This document shows, piece after piece, positions 1 to 38,075 of a stretch of DNA of 38,075 bases. The notes beneath the pieces are model-generated. The model had not been told where the DNA came from. It saw only the letters and a list, made by a program, of their open reading frames with translations, and searched no databases. Source of the DNA: a bacterium (lineage in GTDB: Bacteria > Verrucomicrobiota > Kiritimatiellia > CAIKKV01 > CAITUY01); assembly GCA_037143175.1 (NCBI GenBank), contig JBAWZF010000025.1, positions 1 to 38,075 of the forward strand. The letters are read 5' to 3'. A program made the position numbers and the translations under genes. Within the stretch, counting starts at the first letter, position 1; every line of letters begins with the position of its first letter.

Positions 1-12
1 AACGGTCAGGGT

Positions 13-27
13 TGGCACCCCCCGAGC
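13..27 (+). promoter_or_regulatory. Weak candidate -24/-12 (sigma-54) promoter
   Basis: TTGGCAC at 13-18 (ending 18) is a perfect -24-type element, and the GG at 14-15 is followed after exactly ten bases by GC at 26-27, the canonical sigma-54 spacing. The -12 part (GAGCC) keeps only the GC dinucleotide, so this is a weak match. It would start transcription near position 39, about 118 nt before the flippase ATG. The window edge hides any upstream activator sites. Confidence 0.22.
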
Positions 28-156
28 CCCTCCCCAGTGTCTGAATCGCAGGTTTGCCTTCACTTGAATTCTTTCTTCAATTAGATTTTCTTTTATGCAT
101 AATGGCCTATATCAATTCACAATTTATTGGCTCGAAGTGTATTCACCTTCTTAAAT

Positions 157-1479
157 ATGGCTATCATGGCAGCACTAAAACAGGCGTCCGGGCGGTGGCG
201 GTCCCTGGCCACGGCCTCTGCACGGATGGCCGCGGTGGTATCGATTTTGGTTACGATGGCATTGGCATCCCGGCGACTGTCCGGGGAGGCATTTGGGTTT
301 TGGGCCATTTGTTTTGGGTTTATGAATTTCGGAATGGCGCTGGATTTAGGGTTTCGTTACGGGCTAGGAAACCGGATGGCGGCGTTGACGGCCCAGTCCG
401 ATTCCGAGAAAGCGCAAATCAACGTTTTTTGGACAGTTTTTCATGCCGAAAGTCTGATTGGCTTGGTGGGATTTACAATCTGTCTCGGTGTTCTTCCGTG
501 GTTTGATTGGGCGGGTCTATTCAAGATTAAATCTGCGGAACTTGCAGGGCAGGTGCAATGGCTGTTTCCGATGGTGTGCGGATTGGTGATGTTGAACCAA
601 CCGCTAACGGTGGCCGCTACGGTGTTTTTTGCCCGGCAGGAGATTGTTTTTGTCAGTCTTCTGGCCATTGTTCAATCGGTCATTCTGATCCTGATTTTTG
701 GGGTGGCGCTGTATGTGGGGAACGTTCCCTTTATTGTATTAAGTTTCTTTGGGGCTTATTTGTTGTGTGGGCTAGGGGTAACCTTGATTCTGATCAGGCG
801 GTATGGATGGAGTTGGCGTTGGGCGCCGTGGCGGGAGCAATGGAGCGTTCTGCGTTCATTTTTGAAGCCCAGTCTGGATTTCTTTGTCTTAGGTCTTTCC
901 TCGATGATGGCTGGATTTATTGGTCCGATCATCGCCGGTGCGGTAGGGGGGTTGGTGATGGCTGGCGATTTCACTTTGGTTCAACGGATTTTTGGTTTTT
1001 TGGTGACGATGCATCTGGCGCTTCTGTCGCCATTGGCTCCTGCGTATACCTATCATGCTCGACTTGGGGATTGGGATTGGATCCGGAATAAATTCCGGAT
1101 TTGTGTATGGAGGATTTGGCCGCTTATGTTTGTGGTCGGCGGTTTTGCTATTTGGCTTGGACATCCCCTGATCCTGCGTCTGTGGACGGGGCGGTGGATC
1201 ACTGATTACTGGCTTGCCGGATTGTTTGCACTAGGGGTAATTTTGAGCGGGTGGGTAAACACCCATTCCGTTTTATTGAACAGTCTGGGGATAGTCCGCA
1301 GGCAGGCTGTGTTGTCGGTGGTGATGCTGGTTCCGCTGGTCGGATTGCCGGTTGTGCTGGGGAAATATATGGGAGTCCACGGTGTGGCATTGGCCGCAGT
1401 AGGCTGTATTGCGCCGAGTACCCTGTTGTATGTGATGTGGGTGCGATCTGTGATTAATCGAAGACTTGTCAATATATGA
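157..1479 (+). CDS. Polysaccharide flippase (Wzx/MATE-like)
   Basis: A roughly 440-residue, very hydrophobic protein with about 12 predicted membrane segments across its whole length and short polar loops, the size and texture of oligosaccharide flippases of the Wzx/MVF (MOP) superfamily. Such proteins move undecaprenyl-linked repeat units across the inner membrane. I place the start at ATG 157; ATG 166 and an upstream TTG at 127 are in the same frame, and none has a strong ribosome binding site. The stop overlaps the next gene's ATG (ATGA), indicating translational coupling and one operon with the glycosyltransferases that follow. Family assignment rests on topology and context rather than a unique motif, so a related polysaccharide exporter cannot be excluded. 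Confidence 0.8.
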   Translation: MAIMAALKQASGRWRSLATASARMAAVVSILVTMALASRRLSGEAFGFWAICFGFMNFGMALDLGFRYGLGNRMAALTAQSDSEKAQINVFWTVFHAESLIGLVGFTICLGVLPWFDWAGLFKIKSAELAGQVQWLFPMVCGLVMLNQPLTVAATVFFARQEIVFVSLLAIVQSVILILIFGVALYVGNVPFIVLSFFGAYLLCGLGVTLILIRRYGWSWRWAPWREQWSVLRSFLKPSLDFFVLGLSSMMAGFIGPIIAGAVGGLVMAGDFTLVQRIFGFLVTMHLALLSPLAPAYTYHARLGDWDWIRNKFRICVWRIWPLMFVVGGFAIWLGHPLILRLWTGRWITDYWLAGLFALGVILSGWVNTHSVLLNSLGIVRRQAVLSVVMLVPLVGLPVVLGKYMGVHGVALAAVGCIAPSTLLYVMWVRSVINRRLVNI

Positions 1480-2450
1480 AGCCATTTCTTTCCATTACGA
1501 TTCCCACATACAACCGGGCGAACTGTTTGAAAAAAGTACTCGATGCTGTGCTGCTCCAGGTGTCGGATAAGCCAGAGGTTGAGGTGGTTATTTCAGATAA
1601 TGCCTCGACGGATGATACGCCGGGCCTTTGTGCGGAGTACGTTCAAAAAAGCGCGCAGGTTCGGTATTTTCGGAATGAAACCAACACTGGTTTCGATGGT
1701 AATGTGCTTGCTTGCGTCCAGCGCGCGGAAGGGAACTATGTGAGTTTCTTTTCGGATGACGATCTGCCGGCGCCTGGTCATTTTGCGGCGATACTAAAAC
1801 AGGTGAGGGCATATCAACCAAGTATTATGTATGTGAATCATGCGCCTTTTTTATATGATAATCCTACATATCTTCGGCCCCCAATGGCGCCTGTATCGAA
1901 AGAGGTGATAAGTGAGGGAAAAGTCTTTTATCTGAAATTTGGATTGGGGTTCATATCTTCATTGACAGTGCATGCTGAACTTGCCCGTACCTTTGTTAAC
2001 AAAGTAGTAGTAGGGCGAGGGACGGCGCATGTTGACATAGCTGCGCGTATGGCGTTGGCCAATTGCGGGCCATTTGTATACGATGGCTCTTTGGTCGTTT
2101 TGGCTCGTTACAATGAATCCGCCTATTCTAATATTTTAAGGTATGGGGTCATGAATATTACCTTGCTGCATCAAGAATTGCTGCAAGAGGGGTTATTGTC
2201 TGAGGGGGAATTAATGGCGCTGAAGAGAGGGGTTATTGTGCGTGGGCTGCCGCGAAGCATTCTGGCGGATCGATGTCAGGGAGCATCGGGGGTAAAAGAG
2301 CGGGAAGTTCGGGCTTTGTACGGAGGGGATCCGCTCTATTACTTCTTGGCTTATCCCCTTCTGGTTTTTCCTTCCCCGTTGGTTCGCGTGATGGCCAGAC
2401 CGCTACGTTCAGTCGTCCGTTATTGGAGGCGATGGTATTATGCCAGTTGA
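1476..2450 (+). CDS. Family 2 glycosyltransferase
   Basis: Transfers a sugar from a nucleotide donor onto a growing glycan on the cytoplasmic face of the membrane. The N-terminal GT-A fold is clear: LSITIPTYNRA at residues 5-15, VVISDNASTDDT around 38-48, and the metal-binding acidic cluster SDDD at 93-96. The C-terminal third is less conserved and ends in a basic, partly hydrophobic tail that may touch the membrane. The protein resembles abequosyltransferase-like GT2 enzymes, but donor and acceptor cannot be read from sequence. It starts in a 4-nt ATGA overlap with the flippase gene and overlaps the next GT2 gene by 11 nt. Confidence 0.88.
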   Translation: MKPFLSITIPTYNRANCLKKVLDAVLLQVSDKPEVEVVISDNASTDDTPGLCAEYVQKSAQVRYFRNETNTGFDGNVLACVQRAEGNYVSFFSDDDLPAPGHFAAILKQVRAYQPSIMYVNHAPFLYDNPTYLRPPMAPVSKEVISEGKVFYLKFGLGFISSLTVHAELARTFVNKVVVGRGTAHVDIAARMALANCGPFVYDGSLVVLARYNESAYSNILRYGVMNITLLHQELLQEGLLSEGELMALKRGVIVRGLPRSILADRCQGASGVKEREVRALYGGDPLYYFLAYPLLVFPSPLVRVMARPLRSVVRYWRRWYYAS

Positions 2451-3495
2451 CCAGGTGAGACTCTCAATTACGATTCCTACATTTAATCGGGCGGAGTGTT
2501 TGCGTGAATGTTTGGAAAGCATTCGCGTTGCACTTTCTTCCGTGCAGGCGAAAGGGCAGTGTGAGGTTGTTATCTCTGATAACGACAGCACGGATCATAC
2601 TGGTTTGGTGGTCAAGGCCTTTGAGAAAGATATCCGGATCCGCTATTTCAGGCAGTCAACCAATATCGGGGCTCATGCCAATTTCAGGGCGGTGGCTGCG
2701 TTGGCTAATGGTACCTATGTGTGGATATTAGGCGATGATGACAAGATCGTTCCTGAGGCGGTGCGCAAGATTCTTGAGGGTTTGGAAAAAGGGATTGGGG
2801 CGGTTGTTTGTAATGTTTCCATATATGATCATAGTTTCAGTCGGGTGATACGTCCGCGCTTTATAGAAGTGTCCGAAAACATCATATTCAATGAACCGGA
2901 TCAGGTGTTGGCGAAACTGGGAATTCATGTCGGATATATCTCCGGGGTGATTCTCAACCGGCAGGCATTTCTCAACGTTCCTCTGGCGGACTATCAACGG
3001 TTTGATCAAGGGGGGAGTTGCTTTATGTATGCTGCGTATTTAGTGCTACGTGCAAGCGGCAGGGTTTTGTTTTTAGCCGAACCACTGGTCATGAACCGCG
3101 GGGGGGAAGGGGAGTCGCAATATTTTGGGGATGGAGATTCTGCTGCATCGCCGTTGGACAGGTGGTGGATTACAACTTTTGCGGTTGGGTTTCCTCAGGC
3201 ATTGGCTGCTTTACAGCCCTGCGGCTATTCCTTTCGGGCTATTAGGACTGCCTATGCGCATACTACGCTGTTCTACCTGTTGCCCCGACTGATGTTTCTG
3301 AAAAATGCTGGTCGACCAGTTAGGGGGCTTGTCCGTGAAGGGGTTCGCAATATGGCGGCATCTTGGACGGTGTGGTGCCTTTTATTGCCCGCAGCCGTGA
3401 TGCCTGGTGCTGTGTTGCGAGGCTTGAAATTTATCAAATGCCGATTAGTGAAGTGGATAAAAGAGGAGTCAGAGCATGAACCAGTCGATATTTGA
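2440..3495 (+). CDS. Family 2 glycosyltransferase
   Basis: A second GT2 enzyme, clearly a paralogue of the upstream gene: LSITIPTFNRAECL at residues 8-21, VVISDNDSTDHTG near 43-55, and an acidic GDDD cluster at 98-101 for nucleotide-sugar and metal binding. A hydrophobic, basic C-terminal segment suggests membrane association. ATG 2440 lies inside the end of the previous gene, and the 3' end overlaps the following methyltransferase start by 20 nt, so the genes are very likely co-translated. Sugar specificity is unknown. Two similar GT2 genes in tandem suggest duplication and divergence, with each adding a different residue of the repeat unit. Confidence 0.88.
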   Translation: MPVDQVRLSITIPTFNRAECLRECLESIRVALSSVQAKGQCEVVISDNDSTDHTGLVVKAFEKDIRIRYFRQSTNIGAHANFRAVAALANGTYVWILGDDDKIVPEAVRKILEGLEKGIGAVVCNVSIYDHSFSRVIRPRFIEVSENIIFNEPDQVLAKLGIHVGYISGVILNRQAFLNVPLADYQRFDQGGSCFMYAAYLVLRASGRVLFLAEPLVMNRGGEGESQYFGDGDSAASPLDRWWITTFAVGFPQALAALQPCGYSFRAIRTAYAHTTLFYLLPRLMFLKNAGRPVRGLVREGVRNMAASWTVWCLLLPAAVMPGAVLRGLKFIKCRLVKWIKEESEHEPVDI

Positions 3496-4213
3496 CCAGT
3501 ATACCTCCACTTGCATGTTAGCGGAAGGTGATCCGAGTGCTGCTTTGGCGTGGGGCAAAGTCTACTTCCGAAAATGTATTCTCCCGCACCTTCCCCCCCG
3601 TCGCGAAACTAGAATATTGGATTGCGGATGTGGTTATGGACGAATGCTTAAGGCTTTGCAAGAATCCGGATACCAGAATGTTGAGGGTGTAGACTGCAGT
3701 TTGGAGCAGGTGCAATATGCGCAACAAGTTTTGGGTCTTCAAGGAGTGATTTGTGCTGATGCGGTGGAATTTCTGAAGGGACGGGAGTCCTTTTTCGATG
3801 TTATTCTCATTCTGGATGTTTTGGAACATCTCGAGGTTGATCAAACCATCGAATTGTTGAAAATCGCCCGAAAGCGAATGGCGCCAGGGGGGATTGTTGT
3901 GATACAAGTACCTAATGCGCTTTGCCCAATGAACCTTTATCGATATCTCGATATTACGCATCAACGTGCCTATTCTGTAAACAGTTTATCGCAAACACTG
4001 CGGCTGGCGGGGTATGCCGCTTTTAGTTTCTATTCAATTCCGCCCTTGCCTTTTGGCTGGCGGGGGCGTTTCCGGAATTGGCTTTGGCGGCTGATCCTGA
4101 ATCCTGTAATTCATGGCTTTATGTGGGTTATTCATGGGTCTATTGCCGGTAAAATATTTTCGGGTAACTTCCTTGCGGTTGTACCGGCCCCTGCTCGACA
4201 AACTTCGGCATGA
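3476..4213 (+). CDS. SAM-dependent methyltransferase (class I)
   Basis: A 245-residue Rossmann-fold methyltransferase. Motif I is ILDCGCGYGRM (about residues 47-57), followed by an acidic strand end (EGVDCS, near 70-75) and the motif IV-like DVILILDVLEHLE (near 104-116), typical of methyltransferase family 11/23 proteins. The C-terminal 60 residues carry hydrophobic stretches. In glycan loci such enzymes methylate sugars or polyprenyl-linked intermediates; the substrate here is not determinable. It overlaps the end of the upstream GT2 gene by 20 nt. A 161-nt non-coding gap follows, the only sizeable break in the first eleven genes. Confidence 0.83.
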   Translation: MNQSIFDQYTSTCMLAEGDPSAALAWGKVYFRKCILPHLPPRRETRILDCGCGYGRMLKALQESGYQNVEGVDCSLEQVQYAQQVLGLQGVICADAVEFLKGRESFFDVILILDVLEHLEVDQTIELLKIARKRMAPGGIVVIQVPNALCPMNLYRYLDITHQRAYSVNSLSQTLRLAGYAAFSFYSIPPLPFGWRGRFRNWLWRLILNPVIHGFMWVIHGSIAGKIFSGNFLAVVPAPARQTSA

Positions 4214-4227
4214 TCTTATGTTAAGAT
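4213..4227. repeat. Short hairpin at methyltransferase stop
   Basis: ATCTTA at 4213-4218 and TAAGAT at 4222-4227 form a 6-bp stem with a 3-nt loop immediately after the stop codon of the first methyltransferase gene. No T-run follows, so it is not a convincing intrinsic terminator; it may only stabilise or attenuate the transcript. Confidence 0.25.
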
Positions 4228-4336
4228 TCATCCTGAGATGAGATGAATAGGACGAGCTTGTAATGAGCTTGAATCTAGCCTTGCATGTATATATTTATAT
4301 AAATCTCAAGGAAATACAAGCCTTCAGGGGTATGCG

Positions 4337-4351
4337 GAATTACGGTAATTC
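4337..4351. promoter_or_regulatory. 7-bp palindrome upstream of second methyltransferase
   Basis: GAATTAC at 4337-4343 and GTAATTC at 4345-4351 are exact inverted repeats around one base, 23 nt before the ATG at 4375. Such compact dyads are typical of dimeric-regulator operators or of small RNA hairpins. The preceding 4285-4303 is strongly AT-rich and could hold a promoter, but I find no well-spaced -35/-10 pair. This is the one place in region 1 where an internal transcription start or control point is likely. Confidence 0.35.
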
Positions 4352-4374
4352 GATCCGATTGCGGGGTGAGTGAT

Positions 4375-5040
4375 ATGAAAAAATTACGAAATTTGATTAA
4401 ACAGTGTTTTTCGCCTATTTATTGGCCGCATTTGGAGGCCATTTCGCTGCATATGCGTTGTATGCGCTACTTGTTGTTTGGTCGTCCGGTTACTCGGTGT
4501 GAGACTTTCAAGGCACATGCGCGGCGGTTACGCGAGGGTTTTTTTGAGAAGTATTGTCGTGGTCGTGGATTGGACATCGGATATGGAGGCGATCTGATTG
4601 TGCCTCATGCGGAAGGGTTTGAAATTGAGCACGGGGATGCGGGGCAACTGCCCAGGGTGCAGCGTGGGGTATATGATTTTGTGAGTGCCTCTCATTTACT
4701 GGAACATATGTGTAGTCCAGAGGCGGCTCTGAAGACGTGGTGGGAATGCGTGCGGCCAGGCGGAGTATTGATCCTGTTTGTGCCTCATCGGGATTTGTAT
4801 GAGAAACGCACCACCTTGCCGTCGTGTTGGAATCCCGACCATAAATGGTTTTTCCTTCCGGAGTGTGATGATCCGCCGCATACATTGGGGATGGTGCCGT
4901 TACTTCGCAGGAGTCTGCAGGATTTCCAGATAGAAATCCTGCGGGTGTGCGACGAAGGTCACAGCATCAATGACCCTGAACGGCATAGTGATGGTGAATA
5001 TTCAATTGAAGTTGTGATACGAAAACAGACATTCCAATAA
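4375..5040 (+). CDS. SAM-dependent methyltransferase-like protein
   Basis: A 221-residue protein with a class I methyltransferase core. GRGLDIGYGGD (about residues 60-70) replaces the usual G-x-G-x-G, a hydrophobic strand and SASHLLEHM (near 102-110) stand at the motif IV position, and WWECVRPGGVLILFVPH (near 118-134) is a strong motif VI. I prefer ATG 4375, preceded by a GGGGTGAG ribosome binding site; a GTG at 4366 is in frame. Homologues often occur with glycosyltransferases and modify sugars or predict sugar-linked substrates. Motif I is somewhat degenerate, so activity is likely but not certain. Confidence 0.75.
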   Translation: MKKLRNLIKQCFSPIYWPHLEAISLHMRCMRYLLFGRPVTRCETFKAHARRLREGFFEKYCRGRGLDIGYGGDLIVPHAEGFEIEHGDAGQLPRVQRGVYDFVSASHLLEHMCSPEAALKTWWECVRPGGVLILFVPHRDLYEKRTTLPSCWNPDHKWFFLPECDDPPHTLGMVPLLRRSLQDFQIEILRVCDEGHSINDPERHSDGEYSIEVVIRKQTFQ

Positions 5041-5064
5041 GAGTCGACTTCAGGAAGGGCGCCG

Positions 5065-6270
5065 GTGATCGCCGATCCTGTTGGTGTCTCAGGTTTTGAA
5101 GAAAGTTCGCCTCTACCGATGTTCCCTTCCTCCATGTATTTCGTTAAAAAGGCAAACTGGCTGATTGCCCTGATGGTTGAAGGCTTGGCGCCTTTGTTCC
5201 GGGCGTATGCTTTTCGAAAATGCGGGAGGGCAGTATCGAATCCGCATGCTTGGAAACGGGCGCTGGTGGTGGGAGACAACCACATTGGTGACATTCTCTA
5301 CCGAACCTGTTCTTTGGTCGCGCTCAAGCAGGGTTTGCCGGAGTGTGAATTTTACTATTTGACTGCTCCGAACACAGCGGCGTTGCTGGAAGGAAATCCA
5401 GCCATCCGGGCTGTGTTGCCATGGGCCCGCTCTGGTTCGCCACTGGATCTTCTCCCTTGCCATGAGGCGGAGTTGAAGAAGTTAGGCTTTGACGCATTGC
5501 TGTCGACTAATGCCGTCCGATATTGGCCGGAGTTGGCTTTGGCTGTTCGGCTCGGGATTCCAAACCGCGTCGGGTACATCTATAAGGGCTTTTCCGGGTG
5601 GGTGACGCACCCCATGCCGATTCGGTATCCGCAGTCCTATCCGGCCTATTTCCGCGGATATGTCGCTGCGCTTACAGGGCAGGAGCCGGCATGGCCGCTG
5701 TGTCCACGGCTCTATCCACGGCAAACCGATCAGGAGGAGGCGGATGGGATCTGGCTGCAACTGGGGTTGGATGTACAGAGGCCGACGCTTGCCTGCTTTA
5801 TGACAACCCGGCAACCGATAGGTGCCATGCCGATGAATCTGATGGGGGGAATTCTAAGTGAGGTCAGGCAACAGACCGGTGCGCAGATACTCCTGCTGGG
5901 GGCAAAGGATGATGCCGCCATTTTGGAACGAACTAACCGGCAGTACGGATTAGCAGCCAGTATTCTGGCTGGTTCACTTGGGTTGCGGGCGCTGCCGAGT
6001 TTCCTTCAACGTTGTGATGCAGTATTAACGTCTGATTCGGGCCCCCGCCACTTAGCGAATGTAGCGAAAGTGCCTGTGTTCTTTTTTCGAAATCTCTGGT
6101 TTTCCAGTGTCGAGGCGGGATGTTATGCGGCTACCGAAGTGGATCTTTGTCCCCCTGATATACAGCGACTGGGGGACAGCCAGCAAAGGTTGGTGCTGGC
6201 TCAGTTGTCGGCAGTTGACGTGGCGAACCGTGTAGTCAAAGTTCTTCGAAATAAGGGTAAGCCATCATGA
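5065..6270 (+). CDS. Family 9 glycosyltransferase (heptosyltransferase-like)
   Basis: A GT-B fold enzyme of the ADP-heptose:LPS heptosyltransferase family. The N-terminal half has VVGDNHIGDILYRTC (about residues 70-84), the family's GD-x-I-x-x-x-P-like acceptor motif; the C-terminal half has LTSDSGPRHLANVAKVPVFFF (near 325-345), matching the family's T-x-DSG-x-x-HLA nucleotide-sugar signature. The GTG start at 5065 has a good AGGAAGG site upstream; an ATG at 5119 is an alternative. The C-terminal ATGA overlaps the next gene. Heptose is the family's classical donor, but many GT9 proteins in polysaccharide loci use other sugars. Confidence 0.83.
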   Translation: MIADPVGVSGFEESSPLPMFPSSMYFVKKANWLIALMVEGLAPLFRAYAFRKCGRAVSNPHAWKRALVVGDNHIGDILYRTCSLVALKQGLPECEFYYLTAPNTAALLEGNPAIRAVLPWARSGSPLDLLPCHEAELKKLGFDALLSTNAVRYWPELALAVRLGIPNRVGYIYKGFSGWVTHPMPIRYPQSYPAYFRGYVAALTGQEPAWPLCPRLYPRQTDQEEADGIWLQLGLDVQRPTLACFMTTRQPIGAMPMNLMGGILSEVRQQTGAQILLLGAKDDAAILERTNRQYGLAASILAGSLGLRALPSFLQRCDAVLTSDSGPRHLANVAKVPVFFFRNLWFSSVEAGCYAATEVDLCPPDIQRLGDSQQRLVLAQLSAVDVANRVVKVLRNKGKPS

Positions 6271-7715
6271 TTAATGCAGTCATAATGCGTCGTGTCACAC
6301 AGATCGGGATCGCGGCTGCTATGGTGGGGGCCACAGTCTATTTGCTTAATACTGTTGCCGAGCAGGGAGTATGGGGGTTGGCGGCTGTTTTGATTTGGAT
6401 ATTACCACTCTTGTGGATTGTTTTTGGGGGGGCACGGTGGTGGATGTTGATGCCCTTGGCCGTGGCGTTTGGCGGAACATTTATATTGGAACACAAATTG
6501 TTTACGCATGAAATTGCTTTGCCGATTTGTGTTCTGGCCCTCTTGCCGCTTTTAGCATCTAGGCGGCAGGAGAAAATTGCGCGCGAACCGATGACTTCGG
6601 CGTTATGGCTTCTGTTGGCCTTGTTCATCATGAATTTGATTAGAAGTCTTCTGCTTTCCCAATGGGAGGGGCTTGGTGGCGGGGGAAGTATTTCAAGAGC
6701 CTATTTTCATGGCCTATGGGCGATTCTCTTTTTGATTGTGTTTTACCTCTATGGTTCGACACGATCCGTGAAGTGGTTGTTGATCCTTCTGTATTCAACT
6801 TATTTGCTTCGTGCGCTGGCTGGAGTGATTTCGTTCCTTGTTGGGCAGCAGGTCCAAATCCCCTATTTGAATTTTGTAGTGGGCGGAGGGGGCTTTGCAG
6901 ACCTTCGTTTCACGGGAATTCAATTGGTTTTGATCGCGTTTGCTTGCTTTCAATATATCCCCTCACGATGGGGTAAGGTGATGAATCTTGGAGTCATTGG
7001 CCTCTCGGTTTGGCTGGTGCTTATTGGGGGAGGACGGGCGAGTTTGGGGATGATGTGTGTCATTCCCGTCGCGTGGGCGGTCATTCGGCGTCGTTATGGA
7101 TGGTTTTCTGTGGCATGTGGCCTTGTTGTTATGATGGTGGTTATTTTGAACCAGAGCCCTAATTTAATCTATCGTTTCCCGGTTGAGGCTCAACGGACTA
7201 TGTCAATTCTCGTGGGAGAATCATCGACTCAGTGGCTGAATTGGCACAGCGATGTGAGAGCTAGCAATGAGTGGCATAAACGGCTATCAGAGTTGGGAAT
7301 GGATCGATGGACGGAATCGGTGGCAACTATTGTTTTTGGAAACCAGATAGAACCTTTTGATGACCTGTATGAAGCTTATTCCGCCACCTTTGAGGATAGG
7401 GCACATGTTGCATCCCGTCAGGGATTGTATGAGTCTGGCTTGTGGACACTTTTATCCCCGATGGGGCTGGCGGGAGGTCTGTTGTATGCTTACCTTTTCT
7501 GGTTTTTGCTCAGGGGTCCGCTTCGTGTTTTGCGGGAGGAAGGCGTTTGTGGATTAGCGCATGTGTTTTACTTTCTGGCTGTGCTGGAGATAGTTATTTG
7601 GTCCATTTTCTGCTGGATATCCGGAGGCTATCCGAGCCATGAACTACTCATGGCCGGCATTGCCAAGGCAGTGTATGAAGATCGTAAGCGATCCCAGCCA
7701 GGGGACCTCGTATGA
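6267..7715 (+). CDS. O-antigen ligase/polymerase-like membrane protein
   Basis: A 482-residue polytopic membrane protein with about 11-12 hydrophobic segments and one large polar loop (roughly residues 300-400), the layout of the Wzy/WaaL superfamily. The motif-like stretch LVLIGGGRASLGM (about 250-262) corresponds to the conserved G-R/S-R-G region before the periplasmic loop. Such proteins polymerise or ligate lipid-linked glycans in the periplasm. It starts in a 4-nt overlap with the GT9 gene before it and ends in a 4-nt overlap with the next GT9 gene. A second, distinct member of this superfamily is encoded at 14821-16215, so polymerase and ligase roles may be split between them. Confidence 0.75.
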   Translation: MINAVIMRRVTQIGIAAAMVGATVYLLNTVAEQGVWGLAAVLIWILPLLWIVFGGARWWMLMPLAVAFGGTFILEHKLFTHEIALPICVLALLPLLASRRQEKIAREPMTSALWLLLALFIMNLIRSLLLSQWEGLGGGGSISRAYFHGLWAILFLIVFYLYGSTRSVKWLLILLYSTYLLRALAGVISFLVGQQVQIPYLNFVVGGGGFADLRFTGIQLVLIAFACFQYIPSRWGKVMNLGVIGLSVWLVLIGGGRASLGMMCVIPVAWAVIRRRYGWFSVACGLVVMMVVILNQSPNLIYRFPVEAQRTMSILVGESSTQWLNWHSDVRASNEWHKRLSELGMDRWTESVATIVFGNQIEPFDDLYEAYSATFEDRAHVASRQGLYESGLWTLLSPMGLAGGLLYAYLFWFLLRGPLRVLREEGVCGLAHVFYFLAVLEIVIWSIFCWISGGYPSHELLMAGIAKAVYEDRKRSQPGDLV

Positions 7716-8785
7716 AGCCGGTGCTTGTCGTGATTGAATGGCACAGACTGGGGGATGCTATTCTCGCATTGCCGTTTATAAATGGGGCACTTGCCGCTTT
7801 CGACGTACGGGTGATATGTACGTCACTAACGAAGCCTGTTTTCGAGATGATTTTGCCCCCCGAGCATGTTGTGGTATGTGAACCACCCTGGGAAGGTGGA
7901 GGATTGCAGGCTTGGAAGCAATCCCTGCGCACACTCCGTACGCTTTGTCCTGCGGTGGTTATGTCGGTGTGGGCGGATGTGAGGGTTCACATGTTAATGG
8001 CCTTAAGTCAGGCGCCCCGGCGAGTTGGATTCCCAATGACGGAAGTGAACTACTATGCCAGTCGCGTGCCGTGGCGGCGACGGAATCGCTTACTTGGAAG
8101 AATGATCGAGGGTCTGGGGCCCATGGTGTTGGGGCGCCCCTTGTTGACCGATACGTTGCATCGCACTAATGTATCTCAATCTCATTTACTGGCCTGGCGG
8201 CAGATCGCTGAAGTTGTCGCGGTGGCTTGGTCAACCACAACGCCGTGGATGAACACCAAACCTTTTGAACGCCCTATTCCTCACCACAAGCCCCTATGGT
8301 TGATTCATCCCGGGGCGCGGAAGGCGGTTCGACAGTGGCCTGCTGAACGTTTTGAAGAAGTGGTGAAAACGTTAGTTGAGACCGGACATCCTGTGGTGGT
8401 GGTCAAACCGCCAGATAGCCCCGGTTTGTCCATAGAGCATTCCTTGATATATTCTGTGGCGCCCGGATCCTTTTCTGAGCTGGCTAGTCTGGTGAATTGT
8501 GTCGATGCTGTTCTATGTAATGATTCCGCGGTAAGTCATCTTGCGGCCGCTCTTGGACGAAAAGTGGTATGTATCTTTGGCCCCATGGATCCGAATATCT
8601 ATGCTCCCTATGGCAATGAGTCGCATGTGGTGGTTCGGGATGTGTGTCCTTGGCGGCCCTGTTTAGACACTTGCCGAATGTCGTCCCCAATATGCGTGGA
8701 AGCCGTCACCGGAGAAATGGTGTACAGCGAAATGGTTGCTGTGGAGCATGAATTGTCCGAGATTCAGGCGAAGGAACTTACATGA
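7712..8785 (+). CDS. Family 9 glycosyltransferase (heptosyltransferase-like)
   Basis: A 357-residue GT9 enzyme. The N terminus VIEWHRLGDAILALPFI (residues 6-22) is the family's R-x-x-GD-x-x-x-x-x-P motif, and the C-terminal half has LIHPGARKAVRQWP (near 194-207) and VLCNDSAVSHLAAALGRKVV (near 266-285), the nucleotide-sugar binding signature with the usual IFGP-x-D-P that follows. It is therefore a more canonical heptosyltransferase than the GT9 at 5065. Both ends overlap neighbours by four bases. Substrate is unknown, but two GT9 genes in one locus suggest a glycan with two heptose-like or related residues. Confidence 0.87.
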   Translation: MKPVLVVIEWHRLGDAILALPFINGALAAFDVRVICTSLTKPVFEMILPPEHVVVCEPPWEGGGLQAWKQSLRTLRTLCPAVVMSVWADVRVHMLMALSQAPRRVGFPMTEVNYYASRVPWRRRNRLLGRMIEGLGPMVLGRPLLTDTLHRTNVSQSHLLAWRQIAEVVAVAWSTTTPWMNTKPFERPIPHHKPLWLIHPGARKAVRQWPAERFEEVVKTLVETGHPVVVVKPPDSPGLSIEHSLIYSVAPGSFSELASLVNCVDAVLCNDSAVSHLAAALGRKVVCIFGPMDPNIYAPYGNESHVVVRDVCPWRPCLDTCRMSSPICVEAVTGEMVYSEMVAVEHELSEIQAKELT

Positions 8786-9960
8786 CCCGCAACGCCATGA
8801 AAATTGCTTTCCTCGGATCACGGGGAATCCCCGCTAGATACAGTGGGTTTGAGACGTTTTATGAACAATTGGCGGTGCGGTTGGTTCAACGCGGCCATCA
8901 GGTCTCTGTTTATAATCGTTCGCATTTTATCCGGGATGTAAAAGGGGAATATAAAGGAGCCCGATTGATTTCGCTTCCCTCAATTTCCACCAAGCACTTG
9001 GATACGATCACTCACACGGCGCTGTCATCATGCCATGCTTTATTTCAAGGTTATGATATTGCCTATTACTGTATTGTGGGCAACAGTCCGTTGGTATGGT
9101 TGCCGCGGATGGTTGGGGCAAAAACCTTATTAAACGTGGATGGGGAAGATTGGGCGCGGGAAAAGTGGTCGGGGTTTGCCCGATGGTACCAGCGGTGGTG
9201 TGAGAAGGTCGCGACACGCACGGCCACGAAGATTGTCGCCGATGCCCGGGTGATCCAACGGCGATATCGTGAAGTCTATAATACGGAGTCGGTGTTTGTG
9301 CCGTATGGCGCAAACGTGTGTCCGCAGGAAGAGGTTGCCGCCCTTGCGCAATGGGGATTGGAGTCTCGGGAATATATTCTCTATGTCGGGCGGTTTGTGC
9401 CGGAAAACTGCATTGACTTACTCATTCGGGCCTTTAAGGGGGTTCGGACGGAAATGAAGCTGGTTTTGATTGGAGATGCTCCGCACAGCGAAGGTTATAA
9501 GCAAGAACTCTATAAGGCAGCGGAGGGTGATTCTCGTATCATTTTCACTGGCTACGCTTTTGGGAAGGTTTACGCCCAATTAAGCAGTCATGCTTATCTC
9601 TACGTTCAGCCTTCGGCCATCAATGGAACCCGCCCGGCGCTTTTGGATCAACTCGGGTTTGGAAATGGAGTGCTGGTTCGGGATACACTGGCTAACAGCG
9701 AGGTTGTTGGGGATTGTGGAGCTCGATTTTCCAATGACCAACCTGAGCGCCATTTGCAGGAAAAGCTTCAGACGTTAATCGATGATCCTGCGGAGGTTGA
9801 TCGCCTTCGGCAGAAAGCAACCTCCCGAATTAATCAATATTACAACTGGGAATGGATTACGGATTGCTATGAGGATCTCTTTGCCCGCATGATCGCAGGC
9901 AGTCCGGTCATTTCGTATGATGAGTTTCTTCAAAGAAAAAATTACAGCTTTTCTGATTGA
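8782..9960 (+). CDS. Family 4 glycosyltransferase with DUF1972 N-terminus
   Basis: A 392-residue GT-B retaining glycosyltransferase. MKIAFLGSRGIPARYSGFETFYEQLA (from residue 6) is the hallmark of the DUF1972 N-terminal domain found in rhamnosyl- and related transferases. The C-terminal GT4 domain shows YILYVGRFVPENCIDLLIRAF (near 203-223), with the catalytic glutamate region QPSAINGTRPALLDQLGFGN near 277-296. Domain pair and length match capsular/exopolysaccharide transferases. ATG 8782 overlaps the GT9 stop; an internal ATG six codons later is an alternative. It directly precedes the exosortase gene. Confidence 0.88.
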   Translation: MTRNAMKIAFLGSRGIPARYSGFETFYEQLAVRLVQRGHQVSVYNRSHFIRDVKGEYKGARLISLPSISTKHLDTITHTALSSCHALFQGYDIAYYCIVGNSPLVWLPRMVGAKTLLNVDGEDWAREKWSGFARWYQRWCEKVATRTATKIVADARVIQRRYREVYNTESVFVPYGANVCPQEEVAALAQWGLESREYILYVGRFVPENCIDLLIRAFKGVRTEMKLVLIGDAPHSEGYKQELYKAAEGDSRIIFTGYAFGKVYAQLSSHAYLYVQPSAINGTRPALLDQLGFGNGVLVRDTLANSEVVGDCGARFSNDQPERHLQEKLQTLIDDPAEVDRLRQKATSRINQYYNWEWITDCYEDLFARMIAGSPVISYDEFLQRKNYSFSD

Positions 9961-9974
9961 TAAGTGGAGTACCA

Positions 9975-10910
9975 ATGATGAAATTGTTGTTCCAGAAATT
10001 GCCCTGTTGCTTCAAGGGCGAACGGAGCCTGAGGTGGGGCACGACTTTTCTTTGGGGGATAGTGGCGACCCTGGTGTTCATGCTTTACGGGTTAGGCGGC
10101 AATGTTGAGGAAGTTGAGCATATTGGTCGATCTTCGATTAGGTGGATGATCCTGGAATGGAACACTAAATCTGGAGAATATAGTCATGGGTGGTTGGTTC
10201 CATTAGTCAGTCTTGCCGCCATATGGAGAATTCGGAAAGAACTGGTGGCCGTGCCGAAAAAAGTTTGTGGTTATGGCTTAGGGATTATCGGCTTAGCCCT
10301 GTTGCTATACTGGTTTGGGATCAAAGCCCAGCAAACCCGCCTTGTATTAATGTCACTGCCCTTATTGCTTTGGGGGATTCCTGTTTTTGTGTTTGGATGG
10401 TCTGCGGGACGATTGTTTATTTTTCCCTGTGCTTATTTGGCGTTTTGTGTGCCACTGGTATTTATCGATGCAGTGGCATTTCCTCTACGACTTCTGGCGA
10501 GCAGTTTGTCGGAGGTCCTGTTAAATGGGGTGGGCATTCCTGTGAGTCGGGCAGGGACGGCGATCACCTCTTTGACGGGAGGACGATTTAACATCGATGT
10601 GGCCGACCCTTGTAGTGGGTTGCATTCCCTCATGGCTATGGCGGCCTTGGGGGCCGCTTACGCGTATTTCAACCATCGTCGTGCCCTGGCTCAATGGATG
10701 CTGTTTATCGGGAGTTTGCCCATTGCAGTGGCCGGTAATGTGATTCGGGTGGCCAGTATCGCCGTGGTGGCGACATTTTTCGGGCAGGAAAACGCGATGA
10801 CTTTTTATCATGATTACTCAGGCTATGTGATGTTCGGGGCTGCGGTACTGTTGATGATGGGATTGGGGAATCTGATCAAGCACTATGTTGAAAAAAGGGG
10901 CATCCAATGA
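9975..10910 (+). CDS. Exosortase (exosortase/archaeosortase family transpeptidase)
   Basis: A 311-residue inner-membrane cysteine transpeptidase with about eight membrane segments. Exosortases cut C-terminal sorting signals of the PEP-CTERM type and transfer the protein to a surface acceptor. All three family catalytic residues are visible: Cys213 in ADPCSGLHSL, Arg258 in GNVIRVASI and His279 in TFYHDYSGY. I chose ATG 9975, which has a GTGGAG ribosome binding site; the longer in-frame TTG at 9957 has no such site. It is followed by an EpsI-like gene in a 4-nt overlap and sits at the end of a glycan operon, the usual context for EPS-linked exosortases. No PEP-CTERM-type target is encoded in this window, so the exosortase subtype cannot be named. 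Confidence 0.92.
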   Translation: MMKLLFQKLPCCFKGERSLRWGTTFLWGIVATLVFMLYGLGGNVEEVEHIGRSSIRWMILEWNTKSGEYSHGWLVPLVSLAAIWRIRKELVAVPKKVCGYGLGIIGLALLLYWFGIKAQQTRLVLMSLPLLLWGIPVFVFGWSAGRLFIFPCAYLAFCVPLVFIDAVAFPLRLLASSLSEVLLNGVGIPVSRAGTAITSLTGGRFNIDVADPCSGLHSLMAMAALGAAYAYFNHRRALAQWMLFIGSLPIAVAGNVIRVASIAVVATFFGQENAMTFYHDYSGYVMFGAAVLLMMGLGNLIKHYVEKRGIQ

Positions 10911-11656
10911 AGGAGGCGCAGACCAAGGCAGTTGGGATTGTCATCCTGTTATTAATCCTGGTGGGATGTTCAACTTGGTTTACGCCGCCCGTTCATTACA
11001 CGGGGTACATCCGCTTGCGGACGGACGGGCTCCCTGCACAAGTTGGTCGATATGAGGGGACTGACATCTATTTCTGTCAAAACCAGCAATGTCTTGCGGT
11101 CTTCTCTGCTCCAGAGTTAAGGCAAACCAATGTGTGCACCAAGTGTGGCCATGAACTTAACACCATGTCGCCTGCGGAGAGAGGCGTCCTGCCCGCAGAT
11201 ACAATGATTCTGAAGAAACGTTACTCGGCACAGGGAGAGCCACCTATTTTTGTGAGTGTTGTGTTCAGCGGTGAGAATCAGCGCAGTATCCATCGTCCGC
11301 AACGCTGCTTGCCCGGACAGGGATATGTGATTGAAAATACTCGGACGTTGACTGTCCCGAGGACGGGAAAGAATCCACTGAAGGTCGAGGTGTTGAGCGT
11401 CAGGACTCAGTTAGGGGGAGGGGGCGAAAAACAGACCGTCTGCATGACTTATGCATATTGGTACACTGGAGGGGATTATGAAACCCCTTTCCACTTTGAT
11501 CGATTGGCCAAGACTGCCATGGATCGTATTTTCAAAAATCGGCTCGATCGGTGGGCCTATGTTGCCCTTTCCATTCAACACAATCCATCCGAGGACCATA
11601 CCCTGGAGTTGGAATCTTTCATCTCGCACTTGTACCCGTTGATTCAAAAGGACTAA
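10907..11656 (+). CDS. EpsI-like exosortase-associated lipoprotein with zinc-ribbon-like insert
   Basis: A 249-residue protein that starts in a 4-nt overlap with the exosortase gene. Residues 10-20 are a hydrophobic signal ending in LVGC, a fair lipobox with lipidation at Cys21. The signature of the EpsI domain (DUF3485) is RSIHRPQRCLPGQGY at 126-140, followed by the family's beta-rich region. EpsI domains occur fused to or beside exosortases and are thought to help export or processing of exopolysaccharide-associated products. Unusual here is an insert before the signature with Cys57-x4-Cys62 and Cys77-x2-Cys80, which looks like a metal-binding ribbon. The end of the gene overlaps the convergent gene by 38 nt. 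Confidence 0.82.
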   Translation: MKEAQTKAVGIVILLLILVGCSTWFTPPVHYTGYIRLRTDGLPAQVGRYEGTDIYFCQNQQCLAVFSAPELRQTNVCTKCGHELNTMSPAERGVLPADTMILKKRYSAQGEPPIFVSVVFSGENQRSIHRPQRCLPGQGYVIENTRTLTVPRTGKNPLKVEVLSVRTQLGGGGEKQTVCMTYAYWYTGGDYETPFHFDRLAKTAMDRIFKNRLDRWAYVALSIQHNPSEDHTLELESFISHLYPLIQKD

Positions 11657-13346
11657 GCGCCGCTCTCTCTCGGGTAATGTGGTAAAGGCGGACGCGAGTC
11701 CCTTGGCGTGTCCATTCGCGAAGGAGGCTCTTTCGTAGAGCCATTCCATTCAAAAACTCTTCTTCCCTGACGTTTAACGTCAGCAGGGATGCATTCATAA
11801 CTTCGGGGTGTGCATTCCACCATTCCAGGTTATGTATGGGAATGGATGGGAGAAAAGCAGCCAGGGAAAGGCTGGTCATGGTTTTCTGGCGTAGTGCTTT
11901 TTCGCCATCTCCAAGCGGAAGTATGTCTCGCTCATAGACGATCCCCATATCCGCATAATCAACAATAATCAATGGGGCCAGGGCTTTCTCGTTGGGATGG
12001 GCTAGAAAAGAAATGGCGTCCGCAAAGTTCTGGCGGTTCGCAGAAAGAATTTTCAATGCCTGTAATTTCGCTGACAGGAGCGAGTGCATGCCGATGCCCA
12101 GGGCCAGAAGGGCGGTCGCGGATAGCATGAGGATTCTTTTGCGATGTTGGGCTGAGCGGGAGGTGGCGAGCAGGGCGAGCCGGTCCATAAGTGGAGTTGC
12201 TGCGGTCCCGCAGATTAAGGCTAGCCCGAAGGAAGTCTCCACTAAATAGGTTCTGACAATAAACTCCAGCGTCAAGATTCCCAGCAAGGCGGGGGCCGCC
12301 CAAATTGCCCCGATTCCCGCTGGATGACGAGATAGAATCAAGAGGGGGAACGCGGATATTAAAAACAATAGGGCGAAGTTGGGTGCCATTTTGAGGAAAA
12401 GTGCCCCAGCGATGGAGATGCCCATGGAAATTACAAGAGTATTTAAAGTGTCATGCGTTGAGCGGAAAAGTACTCGTTGAATTGCCAGAAACAAAACAGC
12501 GACCCATACAAGGATGGTGGGGAACGCAGTAAGGCAACTCGCATAGAAGGACCATCGTTGCATGATGAAAGCGGAGCATAGGTCGAAGCCCTGCCTCAGA
12601 GGAATGCCCTGTCGGGATTGGACTGCGGGATTCATGAGTAGCCACAAAACCCCTCCTGTTAGCATGAGCGCAGCCGATATAGCGAGATAGCGCCGGGTGT
12701 GCTGGTTTAACTGTTTCCATTTTACGGCAAGTAATTGAGAACAGATCAAGGGGACGAGCAGAGCGGCCGGCTCCTTGGCGGCCACCGCCATGCAAAACAA
12801 CGCGATGGCGCCAGCCAAATGACGGCGCGAATTGAATTTAATGGCAAGTGCGAAACACCAGAGCGCTCCGTGAGCGAACAATAATTCGAGCGTATAGGTA
12901 AGATCTGAAAACCAGAAGACGATATATGTTAAAAAATAAAAGGCCACCCCGTAGGCGGCCATCGAGGCAAAAGCGACACGAGTGGATAGTGCAGTCTTGA
13001 TGAAAGCAAAGAAGGTGGCGAGTGCGGCGAGATAGGAAAATAGGATGGCAACCTGGTAGGGGTAAGGGTTTAGCCCCGCAAGGTGGTACAGACCCCACCA
13101 TGTCAGATTTTGTACAGGGCGAAACATGCCGAACAGAACGGCTTGGGATGGCCGGAAGCAATCCTGCCAGGGATGTAGTCGTGCCCACTGAAGATAAACG
13201 ACATCATCCTCTCGGAAATACACGGGGAATAGAGTCGGCAAGACCAGCGATACCATGACAAGAAAACTAACCGTTATGAGAATAGGATGGTTTTCTGAAG
13301 TTTGCTTGAGTTTGATGCCTCGCTGTAAAAAAGGGGAGAGCATCAA
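11619..13346 (-). CDS. Membrane glycosyltransferase-like protein (GT-C fold)
   Basis: A 575-residue integral membrane protein with about ten hydrophobic segments in its first 420 residues, then a soluble periplasmic-type C-terminal domain. After the first membrane segment comes YFREDDVVYLQWA (near residues 44-56), the acidic dyad placed as in GT-C lipid-linked-sugar transferases (PMT/ArnT-like), and a downstream FRPVQNLTWWGLYHLAGLNP-like block is common in this group. It probably moves a sugar from a polyprenyl-phosphate donor to a glycan or protein on the outer side. The start overlaps the stop of the sugar-transferase gene by four bases, and its end overlaps the EpsI-like gene convergently. 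Acceptor is unknown. Confidence 0.66.
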   Translation of the reverse strand: MMLSPFLQRGIKLKQTSENHPILITVSFLVMVSLVLPTLFPVYFREDDVVYLQWARLHPWQDCFRPSQAVLFGMFRPVQNLTWWGLYHLAGLNPYPYQVAILFSYLAALATFFAFIKTALSTRVAFASMAAYGVAFYFLTYIVFWFSDLTYTLELLFAHGALWCFALAIKFNSRRHLAGAIALFCMAVAAKEPAALLVPLICSQLLAVKWKQLNQHTRRYLAISAALMLTGGVLWLLMNPAVQSRQGIPLRQGFDLCSAFIMQRWSFYASCLTAFPTILVWVAVLFLAIQRVLFRSTHDTLNTLVISMGISIAGALFLKMAPNFALLFLISAFPLLILSRHPAGIGAIWAAPALLGILTLEFIVRTYLVETSFGLALICGTAATPLMDRLALLATSRSAQHRKRILMLSATALLALGIGMHSLLSAKLQALKILSANRQNFADAISFLAHPNEKALAPLIIVDYADMGIVYERDILPLGDGEKALRQKTMTSLSLAAFLPSIPIHNLEWWNAHPEVMNASLLTLNVREEEFLNGMALRKSLLREWTRQGTRVRLYHITRERAALSPFESTGTSAR

Positions 13347-14824
13347 TAAGCTCCCTTGGCGAACAGTACCACCCCGATGGTGCGTAACAGGATTTTAAGA
13401 TCCAGCATGAAGCTCTGGTTGCGAAGGTAATAGTCGTCCAGAATGCACATGTTATGGAAGCTGATGTCACTTCTCCCTGAGACCTGCCACAGGCACGTTA
13501 ACCCTGGCAACCCGCTGTGCCGGCTGTAGTGCCACTCCTCATAGTAGTTCTCAAAGTCCCGTTTCGGTAATGGACGGGGCCCCACCAGGGTCATTTCTCC
13601 CCTCACGACGTTGATCAGCTGCGGAAGCTCGTCCAGACTGAATCGTCGCAAGAAACGGCCCGTCGAGGTAATTCGAGGGTCCCGCTTGATCTTGAACAAG
13701 CCTTCGCCTGATTCATTGAATTCCTCGATTTGTGCCTGTAATTCATCGGCGCGATCGTTCATGGTCCGGAATTTATACATCCGAAATGGACGGCGGTTGA
13801 TTCCTATCCGATCCTGCATGAAAAACACAGGGCCCCGGCTTGTGATTTTAATCAAGATGGCCGTCAGAAGCATAAAGGGGAGCGCGCCAATCAGTATGAA
13901 TGCGGCCAGTAATTGCATGGTTACTTGCCGTAACTGGTGGTGCCACTTTCCAATAGGGGAGACGGCGAAATGCACCAAGGGGAGCTCCATGAAAAAATCA
14001 GAGCCCATACCCGCTTCGTTGATCAGTACATTGAGTTTGTCGGAAAGAATTTTAACTTCCTGGCCCAAACTCTCGCCTAATTCTAAGAGTTGCATGATTT
14101 GTGATACGGATAAACTGTTGTCGGCGCATAGGATCATTTGGCATCGGTGCCGCTGCACCTCCGTTTTGATTTTGGCAAGAAGTTGCTCTGTGGAAAGTAA
14201 AGGATCGATAGGGAGGCGGGCTGCGATGGATAATCCCGCTGATTTCGTGATGGTGATGTAACGATCTATGAATTCAGATTCCTGCCCGCTCCCGACCAGA
14301 AGTACCCGGGTTATGGCCAGTTTGGATCGATCCATAAGTGCCACAGTCATGAGGCGACACAGGACGGTGAACCCAACGTTTACGGCGAGCAGGCTTGCAA
14401 ACACACTTCGTGGATGGAATTCGTTTCGGGTTAGATAGAAATACCCGTAGAACAAACTTAGAGCGAGGATGTTGGCGATGACTATTGATAAGACTTCGTC
14501 GTGCCGGCGGATAAAACGTCGCCGGGAGTAAAGATTCATATAGCCATAGAGGAATAGAATCGTTCCGCTTAGCAGCAACAGAATCCGGGGTGCGTTGTAG
14601 AAGTAGAAGTGGGCAATGTCACTACCCACATCCCCCGTGTCTCGCAGGCCGAGCGTGACGTTGACCCAGGTGAAGAAGTCATGGCCTGTTGAACTGTAAA
14701 ATCTGATAAACAACATCGTGAAATAGGCGGCGACGATGGCAAATAGATCGCTGAGTAGGAGGGGTATGGATGATCGAAAAAAACGTTGCCGCCAGGTAAG
14801 ATAGGGTGCGATGGTGACCGTCAT
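13343..14824 (-). CDS. Undecaprenyl-phosphate glycosyl-1-phosphate transferase (initiating EPS sugar transferase)
   Basis: Starts glycan assembly by moving a sugar-1-phosphate to undecaprenyl phosphate. The 493-residue protein has an N-terminal block of about four to five membrane segments, a central Rossmann-like nucleotide-binding region (near residues 160-270), and a C-terminal bacterial sugar transferase domain. The latter shows the conserved KFRTMNDRADE, DPRITSTGRFLRRFSLDELPQ, NVVRGEMTLVGPRPLP and PGLTCLWQVSGRSDISF blocks (from about residue 345 to 470). This arrangement matches the WbaP/WcaJ-like EPS_sugtrans family. It overlaps its two neighbours by four bases on each side, so the three minus-strand genes are one operon. 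Confidence 0.93.
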   Translation of the reverse strand: MTVTIAPYLTWRQRFFRSSIPLLLSDLFAIVAAYFTMLFIRFYSSTGHDFFTWVNVTLGLRDTGDVGSDIAHFYFYNAPRILLLLSGTILFLYGYMNLYSRRRFIRRHDEVLSIVIANILALSLFYGYFYLTRNEFHPRSVFASLLAVNVGFTVLCRLMTVALMDRSKLAITRVLLVGSGQESEFIDRYITITKSAGLSIAARLPIDPLLSTEQLLAKIKTEVQRHRCQMILCADNSLSVSQIMQLLELGESLGQEVKILSDKLNVLINEAGMGSDFFMELPLVHFAVSPIGKWHHQLRQVTMQLLAAFILIGALPFMLLTAILIKITSRGPVFFMQDRIGINRRPFRMYKFRTMNDRADELQAQIEEFNESGEGLFKIKRDPRITSTGRFLRRFSLDELPQLINVVRGEMTLVGPRPLPKRDFENYYEEWHYSRHSGLPGLTCLWQVSGRSDISFHNMCILDDYYLRNQSFMLDLKILLRTIGVVLFAKGAY

Positions 14825-16215
14825 TGTTGGTTGCTCGTTTCGGAATGTTTATTCCTGCGATAGGGCGCGGCGTGGCTCGAAATAGCCACCGTCAGTCCCG
14901 TCAGGATTCCTAGCAACCAGGGGGTACCAGGGATCTGTAGATTGAAGTCACCGAATGAATGGATGGCCATGGCAAGCGCTGCGAGCAGGAGTCCTGGCAA
15001 CATCCATGCAAATTTGTTGTTAGCGTTTGAGGCGGGCTCCAAAGATAGGTTGTTTGCCCATCGTTTCCATCGGCGGTAAATTTGCCAGAGTGCTGTACCA
15101 ATGGCCCCAAGAAATAGTATCAGGCCCACGCTGCCATATTCCTCAAGTAATTGAGCCCAATCATCATGGGCCTCGAATGAATGAAAGGTGTTGTTTATGT
15201 GCGTCGGCCAGATCCCGTTTTCACGATCCCCGTCAGGTGAGGACGCAAAGTGAGGCCAGAGATTTTGATGCATGCCGGGGCCAATCCCGAACCAAGGGGC
15301 GGAGCGCCAAGCCCGCAGGGCCGCAGCTGACATTTGATAACGATCAGAGTGCTGAAGTTCGCTCCATGGGTATTCTTTAAACCGTTTCACATAATGTCCC
15401 CCAAACGCAGTGAAGGCGATGATCCCGGCGATCAAGCAGAATAGCCCCCCGCCTCGTCCTAACCACCGGGTTCGCTTGTCCCATGACATGGTGCAAAGCC
15501 ATAAGGCTGCCAAAATAACGATGCCTGCGACAATTCCTCCTCCCCGCGAACGGCTTAAGATAATGCCCCAGAGTGCGATGCCCGACAAGCCTGCCGCAAT
15601 AATCCGCTGAACCAGCGGTGTAGATTTTGTTAGCGTCAAGGCCAGACTCAGAGCGAGGCCGATCTCCATCAAGCCTGAAAAATGATCCGGGCAAAAGTAG
15701 GTGCCGGTGGCGCGGTGATAACCTTCCTGATATTGCGGAAAGCCTGCGACCCAGAGCACTTTCGCATTGCCTGCCAGTATGTGATTGGCGATGCCATAGA
15801 TCCCAATCAGAACAATATTGGCAAGCAATAACATGGCCAGCCAGCGTTGTTTTGACTCAGAAAGCCCAACTGCAGCCATTAAACCCAAAAGGAAGGGGGT
15901 GAGTTGCAGCAGGAAGCTTCGTTCGGCGTCCATAGGGACATCGGTTTGAATGGCTCGAATCAAGGCATAAAGTAAAAATGGCAGCCATGCCAGCATCAGC
16001 GTGAAGGAGATGGTGGAAAAGTTCAGCCGTGCGGTCCCGAGTCGGGCAGACAGCATTAGCCTTGTAGTAAAGCATGTGCTGGCGACAAATATAAGGGTCA
16101 CAAAAGGCCAAAACCACCAGTTTTCCCAGGCCCCAAAGAGCCAGGTTGAGCCGATGGTAATCAGGGCCAATAAGCCGAACAAAATCTCTCCCAATATGGT
16201 GTCGAATCGTTGCAT
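14821..16215 (-). CDS. O-antigen ligase family protein (Wzy_C)
   Basis: A 464-residue membrane protein with about 12 hydrophobic segments. It carries the classical O-antigen ligase signature: GTYFCPDHFSGLMEIGLALSL (near residues 169-189), followed by IILSRSRGGGIVAGIVIL (near 220-237) and a polar periplasmic loop with GIGPGMHQNLWPHF (near 297-310). These residues are typical of the Wzy_C domain. It probably polymerises or ligates the polysaccharide in the periplasm. It is the first gene of the minus-strand operon and overlaps the initiating transferase gene by four bases. It is divergent from the ArsR-type gene across a 95-nt gap. Confidence 0.86.
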   Translation of the reverse strand: MQRFDTILGEILFGLLALITIGSTWLFGAWENWWFWPFVTLIFVASTCFTTRLMLSARLGTARLNFSTISFTLMLAWLPFLLYALIRAIQTDVPMDAERSFLLQLTPFLLGLMAAVGLSESKQRWLAMLLLANIVLIGIYGIANHILAGNAKVLWVAGFPQYQEGYHRATGTYFCPDHFSGLMEIGLALSLALTLTKSTPLVQRIIAAGLSGIALWGIILSRSRGGGIVAGIVILAALWLCTMSWDKRTRWLGRGGGLFCLIAGIIAFTAFGGHYVKRFKEYPWSELQHSDRYQMSAAALRAWRSAPWFGIGPGMHQNLWPHFASSPDGDRENGIWPTHINNTFHSFEAHDDWAQLLEEYGSVGLILFLGAIGTALWQIYRRWKRWANNLSLEPASNANNKFAWMLPGLLLAALAMAIHSFGDFNLQIPGTPWLLGILTGLTVAISSHAAPYRRNKHSETSNQQ

Positions 16216-16281
16216 AAGTTAGTGAAGTGCAAAGTTATGACGGAGTCCAGATTCAGGCAAGCATAGAAAAACGGTTTATTA

Positions 16282-16309
16282 TTGACATATATAAATACAG
16301 TGATATGTT
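16282..16309 (+). promoter_or_regulatory. Candidate sigma-70 promoter of the ArsR-type gene with overlapping operator dyad
   Basis: TTGACA at 16282-16287 is a perfect -35 hexamer; TATGTT at 16304-16309 is a 4/6 match to -10, with a 16-bp spacer. Transcription would then begin close to ATG 16316, giving a leaderless or near-leaderless message. ACATAT at 16285-16290 and ATATGT at 16303-16308 are exact inverted repeats that overlap both hexamers, the expected place for autorepression by a dimeric ArsR-family protein. Confidence 0.5.
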
Positions 16310-16315
16310 GTGGCT

Positions 16316-16645
16316 ATGAAAACGAATGAAGGCTGCATTTCTGAATTGTCTATGGATCTTTTGGAGCGGATGGCGGGGGCATTGAAAATTTTGGCGCATC
16401 CGTGTCGGCTTAAGTTGGTCGAGATTCTCCAAAGAGAAGGGGATTTGCCGGTACATCTCATTATGGCTCGACTTCAGATTCCGCAGGCAACGATCTCGCA
16501 ACATTTAAATCAGATGCGGCGGGCCGGCTTAGTGAAGGCGGTGAGAAAAGGTAAAGAGGTGTGGTATGGCATTGCCGATCCTAGCGCCTTAACCATTCTG
16601 GATTGTATACGGAAGAAACAGTTGTCAGCGGGCAGTAAGCAGTAG
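16316..16645 (+). CDS. ArsR-family transcriptional regulator, probable persulfide/sulfur sensor
   Basis: A 109-residue winged-helix repressor. LKILAHPCRLKLVEIL (residues 23-38) is the ArsR alpha-2 region, PQATISQHLNQMRRAGLVKAVRKGKEVWYGI (56-86) is the recognition helix plus wing. It lacks the classical ELCVCDL metal site. Three cysteines remain: Cys7, Cys30 and Cys97. Cys30 and Cys97 are 67 residues apart, about the spacing of the dithiol pair in SqrR/BigR persulfide sensors, though aligned positions look shifted by a turn or two. Its downstream partner is a persulfide-handling enzyme, which supports sulfur sensing as an inference. ATG 16316 is chosen over an in-frame GTG at 16310. The last four codons and stop lie in the heptamer repeat. 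Confidence 0.82.
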   Translation: MKTNEGCISELSMDLLERMAGALKILAHPCRLKLVEILQREGDLPVHLIMARLQIPQATISQHLNQMRRAGLVKAVRKGKEVWYGIADPSALTILDCIRKKQLSAGSKQ

Positions 16646-16714
16646 GCAATAGGTAGTGGGCAATAGGCAATGGCCAGTAAGCAGTGAGCAGATTTCCGTG
16701 GGCAGTGAGTAGAA
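16631..16714 (+). repeat. Degenerate tandem heptanucleotide repeat
   Basis: Nine consecutive 7-bp units run from 16631 to 16693 with consensus RGCARTR (for example GGCAGTA, AGCAGTA, GGCAATA, GGCAATG, AGCAGTG). Weaker units continue to 16714, including GGCAGTG at 16701-16707. The array supplies the final codons and stop of the ArsR-type gene and fills the leader of the next gene. I see no second copy elsewhere in the window. Confidence 0.8.
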
Positions 16715-16737
16715 AATTGATTCAGGGTCAAAAACAT

Positions 16738-19200
16738 ATGAAAATACTTGTTATAGGTGGGGTAGCTGCGGGAATGTCGGCGGCCGCTCGTGCGCGGCGG
16801 TTGGACGAAACTGCTGAAATTGTGGTTTTGGAACGTAGCAAGCATGTATCCTTTGCTAATTGCGGCTTGCCCTATCATGTTGGTGGCGTCATTAAGGAGC
16901 GCGATAATCTTTTGCTTCAAACCCCGCAAAGTCTGAAGGCTTCTCTAAACCTGGATGTCCGTGTAGGGCATGAAGCACGGGGAATTGACCGCCAACGGCG
17001 CACCGTACAGGTGATGGAATTGGCGTCCGGACGTGAATACGATGAGTCGTATGACAAATTGGTTTTAGCGCCCGGTGCTGTGCCGATCCGTCCTAATTTA
17101 ACCGGGATTGATCACCCTCGTGTATTTGTTCTGCGCAACATCGAGGACATGGATTTGATCAAGGGGATTGTGGATGGGGGCGCACGTAAAGCGGTGGTCA
17201 TTGGTGGGGGGTATATTGGCGTTGAGATGGCAGAGAATCTGCGTGAGCGCGGGCTCGACGTTGAGCTGGTCGAGATGGCGGATCAAATCATTCCTCCCTT
17301 GGATCGTGAGATGGCTCGGGATCTCGAAGTCCATATGGCTGATCATGGCATCAAATTGCATCTTGGATTGGCTGCTGCCGCTTTTCGTGAGGACTCAGGC
17401 CGCGTAGCGGTCGAATTGACGAATGCCACGGTTCTTTCTGCGGATCTGGCCATTTTGGCGGCGGGGGTACGTCCAGACACGGCTTTGGCTCGTGCGGCTG
17501 GCCTGACGTTGGGTGCACGCGGTGGGATTCAGGTTGATTTACATATGCGGACCTCGGATCCGGACATTTATGCGGCTGGGGATGCTATTGAAGTGGTGGA
17601 TATGGTCACCGGTCAACCGGCGTTGATTCCGCTTGCGGGGCCTGCAAATCGGCAAGGTCGTATTGCGGGGGAAAATATTTGCGGTCGTGATACGGCATAT
17701 TCATCCACGCAGGGTACGGCGATCGTTAAAATATTTGATATGACCGGCGGTGGTACCGGTGCCTCGGAAAAGACCTTGAAGAGAACCGGGCGTCCCTTCC
17801 TTAAGATTTATCTGCATCCCTCCGGCCACGCCGGCTATTATCCGGGCTCTGCCCAGATGCATATCAAGGTGCTCTTTGAACCGGGTTCAGGAAAATTGCT
17901 GGGCGCGCAAGTGGTGGGATATGATGGGGTCGATAAGCGGTTGGATGTCTTTGCCACAGCCATCCGGGCAGGTATGACCATTTCCCAGTTGCAACACCTG
18001 GAGTTGGCTTATGCTCCTCCCTATGCTTCCGCCAAAGATCCTGTCAATATGGCCGGTTTCATTGGCGATAACCTGCTTCGGGGTGATCTGGTTCTGTGGT
18101 ATGCAGAAGAGTTTCCCATCAAGACCGCTGATGGTTTAATATTGGATGTCAGAAGCCCTCAGGAATATGAGCTTTGGCATATTCCCGGGGCCGTCAATAT
18201 CCCGCTTGGGAAGCTGCGCGCTCAGTTGGACAAAATCCCCAAAGATCGCATGGTCTATCTGTATTGCAAGGTAGGTTTTCGGAGTTATTTGGCGTATCGC
18301 TTGCTGCGGCAGCGTGGAATTTCAAAATTGGCCACCCTGGCCGGGGGCTCTCTGACTTTTTGCAGCGTACACGATGAGTCAGTTTGCAAGGATCCGGCAA
18401 GCCATGAAAAACCAAAACCCTTGCTCTCTTATGCTGAGGAACCCAAAGTGTCGCAGATTATGGCGGCCGTAAAAACAGTTGAGGTCGATTGCTGCGGAAT
18501 GCAATGTCCGGGGCCGATCAAACGGCTGAAAGATGAAATGGACAAGCTTTCACCAGGAGATCAACTCACAATATGCGCTACAGATCCTGGATTTTTCAGT
18601 GATGCGCCCGCTTGGTGTCGTCGTAATGGACATGAAATTCAGAACATCAAACGTGAAGCGGGGAGAATTGTGGCCCATATCCGTAAAGGCGATGTGTCTG
18701 CGACTCCCGCCGGCAATGGCGGTGCTCCGAAGGATAAGAAGACGTTTGTAATATTCTCAAATGATCTGGACAAGGTCATGGCGGGGTTTGTGATGGCAAA
18801 TGGGGCGCTGGCTATGGGGTGCGAGGTTACTTTGTTTTTCACATTCTGGGGTATTAATACCTTACGCAAGCCGGGCCCGCAGGCTTCAGGGAAAGGCCTT
18901 CTCGATAACATGTTTGGCTGGATGATGCCGAAAGGGCCGGAGGCGCTGACGCTGTCCAAGATGAATATGATGGGCATGGGCACGGCCATGATGAAAATGG
19001 TGATGAAAAAGAAAAATGTCGATTCGCTACCCGCATTGATTGCCGCCGCACGATTTGCCGGTGCCAAACTTGTGGTTTGTACGATGTCGATGGATGTGAT
19101 GGGGATCAAGCCTGAAGAGCTGATTGATGGTATTGAGTATGGCGGGGTTGCCGCCTTTCTCGGCGAGGCGGATCAATCCAATGTGACAATGTTCATCTAG
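16738..19200 (+). CDS. CoA-disulfide reductase / rhodanese / TusA / DsrE-family fusion
   Basis: An 820-residue cytoplasmic flavoenzyme fusion. Residues 1-450 are a pyridine nucleotide-disulfide oxidoreductase: VIGGVAAGMSAAARARR binds FAD, SFANCGLPYHVGG carries the single redox Cys42 typical of CoA-disulfide reductase, VVIGGGYIGVEMAE binds NAD(P)H and IYAAGDA closes the FAD site. A rhodanese domain follows with the persulfide loop CKVGFRS (Cys510). Then comes a TusA-type domain with CPGP (Cys590), and last a DsrE/F-like domain (from about 668) with Cys781 in VVCTMSMDVMG. The likely job is reducing and relaying persulfide sulfur from CoA or other thiols. ATG 16738 gives the exact MKILVIGG start of the family. 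The ArsR-type gene upstream is the probable regulator. Confidence 0.92.
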   Translation: MKILVIGGVAAGMSAAARARRLDETAEIVVLERSKHVSFANCGLPYHVGGVIKERDNLLLQTPQSLKASLNLDVRVGHEARGIDRQRRTVQVMELASGREYDESYDKLVLAPGAVPIRPNLTGIDHPRVFVLRNIEDMDLIKGIVDGGARKAVVIGGGYIGVEMAENLRERGLDVELVEMADQIIPPLDREMARDLEVHMADHGIKLHLGLAAAAFREDSGRVAVELTNATVLSADLAILAAGVRPDTALARAAGLTLGARGGIQVDLHMRTSDPDIYAAGDAIEVVDMVTGQPALIPLAGPANRQGRIAGENICGRDTAYSSTQGTAIVKIFDMTGGGTGASEKTLKRTGRPFLKIYLHPSGHAGYYPGSAQMHIKVLFEPGSGKLLGAQVVGYDGVDKRLDVFATAIRAGMTISQLQHLELAYAPPYASAKDPVNMAGFIGDNLLRGDLVLWYAEEFPIKTADGLILDVRSPQEYELWHIPGAVNIPLGKLRAQLDKIPKDRMVYLYCKVGFRSYLAYRLLRQRGISKLATLAGGSLTFCSVHDESVCKDPASHEKPKPLLSYAEEPKVSQIMAAVKTVEVDCCGMQCPGPIKRLKDEMDKLSPGDQLTICATDPGFFSDAPAWCRRNGHEIQNIKREAGRIVAHIRKGDVSATPAGNGGAPKDKKTFVIFSNDLDKVMAGFVMANGALAMGCEVTLFFTFWGINTLRKPGPQASGKGLLDNMFGWMMPKGPEALTLSKMNMMGMGTAMMKMVMKKKNVDSLPALIAAARFAGAKLVVCTMSMDVMGIKPEELIDGIEYGGVAAFLGEADQSNVTMFI

Positions 19201-19201
19201 T

Positions 19202-19837
19202 TCACAGTCCATGACGGGTAAGAGTTTTACCCGTCCAGGTAAGTAACTTGCGTTTTTTTAACTTCAAGATCAGGCGGGACAGGGTTTCCGGTGTAGTCCC
19301 GATGGCGCCCGCAATGTCTTTTTTGGAAATCGACAGAGTTACGGTCTTTTGGTTGCCAAACTGCTCCTTCAGGAACCAAAGCAGTCGCCCTTCCACGTCA
19401 TGGGCCTGTTGCTGAACGATGCGTTCAGCAAGATAGCGTTGTTTGCGCATCAGCATGGCAATGAAGTCGTTACGGAAGCCTTCGCTGTTGAGCAGGTGAT
19501 GAACGTCGGCCCGCGGAAAGACGATTACATCGCAATCAGACAGTGCCACGGCGGTCACAGGATAATTCTCTCGCTCAAATAGAACAACTTCAGCGAAAAC
19601 CTCACTGGGTTGGACGATTTTAATGACCACTTCGCTGCCGTCAGGGGCTGTCTTGTGGAGTTGGATGGCGCCCCGCCGCAATAAAAACAGCGCGCGACCA
19701 GGATCGCCTTCGTGAAACAGGAAACTCCGCTTTTTTAATTCTTTCACAGAGCAGATGGCTGCAAGTGCCTTAACGCTATCTCGTGATAGTTCCTTGAAAA
19801 AACTGCTTTCTGCGAGAAACTGATAACCTTTAATCAT
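19202..19837 (-). CDS. Crp/Fnr-family transcriptional regulator
   Basis: A 211-residue regulator with a cyclic-nucleotide-binding-like beta-barrel (residues 10-125: FLFHEGDPGRALFLLRRGAIQL and the GSEVVIKIVQPSEVF strand pattern), a dimer helix (near 125-150) and a C-terminal winged helix. The recognition helix TTPETLSRLI has Glu184, Ser187 and Arg188 in the E-x-x-S-R pattern of FNR rather than the R-E-x-x-G-R of CRP, so a TTGAT-type half-site is expected. The FNR N-terminal cysteine cluster is absent, so it is not an iron-sulfur oxygen sensor. Its 3' end stops two bases from the convergent CoA-disulfide reductase gene. The ligand is unknown. Confidence 0.88.
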   Translation of the reverse strand: MIKGYQFLAESSFFKELSRDSVKALAAICSVKELKKRSFLFHEGDPGRALFLLRRGAIQLHKTAPDGSEVVIKIVQPSEVFAEVVLFERENYPVTAVALSDCDVIVFPRADVHHLLNSEGFRNDFIAMLMRKQRYLAERIVQQQAHDVEGRLLWFLKEQFGNQKTVTLSISKKDIAGAIGTTPETLSRLILKLKKRKLLTWTGKTLTRHGL

Positions 19838-19843
19838 CTTTTA

Positions 19844-19872
19844 ACTGTATCCTTCATTTTCCTGCAAGACAA
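19844..19872 (-). promoter_or_regulatory. Candidate sigma-70 promoter of the Crp/Fnr-type gene
   Basis: Read on the minus strand, TTGTCT (19872-19867) and TACAGT (19849-19844) are 4/6 matches to -35 and -10 with an exact 17-bp spacer. The start codon at 19837 is only seven bases below the -10 element, so the transcript would be leaderless or nearly so. An AAGGA lies 12 nt before the ATG and is an alternative signal if transcription starts further upstream. Confidence 0.35.
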
Positions 19873-19947
19873 GACAACAGCAGGCCCCCCCCCATCCTCA
19901 CCTAAGGACATGCCGTCTTTGTGATGACACTCATTTGACGCCCTGCC

Positions 19948-20039
19948 CACGCGGCTCAGACAAGCTTCGCCCTCCAAAAAGAAAGATCTAGAAGATAAAG
20001 ATCATTCTGCTGGAGGGCGAAGCTTGTCTGAGCCGCGTG
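19948..20039. repeat. Perfect 29-bp inverted repeat (hairpin or mobile repeat)
   Basis: The arms 19948-19976 and 20011-20039 are exact reverse complements over 29 bases, separated by a 34-nt AT-rich loop. The outer arm begins CACGCGGCTC and the inner end is CCCTCCA. Flanking bases show no obvious target duplication. The element stands between two divergent genes, so it is not a terminator for either. It may be a dispersed REP/MITE-like element. Confidence 0.88.
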
Positions 20040-20157
20040 ATGATGGGGTGCCATAAGAGTTCTTATATCGTAATCCGGCTCTTTAACGAGGATTGGATCG
20101 TTCGAATTCTGGCAATACCTAACAAAATGAGAATTATTGCCCATGTTTTGCTTACCG

Positions 20158-20186
20158 TTGCCAAGTGGCGGAGGAATCGGTAGAGT
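20158..20186 (+). promoter_or_regulatory. Candidate sigma-70 promoter of carA
   Basis: TTGCCA at 20158-20163 and TAGAGT at 20181-20186 are 4/6 matches to the -35 and -10 hexamers with an exact 17-bp spacer. Transcription would start near 20193, leaving a leader of about 27 nt that includes the strong ribosome binding site GGGAGGA at 20207-20213. Confidence 0.42.
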
Positions 20187-20219
20187 AAATGAACTTTTTC
20201 CGGATTGGGAGGATCAATT

Positions 20220-21377
20220 ATGGCTTCGAAATGGAATTGGGCGGAACAGCGAGCCCGCAAAGCTTTTGTGGCGCTTCAGGATGGAACGATTTTGCGGGGG
20301 TATTCTGTCGGTGCCCCGGTGGACGCTTACGGGGAGGTGGTATTTAACACGGGCATGGCGGGATATCAGGAAATCCTCAGTGATCCCTCCTATAGTGGTC
20401 AGTTTGTGACGATGACTTATCCGGAGATCGGTAGCACTGGTATGAATCAGGCCGACATGGAAAGTCGGCAACTTTTTGCCAGTGGATTTATCATTCACGA
20501 CATGAACATCCCCAGCAACTGGCGGGCGGATGGTTCGGTGTCTGAATATCTTGCGAAATGGTCCATTCCGGCGATTGCGGGTGTTGATACCCGGGCGCTC
20601 ACGACGCGGCTCCGCATGGAGGGGACTCAGCGTGGCTTTATGAGTGTTTCCGGTAAGGTTAATGAGGCTGATGCCGTGCAAAAAGCCAAAGAGTGGGTCG
20701 GCTTGGATGGTCAGGATTATGCGGCAAAAGTTTCCTGCAAGAAAGCCTATCAGTGGGATTCAGATGAGTCGTTATCCCGGAGCTGGGGGATTGCGAGTGA
20801 ATTACCGAAGGCTGATCTGAAAATCGTAGCTTATGATTTCGGGATCAAGTGGAACATTCTGCGCAGCCTTCGCCGGAATGGCATGTCTGTGACCGTGGTG
20901 CCTGCCCAGACGTCTGCGGCAGAGGTTCTGAAGCTGAAGCCCGATGGAGTCTTTTTCTCTAATGGGCCAGCTGATCCTGCGGCGGTTACTTATGCGATTG
21001 ATGCGGCCCGTGAATTACTGGGCAAGCTCCCGTTGATGGGGATTTGCCTCGGGCACCAGATTTTGGGATTGGCCTGTGGCGGGAAGACGTACCGGCTTAA
21101 GTTTGGTCATCATGGGTGTAATCATCCTGTGAAGAATTTACTGACGAATGCGGTGGAGATTACCTCTCAAAACCATAATTTTTCAGTAGATCCAGCCTCC
21201 TTGGACATGTCCAAACTTAACGTGACGCATATTAATTTGAATGATCAGACGGTAGAGGGATTGTCACACAAGAAAGAGCCGATGTTCTGTGTTCAGTATC
21301 ATCCCGAATCCTCTCCGGGGCCCCATGATCCTTATTATCTATTCACCCAGTTCCGCGAATTAATTCGAAAGGCTTAA
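20220..21377 (+). CDS. carA: Carbamoyl-phosphate synthase small subunit
   Basis: Glutaminase subunit of carbamoyl-phosphate synthase: it releases ammonia from glutamine for the large subunit, feeding arginine and pyrimidine synthesis. The 385-residue protein has the family's N-terminal CPSase_sm_chain domain ([40 protein letters not shown]) and a C-terminal class I glutamine amidotransferase with the nucleophile Cys276 in GICLGHQ and the His/Glu pair in YHPESSPGP near the end. ATG 20220 is favoured over an in-frame TTG at 20205 because GGGAGGA lies six bases before it. The partner carB is not in the window; guaA follows after five bases. Confidence 0.97.
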
Positions 21378-21382
21378 ACGTT

Positions 21383-22927
21383 ATGCAGGGTCACAATTGG
21401 ATTGCCATTCTTGATTTCGGGTCCCAGTACAGTCAACTGATTGCCCGCCGGGTGCGTGAACAGCGGGTCTATTCCGAGCTGTTGAAATTCAATATTACCG
21501 CGGCTGAACTGGCCGCCCGTAAACCAGCGGGAATCATTTTATCGGGTGGCCCGGCGAGCGTTTTAGACAAAGGGTCCCCCTTGTGTGATCCGGCCATCTA
21601 TGAGTTGGGCGTGCCTGTCCTGGGAATATGCTATGGGCAGCAGATGACGGCCAAACTTATGAATGGTGCCGTAAAGCCTGGGCATACCCGGGAATATGGC
21701 AGCGCGCGGATCTCGGTGGTGGATTCCTCCTCATTGTTTCGTGATCTACCTTCGACGCTTGATGTATGGATGAGTCACGGCGATCAGGTGGAGCGTATGC
21801 CTGAGGGCTTTTCCGTGTTGGCCAAGACGGATACGTGTCCGGTGGCGGCCATGGGGAATTCTGCGCGACGAATCTATGGACTTCAGTTCCATCCCGAGGT
21901 GGTTCATACCCCACAGGGATCGACCATTCTCAGCCGCTTCCTCTTTGATATCTGCAAGTGTCGGCCTGATTGGGAAATGGCCCAGTTCATCAAGGAGAGC
22001 GTGGCGGCTATCCAGACAAAAGTGGGGGATGGTCACGTTTTGTGCGGGCTGAGTGGAGGAGTCGATTCCTCGGTGGTGGCTGCCTTACTGCATCGCGCCA
22101 TTGGCAAACAACTTCATTGTGTTTTTGTGGACAACGGTTTGGTGCGGGCGAATGAAGCCCGGCAGGTTGAGGAGCTTTTTGGAAAAGCCTTTGGCATTGA
22201 TCTGCATGTGGCGCATGCCCAGAAACTGTTTATGGATGGACTGAAGGGAGTTACAGACCCGGAACAGAAGCGCAAGATTATCGGGAAAACTTTCATTGAT
22301 GTGTTTTCGACCGAAGCCCGAAAATTCGGAGAGGCTGAATTTCTTGCCCAGGGAACGCTCTATCCTGACGTTATTGAGAGTGCCTCCCCATTGGGTGGGC
22401 CCTCGGTAACGATCAAGAGCCATCATAATGTGGGTGGGCTGCCGGATGATCTGAAGTTCAAGTTGATCGAGCCTGTTCGGGAGCTGTTCAAGGATGAGGT
22501 GCGTTTACTGGGGCGCGAGCTTGGCCTGCCCGGATATGTAGTCGATCGACAGCCGTTTCCCGGGCCCGGTCTTGCCGTCCGGATTCTTGGCGAAGTGACA
22601 GAGGAGCGGGTCGCTTTGCTTCAGAAGGCGGATCTTCGGGTTCAGGAAGAAATGCAGAAGGATCCGATGTATGCCAAAATCTGGCAATCCTTCGCGATAT
22701 TGCTACCCATTCAGACTGTTGGGGTTATGGGCGACTGCCGAACCTATGAGAATGTGGCCGCCCTGCGCATTGTGGAAAGTCAGGATGGCATGACGGCCGA
22801 CTGGTCGCGGGTGTCTTATGATACGCTGGCCCGTATATCTACCCGCATCATTAACGAGGTTTCTGGCATTAATCGTGTGGTCTATGATATCAGTTCAAAA
22901 CCACCTGCGACCATCGAATGGGAGTGA
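21383..22927 (+). CDS. guaA: GMP synthase (glutamine-hydrolysing)
   Basis: Converts XMP to GMP with ATP and glutamine. The 514-residue protein is the full-length two-domain form. The N-terminal class I glutaminase has [17 protein letters not shown] at the start, nucleophile Cys in LGICYGQQ (near residue 84) and the His/Glu pair in [10 protein letters not shown] (near 170-179). The ATP pyrophosphatase domain has the P-loop [18 protein letters not shown] (near 217-234), and the C-terminal GMP_synt_C domain ends in the characteristic [13 protein letters not shown]. Only five bases separate it from carA, so the two glutamine-dependent nucleotide-pathway genes are likely one transcript. A strong ribosome binding site follows for the next gene. 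Confidence 0.98.
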
Positions 22928-22940
22928 AAAAGGGAGAGGT

Positions 22941-23738
22941 ATGAGGCGAAGTACGATCTGGTTCCTTTTGCTCGGATTAACCGCTCTGGCTCAAGCTGAC
23001 ACGATGACGTTGAATAATGGGCAGGTGGTTAAAGGTCGCTTCATGGGCTTTACTGATCGGAAGTTTGATTTCAAGACTGAGGATGGGGCGGCTATTTCTG
23101 AGTACCCTCTTAATGTGAAATCCATTATCCCGGAGGTGCCACTCACGGTGTCGATAGAGTTGGCGCGTAGTACTTACGAGAATGTCGAGTTTCGGTCTTT
23201 TGGTGAGTTTGTCATTCACCTTGCAAAAGATGGGAAACCTATTGATGAACGTGTGATCATGCTGAAGAAGCTCACGATTAATCAGTCGCCTCAGGACACA
23301 AGGATTAACAAGGGAAGGGGGGGTGCCCCGGATGAGTCCGTCGAGGAACCCGCTCGTGAATGGCAGCGATCTGGCAAGTGGCGCGAAGTTGATCCTAAAA
23401 ACAGTTCGGTCATTAGTAAGGGAGAAGAAGTTGATATTGAAGATTTCCTGAAAAAGGGGTTCGTCAATATTGTGCATTTCCATTACCCGAAAGCCTTGGC
23501 GAGTATTCGGGAGGGGAATTATGTTGAAGCACTAGCCGCCAAACCATCAAATCGGATCGTGATTCTGAAAATTGTGGCCGCTGACTTCAAAGTCCCGATA
23601 TGTGAAGCGTTAGAGATTAAGTCATTGCCACAGTTCTGGTTTTATGATGCTCGGGGGCGGTTGGTGAAGAAGTTAGCGGATCGCTTTACCGAGGGAGATA
23701 TTGATGGGGCGTTAAAGTTGGCACGGCGAGGATTATGA
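22941..23738 (+). CDS. Secreted Sm-like / thioredoxin-fold protein of unknown function
   Basis: A 265-residue exported protein. Residues 1-19 are a signal peptide with an AQA cleavage site, and ATG 22941 has an excellent AGGGAGAGG site. Directly after the signal comes DTMTLNNGQVVKGRFMGFTDRKFDFKT (residues 20-46), an Sm-like beta-strand pattern often seen in exported proteins of PVC bacteria. The last 110 residues follow a thioredoxin fold: IVHFHYPKAL, a strand VILKIVAADF, the cis-proline motif SLPQFWFYDARGRLVKKL. The usual CxxC is absent, so it is not a redox thioredoxin. The middle is low-complexity and charged. Function is unknown; the domain reading is moderate, the secretion signal clear. 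Confidence 0.72.
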   Translation: MRRSTIWFLLLGLTALAQADTMTLNNGQVVKGRFMGFTDRKFDFKTEDGAAISEYPLNVKSIIPEVPLTVSIELARSTYENVEFRSFGEFVIHLAKDGKPIDERVIMLKKLTINQSPQDTRINKGRGGAPDESVEEPAREWQRSGKWREVDPKNSSVISKGEEVDIEDFLKKGFVNIVHFHYPKALASIREGNYVEALAAKPSNRIVILKIVAADFKVPICEALEIKSLPQFWFYDARGRLVKKLADRFTEGDIDGALKLARRGL

Positions 23739-23835
23739 TGGGCGCGCCCGGTCGGCGTGCCCCCTCGGAAAGAAGTTGTCAGATGCCGATCATGCGTGAG
23801 AGAATCATATGGTAGCGGGAAACTTTGTTCATTCA

Positions 23836-23846
23836 GTTCATTGAAC
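23836..23846. promoter_or_regulatory. Small dyad upstream of helicase-associated-domain gene
   Basis: GTTCA and TGAAC form an exact 5-bp inverted repeat around one base, 17 nt before ATG 23863. A preceding TTGTTCATTCA is partly similar. The dyad lies where a repressor could block transcription or translation. I find no well-spaced -35/-10 pair in 23739-23862, so this is only a possible operator. Confidence 0.22.
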
Positions 23847-23862
23847 GATTGCGAGGAACACC

Positions 23863-24630
23863 ATGGCGCGTCAGAGTGTTGATTGGGAAGATATGTTTCG
23901 CGCACTTGAAGCGTATAGTAAGGAGCATGGGGACTGTCAGGTTCCCGCTAACTGGAAAAAGAATCTCCAGCTTGGGCGGTGGGTGGCGATGCAGCGATAT
24001 CGTCATAAAATCGGAGAGCTCACAAAATCCTATGTGGTTCGTTTAACTAAAATCGGTTTTGTTTGGTCGCCCGCTGATAAAGTCTGGAACGACATGTATC
24101 AACGGTTGGTGAAATACAAGAAGAAACATGGTCATTGTGATGTGCCTTCTTCGTGTCCTTCGGAACCTGATCTGGCAAATTGGGTGGCAAATCAACGACA
24201 TCGCAAGAAAATGAACTCCCTTGCCGCTGGTCGGGTTACGCAACTGGAAGAAGCCGGGTTTGTTTGGTCGGTTTACGGGAAGCAGCAGCGAGAGAAAGTG
24301 ATGGAAGTCAAGCGCAAGACGGCTCCCGTTCAGGCATTGACTTCCGCGCCGGTGAGTGAAGAGCGTCTTTATCAGATTAGCGGTGAGTATATTCAATATA
24401 ATGGAACTGGGGAGATGCCTCCTCGACTTGCAAAATATGTTCAGCTTCATAATGGGAATTTACCTTCATGTATTATTTTGCCCCGCATGCCCTTGGTTTT
24501 TAGGCTTGGGGGGAGCGATTCCGCAGGGATTCCTGCGCTGAAGATCAAATGGGCTGGCAAGGGGCCGCTCCCTGAGGATGTGCTCGAGTACCTGAATGAG
24601 ACAGGGGCGCTGCCGCCTCATGGTCCGTAA
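23863..24630 (+). CDS. Protein with two helicase-associated domains and no helicase
   Basis: A 255-residue soluble protein. Two repeats of the helicase-associated (HA) domain are evident: WEDMFRALEAYSKEHGDCQVP...LGRWVAMQRYRHK (residues 8-50) and WNDMYQRLVKYKKKHGHCDVP...LANWVANQRHRKK (near 76-115), each with the invariant W, the HGxCxVP turn and the W-V-x-x-Q-R helix, and each ending in GFVW. These three-helix units resemble Myb-like DNA-binding folds and normally follow a DEAD-box helicase core, which is missing here. The last 90 residues are an unrecognised module rich in proline and hydrophobic strands. A GAGGA site precedes the ATG. It probably binds nucleic acid; the role is unknown. Confidence 0.82.
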   Translation: MARQSVDWEDMFRALEAYSKEHGDCQVPANWKKNLQLGRWVAMQRYRHKIGELTKSYVVRLTKIGFVWSPADKVWNDMYQRLVKYKKKHGHCDVPSSCPSEPDLANWVANQRHRKKMNSLAAGRVTQLEEAGFVWSVYGKQQREKVMEVKRKTAPVQALTSAPVSEERLYQISGEYIQYNGTGEMPPRLAKYVQLHNGNLPSCIILPRMPLVFRLGGSDSAGIPALKIKWAGKGPLPEDVLEYLNETGALPPHGP

Positions 24631-24652
24631 GGATCGAAACAGGAGGTAAATA

Positions 24653-24919
24653 TTGAAAACTCCAGTACAATATTTTGTCCGGACGCTTTGTGCGATGGTG
24701 GCCATACCGTTGGTGTTCATCGTGATTTATCCCTTTGTGTATTTGCTTTTGCCGGAAGCGACGGCCCGGTTGGCCGATCTGCCAAGAGATGTGGGGGTTC
24801 TTTTGATGGGTGAGGCTGTTTTTGCTCCTTTATGTGGCATATGGTTATATTTACGGGCTCGATATCAGGCTTCTAAAACAGAACTCAGTGAGTCCTGTGA
24901 TACCCGTGATATCCTTTAA
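24653..24919 (+). CDS. Small two-helix membrane protein
   Basis: An 88-residue protein starting with TTG at 24653, supported by a perfect AGGAGG at 24641-24646 six bases upstream. Two hydrophobic segments are visible: TLCAMVAIPLVFIVIYPFVYLLL (about residues 11-33) and GVLLMGEAVFAPLCGIWLYLRA (about 48-69). The tail is polar and acidic. I do not recognise a family. It ends nine bases before the pilB/gspE-like gene and may belong to that transcript, but nothing ties it to pilus assembly beyond position. Confidence 0.62.
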   Translation: MKTPVQYFVRTLCAMVAIPLVFIVIYPFVYLLLPEATARLADLPRDVGVLLMGEAVFAPLCGIWLYLRARYQASKTELSESCDTRDIL

Positions 24920-24928
24920 TTAACTTGC

Positions 24929-26671
24929 ATGAGTACGGTTTCACATAGTTCTAGAATTTCCGATATTTTACTCCGTCGCGGCAGTATGTCGGCCGAAGCG
25001 CTGCAACAGGCGCAGGAGCAGGCGCAGTCGCTTTCAATACGACTTGAGAAATATCTGCAGGATAACTCGTTAATTACGCCGACGGAGGCGACGCTGTGTC
25101 TGGCGGAATATCTGCGGATGGCGCCCATCACGCTGGCGCATTTTACTCCGAGCCCCCAGCTCCTTGAAACCATTCCCGCTGATATCTTGCGAAAACACCA
25201 GGCTGTGCCGATCATGAAAGTGGGTGGGCTTTTGGTGGTTGCATTAGGGGATCCGTTTGATGTGATGGCGGTGGATGAGCTCCATGTGATTTCCGGGCTC
25301 CAGATCATGCCGCTGGTCGCGGGTGAAAAGGATATCCAGGACGCCCTTGCGCGAGCCTTGGCTCCGGCGGAGTCCAGTAATATTGATCTCGAAGATATCA
25401 TGCGCGATTCCGATGATGATATCGAAGTCGGAAAAGAGGATAAGCAGGAGCTCAGTCTTGAGGAAATCATGGAGAGCGCTGAGGGGGCGCCTGTCATCCG
25501 GATGGTGAATATGATGCTGGTGGAGGCGTTGCGTACGAAGGCCAGCGATATTCATATTGAGCCGCAGGAAAAAACGCTGAGGCTCAGGTATCGAATTGAT
25601 GGGTCGCTGAGAGAGCGGCCAAGTCCCCCGAAGAGTTATCAGCCTGCCATTATTTCCCGTATCAAGATTATGTCTGATATGGATATTGCGGAACGGCGTA
25701 TCCCGCAAGATGGTCGCTTCCGGATTAAGGCGCTGGGGAAGGAAGTGGATATCCGGGTCAGTGCGCTTCCCTCCATCCATGGGGAGAAAATCGTTATGCG
25801 TGTGCTCGACAAGAGCGCCCTATTTCCCAGTCTCAGTGGGTTAGGTCTCGATGAGCATGCCTATGCCGCTTTTGCCTATGCGATCGCTCAGCCACATGGA
25901 ATCATTCTGGTAACGGGTCCCACCGGAAGCGGGAAAACGACTACCCTGTACTCCTGTCTGCAGGAATTGAACAAAATTGATGTGAATATTGTGACCTGCG
26001 AAGACCCTGTTGAATATCAATTGGCGGGTGTCAATCAGGTGCAAATCAATGCGGTGGGGTTAACCTTTGCTGCCGCCTTGCGCTCCATTCTGCGGCAGGA
26101 TCCGGATATTGTGCTGGTAGGCGAAATCCGTGATGGTGAAACGGCTGAAATCGCGGTAAAGGCCGCGCTTACCGGTCACTTGGTGCTCAGTACGTTGCAT
26201 ACGAATGATGCAGCCGGTGCCATTACCCGACTGATCGATATGGGGATTCCGCCTTTCCTGATGGCGTCCTCCATGATTTTGTCGCAAGCACAGCGACTTT
26301 TCCGCAAGCTCTGTACCGCATGTCGGACGCAAGTGGAACTGCCGCTGGATGTGCTCAGGGCCAATAAGATCGATCCGGAGTTTTTCAGGGATCCCAATAA
26401 TCCAGGGGGGGCTGGTTTCGTGCCCGTTTTTAAGGCTGTCGGCTGTCCAAAATGTAACGGGTCAGGGTACAAGGGGCGGGGTGCCATTATGGAGGTGTTG
26501 CCGGTTACCGAGCGTATCAAGGAGATGATTATGAAAGGCGCGACTAGCGGGGAAATCCGTGAGGCGGCGCAGGAGGAGGGGATGTTGACGCTCAAACAGG
26601 CCGGATTGAAGAAGGTGAAAGAGGGTGTGACCTCGCTTGAGGATGCCATGGAGCTTACGGGTGGTGAATAA
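24929..26671 (+). CDS. Type IV pilus / type II secretion assembly ATPase (PilB/GspE-like)
   Basis: A 580-residue hexameric ATPase that powers pilin or pseudopilin assembly at the inner membrane. The N-terminal T2SSE_N-type domain covers about residues 30-150 (PADILRKHQAVPI, LVVALGDPFDVMAVDEL). The ATPase core shows ASDIHIEPQEK, the P-loop GPTGSGKTT with Lys336, the Asp box DINIVTCEDPVEY-like region, Walker B DPDIVLVGEIRDGETAE and the His box GHLVLSTLHTNDA. Two CxxC pairs near the C terminus (CTACR and CPKCNGSGYKGRG) form the zinc knuckle usual in PilB and GspE. The next gene is the platform protein. PilB and GspE cannot be separated on sequence alone; there is no pilT or pilin nearby. Confidence 0.93.
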   Translation: MSTVSHSSRISDILLRRGSMSAEALQQAQEQAQSLSIRLEKYLQDNSLITPTEATLCLAEYLRMAPITLAHFTPSPQLLETIPADILRKHQAVPIMKVGGLLVVALGDPFDVMAVDELHVISGLQIMPLVAGEKDIQDALARALAPAESSNIDLEDIMRDSDDDIEVGKEDKQELSLEEIMESAEGAPVIRMVNMMLVEALRTKASDIHIEPQEKTLRLRYRIDGSLRERPSPPKSYQPAIISRIKIMSDMDIAERRIPQDGRFRIKALGKEVDIRVSALPSIHGEKIVMRVLDKSALFPSLSGLGLDEHAYAAFAYAIAQPHGIILVTGPTGSGKTTTLYSCLQELNKIDVNIVTCEDPVEYQLAGVNQVQINAVGLTFAAALRSILRQDPDIVLVGEIRDGETAEIAVKAALTGHLVLSTLHTNDAAGAITRLIDMGIPPFLMASSMILSQAQRLFRKLCTACRTQVELPLDVLRANKIDPEFFRDPNNPGGAGFVPVFKAVGCPKCNGSGYKGRGAIMEVLPVTERIKEMIMKGATSGEIREAAQEEGMLTLKQAGLKKVKEGVTSLEDAMELTGGE

Positions 26672-26692
26672 AGGCCGAAGGGAGATGCAGGA

Positions 26693-27898
26693 ATGAGTCC
26701 TTTGCTGCGTTCAGGAGGAACTGGGAAACCCGTCGGGGCGATTGGTTCGTTGGCGCCAAAGGTGGCTCAAAAACCGGCTTTGAATACGAGCGCCAAAAAA
26801 CCGGTTGCCGCTCAGGTAGTCAGAACAACTCGTAAAGGTGTAGGGAAAGTCCGGGGTGCGAATAAAATTGTTCAGAAGGATCTGGCTCCATTTTCCCGGC
26901 AGATGGCCGCCATGTTGTCGGCGGGTATGCCGATTGTCGCAGCGCTGGAAACTTTGGAGGAGCAGGCGGCCAACCCCAATTTTAAAATCGTCATAGGTTC
27001 GTTGAAACGGAATATTGAAGGGGGCTCCTCTTTCTCTGAAAGTCTTCAGCAGATACCGGATGTGTTCGACGTGCTTTATGTGAATATGGTTCGGGCAGGG
27101 GAACAGAGCGGGCAGTTTGCGGAAACCATGCGACGTATCGGCGATTTGCTCGAGGCTACCGCACGTCTACGGCGCAAGGTGAAGTCTGCAATGACTTATC
27201 CGGTGGTTGTGCTTTCCCTCTCTTTGATCATTGCCAGCGGTATGATCATTTTCATCGTGCCGGTTTTTGCGGGTATGTTTAATGATTTTGGCGGAAAATT
27301 GCCTGCTCCTACTCAATTTCTCGTGGACCTGAGCGCAGGAATCAAAAAGTATGCAGCTATTATTATTCCCGCGATTATGCTCACCATTTGGGGCTTTAAG
27401 CGCTGGAAGAAAACCGCCTCAGGCGCATGGGCCATGGATCGCATGGCCTTAAAAGCCCCGGTGTTCGGGTTGCTTACTCAAAAAGTCGCGATTGCTCGTT
27501 TTTCCCGTACTCTCAGTCAGTTGGTTCAAAGCGGGGTGCCTATCTTGAACGCGCTTGAAATCGTTGCTAAAGCGGCCAACAATCTGGTGATTGAGTCAGC
27601 CATTATGGATGCCCGCAAAGCGGTTGAACATGGGGATACGCTTTCGTCTGGTTTAGAGGGCAAGGATTGTATTCCAAAGTTGGTCGTGCGCATGCTCTCT
27701 GCCGGAGAGAAAACAGGTAAAGTTGACGAAATGCTGGGAAGTGTGGCGGACACCTATGATGACGAGGTAGAGGCTATGTTGGCTTCCCTGACCTCCCTGT
27801 TGGAGCCATTATTGATGGTATTTCTCGGGGTAGTTATCGGAGGCATTGTGGTTTGTATGTTCCTGCCAATATTCAAGATGGTTGACGTCATCAAGTAA
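26693..27898 (+). CDS. Type IV pilus / type II secretion platform protein (PilC/GspF-like)
   Basis: A 401-residue inner-membrane protein that couples the assembly ATPase to the growing pilus. Two T2SSF domains are seen: [25 protein letters not shown] (near residues 66-90) and its repeat [25 protein letters not shown] (near 268-292), each followed by the family's [10 protein letters not shown] / [10 protein letters not shown] motif. Three membrane segments lie near 165, 215 and the C terminus ([22 protein letters not shown]). A lysine-rich, probably disordered extension of about 60 residues precedes the first domain. It follows the ATPase gene after 21 nt with a GGGAGA site. Confidence 0.93.
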
Positions 27899-27905
27899 GA
27901 TACTC

Positions 27906-28052
27906 ATGACAGCGCCCATGCATAAGACTGTCCTCTATGCCGGCCACATCAGGCAGGGAGCGCGAATGGTGGATTTCAGCGGTTGGTCGATGCCTGTGCA
28001 ATACGATGGAATTCTGATTACCACGGAACACTCCGGTGGGCCGGCTGGATAA
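27906..28052 (+). pseudogene. Truncated N-terminal fragment of glycine cleavage T protein (gcvT)
   Basis: A 48-codon frame from ATG 27906 encodes [31 protein letters not shown], which matches the start of aminomethyltransferase GcvT (K-T-x-L-Y-x-x-H, G-A-R-M-V-x-F-x-G-W-x-M-P-V-Q-Y, then an EH). After ITTEH the similarity stops and the frame ends within eight residues. A full GcvT is about 360 residues, so about 90% is missing. It lies eight bases after the pilC/gspF-like stop and 39 bases before the next gene. I read it as a remnant left by deletion, though expression of a short peptide cannot be ruled out. Confidence 0.75.
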
Positions 28053-28091
28053 AGTTACGGCAGCGAAGGATATGTGTTTTAGGGCTTAGTT

Positions 28092-30641
28092 ATGAACATA
28101 CAAACAGATCCAAATGAAGAGTTCAGTCTTGCAGGAATACGAATTCTAGTGGTAGATGATGATGAAGTCATACGCCTGCTCGCCCAGCGCGTGCTCATGT
28201 CGCGTCACGCCGCAGTTGAAGTGGCTGAAAACGGCCGCTCGGCTTTACAGATTTTACTCCGGCAGGACTTTGATCTGGTGCTGGTTGACCTGCGGATGCA
28301 GGAAATGGATGGCATTACTTTCATTCAGGAGGCCCGTAACATCTGGCCATGGCTGGGCTTTGTGATTATGACCGGCTATATGGATGATGTGTCCTCTGAT
28401 CTTTCTTCCACCCTGGGGGTTACGCGCGTGCTTGCCAAACCGGTTCGTCCGAATCAGCTCTGTCAGGTTTTGATGGAGGAATATAAAGAGCGTCGACTGG
28501 GGGTGGGAATGGCGGGCCCCGGGATGGAACAGCATCAGCGTCAGTTGCGGATGTTGGGGCATCTGGGCGAAACGGCGTTGGCTTCGGGCACCTTTGTTGA
28601 GGCTTTGCAGGACTTGAGCGAAGGGCTTGGCGAACTACTGGGGTGCGATGTTGCAGGCTTGTTGGGTTTCTCTGAAGGGCAGAATGTGGTTGTGCTGACG
28701 GCGCAGAATGCGGTGGCGGAATCTTTCCTGTCAAACTGTCATCAGGAAATGGTCTCTCGTTATGAGGCCTTAAGCGGGAAGAAGACAGGGCAAATCGAAT
28801 GGCGTGTGCAGATGGAGGGGGTTCCCAGTTCACCGGAAGGACCGGCATTGCCCGGGCGCCTCATGACGATCCCGTTATTGGTCAATAATGAGATTCATGG
28901 AATTTTACTATTAGGGGCGGCTGAGGCGGAAAAGATTGCGGCAATCGATATTTCCTTTGTCTATCACATCGCGAACGTCCTCTCTTCTATTTTGGCTGCT
29001 GTTACCCGAATCCGGCAATTGGCTGCCCACGATTCCCTGACGGGGCTTTTTAATCGGGAATATTTTGAGGAGCAGGCGGAGCGGGCCTGGCAGTTAGCAC
29101 GACGATATGGGCATCATATGGCTGTTGCCATTATGGATGTGGATCATTTTAAAGCCGTCAATGACACCAATGGGCATCTGGCGGGCGATCAAGTTCTTCA
29201 TGAATTCGCCGACATTCTCAAAAAGGCGGCACGGGGTTCAGATGTGGTGGCGCGGTATGGGGGAGATGAGTTTGTGGTCATGTTGCCGCAGGCTGATCTG
29301 GCGTCCGGGATGGCCGTGGTAAATCGTATTCGAAGTGCCGTGGAGGAAAATGTGTTTTGTGCCAAAACACTAAATCTTAAATTAACCACTTCCATCGGAT
29401 TAGCCACGAGTCTGGGCATTGAGCCTACGGCCTCGGCAACGGATATTCTGAGTTTGGCGGATGCTGGACTCTATATGGCCAAACGGGAAGGACGCAACCG
29501 AGTTCGCTTATGCACCAAGGAGCTTGGCAAAGACGGCGAAGTCGTCACAGGGGATGGAGTATCTGCAGGGGAAAAGGCCATGTCCAGTATCAGGACGCAT
29601 CCCTGCATTCTGATTGTTGATGATGATCCGCTGATTCTCCAAACTCTGCAGGCAGTTTTGCGTGGGAGTGGCTATTTGACGGATACGGCCAGTGTTCCAG
29701 AGGAAGCATTACGTAAGGCGCAGGAGGCACCCGGAGCTTATGATGTCGCCGTCCTCGACCTGAATATGCCGGAAACCAGTGGATTGGAATTGCTGACGGC
29801 ACTTCGGCAAACGGATAGTTTTATCATGCCGGTGGTCATGACGGGCTATGCGACCAAGGAAAATGCAGTCCAGTCCTTGCGACAGGGCGCGTTTGAATTT
29901 ATTGAAAAGCCAGTCATGTCGGAAGAATTGCTGGCGGTTATCGAGAAGGCGTTGGATCATCGCCGCCTGAAAGTGGAGAATGAACGGTATCGCTCCCACC
30001 TCGAGGAGATGGTGCGGCAAAAAAGTGTTGATTTGCTCAAAGCCATGGATGAGCTGAAACAGGTGCATGAATTTACCTTGCAGGCCATGGCGCGTATGCT
30101 GGATGAACGCGAACATGCCACCGGTCAGCACAGTAATCGGGTTCGCGCTCTCAGTTCTGTACTGGGCAAAGCGATGAGTTTGCCTCGCAAAGAGTTGGAT
30201 ATTCTTTCTCATGGGGCTCAGTTGCACGATATTGGTAAAATCTCCGTGCCGGACCGTATCCTGCTTAAGAACGGCTCTCTGACTGATGATGAGTGGAAAG
30301 TGATGAAAACACATCCGGAAGTAGGGTATAACATTCTAGCCTCAAGTCCCTATCTCAAGGATGTGGCCGAACTTGTTCGCTCTCATCAGGAACGCTATGA
30401 CGGGAAGGGCTATCCCCGCGGTCTGAAAGGCGATGCTATCTGTTTGGGCGCGAGAATATTTGCCGTGATTGATGCTTATGATGCCATGCGCTCCGACCGG
30501 CCCTACAGGAAGGCGATGTCGCCCGAACAGGCTGCGGTGGAGATCCGGAATGGTTGCGGGTACCAGTTTGATCCTGCAGTGGTCGACGCTTTCCTCAGGC
30601 ATCAGGATCAAATGGAAGCAGAAGGCGGCTGGGCACTCTGA
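28092..30641 (+). CDS. REC-GAF-GGDEF-REC-HD-GYP cyclic-di-GMP signalling protein
   Basis: An 849-residue cytoplasmic protein with both synthesis and breakdown modules for cyclic di-GMP. Residues 15-130 are a receiver (VVDDDE, phospho-acceptor in LVDLRM, Lys in VLAKP). A GAF-like region covers about 160-310. The GGDEF domain has an intact GGDEF motif at 390-394 and the inhibitory site RGSD at 381-384, five residues before it. A second receiver begins near 504 (ILIVDDDPL, VLDLNMP, MTGYATKEN, EKPVM). The HD-GYP domain has His712-Asp713 in HDIGK and Gly773-Tyr774-Pro775 in DGKGYP. All key residues are present, so both activities are plausible. It converges on the response-regulator gene with a 34-nt overlap. 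Confidence 0.95.
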   Translation: MNIQTDPNEEFSLAGIRILVVDDDEVIRLLAQRVLMSRHAAVEVAENGRSALQILLRQDFDLVLVDLRMQEMDGITFIQEARNIWPWLGFVIMTGYMDDVSSDLSSTLGVTRVLAKPVRPNQLCQVLMEEYKERRLGVGMAGPGMEQHQRQLRMLGHLGETALASGTFVEALQDLSEGLGELLGCDVAGLLGFSEGQNVVVLTAQNAVAESFLSNCHQEMVSRYEALSGKKTGQIEWRVQMEGVPSSPEGPALPGRLMTIPLLVNNEIHGILLLGAAEAEKIAAIDISFVYHIANVLSSILAAVTRIRQLAAHDSLTGLFNREYFEEQAERAWQLARRYGHHMAVAIMDVDHFKAVNDTNGHLAGDQVLHEFADILKKAARGSDVVARYGGDEFVVMLPQADLASGMAVVNRIRSAVEENVFCAKTLNLKLTTSIGLATSLGIEPTASATDILSLADAGLYMAKREGRNRVRLCTKELGKDGEVVTGDGVSAGEKAMSSIRTHPCILIVDDDPLILQTLQAVLRGSGYLTDTASVPEEALRKAQEAPGAYDVAVLDLNMPETSGLELLTALRQTDSFIMPVVMTGYATKENAVQSLRQGAFEFIEKPVMSEELLAVIEKALDHRRLKVENERYRSHLEEMVRQKSVDLLKAMDELKQVHEFTLQAMARMLDEREHATGQHSNRVRALSSVLGKAMSLPRKELDILSHGAQLHDIGKISVPDRILLKNGSLTDDEWKVMKTHPEVGYNILASSPYLKDVAELVRSHQERYDGKGYPRGLKGDAICLGARIFAVIDAYDAMRSDRPYRKAMSPEQAAVEIRNGCGYQFDPAVVDAFLRHQDQMEAEGGWAL

Positions 30642-32029
30642 GTGGGAAGATCTGCATGCCGGAGCTTGTTGTATTGAATACCCAATTCTCTAATCTTATA
30701 CCCCAGAATTCGGCGGGTTGTGCCGAGTAATTTGGCGGCTTTAGTTTGAACCCCGTTTGTCGACTGCAACGCATGAAGGATCATTTCCCGTTCGCAGGCG
30801 GCTACAGCGTCATCCAATGGAGCGGTGAAGTCTTGTTGCGCAGGCAGGATGCGTTCAGGTTTCTTATAAATGGATTCGGGGAGATGTTCGGGAAGAATCT
30901 CGGTTTTCTTGCTGTGCAGGACAAGGGTTCTCTCCACTATGTTTCGTAATTCCCGAATGTTTCCGGGCCATGTATAACGGGCTAGAAGCGACATGGCATC
31001 GGAAGAAAAACTTTGCACGGTGAAACTCATGCTCTTTTTGAAAGTTTGCAGGAAGTGGCGTGTCAGAAGAGGCACATCCCCTGCTCGCTCCCGTAAGGGG
31101 GGGAGCGTGATGGGGACGACGTTCAACCGGTAAAAGAGATCGTCGCGGAAACGATGCATGCGAACTTCATCTTCCAGGATTCTGGAAGTGGCCGTGATGA
31201 TTCTGGCATGGGTTCGAATAACCTGTGTCCCCCCTAATCGCATGTATTCACGTTCTTGTAATACCCGGAGCAGTTTGACCTGTATCGGCAGTGACATTTC
31301 CCCCACTTCGTCAAAAAAAAGTGTACCTGATCCGGCTAGATCAAATCGTCCAAGCTTGCGCGTATCAGCACCGGTAAAAGCCCCTTTTTCATGCCCGAAC
31401 AGCTCGCTCTCCATCAGGGTCTCAGGTAGAGCTGAGCAATGAATCGGAATAAAGGGATCTTCCGCACGCGGACTTAAGTTATGGAGGCGGCGGGCAATCA
31501 GTTCTTTTCCTGTTCCGCTTTCTCCCTGGATCAGGATAGTGGCGTCGCTGTCGGCTGCCTGCGCAACAGCCTCCAGGGTTTTTATGAAAGTGGGGGATTG
31601 CCCGATAAGGCCATCGTTAGAGTATTCCGGGGCAATTTCATGCTGCAAAACCTCTACTTTGCGCCGTAAGGCCGAGGTTTCAAGGACCCGGCTCACAATA
31701 CGACGTATTTCATCCACGTCGAATGGCTTCATTACAAAATCACAGGCGCCGGCCTTAATGGCGTCTACAACAGGGCGCACGGAAAGGGAGGCGCTGACCA
31801 TGATGCAGGGAAGGCCCGGATATAGATCATTCAACTCTTTCAGGAGCGTCACCCCGTCTTTTTCCGGCATGATAACGTCCAGCAGCACAATGTCCACGGG
31901 GTGTCTGGCGAGTTGTGTCAGTGCCTGTTCTGCATTTTCTGCAAGGTGAGTTCGGTAAAGGGTTGTGAAGATCTGGCGGAGGGATTCCCTGCTGCCGCGG
32001 TCATCATCAACAATGAGTATGGATTTCAA
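30608..32029 (-). CDS. Sigma-54-dependent response regulator (NtrC family)
   Basis: A 473-residue activator of RNA polymerase sigma-54 holoenzyme. The receiver domain has Asp8-Asp9-Asp10, phospho-acceptor Asp51 and Lys101. The AAA+ domain has Walker A GESGTGKE (169-176), the sigma-54-contacting loop GAFTGA (216-221) and GTLFFDEVGEM. A Fis-type helix-turn-helix lies near 427-449 (QTKAAKLLGTTRRILGYKI). This is the last gene of the minus-strand operon, overlapping the kinase gene upstream by four bases. The architecture agrees with PrsR of PEP-CTERM/EPS regulation, and an exosortase is encoded 20 kb away, but the assignment is inference and a general NtrC-like regulator fits as well. Its end overlaps the HD-GYP gene. 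Confidence 0.94.
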   Translation of the reverse strand: MKSILIVDDDRGSRESLRQIFTTLYRTHLAENAEQALTQLARHPVDIVLLDVIMPEKDGVTLLKELNDLYPGLPCIMVSASLSVRPVVDAIKAGACDFVMKPFDVDEIRRIVSRVLETSALRRKVEVLQHEIAPEYSNDGLIGQSPTFIKTLEAVAQAADSDATILIQGESGTGKELIARRLHNLSPRAEDPFIPIHCSALPETLMESELFGHEKGAFTGADTRKLGRFDLAGSGTLFFDEVGEMSLPIQVKLLRVLQEREYMRLGGTQVIRTHARIITATSRILEDEVRMHRFRDDLFYRLNVVPITLPPLRERAGDVPLLTRHFLQTFKKSMSFTVQSFSSDAMSLLARYTWPGNIRELRNIVERTLVLHSKKTEILPEHLPESIYKKPERILPAQQDFTAPLDDAVAACEREMILHALQSTNGVQTKAAKLLGTTRRILGYKIRELGIQYNKLRHADLPTQSAQPPSASI

Positions 32030-34035
32030 GGTGTTTCCTCCTCGAGTTGGGTTGCGACGGGTAGGTGGATGGTGGCGAGTACCCCGAATTCATTGGAGTG
32101 GAGCGCAATCTTTCCTTGATGGTCAAGAATGGTTCGGCGGGCGATCGGGAGCCCGAGCCCAAGACCGCGGGCCTTCGTGGTGGAGAACGGGGAAAACGCT
32201 TTATCCACCAATGCCGGAAGTATCCCGGGACCATTATCCTTAATGGTGATGACAATCCCGGGTAGGGGACCGGATTCCATGGCGATTGTCATGGTGATCT
32301 CTCCTTTAGGGGTGGGCGTCAGCGCTTCGGCTGCGTTCTTGATTAAGTGTACAAAGGCCTCGCCTAATGCGCGTTCGTCACCCGGCACCTTTGGTAAATT
32401 TTCCGGGGCGGTCAAGGTGACCTTGATATTGGGGGCAGGCGTTGGAAAAACAAGAGAGAGACTTGATTCCAGACACCGCTTAATTCCAAGAGGTTTGAAA
32501 TTGAGAGAGGGTGGATTTGCAAAGGCGTGGATCTGATCCACGATGCTATTCAGACGCTCAATCTCAGAGGAGACCAGATCCCTGAATTCATGTTGAAAAT
32601 CCTTATCCTCGTATCGTTCAGGAAGGAGTTGTGCAAACGTCTTTATGGCCACAAGAGGATTTCGTACTTCATGTGACAGGCTGGCGGCAAGTTCGGTCCA
32701 GAAAGTGGCGCGATCCAACCGATCTTGTTGTTCCTTCATGGAATTCTGGTCGGTGGTATCCTGAACGACGGCCACGGCACCGAGACAGCGGGTCTGGTTG
32801 GCAAGACGCTGTGTGCGTGTTACCAGATTCCGCTGGGTATCTTGTTGGATCCATTCGCTGGACTGCGATGCGCCGCTCTCTCCGAGGGTTCTGCGCAGCA
32901 GATCTGCCAGACGACTCCCCAAGCCCTCCACGGGCCGGCCTATAGCGGTCTCGGCGTTGACACCAAATAAGGCTTGGGCCGATTCATTGTACCATCGTAC
33001 GATCCCCGAATCGTCTACAGCAATAATGCCGCTGGGCATGGAGTGAAGCAGGGTTTCGGCTAAGGCCTTTTGAATAGTAGCTTCCTCATAGAGCAAGGCA
33101 TTCTCAAGGGTTGTGGAAACGCATTCGGTCAGGCTGATCAGATGATCCAAGTGGCGTTTCTCAAGCGGAAGCCCCGAGGAAAGCTGGCCGACAAACAGCC
33201 AGCCTAGGAGCCGGTGGTGGGATTGTAGCGGGATGAGCACTTCGGCGCCCATTTGGTCTAGCATGTCCCGCAGCATCAATCGATCGGAGACCTCCCGGAT
33301 ATGGTCGAGATGAGGATGGGAGACGGCATGCGTGTGGAGGGTCATCCAATTGACGTAGGGATGGTTTTCTCCGAATTCAAGCGACACGGAGGACTCGAGG
33401 CAGCGCAGACCGGCGCGGAGTCGATAGGCGGCGATATCGCGAGTTCTACTGAAAATTCCAATACGTGAGACCCGCAGGGCGTCGGCAACTTCGTCAACAA
33501 GCCGTTGCAACAGGGATTCAACGTTGGTGAAATGACGCATCGCCGCAGAAAAATCGCGAATATCGAAGGAAGGGTCGGGTTCTGCCTGAGGTCTGTTCTG
33601 GAGGGCCTCTGCCACAACGGTCAGCCGCAAGGTCTCCTGCCGAAGAAGGACATTTTCAGAAGCCAGTTCCAGGTGGCGGAGAGCCCGTTGCACCAGACAG
33701 TTCACCCTGTGGCGGTCCATAACCGGGTCGGGCTCGGTGGCGTAGACATCACTTTGTTGAGCCTGAAGCATGGGGTCGGAGCCGGGGATACCAAACGCGA
33801 TAACAAGGGCATGGGGATAATTCCGATTAACAAGACCCAACAGGCCGAGGGCTTCCCGGGTCTGCAAATCCAGGAGCAGAACACGGTCTTGCTGCTGCTC
33901 AAGCTCCTTCTGGACACGGATAGGGGTTTCGAGATGGCGCACCACGGCGAGAGTCCCCAGCATGGTGCCCATTCGGGTAGCCCATGCCTCATTGGTACTG
34001 AACAACAGGCAGGTGGATCCAGATGAGTGCGTCAT
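32026..34035 (-). CDS. Soluble histidine kinase with degenerate receiver, GAF and PAS domains
   Basis: A 669-residue kinase without membrane segments. Residues 7-115 resemble a receiver: hydrophobic strands and Asp56 in VLLLDLQ remain, but the N-terminal acidic pair is replaced by STN and the conserved lysine is absent, so it is probably a pseudo-receiver. GAF-like sequence follows (near 150-325), then PAS (near 330-435). The H-box HEVRNPLVAIKTFAQLLPERY carries His455; the ATPase domain has HLIKNAAEAL, DNGPGI and ARGLGLGLPIARR. The H-box and flanks closely match those of the kinase encoded just upstream, suggesting duplication. It overlaps both neighbours by four bases and probably serves the sigma-54 regulator. 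Confidence 0.9.
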   Translation of the reverse strand: MTHSSGSTCLLFSTNEAWATRMGTMLGTLAVVRHLETPIRVQKELEQQQDRVLLLDLQTREALGLLGLVNRNYPHALVIAFGIPGSDPMLQAQQSDVYATEPDPVMDRHRVNCLVQRALRHLELASENVLLRQETLRLTVVAEALQNRPQAEPDPSFDIRDFSAAMRHFTNVESLLQRLVDEVADALRVSRIGIFSRTRDIAAYRLRAGLRCLESSVSLEFGENHPYVNWMTLHTHAVSHPHLDHIREVSDRLMLRDMLDQMGAEVLIPLQSHHRLLGWLFVGQLSSGLPLEKRHLDHLISLTECVSTTLENALLYEEATIQKALAETLLHSMPSGIIAVDDSGIVRWYNESAQALFGVNAETAIGRPVEGLGSRLADLLRRTLGESGASQSSEWIQQDTQRNLVTRTQRLANQTRCLGAVAVVQDTTDQNSMKEQQDRLDRATFWTELAASLSHEVRNPLVAIKTFAQLLPERYEDKDFQHEFRDLVSSEIERLNSIVDQIHAFANPPSLNFKPLGIKRCLESSLSLVFPTPAPNIKVTLTAPENLPKVPGDERALGEAFVHLIKNAAEALTPTPKGEITMTIAMESGPLPGIVITIKDNGPGILPALVDKAFSPFSTTKARGLGLGLPIARRTILDHQGKIALHSNEFGVLATIHLPVATQLEEETP

Positions 34036-36545
34036 GCTGGTTTGTCCTCCTTAAGCAAGGGGAGGGCGATGGTAAATGTCGTGCCGCGTCCAGATTCGCT
34101 CTTTACGTCAATCAGGCCGTTATGCTCCTGAATGATCCCATGGGCTACTGATAAGCCCAGCCCTGTTCCTTGAGACTTGGTGGTGAAAAAGGGATCAAAG
34201 ATGTGCATGAGATCCTCCGGAGAAATGCCCTCGCCGGTATCCTGAATGCGGACCAGAATCATGGGGCGATCCGGATGCCCATTCCACCATGCACTTAAGG
34301 GGTGTTCGGGGGATGGCTGGCTCGTAACGACCGTGAGCGTACCACCCTGTTCCATCGCCTCAATAGCGTTCAGGAAGAAATTTATGAAAGCCTGACTGAG
34401 TTGATCACCATCAGCATTGATATAGTCCGGCGAGATCGCGAAGGAAGTGGAGAGTTGAATATTCTTGGAACGCATTTGCTGCTGGAGGAGTTTGAGGGTG
34501 TTGCTCAGCAGGTCATGGAGAGAAATGGCCGCCAGGACAGGCTTTGAAGGGCGTGAGAACCGGAGAAGCTGGTTGACGATTGAGTCAATGCGTTTGACTT
34601 CACCGCCTACCAGAGACGAGAACGTCTCGCGGAAATCGGCATCGTCATAGCGTTCGGGCATCAGTTGGGTGAACGTTTTGATGGAGACAAGAGGATTTTT
34701 AATTTCATGCGCCATGCCAGCGGCGAGGGTACCCAAGCTCGCCAGTCGGTCAGTACGCCGGACCTGAAGTTCAAGCTGTCGGATGGTCGTGAGGTCGTTG
34801 ATCACCAGAAACGCTCCCAGTTTTTTCCCCGCATGCCCATAGATAGCCGAACTGCTGATCCGGAGCGGGATGGGCTCGCCATGCGATTGAGAGAGGGCAT
34901 AATCCTGGTTTGTAATGGCGAGGCTGCCACTCAGCGACTCTTTAAGAAGGTTTCCAAGAGGGTTCGGTAATAGGCCCAAGGGTTGCGTCAGCGTTTCGGC
35001 TGCTGACAGACCGGTGATCCGCTGGGCCTCCCGGTTAAAGACGGTGATGGCTCCATCGACGTTCGCGGCGATCACACCGCTGACGAGGCTGTCCACCAGG
35101 GTTTCGTTGTATATTTTGCTGTCCTGCAATTGGGTGTAGAGCCGGGCATTGTTAAGCGCCACAGCCAGTTGATTACAGAGAAGCTGCAATGCATGTTGTT
35201 CAGGGGCACCATAGATTGAACCCGATAGCCGGGGGCCAAGAAGGACGATGCCCTCTAGGCCCTCCTGTGAGCGTAGGCTGACCGCGGCGGCGAATTGATT
35301 CTGATCCAGCAGACGGCACGCCGCTGCGACGAGGGCAGTGGGTTTCAGGCGATGAATGATAACAGGAACAAGCGGTTCATCCCATTCGAGGAGTGCCTGA
35401 GGGATAGGGCTATTCCTGCTTAGCGTGAGAACCTCGTTGTCCTCGGCTTTTGGATAACGTTGAACATAACGTGAGTCCTCGCCGATGAAGATGCAGACAC
35501 GATCCGTGCCAATGGTCTTAATGAGGAGATCCGCGAACTCGTGAAGGAGTGTTTCGACAGTGCGTATGGAGAGCATGAGCGCGTTAGCTGAACGCATTAG
35601 ATCGCTTATGTTAAGGGTCGCGAAGTTCACAAATAGGCGGGCGGCTACCTGCTGCATCAGCCCGCTGGCGGGTACCATGGAAAAGGCTACCACAAGGGAG
35701 GCAATAAAATAAGAGAGAGCAGGGAGTGGGATCCAGAGTTTTTGGAGAACGAAGTTGAGAAGCAGGCATGTTCCCGCGTAAAGCAAGGCCAGCCAGGCGA
35801 ATAACAGGGCATAGGCTGTTAGCCGCCTCATGAAATAGGCCACATCCATGATGCGCCGGGTGGCGATGCCATAGGCGATAACAATATAAAGACAGAGGAC
35901 GGAAAGGGGCGTGAGTTGCACCGATTGGGAGTTGTTGGTGAACAGCGGAATCACCAGTGCGGTGACAATGCCGATAAATACGCTGGAGCCGCTTCCCAGA
36001 AAGATAAACTGCAGCTCCGTTTTTTGGATCCCGACAGAGTTCCTGAGATCACGAACAAAACGATACAGTAGCGTCATCAGGCCGAACACGAAAAAGACAC
36101 CATAGATTGGAAAAGCGATACTGTAAACGGGATCTGGGATCGAGCGTGCGGTCTCTGCGGTTGTGGTGGCGTAGGAGGCTCCTAAAATAAAAAAGCGGGT
36201 TAATGAAACGAGCCCCATGGCGACTGAGATTGTGAACCAAAGCAGGGATTTCGAGAGGATGCGACGCCAGGATTCTGTCGGACGGACGATGGTCGCGCGC
36301 AATAAGTCGAAGCAGACGGGAATCATGGCCCCGATCATCATGCAACCCCGTATGAATATGGCGGCGACATCGAGGTTCGGCGCAAGAAAAGCCGAGGCCA
36401 TGCAGCTTTGCCAAACCAGAAGGAGCAGGGAAAGGATGAGAAAAGATTGGTTCGCGCGGCGTTGTGGATTGGTATAGAAAACAAAAAGTCCAACCATCAG
36501 GTCGATGGCGATGATGAGGAAGTGAAACACTGAAAGTAGATTCAT
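34032..36545 (-). CDS. Membrane sensor histidine kinase (multi-TM, GAF, PAS)
   Basis: An 837-residue sensor kinase. The first 300 residues contain about eight hydrophobic segments (starting LLSVFHFLIIAIDLMVGLFVFY), similar to membrane-sensing N termini of PrsK-like and 7TM kinases. A GAF-like domain follows (about 310-465), PAS (about 480-590), then the dimerisation helix with His613 in MAHEIKNPLVSIKTFTQLMPERY and an ATPase domain with FFLNAIEAM, DTGEGI and SQGTGLGLSVAHG. I place the start at ATG 36545, one base beyond the ketosynthase stop. A longer frame from 36602 overlaps that gene by 56 nt and lacks support. The input is unknown; lipid or cell-envelope state is one guess because of the ketosynthase neighbour. 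Confidence 0.9.
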   Translation of the reverse strand: MNLLSVFHFLIIAIDLMVGLFVFYTNPQRRANQSFLILSLLLLVWQSCMASAFLAPNLDVAAIFIRGCMMIGAMIPVCFDLLRATIVRPTESWRRILSKSLLWFTISVAMGLVSLTRFFILGASYATTTAETARSIPDPVYSIAFPIYGVFFVFGLMTLLYRFVRDLRNSVGIQKTELQFIFLGSGSSVFIGIVTALVIPLFTNNSQSVQLTPLSVLCLYIVIAYGIATRRIMDVAYFMRRLTAYALLFAWLALLYAGTCLLLNFVLQKLWIPLPALSYFIASLVVAFSMVPASGLMQQVAARLFVNFATLNISDLMRSANALMLSIRTVETLLHEFADLLIKTIGTDRVCIFIGEDSRYVQRYPKAEDNEVLTLSRNSPIPQALLEWDEPLVPVIIHRLKPTALVAAACRLLDQNQFAAAVSLRSQEGLEGIVLLGPRLSGSIYGAPEQHALQLLCNQLAVALNNARLYTQLQDSKIYNETLVDSLVSGVIAANVDGAITVFNREAQRITGLSAAETLTQPLGLLPNPLGNLLKESLSGSLAITNQDYALSQSHGEPIPLRISSSAIYGHAGKKLGAFLVINDLTTIRQLELQVRRTDRLASLGTLAAGMAHEIKNPLVSIKTFTQLMPERYDDADFRETFSSLVGGEVKRIDSIVNQLLRFSRPSKPVLAAISLHDLLSNTLKLLQQQMRSKNIQLSTSFAISPDYINADGDQLSQAFINFFLNAIEAMEQGGTLTVVTSQPSPEHPLSAWWNGHPDRPMILVRIQDTGEGISPEDLMHIFDPFFTTKSQGTGLGLSVAHGIIQEHNGLIDVKSESGRGTTFTIALPLLKEDKPA

Positions 36546-36546
36546 C

Positions 36547-37785
36547 TCATGAAACCCTTTCGGTGATAAGGCAGCTATTTCCTCCTCCGAGGCCGTGCGC
36601 ATTAATCAGGATACAGTTTAGATGCGCATGTCTCGCATGGAGTGGAACATAGTCGAGATCGCATTCGAGATCTGGCTTTTCGAGGTTCGCCGTGGGCGGG
36701 ATTATTCCGTGGCGGGTCGCCAGGGAACAGGCGATAAGTTGAAACGGCCCTGCAGCGGATAAGGGGTTGCCGGTGACCCCTTTGATGGAACTCACCGGCA
36801 CCTTGTGCGCATGTGTCCCAAATACATTTTTAATCATCTTTGTTTCCATGCGATCCAAGACGGGATGGCCTGGGCCGTGTGCACAAATGAAGTCAACATT
36901 CAGGGGGCGTCGACCCGCATTGGCGAGTGCTTCGTTCATAGTCGCATTCAGGCCTGATCCTGAGACTGCCGGATCAGTGTCAAAACGGGTGGCGTATCCG
37001 GTAATCTCAAGATATGGCTTGGCGTTGCGTGCAAGTGCATGTGTCAAATTTTCAAGGATGAGTATCCCTGCGCCCTCCGAGATGACGCCGGAGTCATGAT
37101 CCGCATCGAATGGGCGGCTGGCTTTCCCGGGGGTCTCATTACGTAAAGAAACTAAGCCGGCCTTTGCCAGACATGCAAAGGTCAGTGGGTTAATGGGCGC
37201 ATCAGTCCCGCCGCAAACAACAACATCCGCGCGGCCTGCGCGGATCAGATCGGCGGCCGCGCCAATGGCGTCAAGTCCAGCCGCACATGCGGAAGCAATG
37301 GTCGTGGACCGTGATATCAGCGGGAAGTTCAGTGCGATAATACTGGCGGCTTGATGGGGCTGGCAGGCATGAACAATGTGTGAAGGAACTTTTTCTGGCC
37401 CCCGCCCCGCCATTCGCTCCATGCCGTGTTCGATAACTTCGATGGCACTCGAACTAACGCCGAGTACCAGGGGTATTGCTTTCTCGGAGATCAGGGTGTC
37501 GCACGATAAATTAGCGTCCAGAAACGCTTGGGCTGTGGCTGCAAGAGCCATTTGTGTCTGACGGGCAAGGCGCTTTGTATTAATGCCCGGCCTAATATGA
37601 ACGGCCGGGTCAAAATCACTCACTTCACCTGCAATTCGACAGGAGTGTTTACTGGCATCAAACAAGGTGATTGTTTTGATTCCACTCCGGCATTCAAGAA
37701 GTGACGACCAAAAGGCTTCTTTACCAATACCATTCGGTGCCACAACGCCAAGTCCCGTAACAACCACTCTATTGTTGTGAGGCAT
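36547..37785 (-). CDS. FabF-like beta-ketoacyl-ACP synthase with altered active site
   Basis: A 412-residue condensing enzyme of the KAS I/II fold: VVVTGLGVVAPNGIG at the N terminus, Cys167 in ASACAAGLDA, His303 in CAHGPGHPVLD, Lys335 in SSIKGVTGN and the glycine-rich C-terminal loop HGLGGGNS. The residue at the place of the second catalytic histidine of FabF (His340) is Asn340. That gives Cys-His-Asn, the triad of FabH/KAS III. The FabF gate Phe is also replaced (GLGG). It may be a specialised elongation or starter-unit synthase, or a non-elongating paralogue. It heads a two-component operon. ATG 37785 is listed; an adjacent in-frame TTG at 37788 is better spaced from GAGGA. Confidence 0.85.
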   Translation of the reverse strand: MPHNNRVVVTGLGVVAPNGIGKEAFWSSLLECRSGIKTITLFDASKHSCRIAGEVSDFDPAVHIRPGINTKRLARQTQMALAATAQAFLDANLSCDTLISEKAIPLVLGVSSSAIEVIEHGMERMAGRGPEKVPSHIVHACQPHQAASIIALNFPLISRSTTIASACAAGLDAIGAAADLIRAGRADVVVCGGTDAPINPLTFACLAKAGLVSLRNETPGKASRPFDADHDSGVISEGAGILILENLTHALARNAKPYLEITGYATRFDTDPAVSGSGLNATMNEALANAGRRPLNVDFICAHGPGHPVLDRMETKMIKNVFGTHAHKVPVSSIKGVTGNPLSAAGPFQLIACSLATRHGIIPPTANLEKPDLECDLDYVPLHARHAHLNCILINAHGLGGGNSCLITERVS

Positions 37786-37852
37786 CAAATTATGTCATCC
37801 TCATTTCTTCTAGGATAAGCATACTATTATAGATAGATCAAGAAAATATGTT

Positions 37853-37893
37853 CGTTTTTGTTCATGTATAATCGCGAAGAATGTTCAAAAACG
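37853..37893. promoter_or_regulatory. Imperfect long dyad, candidate activator or repressor site
   Basis: CGTTTTTGTTCAT (37853-37865) and ATGTTCAAAAACG (37881-37893) are inverted repeats agreeing at 11 of 13 bases, around a 15-nt centre. TGTTC occurs three times, at 37849, 37859 and 37882. Relative to the sigma-54-like promoter downstream it lies at about -91 to -131, the usual distance of enhancer sites for NtrC-type activators. A TATAAT at 37867-37872 lies in the centre but has no proper -35 partner. Confidence 0.42.
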
Positions 37894-37956
37894 TACACAT
37901 CTTCTATATATGGATGATCATGCATTATGATACCACAATATATTGTCGATGACGGG

Positions 37957-37973
37957 TTGGCATGGCCACTGCT
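37957..37973 (+). promoter_or_regulatory. Candidate -24/-12 (sigma-54) promoter
   Basis: TTGGCATG-N4-CTGCT matches the sigma-54 consensus YTGGCACG-N4-TTGCW, with the invariant GG at 37959-37960 and GC at 37971-37972 separated by exactly ten bases. Only the C of CAC and one T of the -12 box differ. Transcription would start near 37984 and run into the gene beginning at 38023, whose AGGGG ribosome site is well placed. Confidence 0.62.
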
Positions 37974-38022
37974 ATATAGATTCAACGTGCATTTAGTGTA
38001 ACAATGACATGAAAGGGGAATT

Positions 38023-38075
38023 ATGAATCAAGATAGAAGTTGGGGATGGATATTGGGCTTGTCGTTGATTATGGC
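38023..38075 (+). CDS. Partial CDS, N-terminus of an unknown (probably exported) protein
   Basis: The frame opens at ATG 38023 behind an AAAGGGG ribosome site and continues to the window edge with 17 visible codons. It encodes MNQDRSWGWILGLSLIM, a short polar start followed by a hydrophobic run that could be a signal peptide or membrane anchor. The family cannot be recognised. It is transcribed away from the ketosynthase/kinase operon and lies behind the sigma-54-like promoter, so it is a likely target of the regulator encoded there. Confidence 0.6.
   Translation, partial: MNQDRSWGWILGLSLIM

Follow-up and report, generated by a model that had tools for sequence, protein, structure and literature searches.

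A beta-ketoacyl synthase (KS) gene of the FabF lineage is paired with the gene of a seven-transmembrane (7TM) histidine kinase (HK1) in the 38,075-nucleotide stretch of DNA analysed here (the window). This pairing is real and conserved, and it is undescribed in the open-licence literature searched. An earlier note on this DNA had proposed that the lipid-type enzyme and the signalling genes act together, and sequence comparison makes such a functional tie very likely, given the deep, reciprocal linkage and the clade-wide Asn in the active site. As the best explanation we suggest a synthase-receptor module, in which the KS would make a hydrophobic ligand, HK1 would sense it and an outer membrane protein of the FadL family would be the output; we give this reading a chance just short of even.

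The ketosynthase gene and its operon

The KS heads a minus-strand gene order KS > HK1 > HK2 > sigma-54 response regulator (RR), in which the ATG of HK1 lies 1 bp after the KS stop. The genes and the codons discussed below are as follows.

36547-37785, minus strand: KS, FabF-lineage beta-ketoacyl synthase, 412 aa (PF00109, E 2e-42; PF02801, E 5e-25)
37285-37287, minus strand: KS codon C167
36877-36879, minus strand: KS codon H303
36781-36783, minus strand: KS codon K335
36766-36768, minus strand: KS codon N340
36595-36597, minus strand: KS codon H397, altered gate region
36589-36591, minus strand: KS codon L399, altered gate region
34032-36545, minus strand: HK1, with a 7TM module (aa 1-237, further helices up to about 308), GAF-like, PAS, HisKA and HATPase domains
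32026-34035, minus strand: HK2, histidine kinase with an N-terminal part of about 320 aa without domain assignment, then PAS, HisKA and HATPase domains
30608-32029, minus strand: RR, with PF00072 receiver, PF00158 sigma-54 AAA+ (GAFTGA motif, by eye) and PF02954 Fis HTH domains
28092-30641, plus strand: REC-GGDEF-REC-HD-GYP protein, convergent; a neighbour in the genus, found downstream in L139 and absent from most loci

The KS reading frame is complete, with its ATG at 37785 and an in-frame TTG at 37788, and it contains C167, H303 and N340. Thus, the FabF-like ketosynthase with a Cys-His-Asn active site described in the earlier note is intact, and its operon, with the KS first, two kinases and a sigma-54 regulator, agrees with the coordinates and Pfam domains. 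By its domains the RR is an NtrC-type sigma-54 regulator. The convergent protein at 28092-30641 could, judging from its domains, both make and break c-di-GMP.

In fold and lineage the window KS is a FabF. The Pfam scan returned only the N- and C-terminal ketoacyl-synt domains, plus a sub-cut-off Thiolase_N match, and FabH-type domains (ACP_syn_III) were absent from it. The nearest PDB sequence is the KAS II of Synechocystis (1e5m), and the AlphaFold2 model (mean pLDDT 96.1) gave TM scores of 0.92-0.96 against structures of FabF and related KAS enzymes. Since the Pfam domains are FabF-type, membership of KAS III was rejected; the likeness to KAS III noticed before is real at residue 340 only, and lineage, domains and fold speak for FabF. 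The agreement of His303 and Lys335 with FabF residue numbers is likewise correct as a number, but coincidental, because the window count includes the initial Met and the FabF literature count excludes it. The score of the window KS against the FabF equivalog model TIGR03150 was 370.4 bits, below the cut-off of 493.75.

Four PF00109 matches were found in the source genome. The housekeeping fabF lies elsewhere (contig C5) with an ACP match 99 bp away, whereas the window KS has no adjoining ACP gene. Another locus of the source genome (L007; G000 contig C9) carries, in tandem, a KS and a KS-like partner without the Cys, near a 1,909-aa ORF, and is perhaps a polyene or similar cluster.

The nearest homologues of the window KS (83-84% identity) belong to a bacterium listed as uncultured and a MAG of the PVC group, followed by Kiritimatiellales and Pontiellaceae proteins at 49-52%; these relatives mark the source as a PVC bacterium of the Kiritimatiellia type. 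Residues C167, H303, K335 and N340 recur in relatives at 83, 64 and 50-54% identity; as these show identical residues, a sequencing error or lone substitution at Asn340 is ruled out. Compared with the nearest genus members, the KS is the most conserved gene of the operon (83% vs 63, 63 and 72% for the other three). A plasmid-borne origin was rejected: plasmid matches at E<=1e-60 amounted to 14 records, all below 60% identity, and the five listed of these 14 had 40.8% identity and were annotated as fabF.

The N-terminal module of HK1 could be aligned over all 13 KS-linked kinases, 11 of which match PF16927 (HisKA_7TM) at E<=1, the best at 1.3e-20; the HK1 of the window is not listed at E<=1. 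In the predicted model of the module (pLDDT 88.9), long helices are packed into a bundle, and a pair of strands stands between two of these helices. Foldseek returned nothing at E<=0.001 for this model; its best matches were at about 0.002, and all rows shown were GPCRs. With candidates taken from the Foldseek list, VIA-align gave Z 17.9 and an rmsd of 3.6 over 228 residues to the GABA-B receptor, to be read against about 14 reached by mostly helical models without clear relatives, and mostly class C GPCRs filled its top 50 rows. The model is therefore suggestive of a class C GPCR-like bundle, a fold that implies no function or ligand. For the genus homologue of HK2, no transmembrane helix is predicted.

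Elsewhere in the window, a glycan and exosortase region (1476-16215) holds glycosyltransferase, methyltransferase, O-antigen-ligase-like and sugar-transferase genes together with those for the exosortase EpsH (9957-10910) and a DUF3485 protein (10907-11656). It is followed by the gene of an 838-aa protein (16684-19200) in which domains of the disulphide oxidoreductase, rhodanese, TusA and DsrE-like types are fused; this gene adjoins that of a Crp/Fnr-type regulator (19202-19837). A 306-aa ORF without Pfam match (22818-23738) overlaps the end of a GMP synthase ORF, and ORFs that read by eye as a GspE/PilB-type ATPase and as a membrane protein of the PilC type lie just before the signalling genes (24929-27898).

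Linkage of ketosynthase and kinase genes

The linkage was assessed on 188 distinct KS domains, of which 182 were testable, having at least 300 bp of downstream sequence or a match. A KS was counted as linked when the HK1 7TM module was encoded no more than 250 bp downstream on the same strand. Distant KSs were gathered by peptide patterns of the window KS and by alignment, so the sample is biased in its KSs and was not selected for kinases. Genes were called by ORF scripts, with some antisense miscalls that were reduced in later calls.

Altogether 57 of the 182 testable KSs were linked to a 7TM kinase, against 0/81 of the fully canonical ones (C,H,K,H / T,T / F,F). Among the 36 testable KSs with Asn340, linkage was found in 35; in the exception, L051 of Nitrospinota, the kinase lies at 755 bp. 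The gap between KS and kinase was mostly 0-25 bp. An ACP match within 1.3 kb accompanied none of the 57 linked KSs and 82 of the 125 unlinked ones, a rough contrast, as locus lengths differ.

On the tree, the linked label required 5 changes, compared with a mean of 34.2 after shuffling. A single branch (SH-aLRT 93) had 51 linked or near-linked rows together on one of its sides; six more, all with His340, were placed among FabFs. This was a quick tree with a midpoint root. Linked or near-linked KSs occur in Kiritimatiellota/Verrucomicrobiota, Rokubacteria, Armatimonadota, Thermodesulfobacteriota, Nitrospinota, Myxococcota and Actinomycetota, with kinase distances of 733-1,100 bp in KSs of the last three.

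In the reverse direction, the 7TM module was detected in 30 of 58 relatives, and in all 29 testable ones a KS or a piece of one was directly upstream (29/29). This was established by coordinates in 24 genomes, to which G024, G044, G054 and G031 were added (contig ends cut the KS of G024 and G031), as was G013, whose KS lacks its middle; G050 was left out, since its contig stops inside the kinase. The kinase-less relatives that were read (L032, L034-L037) carried canonical or other KSs.

The pairing may be set against the possibility that an ordinary FabF paralogue with one substitution happens to lie beside signalling genes. Apart from the general frequency of fabF paralogues, seen in the four PF00109 matches of the source genome, nothing was found to speak for such an accident; the linkage is conserved, reciprocal and clade-wide, residue 340 is altered over the clade, and the linkage counts (57/182 vs 0/81; 29/29 reciprocal) refute it, so that we regard it as extremely improbable. 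The question of the earlier note whether the kinase linkage is conserved is answered by the same counts.

The family is not universal within a phylum. In the phylum of G221, 22 of 247 genomes passed E 1e-163, and in that of G220, 43 of 95 passed E 1e-160. Of the loci read in these surveys (22 and 30, respectively), a 7TM kinase followed the KS in 8 and 5, in one case at 1,082 bp, which indicates a patchy distribution. For the high-scoring KSs of L186, L191 and L194, no 7TM kinase was present within the locus sequence examined.

Active site, neighbourhood and regulatory DNA

The gate Phe of FabF is F400, within G399-F400-G401-G402, according to PMC7138838. Leu399 of the window KS aligns to this residue, which bears out the changed gate Phe reported before; His397, first taken for the gate position, aligns with FabF F398 and was discarded in that role. 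At FabF positions the window KS has Asn (340), Pro and His (305/307), His (398), Leu (400) and Gly (229).

In the 41-row tree clade of the window KS, residue 340 is Asn in 33 rows, Cys in 3, His in 3 and Ser in 2, and the three His340 rows lack His303 and Lys335. Counted over the whole set of 57 linked KSs, residue 340 is N in 35, H in 8, Q in 8, C in 3, S in 2 and I in 1. As to whether Asn340 is fixed in orthologues, which the earlier note asked, it is a family trait of the clade (33/41) but not a hallmark of linkage, since other linked KSs have His, Gln, Cys, Ser or Ile.

Among the linked KSs, Cys163 is kept in 57/57, His303 in 51/57 and Lys335 in 53/57; T305 and T307, which we take to serve pantetheine binding, are both present in only 3/57 linked KSs vs 104/125 unlinked ones. 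Position 229 is Gly in 40/56 linked KSs and Phe in 80/85 canonical KSs, and FabF K65 and R206 are also altered in many linked KSs. The altered pocket positions presumably form the extender side, as in FabF and FabB. By alignment, then, the acylation thiol of the linked KSs is retained and the extender side of the pocket is rebuilt. We consider the changes at T305/T307, F229, F398 and the gate loop, together with the divergent FadL and its sigma-54-like promoter, more telling than Asn340. A chain-length-factor role was rejected, as the nucleophilic Cys is present in 57/57 linked KSs. In a separate set of KS-like proteins from Omnitrophota and Nitrospirota (L088, L107, L109, L114, L115), Phe replaces Cys163 and residue 340 is Glu or Asp; these loci also contain canonical KSs and ACP matches.

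The retention of Cys, His and Lys and the position of the KS as the most conserved gene of the operon make it likely that the KS is catalytic. However, three linked Kiritimatiellia KSs are CNRH, having lost both His303 and Lys335, and Tyr, Trp or Asn stands at 303 elsewhere, which weakens the case that condensation is always needed. In the sub-lineages L130, L167, L168, L258 and L259, His303 is replaced by Asn (and Lys335 by Arg in three of them) with the Cys retained, and a loss of condensation is possible in these KSs.

Such members bear on a different role, in which the KS would be a sensor: Cys167 would load an acyl group from an intracellular thioester, the acylation state would reach HK1 through contact between the two proteins, and the KS would condense little or not at all. 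The loss of the second His, the altered T305/T307, F229 and gate, and the invariant Cys (57/57) in a family where some members lack His303 or Lys335 would all suit this role, as would the 0-25 bp that mostly separate the KS and kinase genes. A fusion found in one actinobacterial order points the same way: L092:1877-4306 encodes an 810-aa PocR-GGDEF-KS protein, followed by three 7TM proteins and matched end to end at 54% identity by an open frame in a second genome (L253) among 3 of that order. The members without His303 or Lys335 and the GGDEF fusion keep the sensor role alive. On the other hand, most members retain His and Lys, and the tailoring enzymes that accompany the KS in loci of other phyla (below) suggest a made product; on balance we consider a sensor KS distinctly unlikely.

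The neighbourhood was compared over 37 loci of the window's phylum and 22 loci of other phyla. In the phylum set, the 7TM kinase adjoins the KS in 36/36 testable loci and HK2 follows HK1 in 34/34. A sigma-54 RR is encoded within four genes downstream of the KS in 22 of 34 loci, and none was found near HK2 in the other 12 of the 34. Among the divergent upstream genes, FadL occurs in 27/32 loci, a REC-HisKA-HATPase kinase in 29/32 and either of them in 32/32. In other phyla, no divergent FadL was found in the 18 testable loci (0/18).

Tailoring genes stand between or beside the KS and the kinase in four loci of other phyla (L243, L244, L245, L247). In L245, from the G221 survey, the order is FadL > KS > OleD/HpnA-like reductase > ICMT methyltransferase > 7TM kinase > kinase > regulator; in L247 it is KS > polyketide cyclase > ICMT > 7TM kinase, and in L243 reductase > SAM methyltransferase > KS > 7TM kinase. 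Within the window's phylum, a cluster of O-methyltransferase-like genes lies near FadL/KS in 5 loci (the one member scanned matched PF00891), and the window's own operon contains no tailoring enzyme. The neighbours in other phyla appear to favour a small-molecule product of the KS.

The upstream neighbour of the window KS is cut by the contig end at 38075. The features between the two genes are as follows.

38023-38075, plus strand: 5' end of FadL/OMPP1 (17 codons), divergent from the KS and truncated by the contig end
37958-37973, plus strand: sigma-54-like -24/-12 promoter TGGCATGGCCACTGCT, towards FadL, 49 bp before the ATG at 38023
37849-37864, no strand: operator-like palindrome 1, one mismatch to TGTNC-N6-GNACA
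37882-37897, no strand: operator-like palindrome 2, perfect TGTNC-N6-GNACA, its start 76 bp from the -24 element
37935-37946, no strand: palindrome ACAATATATTGT, a little upstream of the promoter; it belongs to a block conserved across 3 aligned same-genus sequences

By eye, the first 17 codons resemble a signal peptide, and they can be aligned to the FadL starts of two same-genus genomes; at the matching position L118 and L119 have a complete FadL (PF03349 in L119). The promoter-like site was scored against the -24/-12 consensus of sigma-54 promoters and has 9/11 consensus letters (p 0.02 by dinucleotide shuffles). The window holds 12 sites of that score in 38 kb, so a lone site means little and the evidence lies in conservation. 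Across 23 KS-FadL intergenic regions at p<=0.05, a site pointed towards FadL in 11/23 and towards the KS in 2/23, and it was not significant in 12/23 regions as trimmed. Upstream regions of canonical C,H,T,T,K,H FabFs had a site in 7/214, with both directions counted. The 23-region scan left out L120, L123 and L165 (region too long) and L171 (too short), the window was in the first scan only, and the first-scan sites of L131 and L164 fell outside the trimmed regions. Paired upstream operators are expected for an NtrC-type regulator. The operator pair was compared over three same-genus sequences. The two palindromes are spaced 33 bp apart both in the window and in G003; for G002, copy 2 deviates by more than one mismatch and was recognized by eye when the three sequences were aligned.

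These data also bear on a regulated lipid pathway, in which the KS would make an acyl chain of a special kind, destined for the envelope or a lipid-linked product. The kinases would sense the state of the envelope or of exogenous lipids and adjust the KS and FadL, the KS product not being a signal. A divergent gene for FadL, a lipid porin, is present in 27/32 loci of the phylum, the sigma-54-like sites face FadL and not the KS operon, and the glycan and exosortase cluster lies about 20 kb off in the window, all of which would fit such a pathway. Signalling is the better fit for the strict one-to-one pairing of KS and kinase type, which persists even in phyla without a divergent FadL (0/18), and for the KS-GGDEF fusion, which would be odd for a housekeeping lipid role. 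We regard the regulated lipid pathway as unlikely, though it deserves serious attention.

Proposed mechanism and known systems

Returning to the synthase-receptor module, we suggest the following scheme for the window's operon. The KS would have abandoned ordinary malonyl-ACP elongation and would make, or prime, a hydrophobic small molecule of the acyl or polyketide type. HK1, translated right after the KS, would be the receptor for this product, although its 7TM module may respond to something different, and, with HK2, it would control the sigma-54 RR. The RR could then bind the paired operators and act on the -24/-12 promoter, switching on the divergent FadL as well as the REC-kinase behind it. 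Consequently, the ligand level would set how much of the hydrophobic ligand, or of lipids like it, passes through FadL, and the circuit might serve either cell-cell signalling or internal feedback.

In a wider form, we tentatively propose a lipid or polyketide signalling system of several phyla, in which a FabF-derived KS with a rebuilt extender pocket would make the ligand of a class C GPCR-like 7TM kinase. In Kiritimatiellia the RR would drive a FadL channel for the ligand from a sigma-54 promoter; elsewhere the KS would feed c-di-GMP enzymes, even by fusion.

If the product is the signal, the few signals known to be made by ketosynthases would gain a FabF-lineage route, and it would become clear which active-site positions convert an elongase of fatty acids into a synthase of signals. 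Chemical signalling would be extended to uncultured Kiritimatiellia and other phyla, with the sigma-54-like FadL promoter as a ready reporter. Many bacterial multi-pass sensor kinases lack known ligands, and a gene pair of enzyme and kinase offers a direct route to one. For HisKA_7TM kinases (PF16927), neither a ligand nor a KS partner was described in the open-licence literature searched.

With FabF/KAS II the window KS shares PF00109 and PF02801, the fold and Cys-His-Lys. It differs in Asn340, where FabF has a Cys-His-His triad, and in missing the TIGR03150 cut-off. PMC7138838 describes a S. pneumoniae FabF F400A variant that yields triacetic acid lactone. Loss of the FabF gate can thus divert the enzyme to a pyrone.

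PpyS is a ketosynthase that makes photopyrone quorum-sensing signals with the triad C129, H281 and N310, according to PMC4578411. Its Cys-His-Asn triad is common to the window KS, but PpyS is of the FabH lineage and the KS of the FabF lineage. Photopyrone synthesis by a Cys-His-Asn enzyme is therefore a precedent for ketosynthase-made signals. The photopyrone receptor is a LuxR-type protein, not a kinase.

In the CqsA-CqsS and LqsA-LqsS systems, a synthase gene is paired with that of a kinase sensing its product. CqsA and LqsA are PLP enzymes. Their homologues are named as autoinducer synthases in PMC3566124. In the present locus, by comparison, a ketosynthase would be the synthase, and the kinase input is 7TM-GAF-PAS. 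The conserved gene adjacency that characterizes autoinducer synthases and their sensor kinases is present for KS and HK1, and by this trait the KS-HK1 pair, with its putative product, would belong to the known kind of synthase-sensor pairs.

Follow-up and report, generated by a model that had tools for sequence, protein, structure and literature searches.

The question raised by this locus is which activator drives the sigma-54-type promoter lying upstream of a gene cut short by a contig end, and which genes that promoter serves. The window, the whole 38,075-nucleotide stretch analysed, corresponds to contig C25 in an assembly of 107 contigs and 3.3 Mb (G000) and carries a regulator operon divergent from the truncated gene. 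The preliminary description proposed that the activator encoded at 30608–32029 controls the promoter. Comparisons across genomes favour that proposal, and a canonical enhancer-binding-protein/sigma-54 circuit, a two-armed module in which this regulator would drive fadL and recHK, is given a probability of about 0.87. The features on which the argument relies are the following.

30608–32029, minus strand: NtrC-family response regulator with REC, AAA+ with GAFTGA and Fis-type HTH (AAKLLGTTRRILGYK), the proposed activator
32026–34035, minus strand: HK2, second histidine kinase, with PAS, HisKA and HATPase domains
34032–36602, minus strand: HK1, histidine kinase with membrane N-terminus, PAS, HisKA and HATPase, syntenic in relatives
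36547–37788, minus strand: KS, ketoacyl synthase homologue resembling FabF, encoded first in the regulator operon
37849–37864, no strand: distal operator (putative UAS) TGTTCGTTTTTGTTCA, centre at -115 from the -12 GC, from the de novo motif
37882–37897, no strand: proximal operator (putative UAS) TGTTCAAAAACGTACA, centre at -82 from the -12 GC, from the de novo motif
37957–37973, plus strand: predicted sigma-54 promoter (-24/-12) TTGGCATGGCCACTGCT, reading toward the divergent gene, from matrix score and conservation
38023–38075, plus strand: 5' end of the gene assigned to fadL, ~17 codons with a signal-peptide start, broken off at the contig end

The TTGGCATGGCCACTGCT element displays GG-N10-GC spacing and is close in sequence to TGGCACN5TTGC, with two departures in the core. 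Its coordinates and spacing are exactly those of the preliminary description, and it is the top-scoring site on both strands of 101,824 bp of its own genome under a sigma-54 weight matrix whose absolute scores are approximate, the matrix being built on the published consensus. When the 234-bp intergenic region was shuffled with dinucleotides preserved, 0.0006 of the shuffles matched this score on either strand. A sigma-70 scan of the same region returned one weak site, below the shuffle count, and none that was outstanding. The proposal had been made dependent on rpoN, which is found in the genome (PF04552, 196 bits) with the RpoN box ARRTVAKYR. The element is conserved in both cassette-bearing congeners and in most AAA+-bearing relatives, and among 34 intergenic regions it points toward fadL in 23 and toward KS in none. 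Thus 37957–37973 is, on sequence criteria, a genuine sigma-54 promoter.

Chance could be invoked for both the promoter-like sequence and the palindromes, since loose -24/-12 patterns are roughly as frequent as control patterns genome-wide: TGGYAYN6TGCW has 50 matches in the 3.3-Mb genome vs 37 for the reversed-pattern control, so loose matches alone carry little weight. With sequence, strand, spacing and position all conserved in many genomes, this explanation is hardly credible. The -24/-12 bases and the upstream half-sites, whose persistence in relatives the preliminary description had made decisive, are kept in the two congeners with the same geometry and across the class.

Upstream of the promoter, an expectation-maximisation motif search, randomly seeded, restricted to palindromes and run on the 34 intergenic regions upstream of divergent fadL genes, recovered the operator consensus TGTACAAWWTTGTACA at 56 sites in 32 of the 34, with 15.2 bits per site vs ~7 bits from shuffled sets. 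The two window sites, TGTTCGTTTTTGTTCA and TGTTCAAAAACGTACA, are each 16-bp palindromes of the pattern TGT-N10-ACA and lie 33 bp apart. Two operator sites fell within one region in 0 of 5000 shuffles, with the window's region included in the matrix training set. Of the inverted repeats in the region, the strongest pairs 37841–37865 with 37881–37905, arms of 25 nt that are 80% complementary. The inverted repeat of the preliminary description is thus real, while its single dyad with 13-bp arms is better read as two palindromic operators; one long inverted repeat was likewise rejected, since some loci have a single operator and every operator is palindromic by itself. The operator centres lie at -82/-115 from the -12 GC in the window and at -81/-114 in both congeners, and the ranges -114 to -116 (distal) and -75 to -86 (proximal) cover several distant loci as well as these three. 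The strict operator matches the 3.3-Mb genome of the window once, at the proximal site; it has one match in G003 and three in G002, one of these at the cassette locus. The relaxed operator occurs at 14 places in the genome of the window and forms a close pair at the window locus only. Since matches are so few genome-wide, the simplest reading is that the cassette regulator would act as a dedicated local regulator.

The target gene begins at 38023, as the preliminary description had placed it, with an ATG preceded by the purine-rich AAGGGGA. In the two congeners with the cassette the divergent gene encodes a complete FadL, matched over the whole protein by Pfam Toluene_X (OMPP1/FadL/TodX). The window's own genome has a single FadL match, which starts with residue 44 and lies at the extreme end of contig C35; it is oriented as expected if C25 and C35 abut, and is 81% identical to the congener orthologues over residues 44–421. 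On C35, recHK (REC-HisKA-HATPase) overlaps fadL, and most later genes match those of the congener locus L114 in order. Because the congener orthologues are complete, the C35 end holds the remainder and the gene order is L114-like, the truncated window gene is almost certainly fadL, with ~25 codons unassembled and the C25/C35 join inferred. The assembly break falls inside fadL and leaves its two parts on two contig ends (38075 and G000:C35:31472). The downstream operon anticipated beyond the contig end is thus represented by the rest of fadL and then recHK, both found at the end of C35. L049, L051 and L052 lack fadL, and there the -24/-12 element and operator stand directly upstream of recHK instead, so that recHK, in addition to fadL, appears to be a conserved output of the module. 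The preliminary description had called this side the effector arm of a two-kinase system; the divergent operon stands as the probable target arm, but it comprises fadL plus a third kinase, recHK, and extends beyond an effector alone.

The closest named relatives of the window kinase are records labelled Kiritimatiellae, Lentisphaerae and Verrucomicrobia, which points to a Kiritimatiellota-like source, and the KS-HK1-HK2-regulator order is syntenic in dozens of genomes from such records. Where a regulator can be identified, most loci have divergent fadL followed by recHK next to the cassette, and regulator-less Spartobacteria/Chthoniobacterales carry a divergent recHK without fadL. For the comparisons below, 114 dereplicated loci were sorted by the regulator ORF following HK2, with regulator classes corrected by hand for L252, L064 and L082, and with presence thresholds of 11.5 (promoter) and 13.5 (operator) set after the first 34 regions. 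Pontiellaceae denotes genus code g57, to which loci of Pontiellaceae- and Pontiella-named records correspond by position and sequence.

The operator follows the HTH of the regulator. Of 49 loci with a TTRRIL-type HTH, 45 have it, vs 0 of 23 without (Fisher 4.5e-15), the loci that trained the operator matrix overlapping those tested; outside the training set, as a partial hold-out, operator sites are found in L049, L051, L052, L077 and L082. On the kinase tree, 6 independent pairs across well-supported branches gave a mean of 5.7 concordant and 0 opposed (median p 0.031). The HTH or regulator occurs without the operator in L078, L079 and L083, which are of Hydrogenedentota type, and in L215. 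Among the Pontiellaceae, HTH-only loci have the operator and the four loci without an HTH ORF have lost it, all of them keeping the promoter. Recognition of the TGTACAAWWTTGTACA-type operator by the HTH of the cassette regulator is thus supported by co-occurrence.

The promoter, in turn, follows the AAA+ domain outside the Pontiellaceae. Where fadL is divergent, 23 of 24 loci with AAA+ and GAFTxA have the -24/-12 element, vs 0 of 13 without (Fisher 4e-9); with the Pontiellaceae counted, the figures are 23 of 24 vs 12 of 25. The tree-corrected test is not significant with or without the Pontiellaceae, its 4 independent pairs being too few for significance. The element is missing in all eight REC-HTH forms and in both forms that have lost GAFTGA (SPFSSN, L055/L243). 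The pattern holds between near-sisters: L253, with GAFTNA, has the promoter, while L243 and L259 have lost GAFTGA and lack it, the operator being kept in all three. Outside the Pontiellaceae, loss of AAA+ from the regulator is thus accompanied, at the level of sequence, by loss of the sigma-54 promoter but not of the operator, and this is the most unusual feature of the module. Variants with GAFTNA, GAFTSA or GAFTHA and an intact target promoter are found in L118, L119, L120, L206, L210, L211, L212, L223, L230, L251, L253 and others. These natural changes occupy the same position as the NorR G266 bypass mutants, of which G266N stays active and escapes repression (PMC2941729).

HTH-only and REC-HTH forms have no AAA+ ring and still retain the operator, as they might if the regulator were a repressor or architectural protein and sigma-54 transcription were activated from elsewhere. 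Such a role is very unlikely for the window regulator, whose AAA+ domain is intact with GAFTGA (Response_reg, Sigma54_activat at 220 bits and HTH_8, with Walker A and ELFGHEKGAFTGAD) and whose operators lie at enhancer distances, clear of the promoter.

The Pontiellaceae form a real exception to the association of AAA+ with the promoter. They display a strong -24/-12 element before fadL, and their regulator is either a ~70-residue HTH-only ORF (L222, L224, L226, L229, L231, L235, L239, L240) or absent (L213, L217, L220, L227); the element is present in 8/8 HTH-only and 4/8 regulator-less loci, all twelve Pontiellaceae. One of their neighbours on the tree, L208, has a regulator of the REC-HTH form and lacks the promoter. 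Because the promoter persists there without an AAA+-bearing cassette regulator, another activator must, on this evidence, serve in the Pontiellaceae. A stand-in for the truncated regulators, in the form of an AAA+ paralogue bearing that HTH, was looked for in 17 genomes, of which nearly all lack a full cassette regulator; among the best matches examined, the HTH signature occurred only in L168, itself a cassette regulator. The same exception, together with the several further NtrC-family proteins of such genomes and the nearness of the operators to the KS start, would suit an arrangement in which some other enhancer-binding protein drives a real -24/-12 promoter and the cassette regulator at the operators mainly controls its own KS operon. 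This arrangement is unlikely for the window. It leaves aside the 23/24 vs 0/13 split outside the Pontiellaceae, the fixed operator-to--12 distances in many loci and the absence of any -24/-12 element toward KS in the 34 regions; moreover, the best-matching other activators in the 17 genomes have different HTH sequences. Control of 37957–37973 by the regulator encoded at 30608–32029 is therefore preferred as very probable, since the operator tracks the HTH, the -24/-12 element tracks AAA+ outside the Pontiellaceae and the genes are syntenic.

Under the preferred circuit, the left arm would comprise the KS-like protein, HK1, HK2 and the NtrC-family regulator, and the right arm fadL, for an outer-membrane lipid/hydrophobe channel, and recHK, for a receiver-kinase hybrid. 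HK1 and/or HK2 would phosphorylate the regulator, as their domains and the operon order suggest. Its Fis-type HTH would then bind the two palindromes at ~-82 and ~-115 from the -12 GC, consistent with their co-occurrence across genomes, and the AAA+ GAFTGA ring would remodel sigma-54 RNA polymerase at 37957–37973, leading to fadL-recHK transcription, a step to which position, conservation and co-loss point. The regulator may also autoregulate the KS operon, because the operators lie 60–110 nt from the KS start as well. FadL and the acyl-enzyme-like KS weakly suggest that the input would probably be a fatty acid or another hydrophobic compound.

The window KS retains the catalytic Cys and the first His, and the second catalytic His is replaced by Asn, leaving the Cys-His-His triad of KAS I/II incomplete. 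In the KS alignment the catalytic Cys is present in 59 of 61 sequences and Asn stands for the second His in 46 of 61; the Spartobacteria-type KS has Tyr in place of the first His. The protein is thus probably not a normal elongating synthase and is possibly an acyl-binding sensor. A REC-GGDEF-REC-HD protein is encoded at 28092–30641 on the plus strand, convergent with the regulator gene, and its homologues adjoin the regulator in both congeners, L047 and L069. These neighbours hint at a c-di-GMP link of the module.

A broader reading, for which the odds are even, is that one operator has been read repeatedly by different machines, so that the locus has stayed in place while its promoter changed class; the module around it would be new, lipid-sensing and phylum-level, and its KS-like protein maybe an acyl sensor. 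The three machines of that reading would be the full REC-AAA+-HTH regulator with sigma-54, the REC-HTH or AAA+-degenerate regulator without -24/-12, and the HTH-only protein of the Pontiellaceae, next to which a different activator would serve the sigma-54 promoter. With the operator unchanged while AAA+ and the sigma-54 promoter disappear together, the locus would offer a natural system for the study of sigma-factor class change. A regulator, operator, promoter and target are now assigned to a cassette found throughout a little-studied group whose members are mostly known through metagenomics.

Paired palindromes upstream of a -24/-12 element beside the activator gene are a standard arrangement. 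NtrBC, AtoSC, ZraSR and NtrYX (group I) similarly combine REC-AAA+(GAFTGA)-Fis HTH regulators with paired kinases, a regulator operon adjoining the target and paired palindromic sites ~80–115 bp upstream of -24/-12. In contrast to these, the window module has its own operator TGTACAAWWTTGTACA, a KS-like first gene and two cassette kinases with a third in the target operon. The NCBIfam equivalog cut-offs are all missed (AtoC 466/714 bits, NtrC 424/559, ZraR 393/760). PrsK and PrsR of XrtA/PEP-CTERM systems are a kinase and an NtrC-family regulator working with sigma-54; that pairing is shared with the window module, although here PrsR (380/503) and PrsK (78 and 63/300) fall below cut-off. A literature search of open-licence papers found no published description of the module, which is, by its sequence, ordinary in mechanism, well supported and new as a system, and is found across many Kiritimatiellota-type genomes. 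Clostridiales enhancer-binding proteins mostly serve one target operon per activator (65% control one) through multiple upstream sites, and 15 groups bind TGT...ACA inverted repeats 10–12 bp apart (PMC6615313); the TGT-N10-ACA of the window is alike, but phylum and target differ. Caulobacter NtrC, without GAFTGA, works at sigma-70 promoters (PMC12421884) and provides a precedent for the sigma-54-free regulation that L243, L259 and the REC-HTH forms would use. Unlike Caulobacter NtrC, the module pairs the loss of GAFTGA with the loss of -24/-12 while the operator stays conserved, and relatives retaining both are found alongside.
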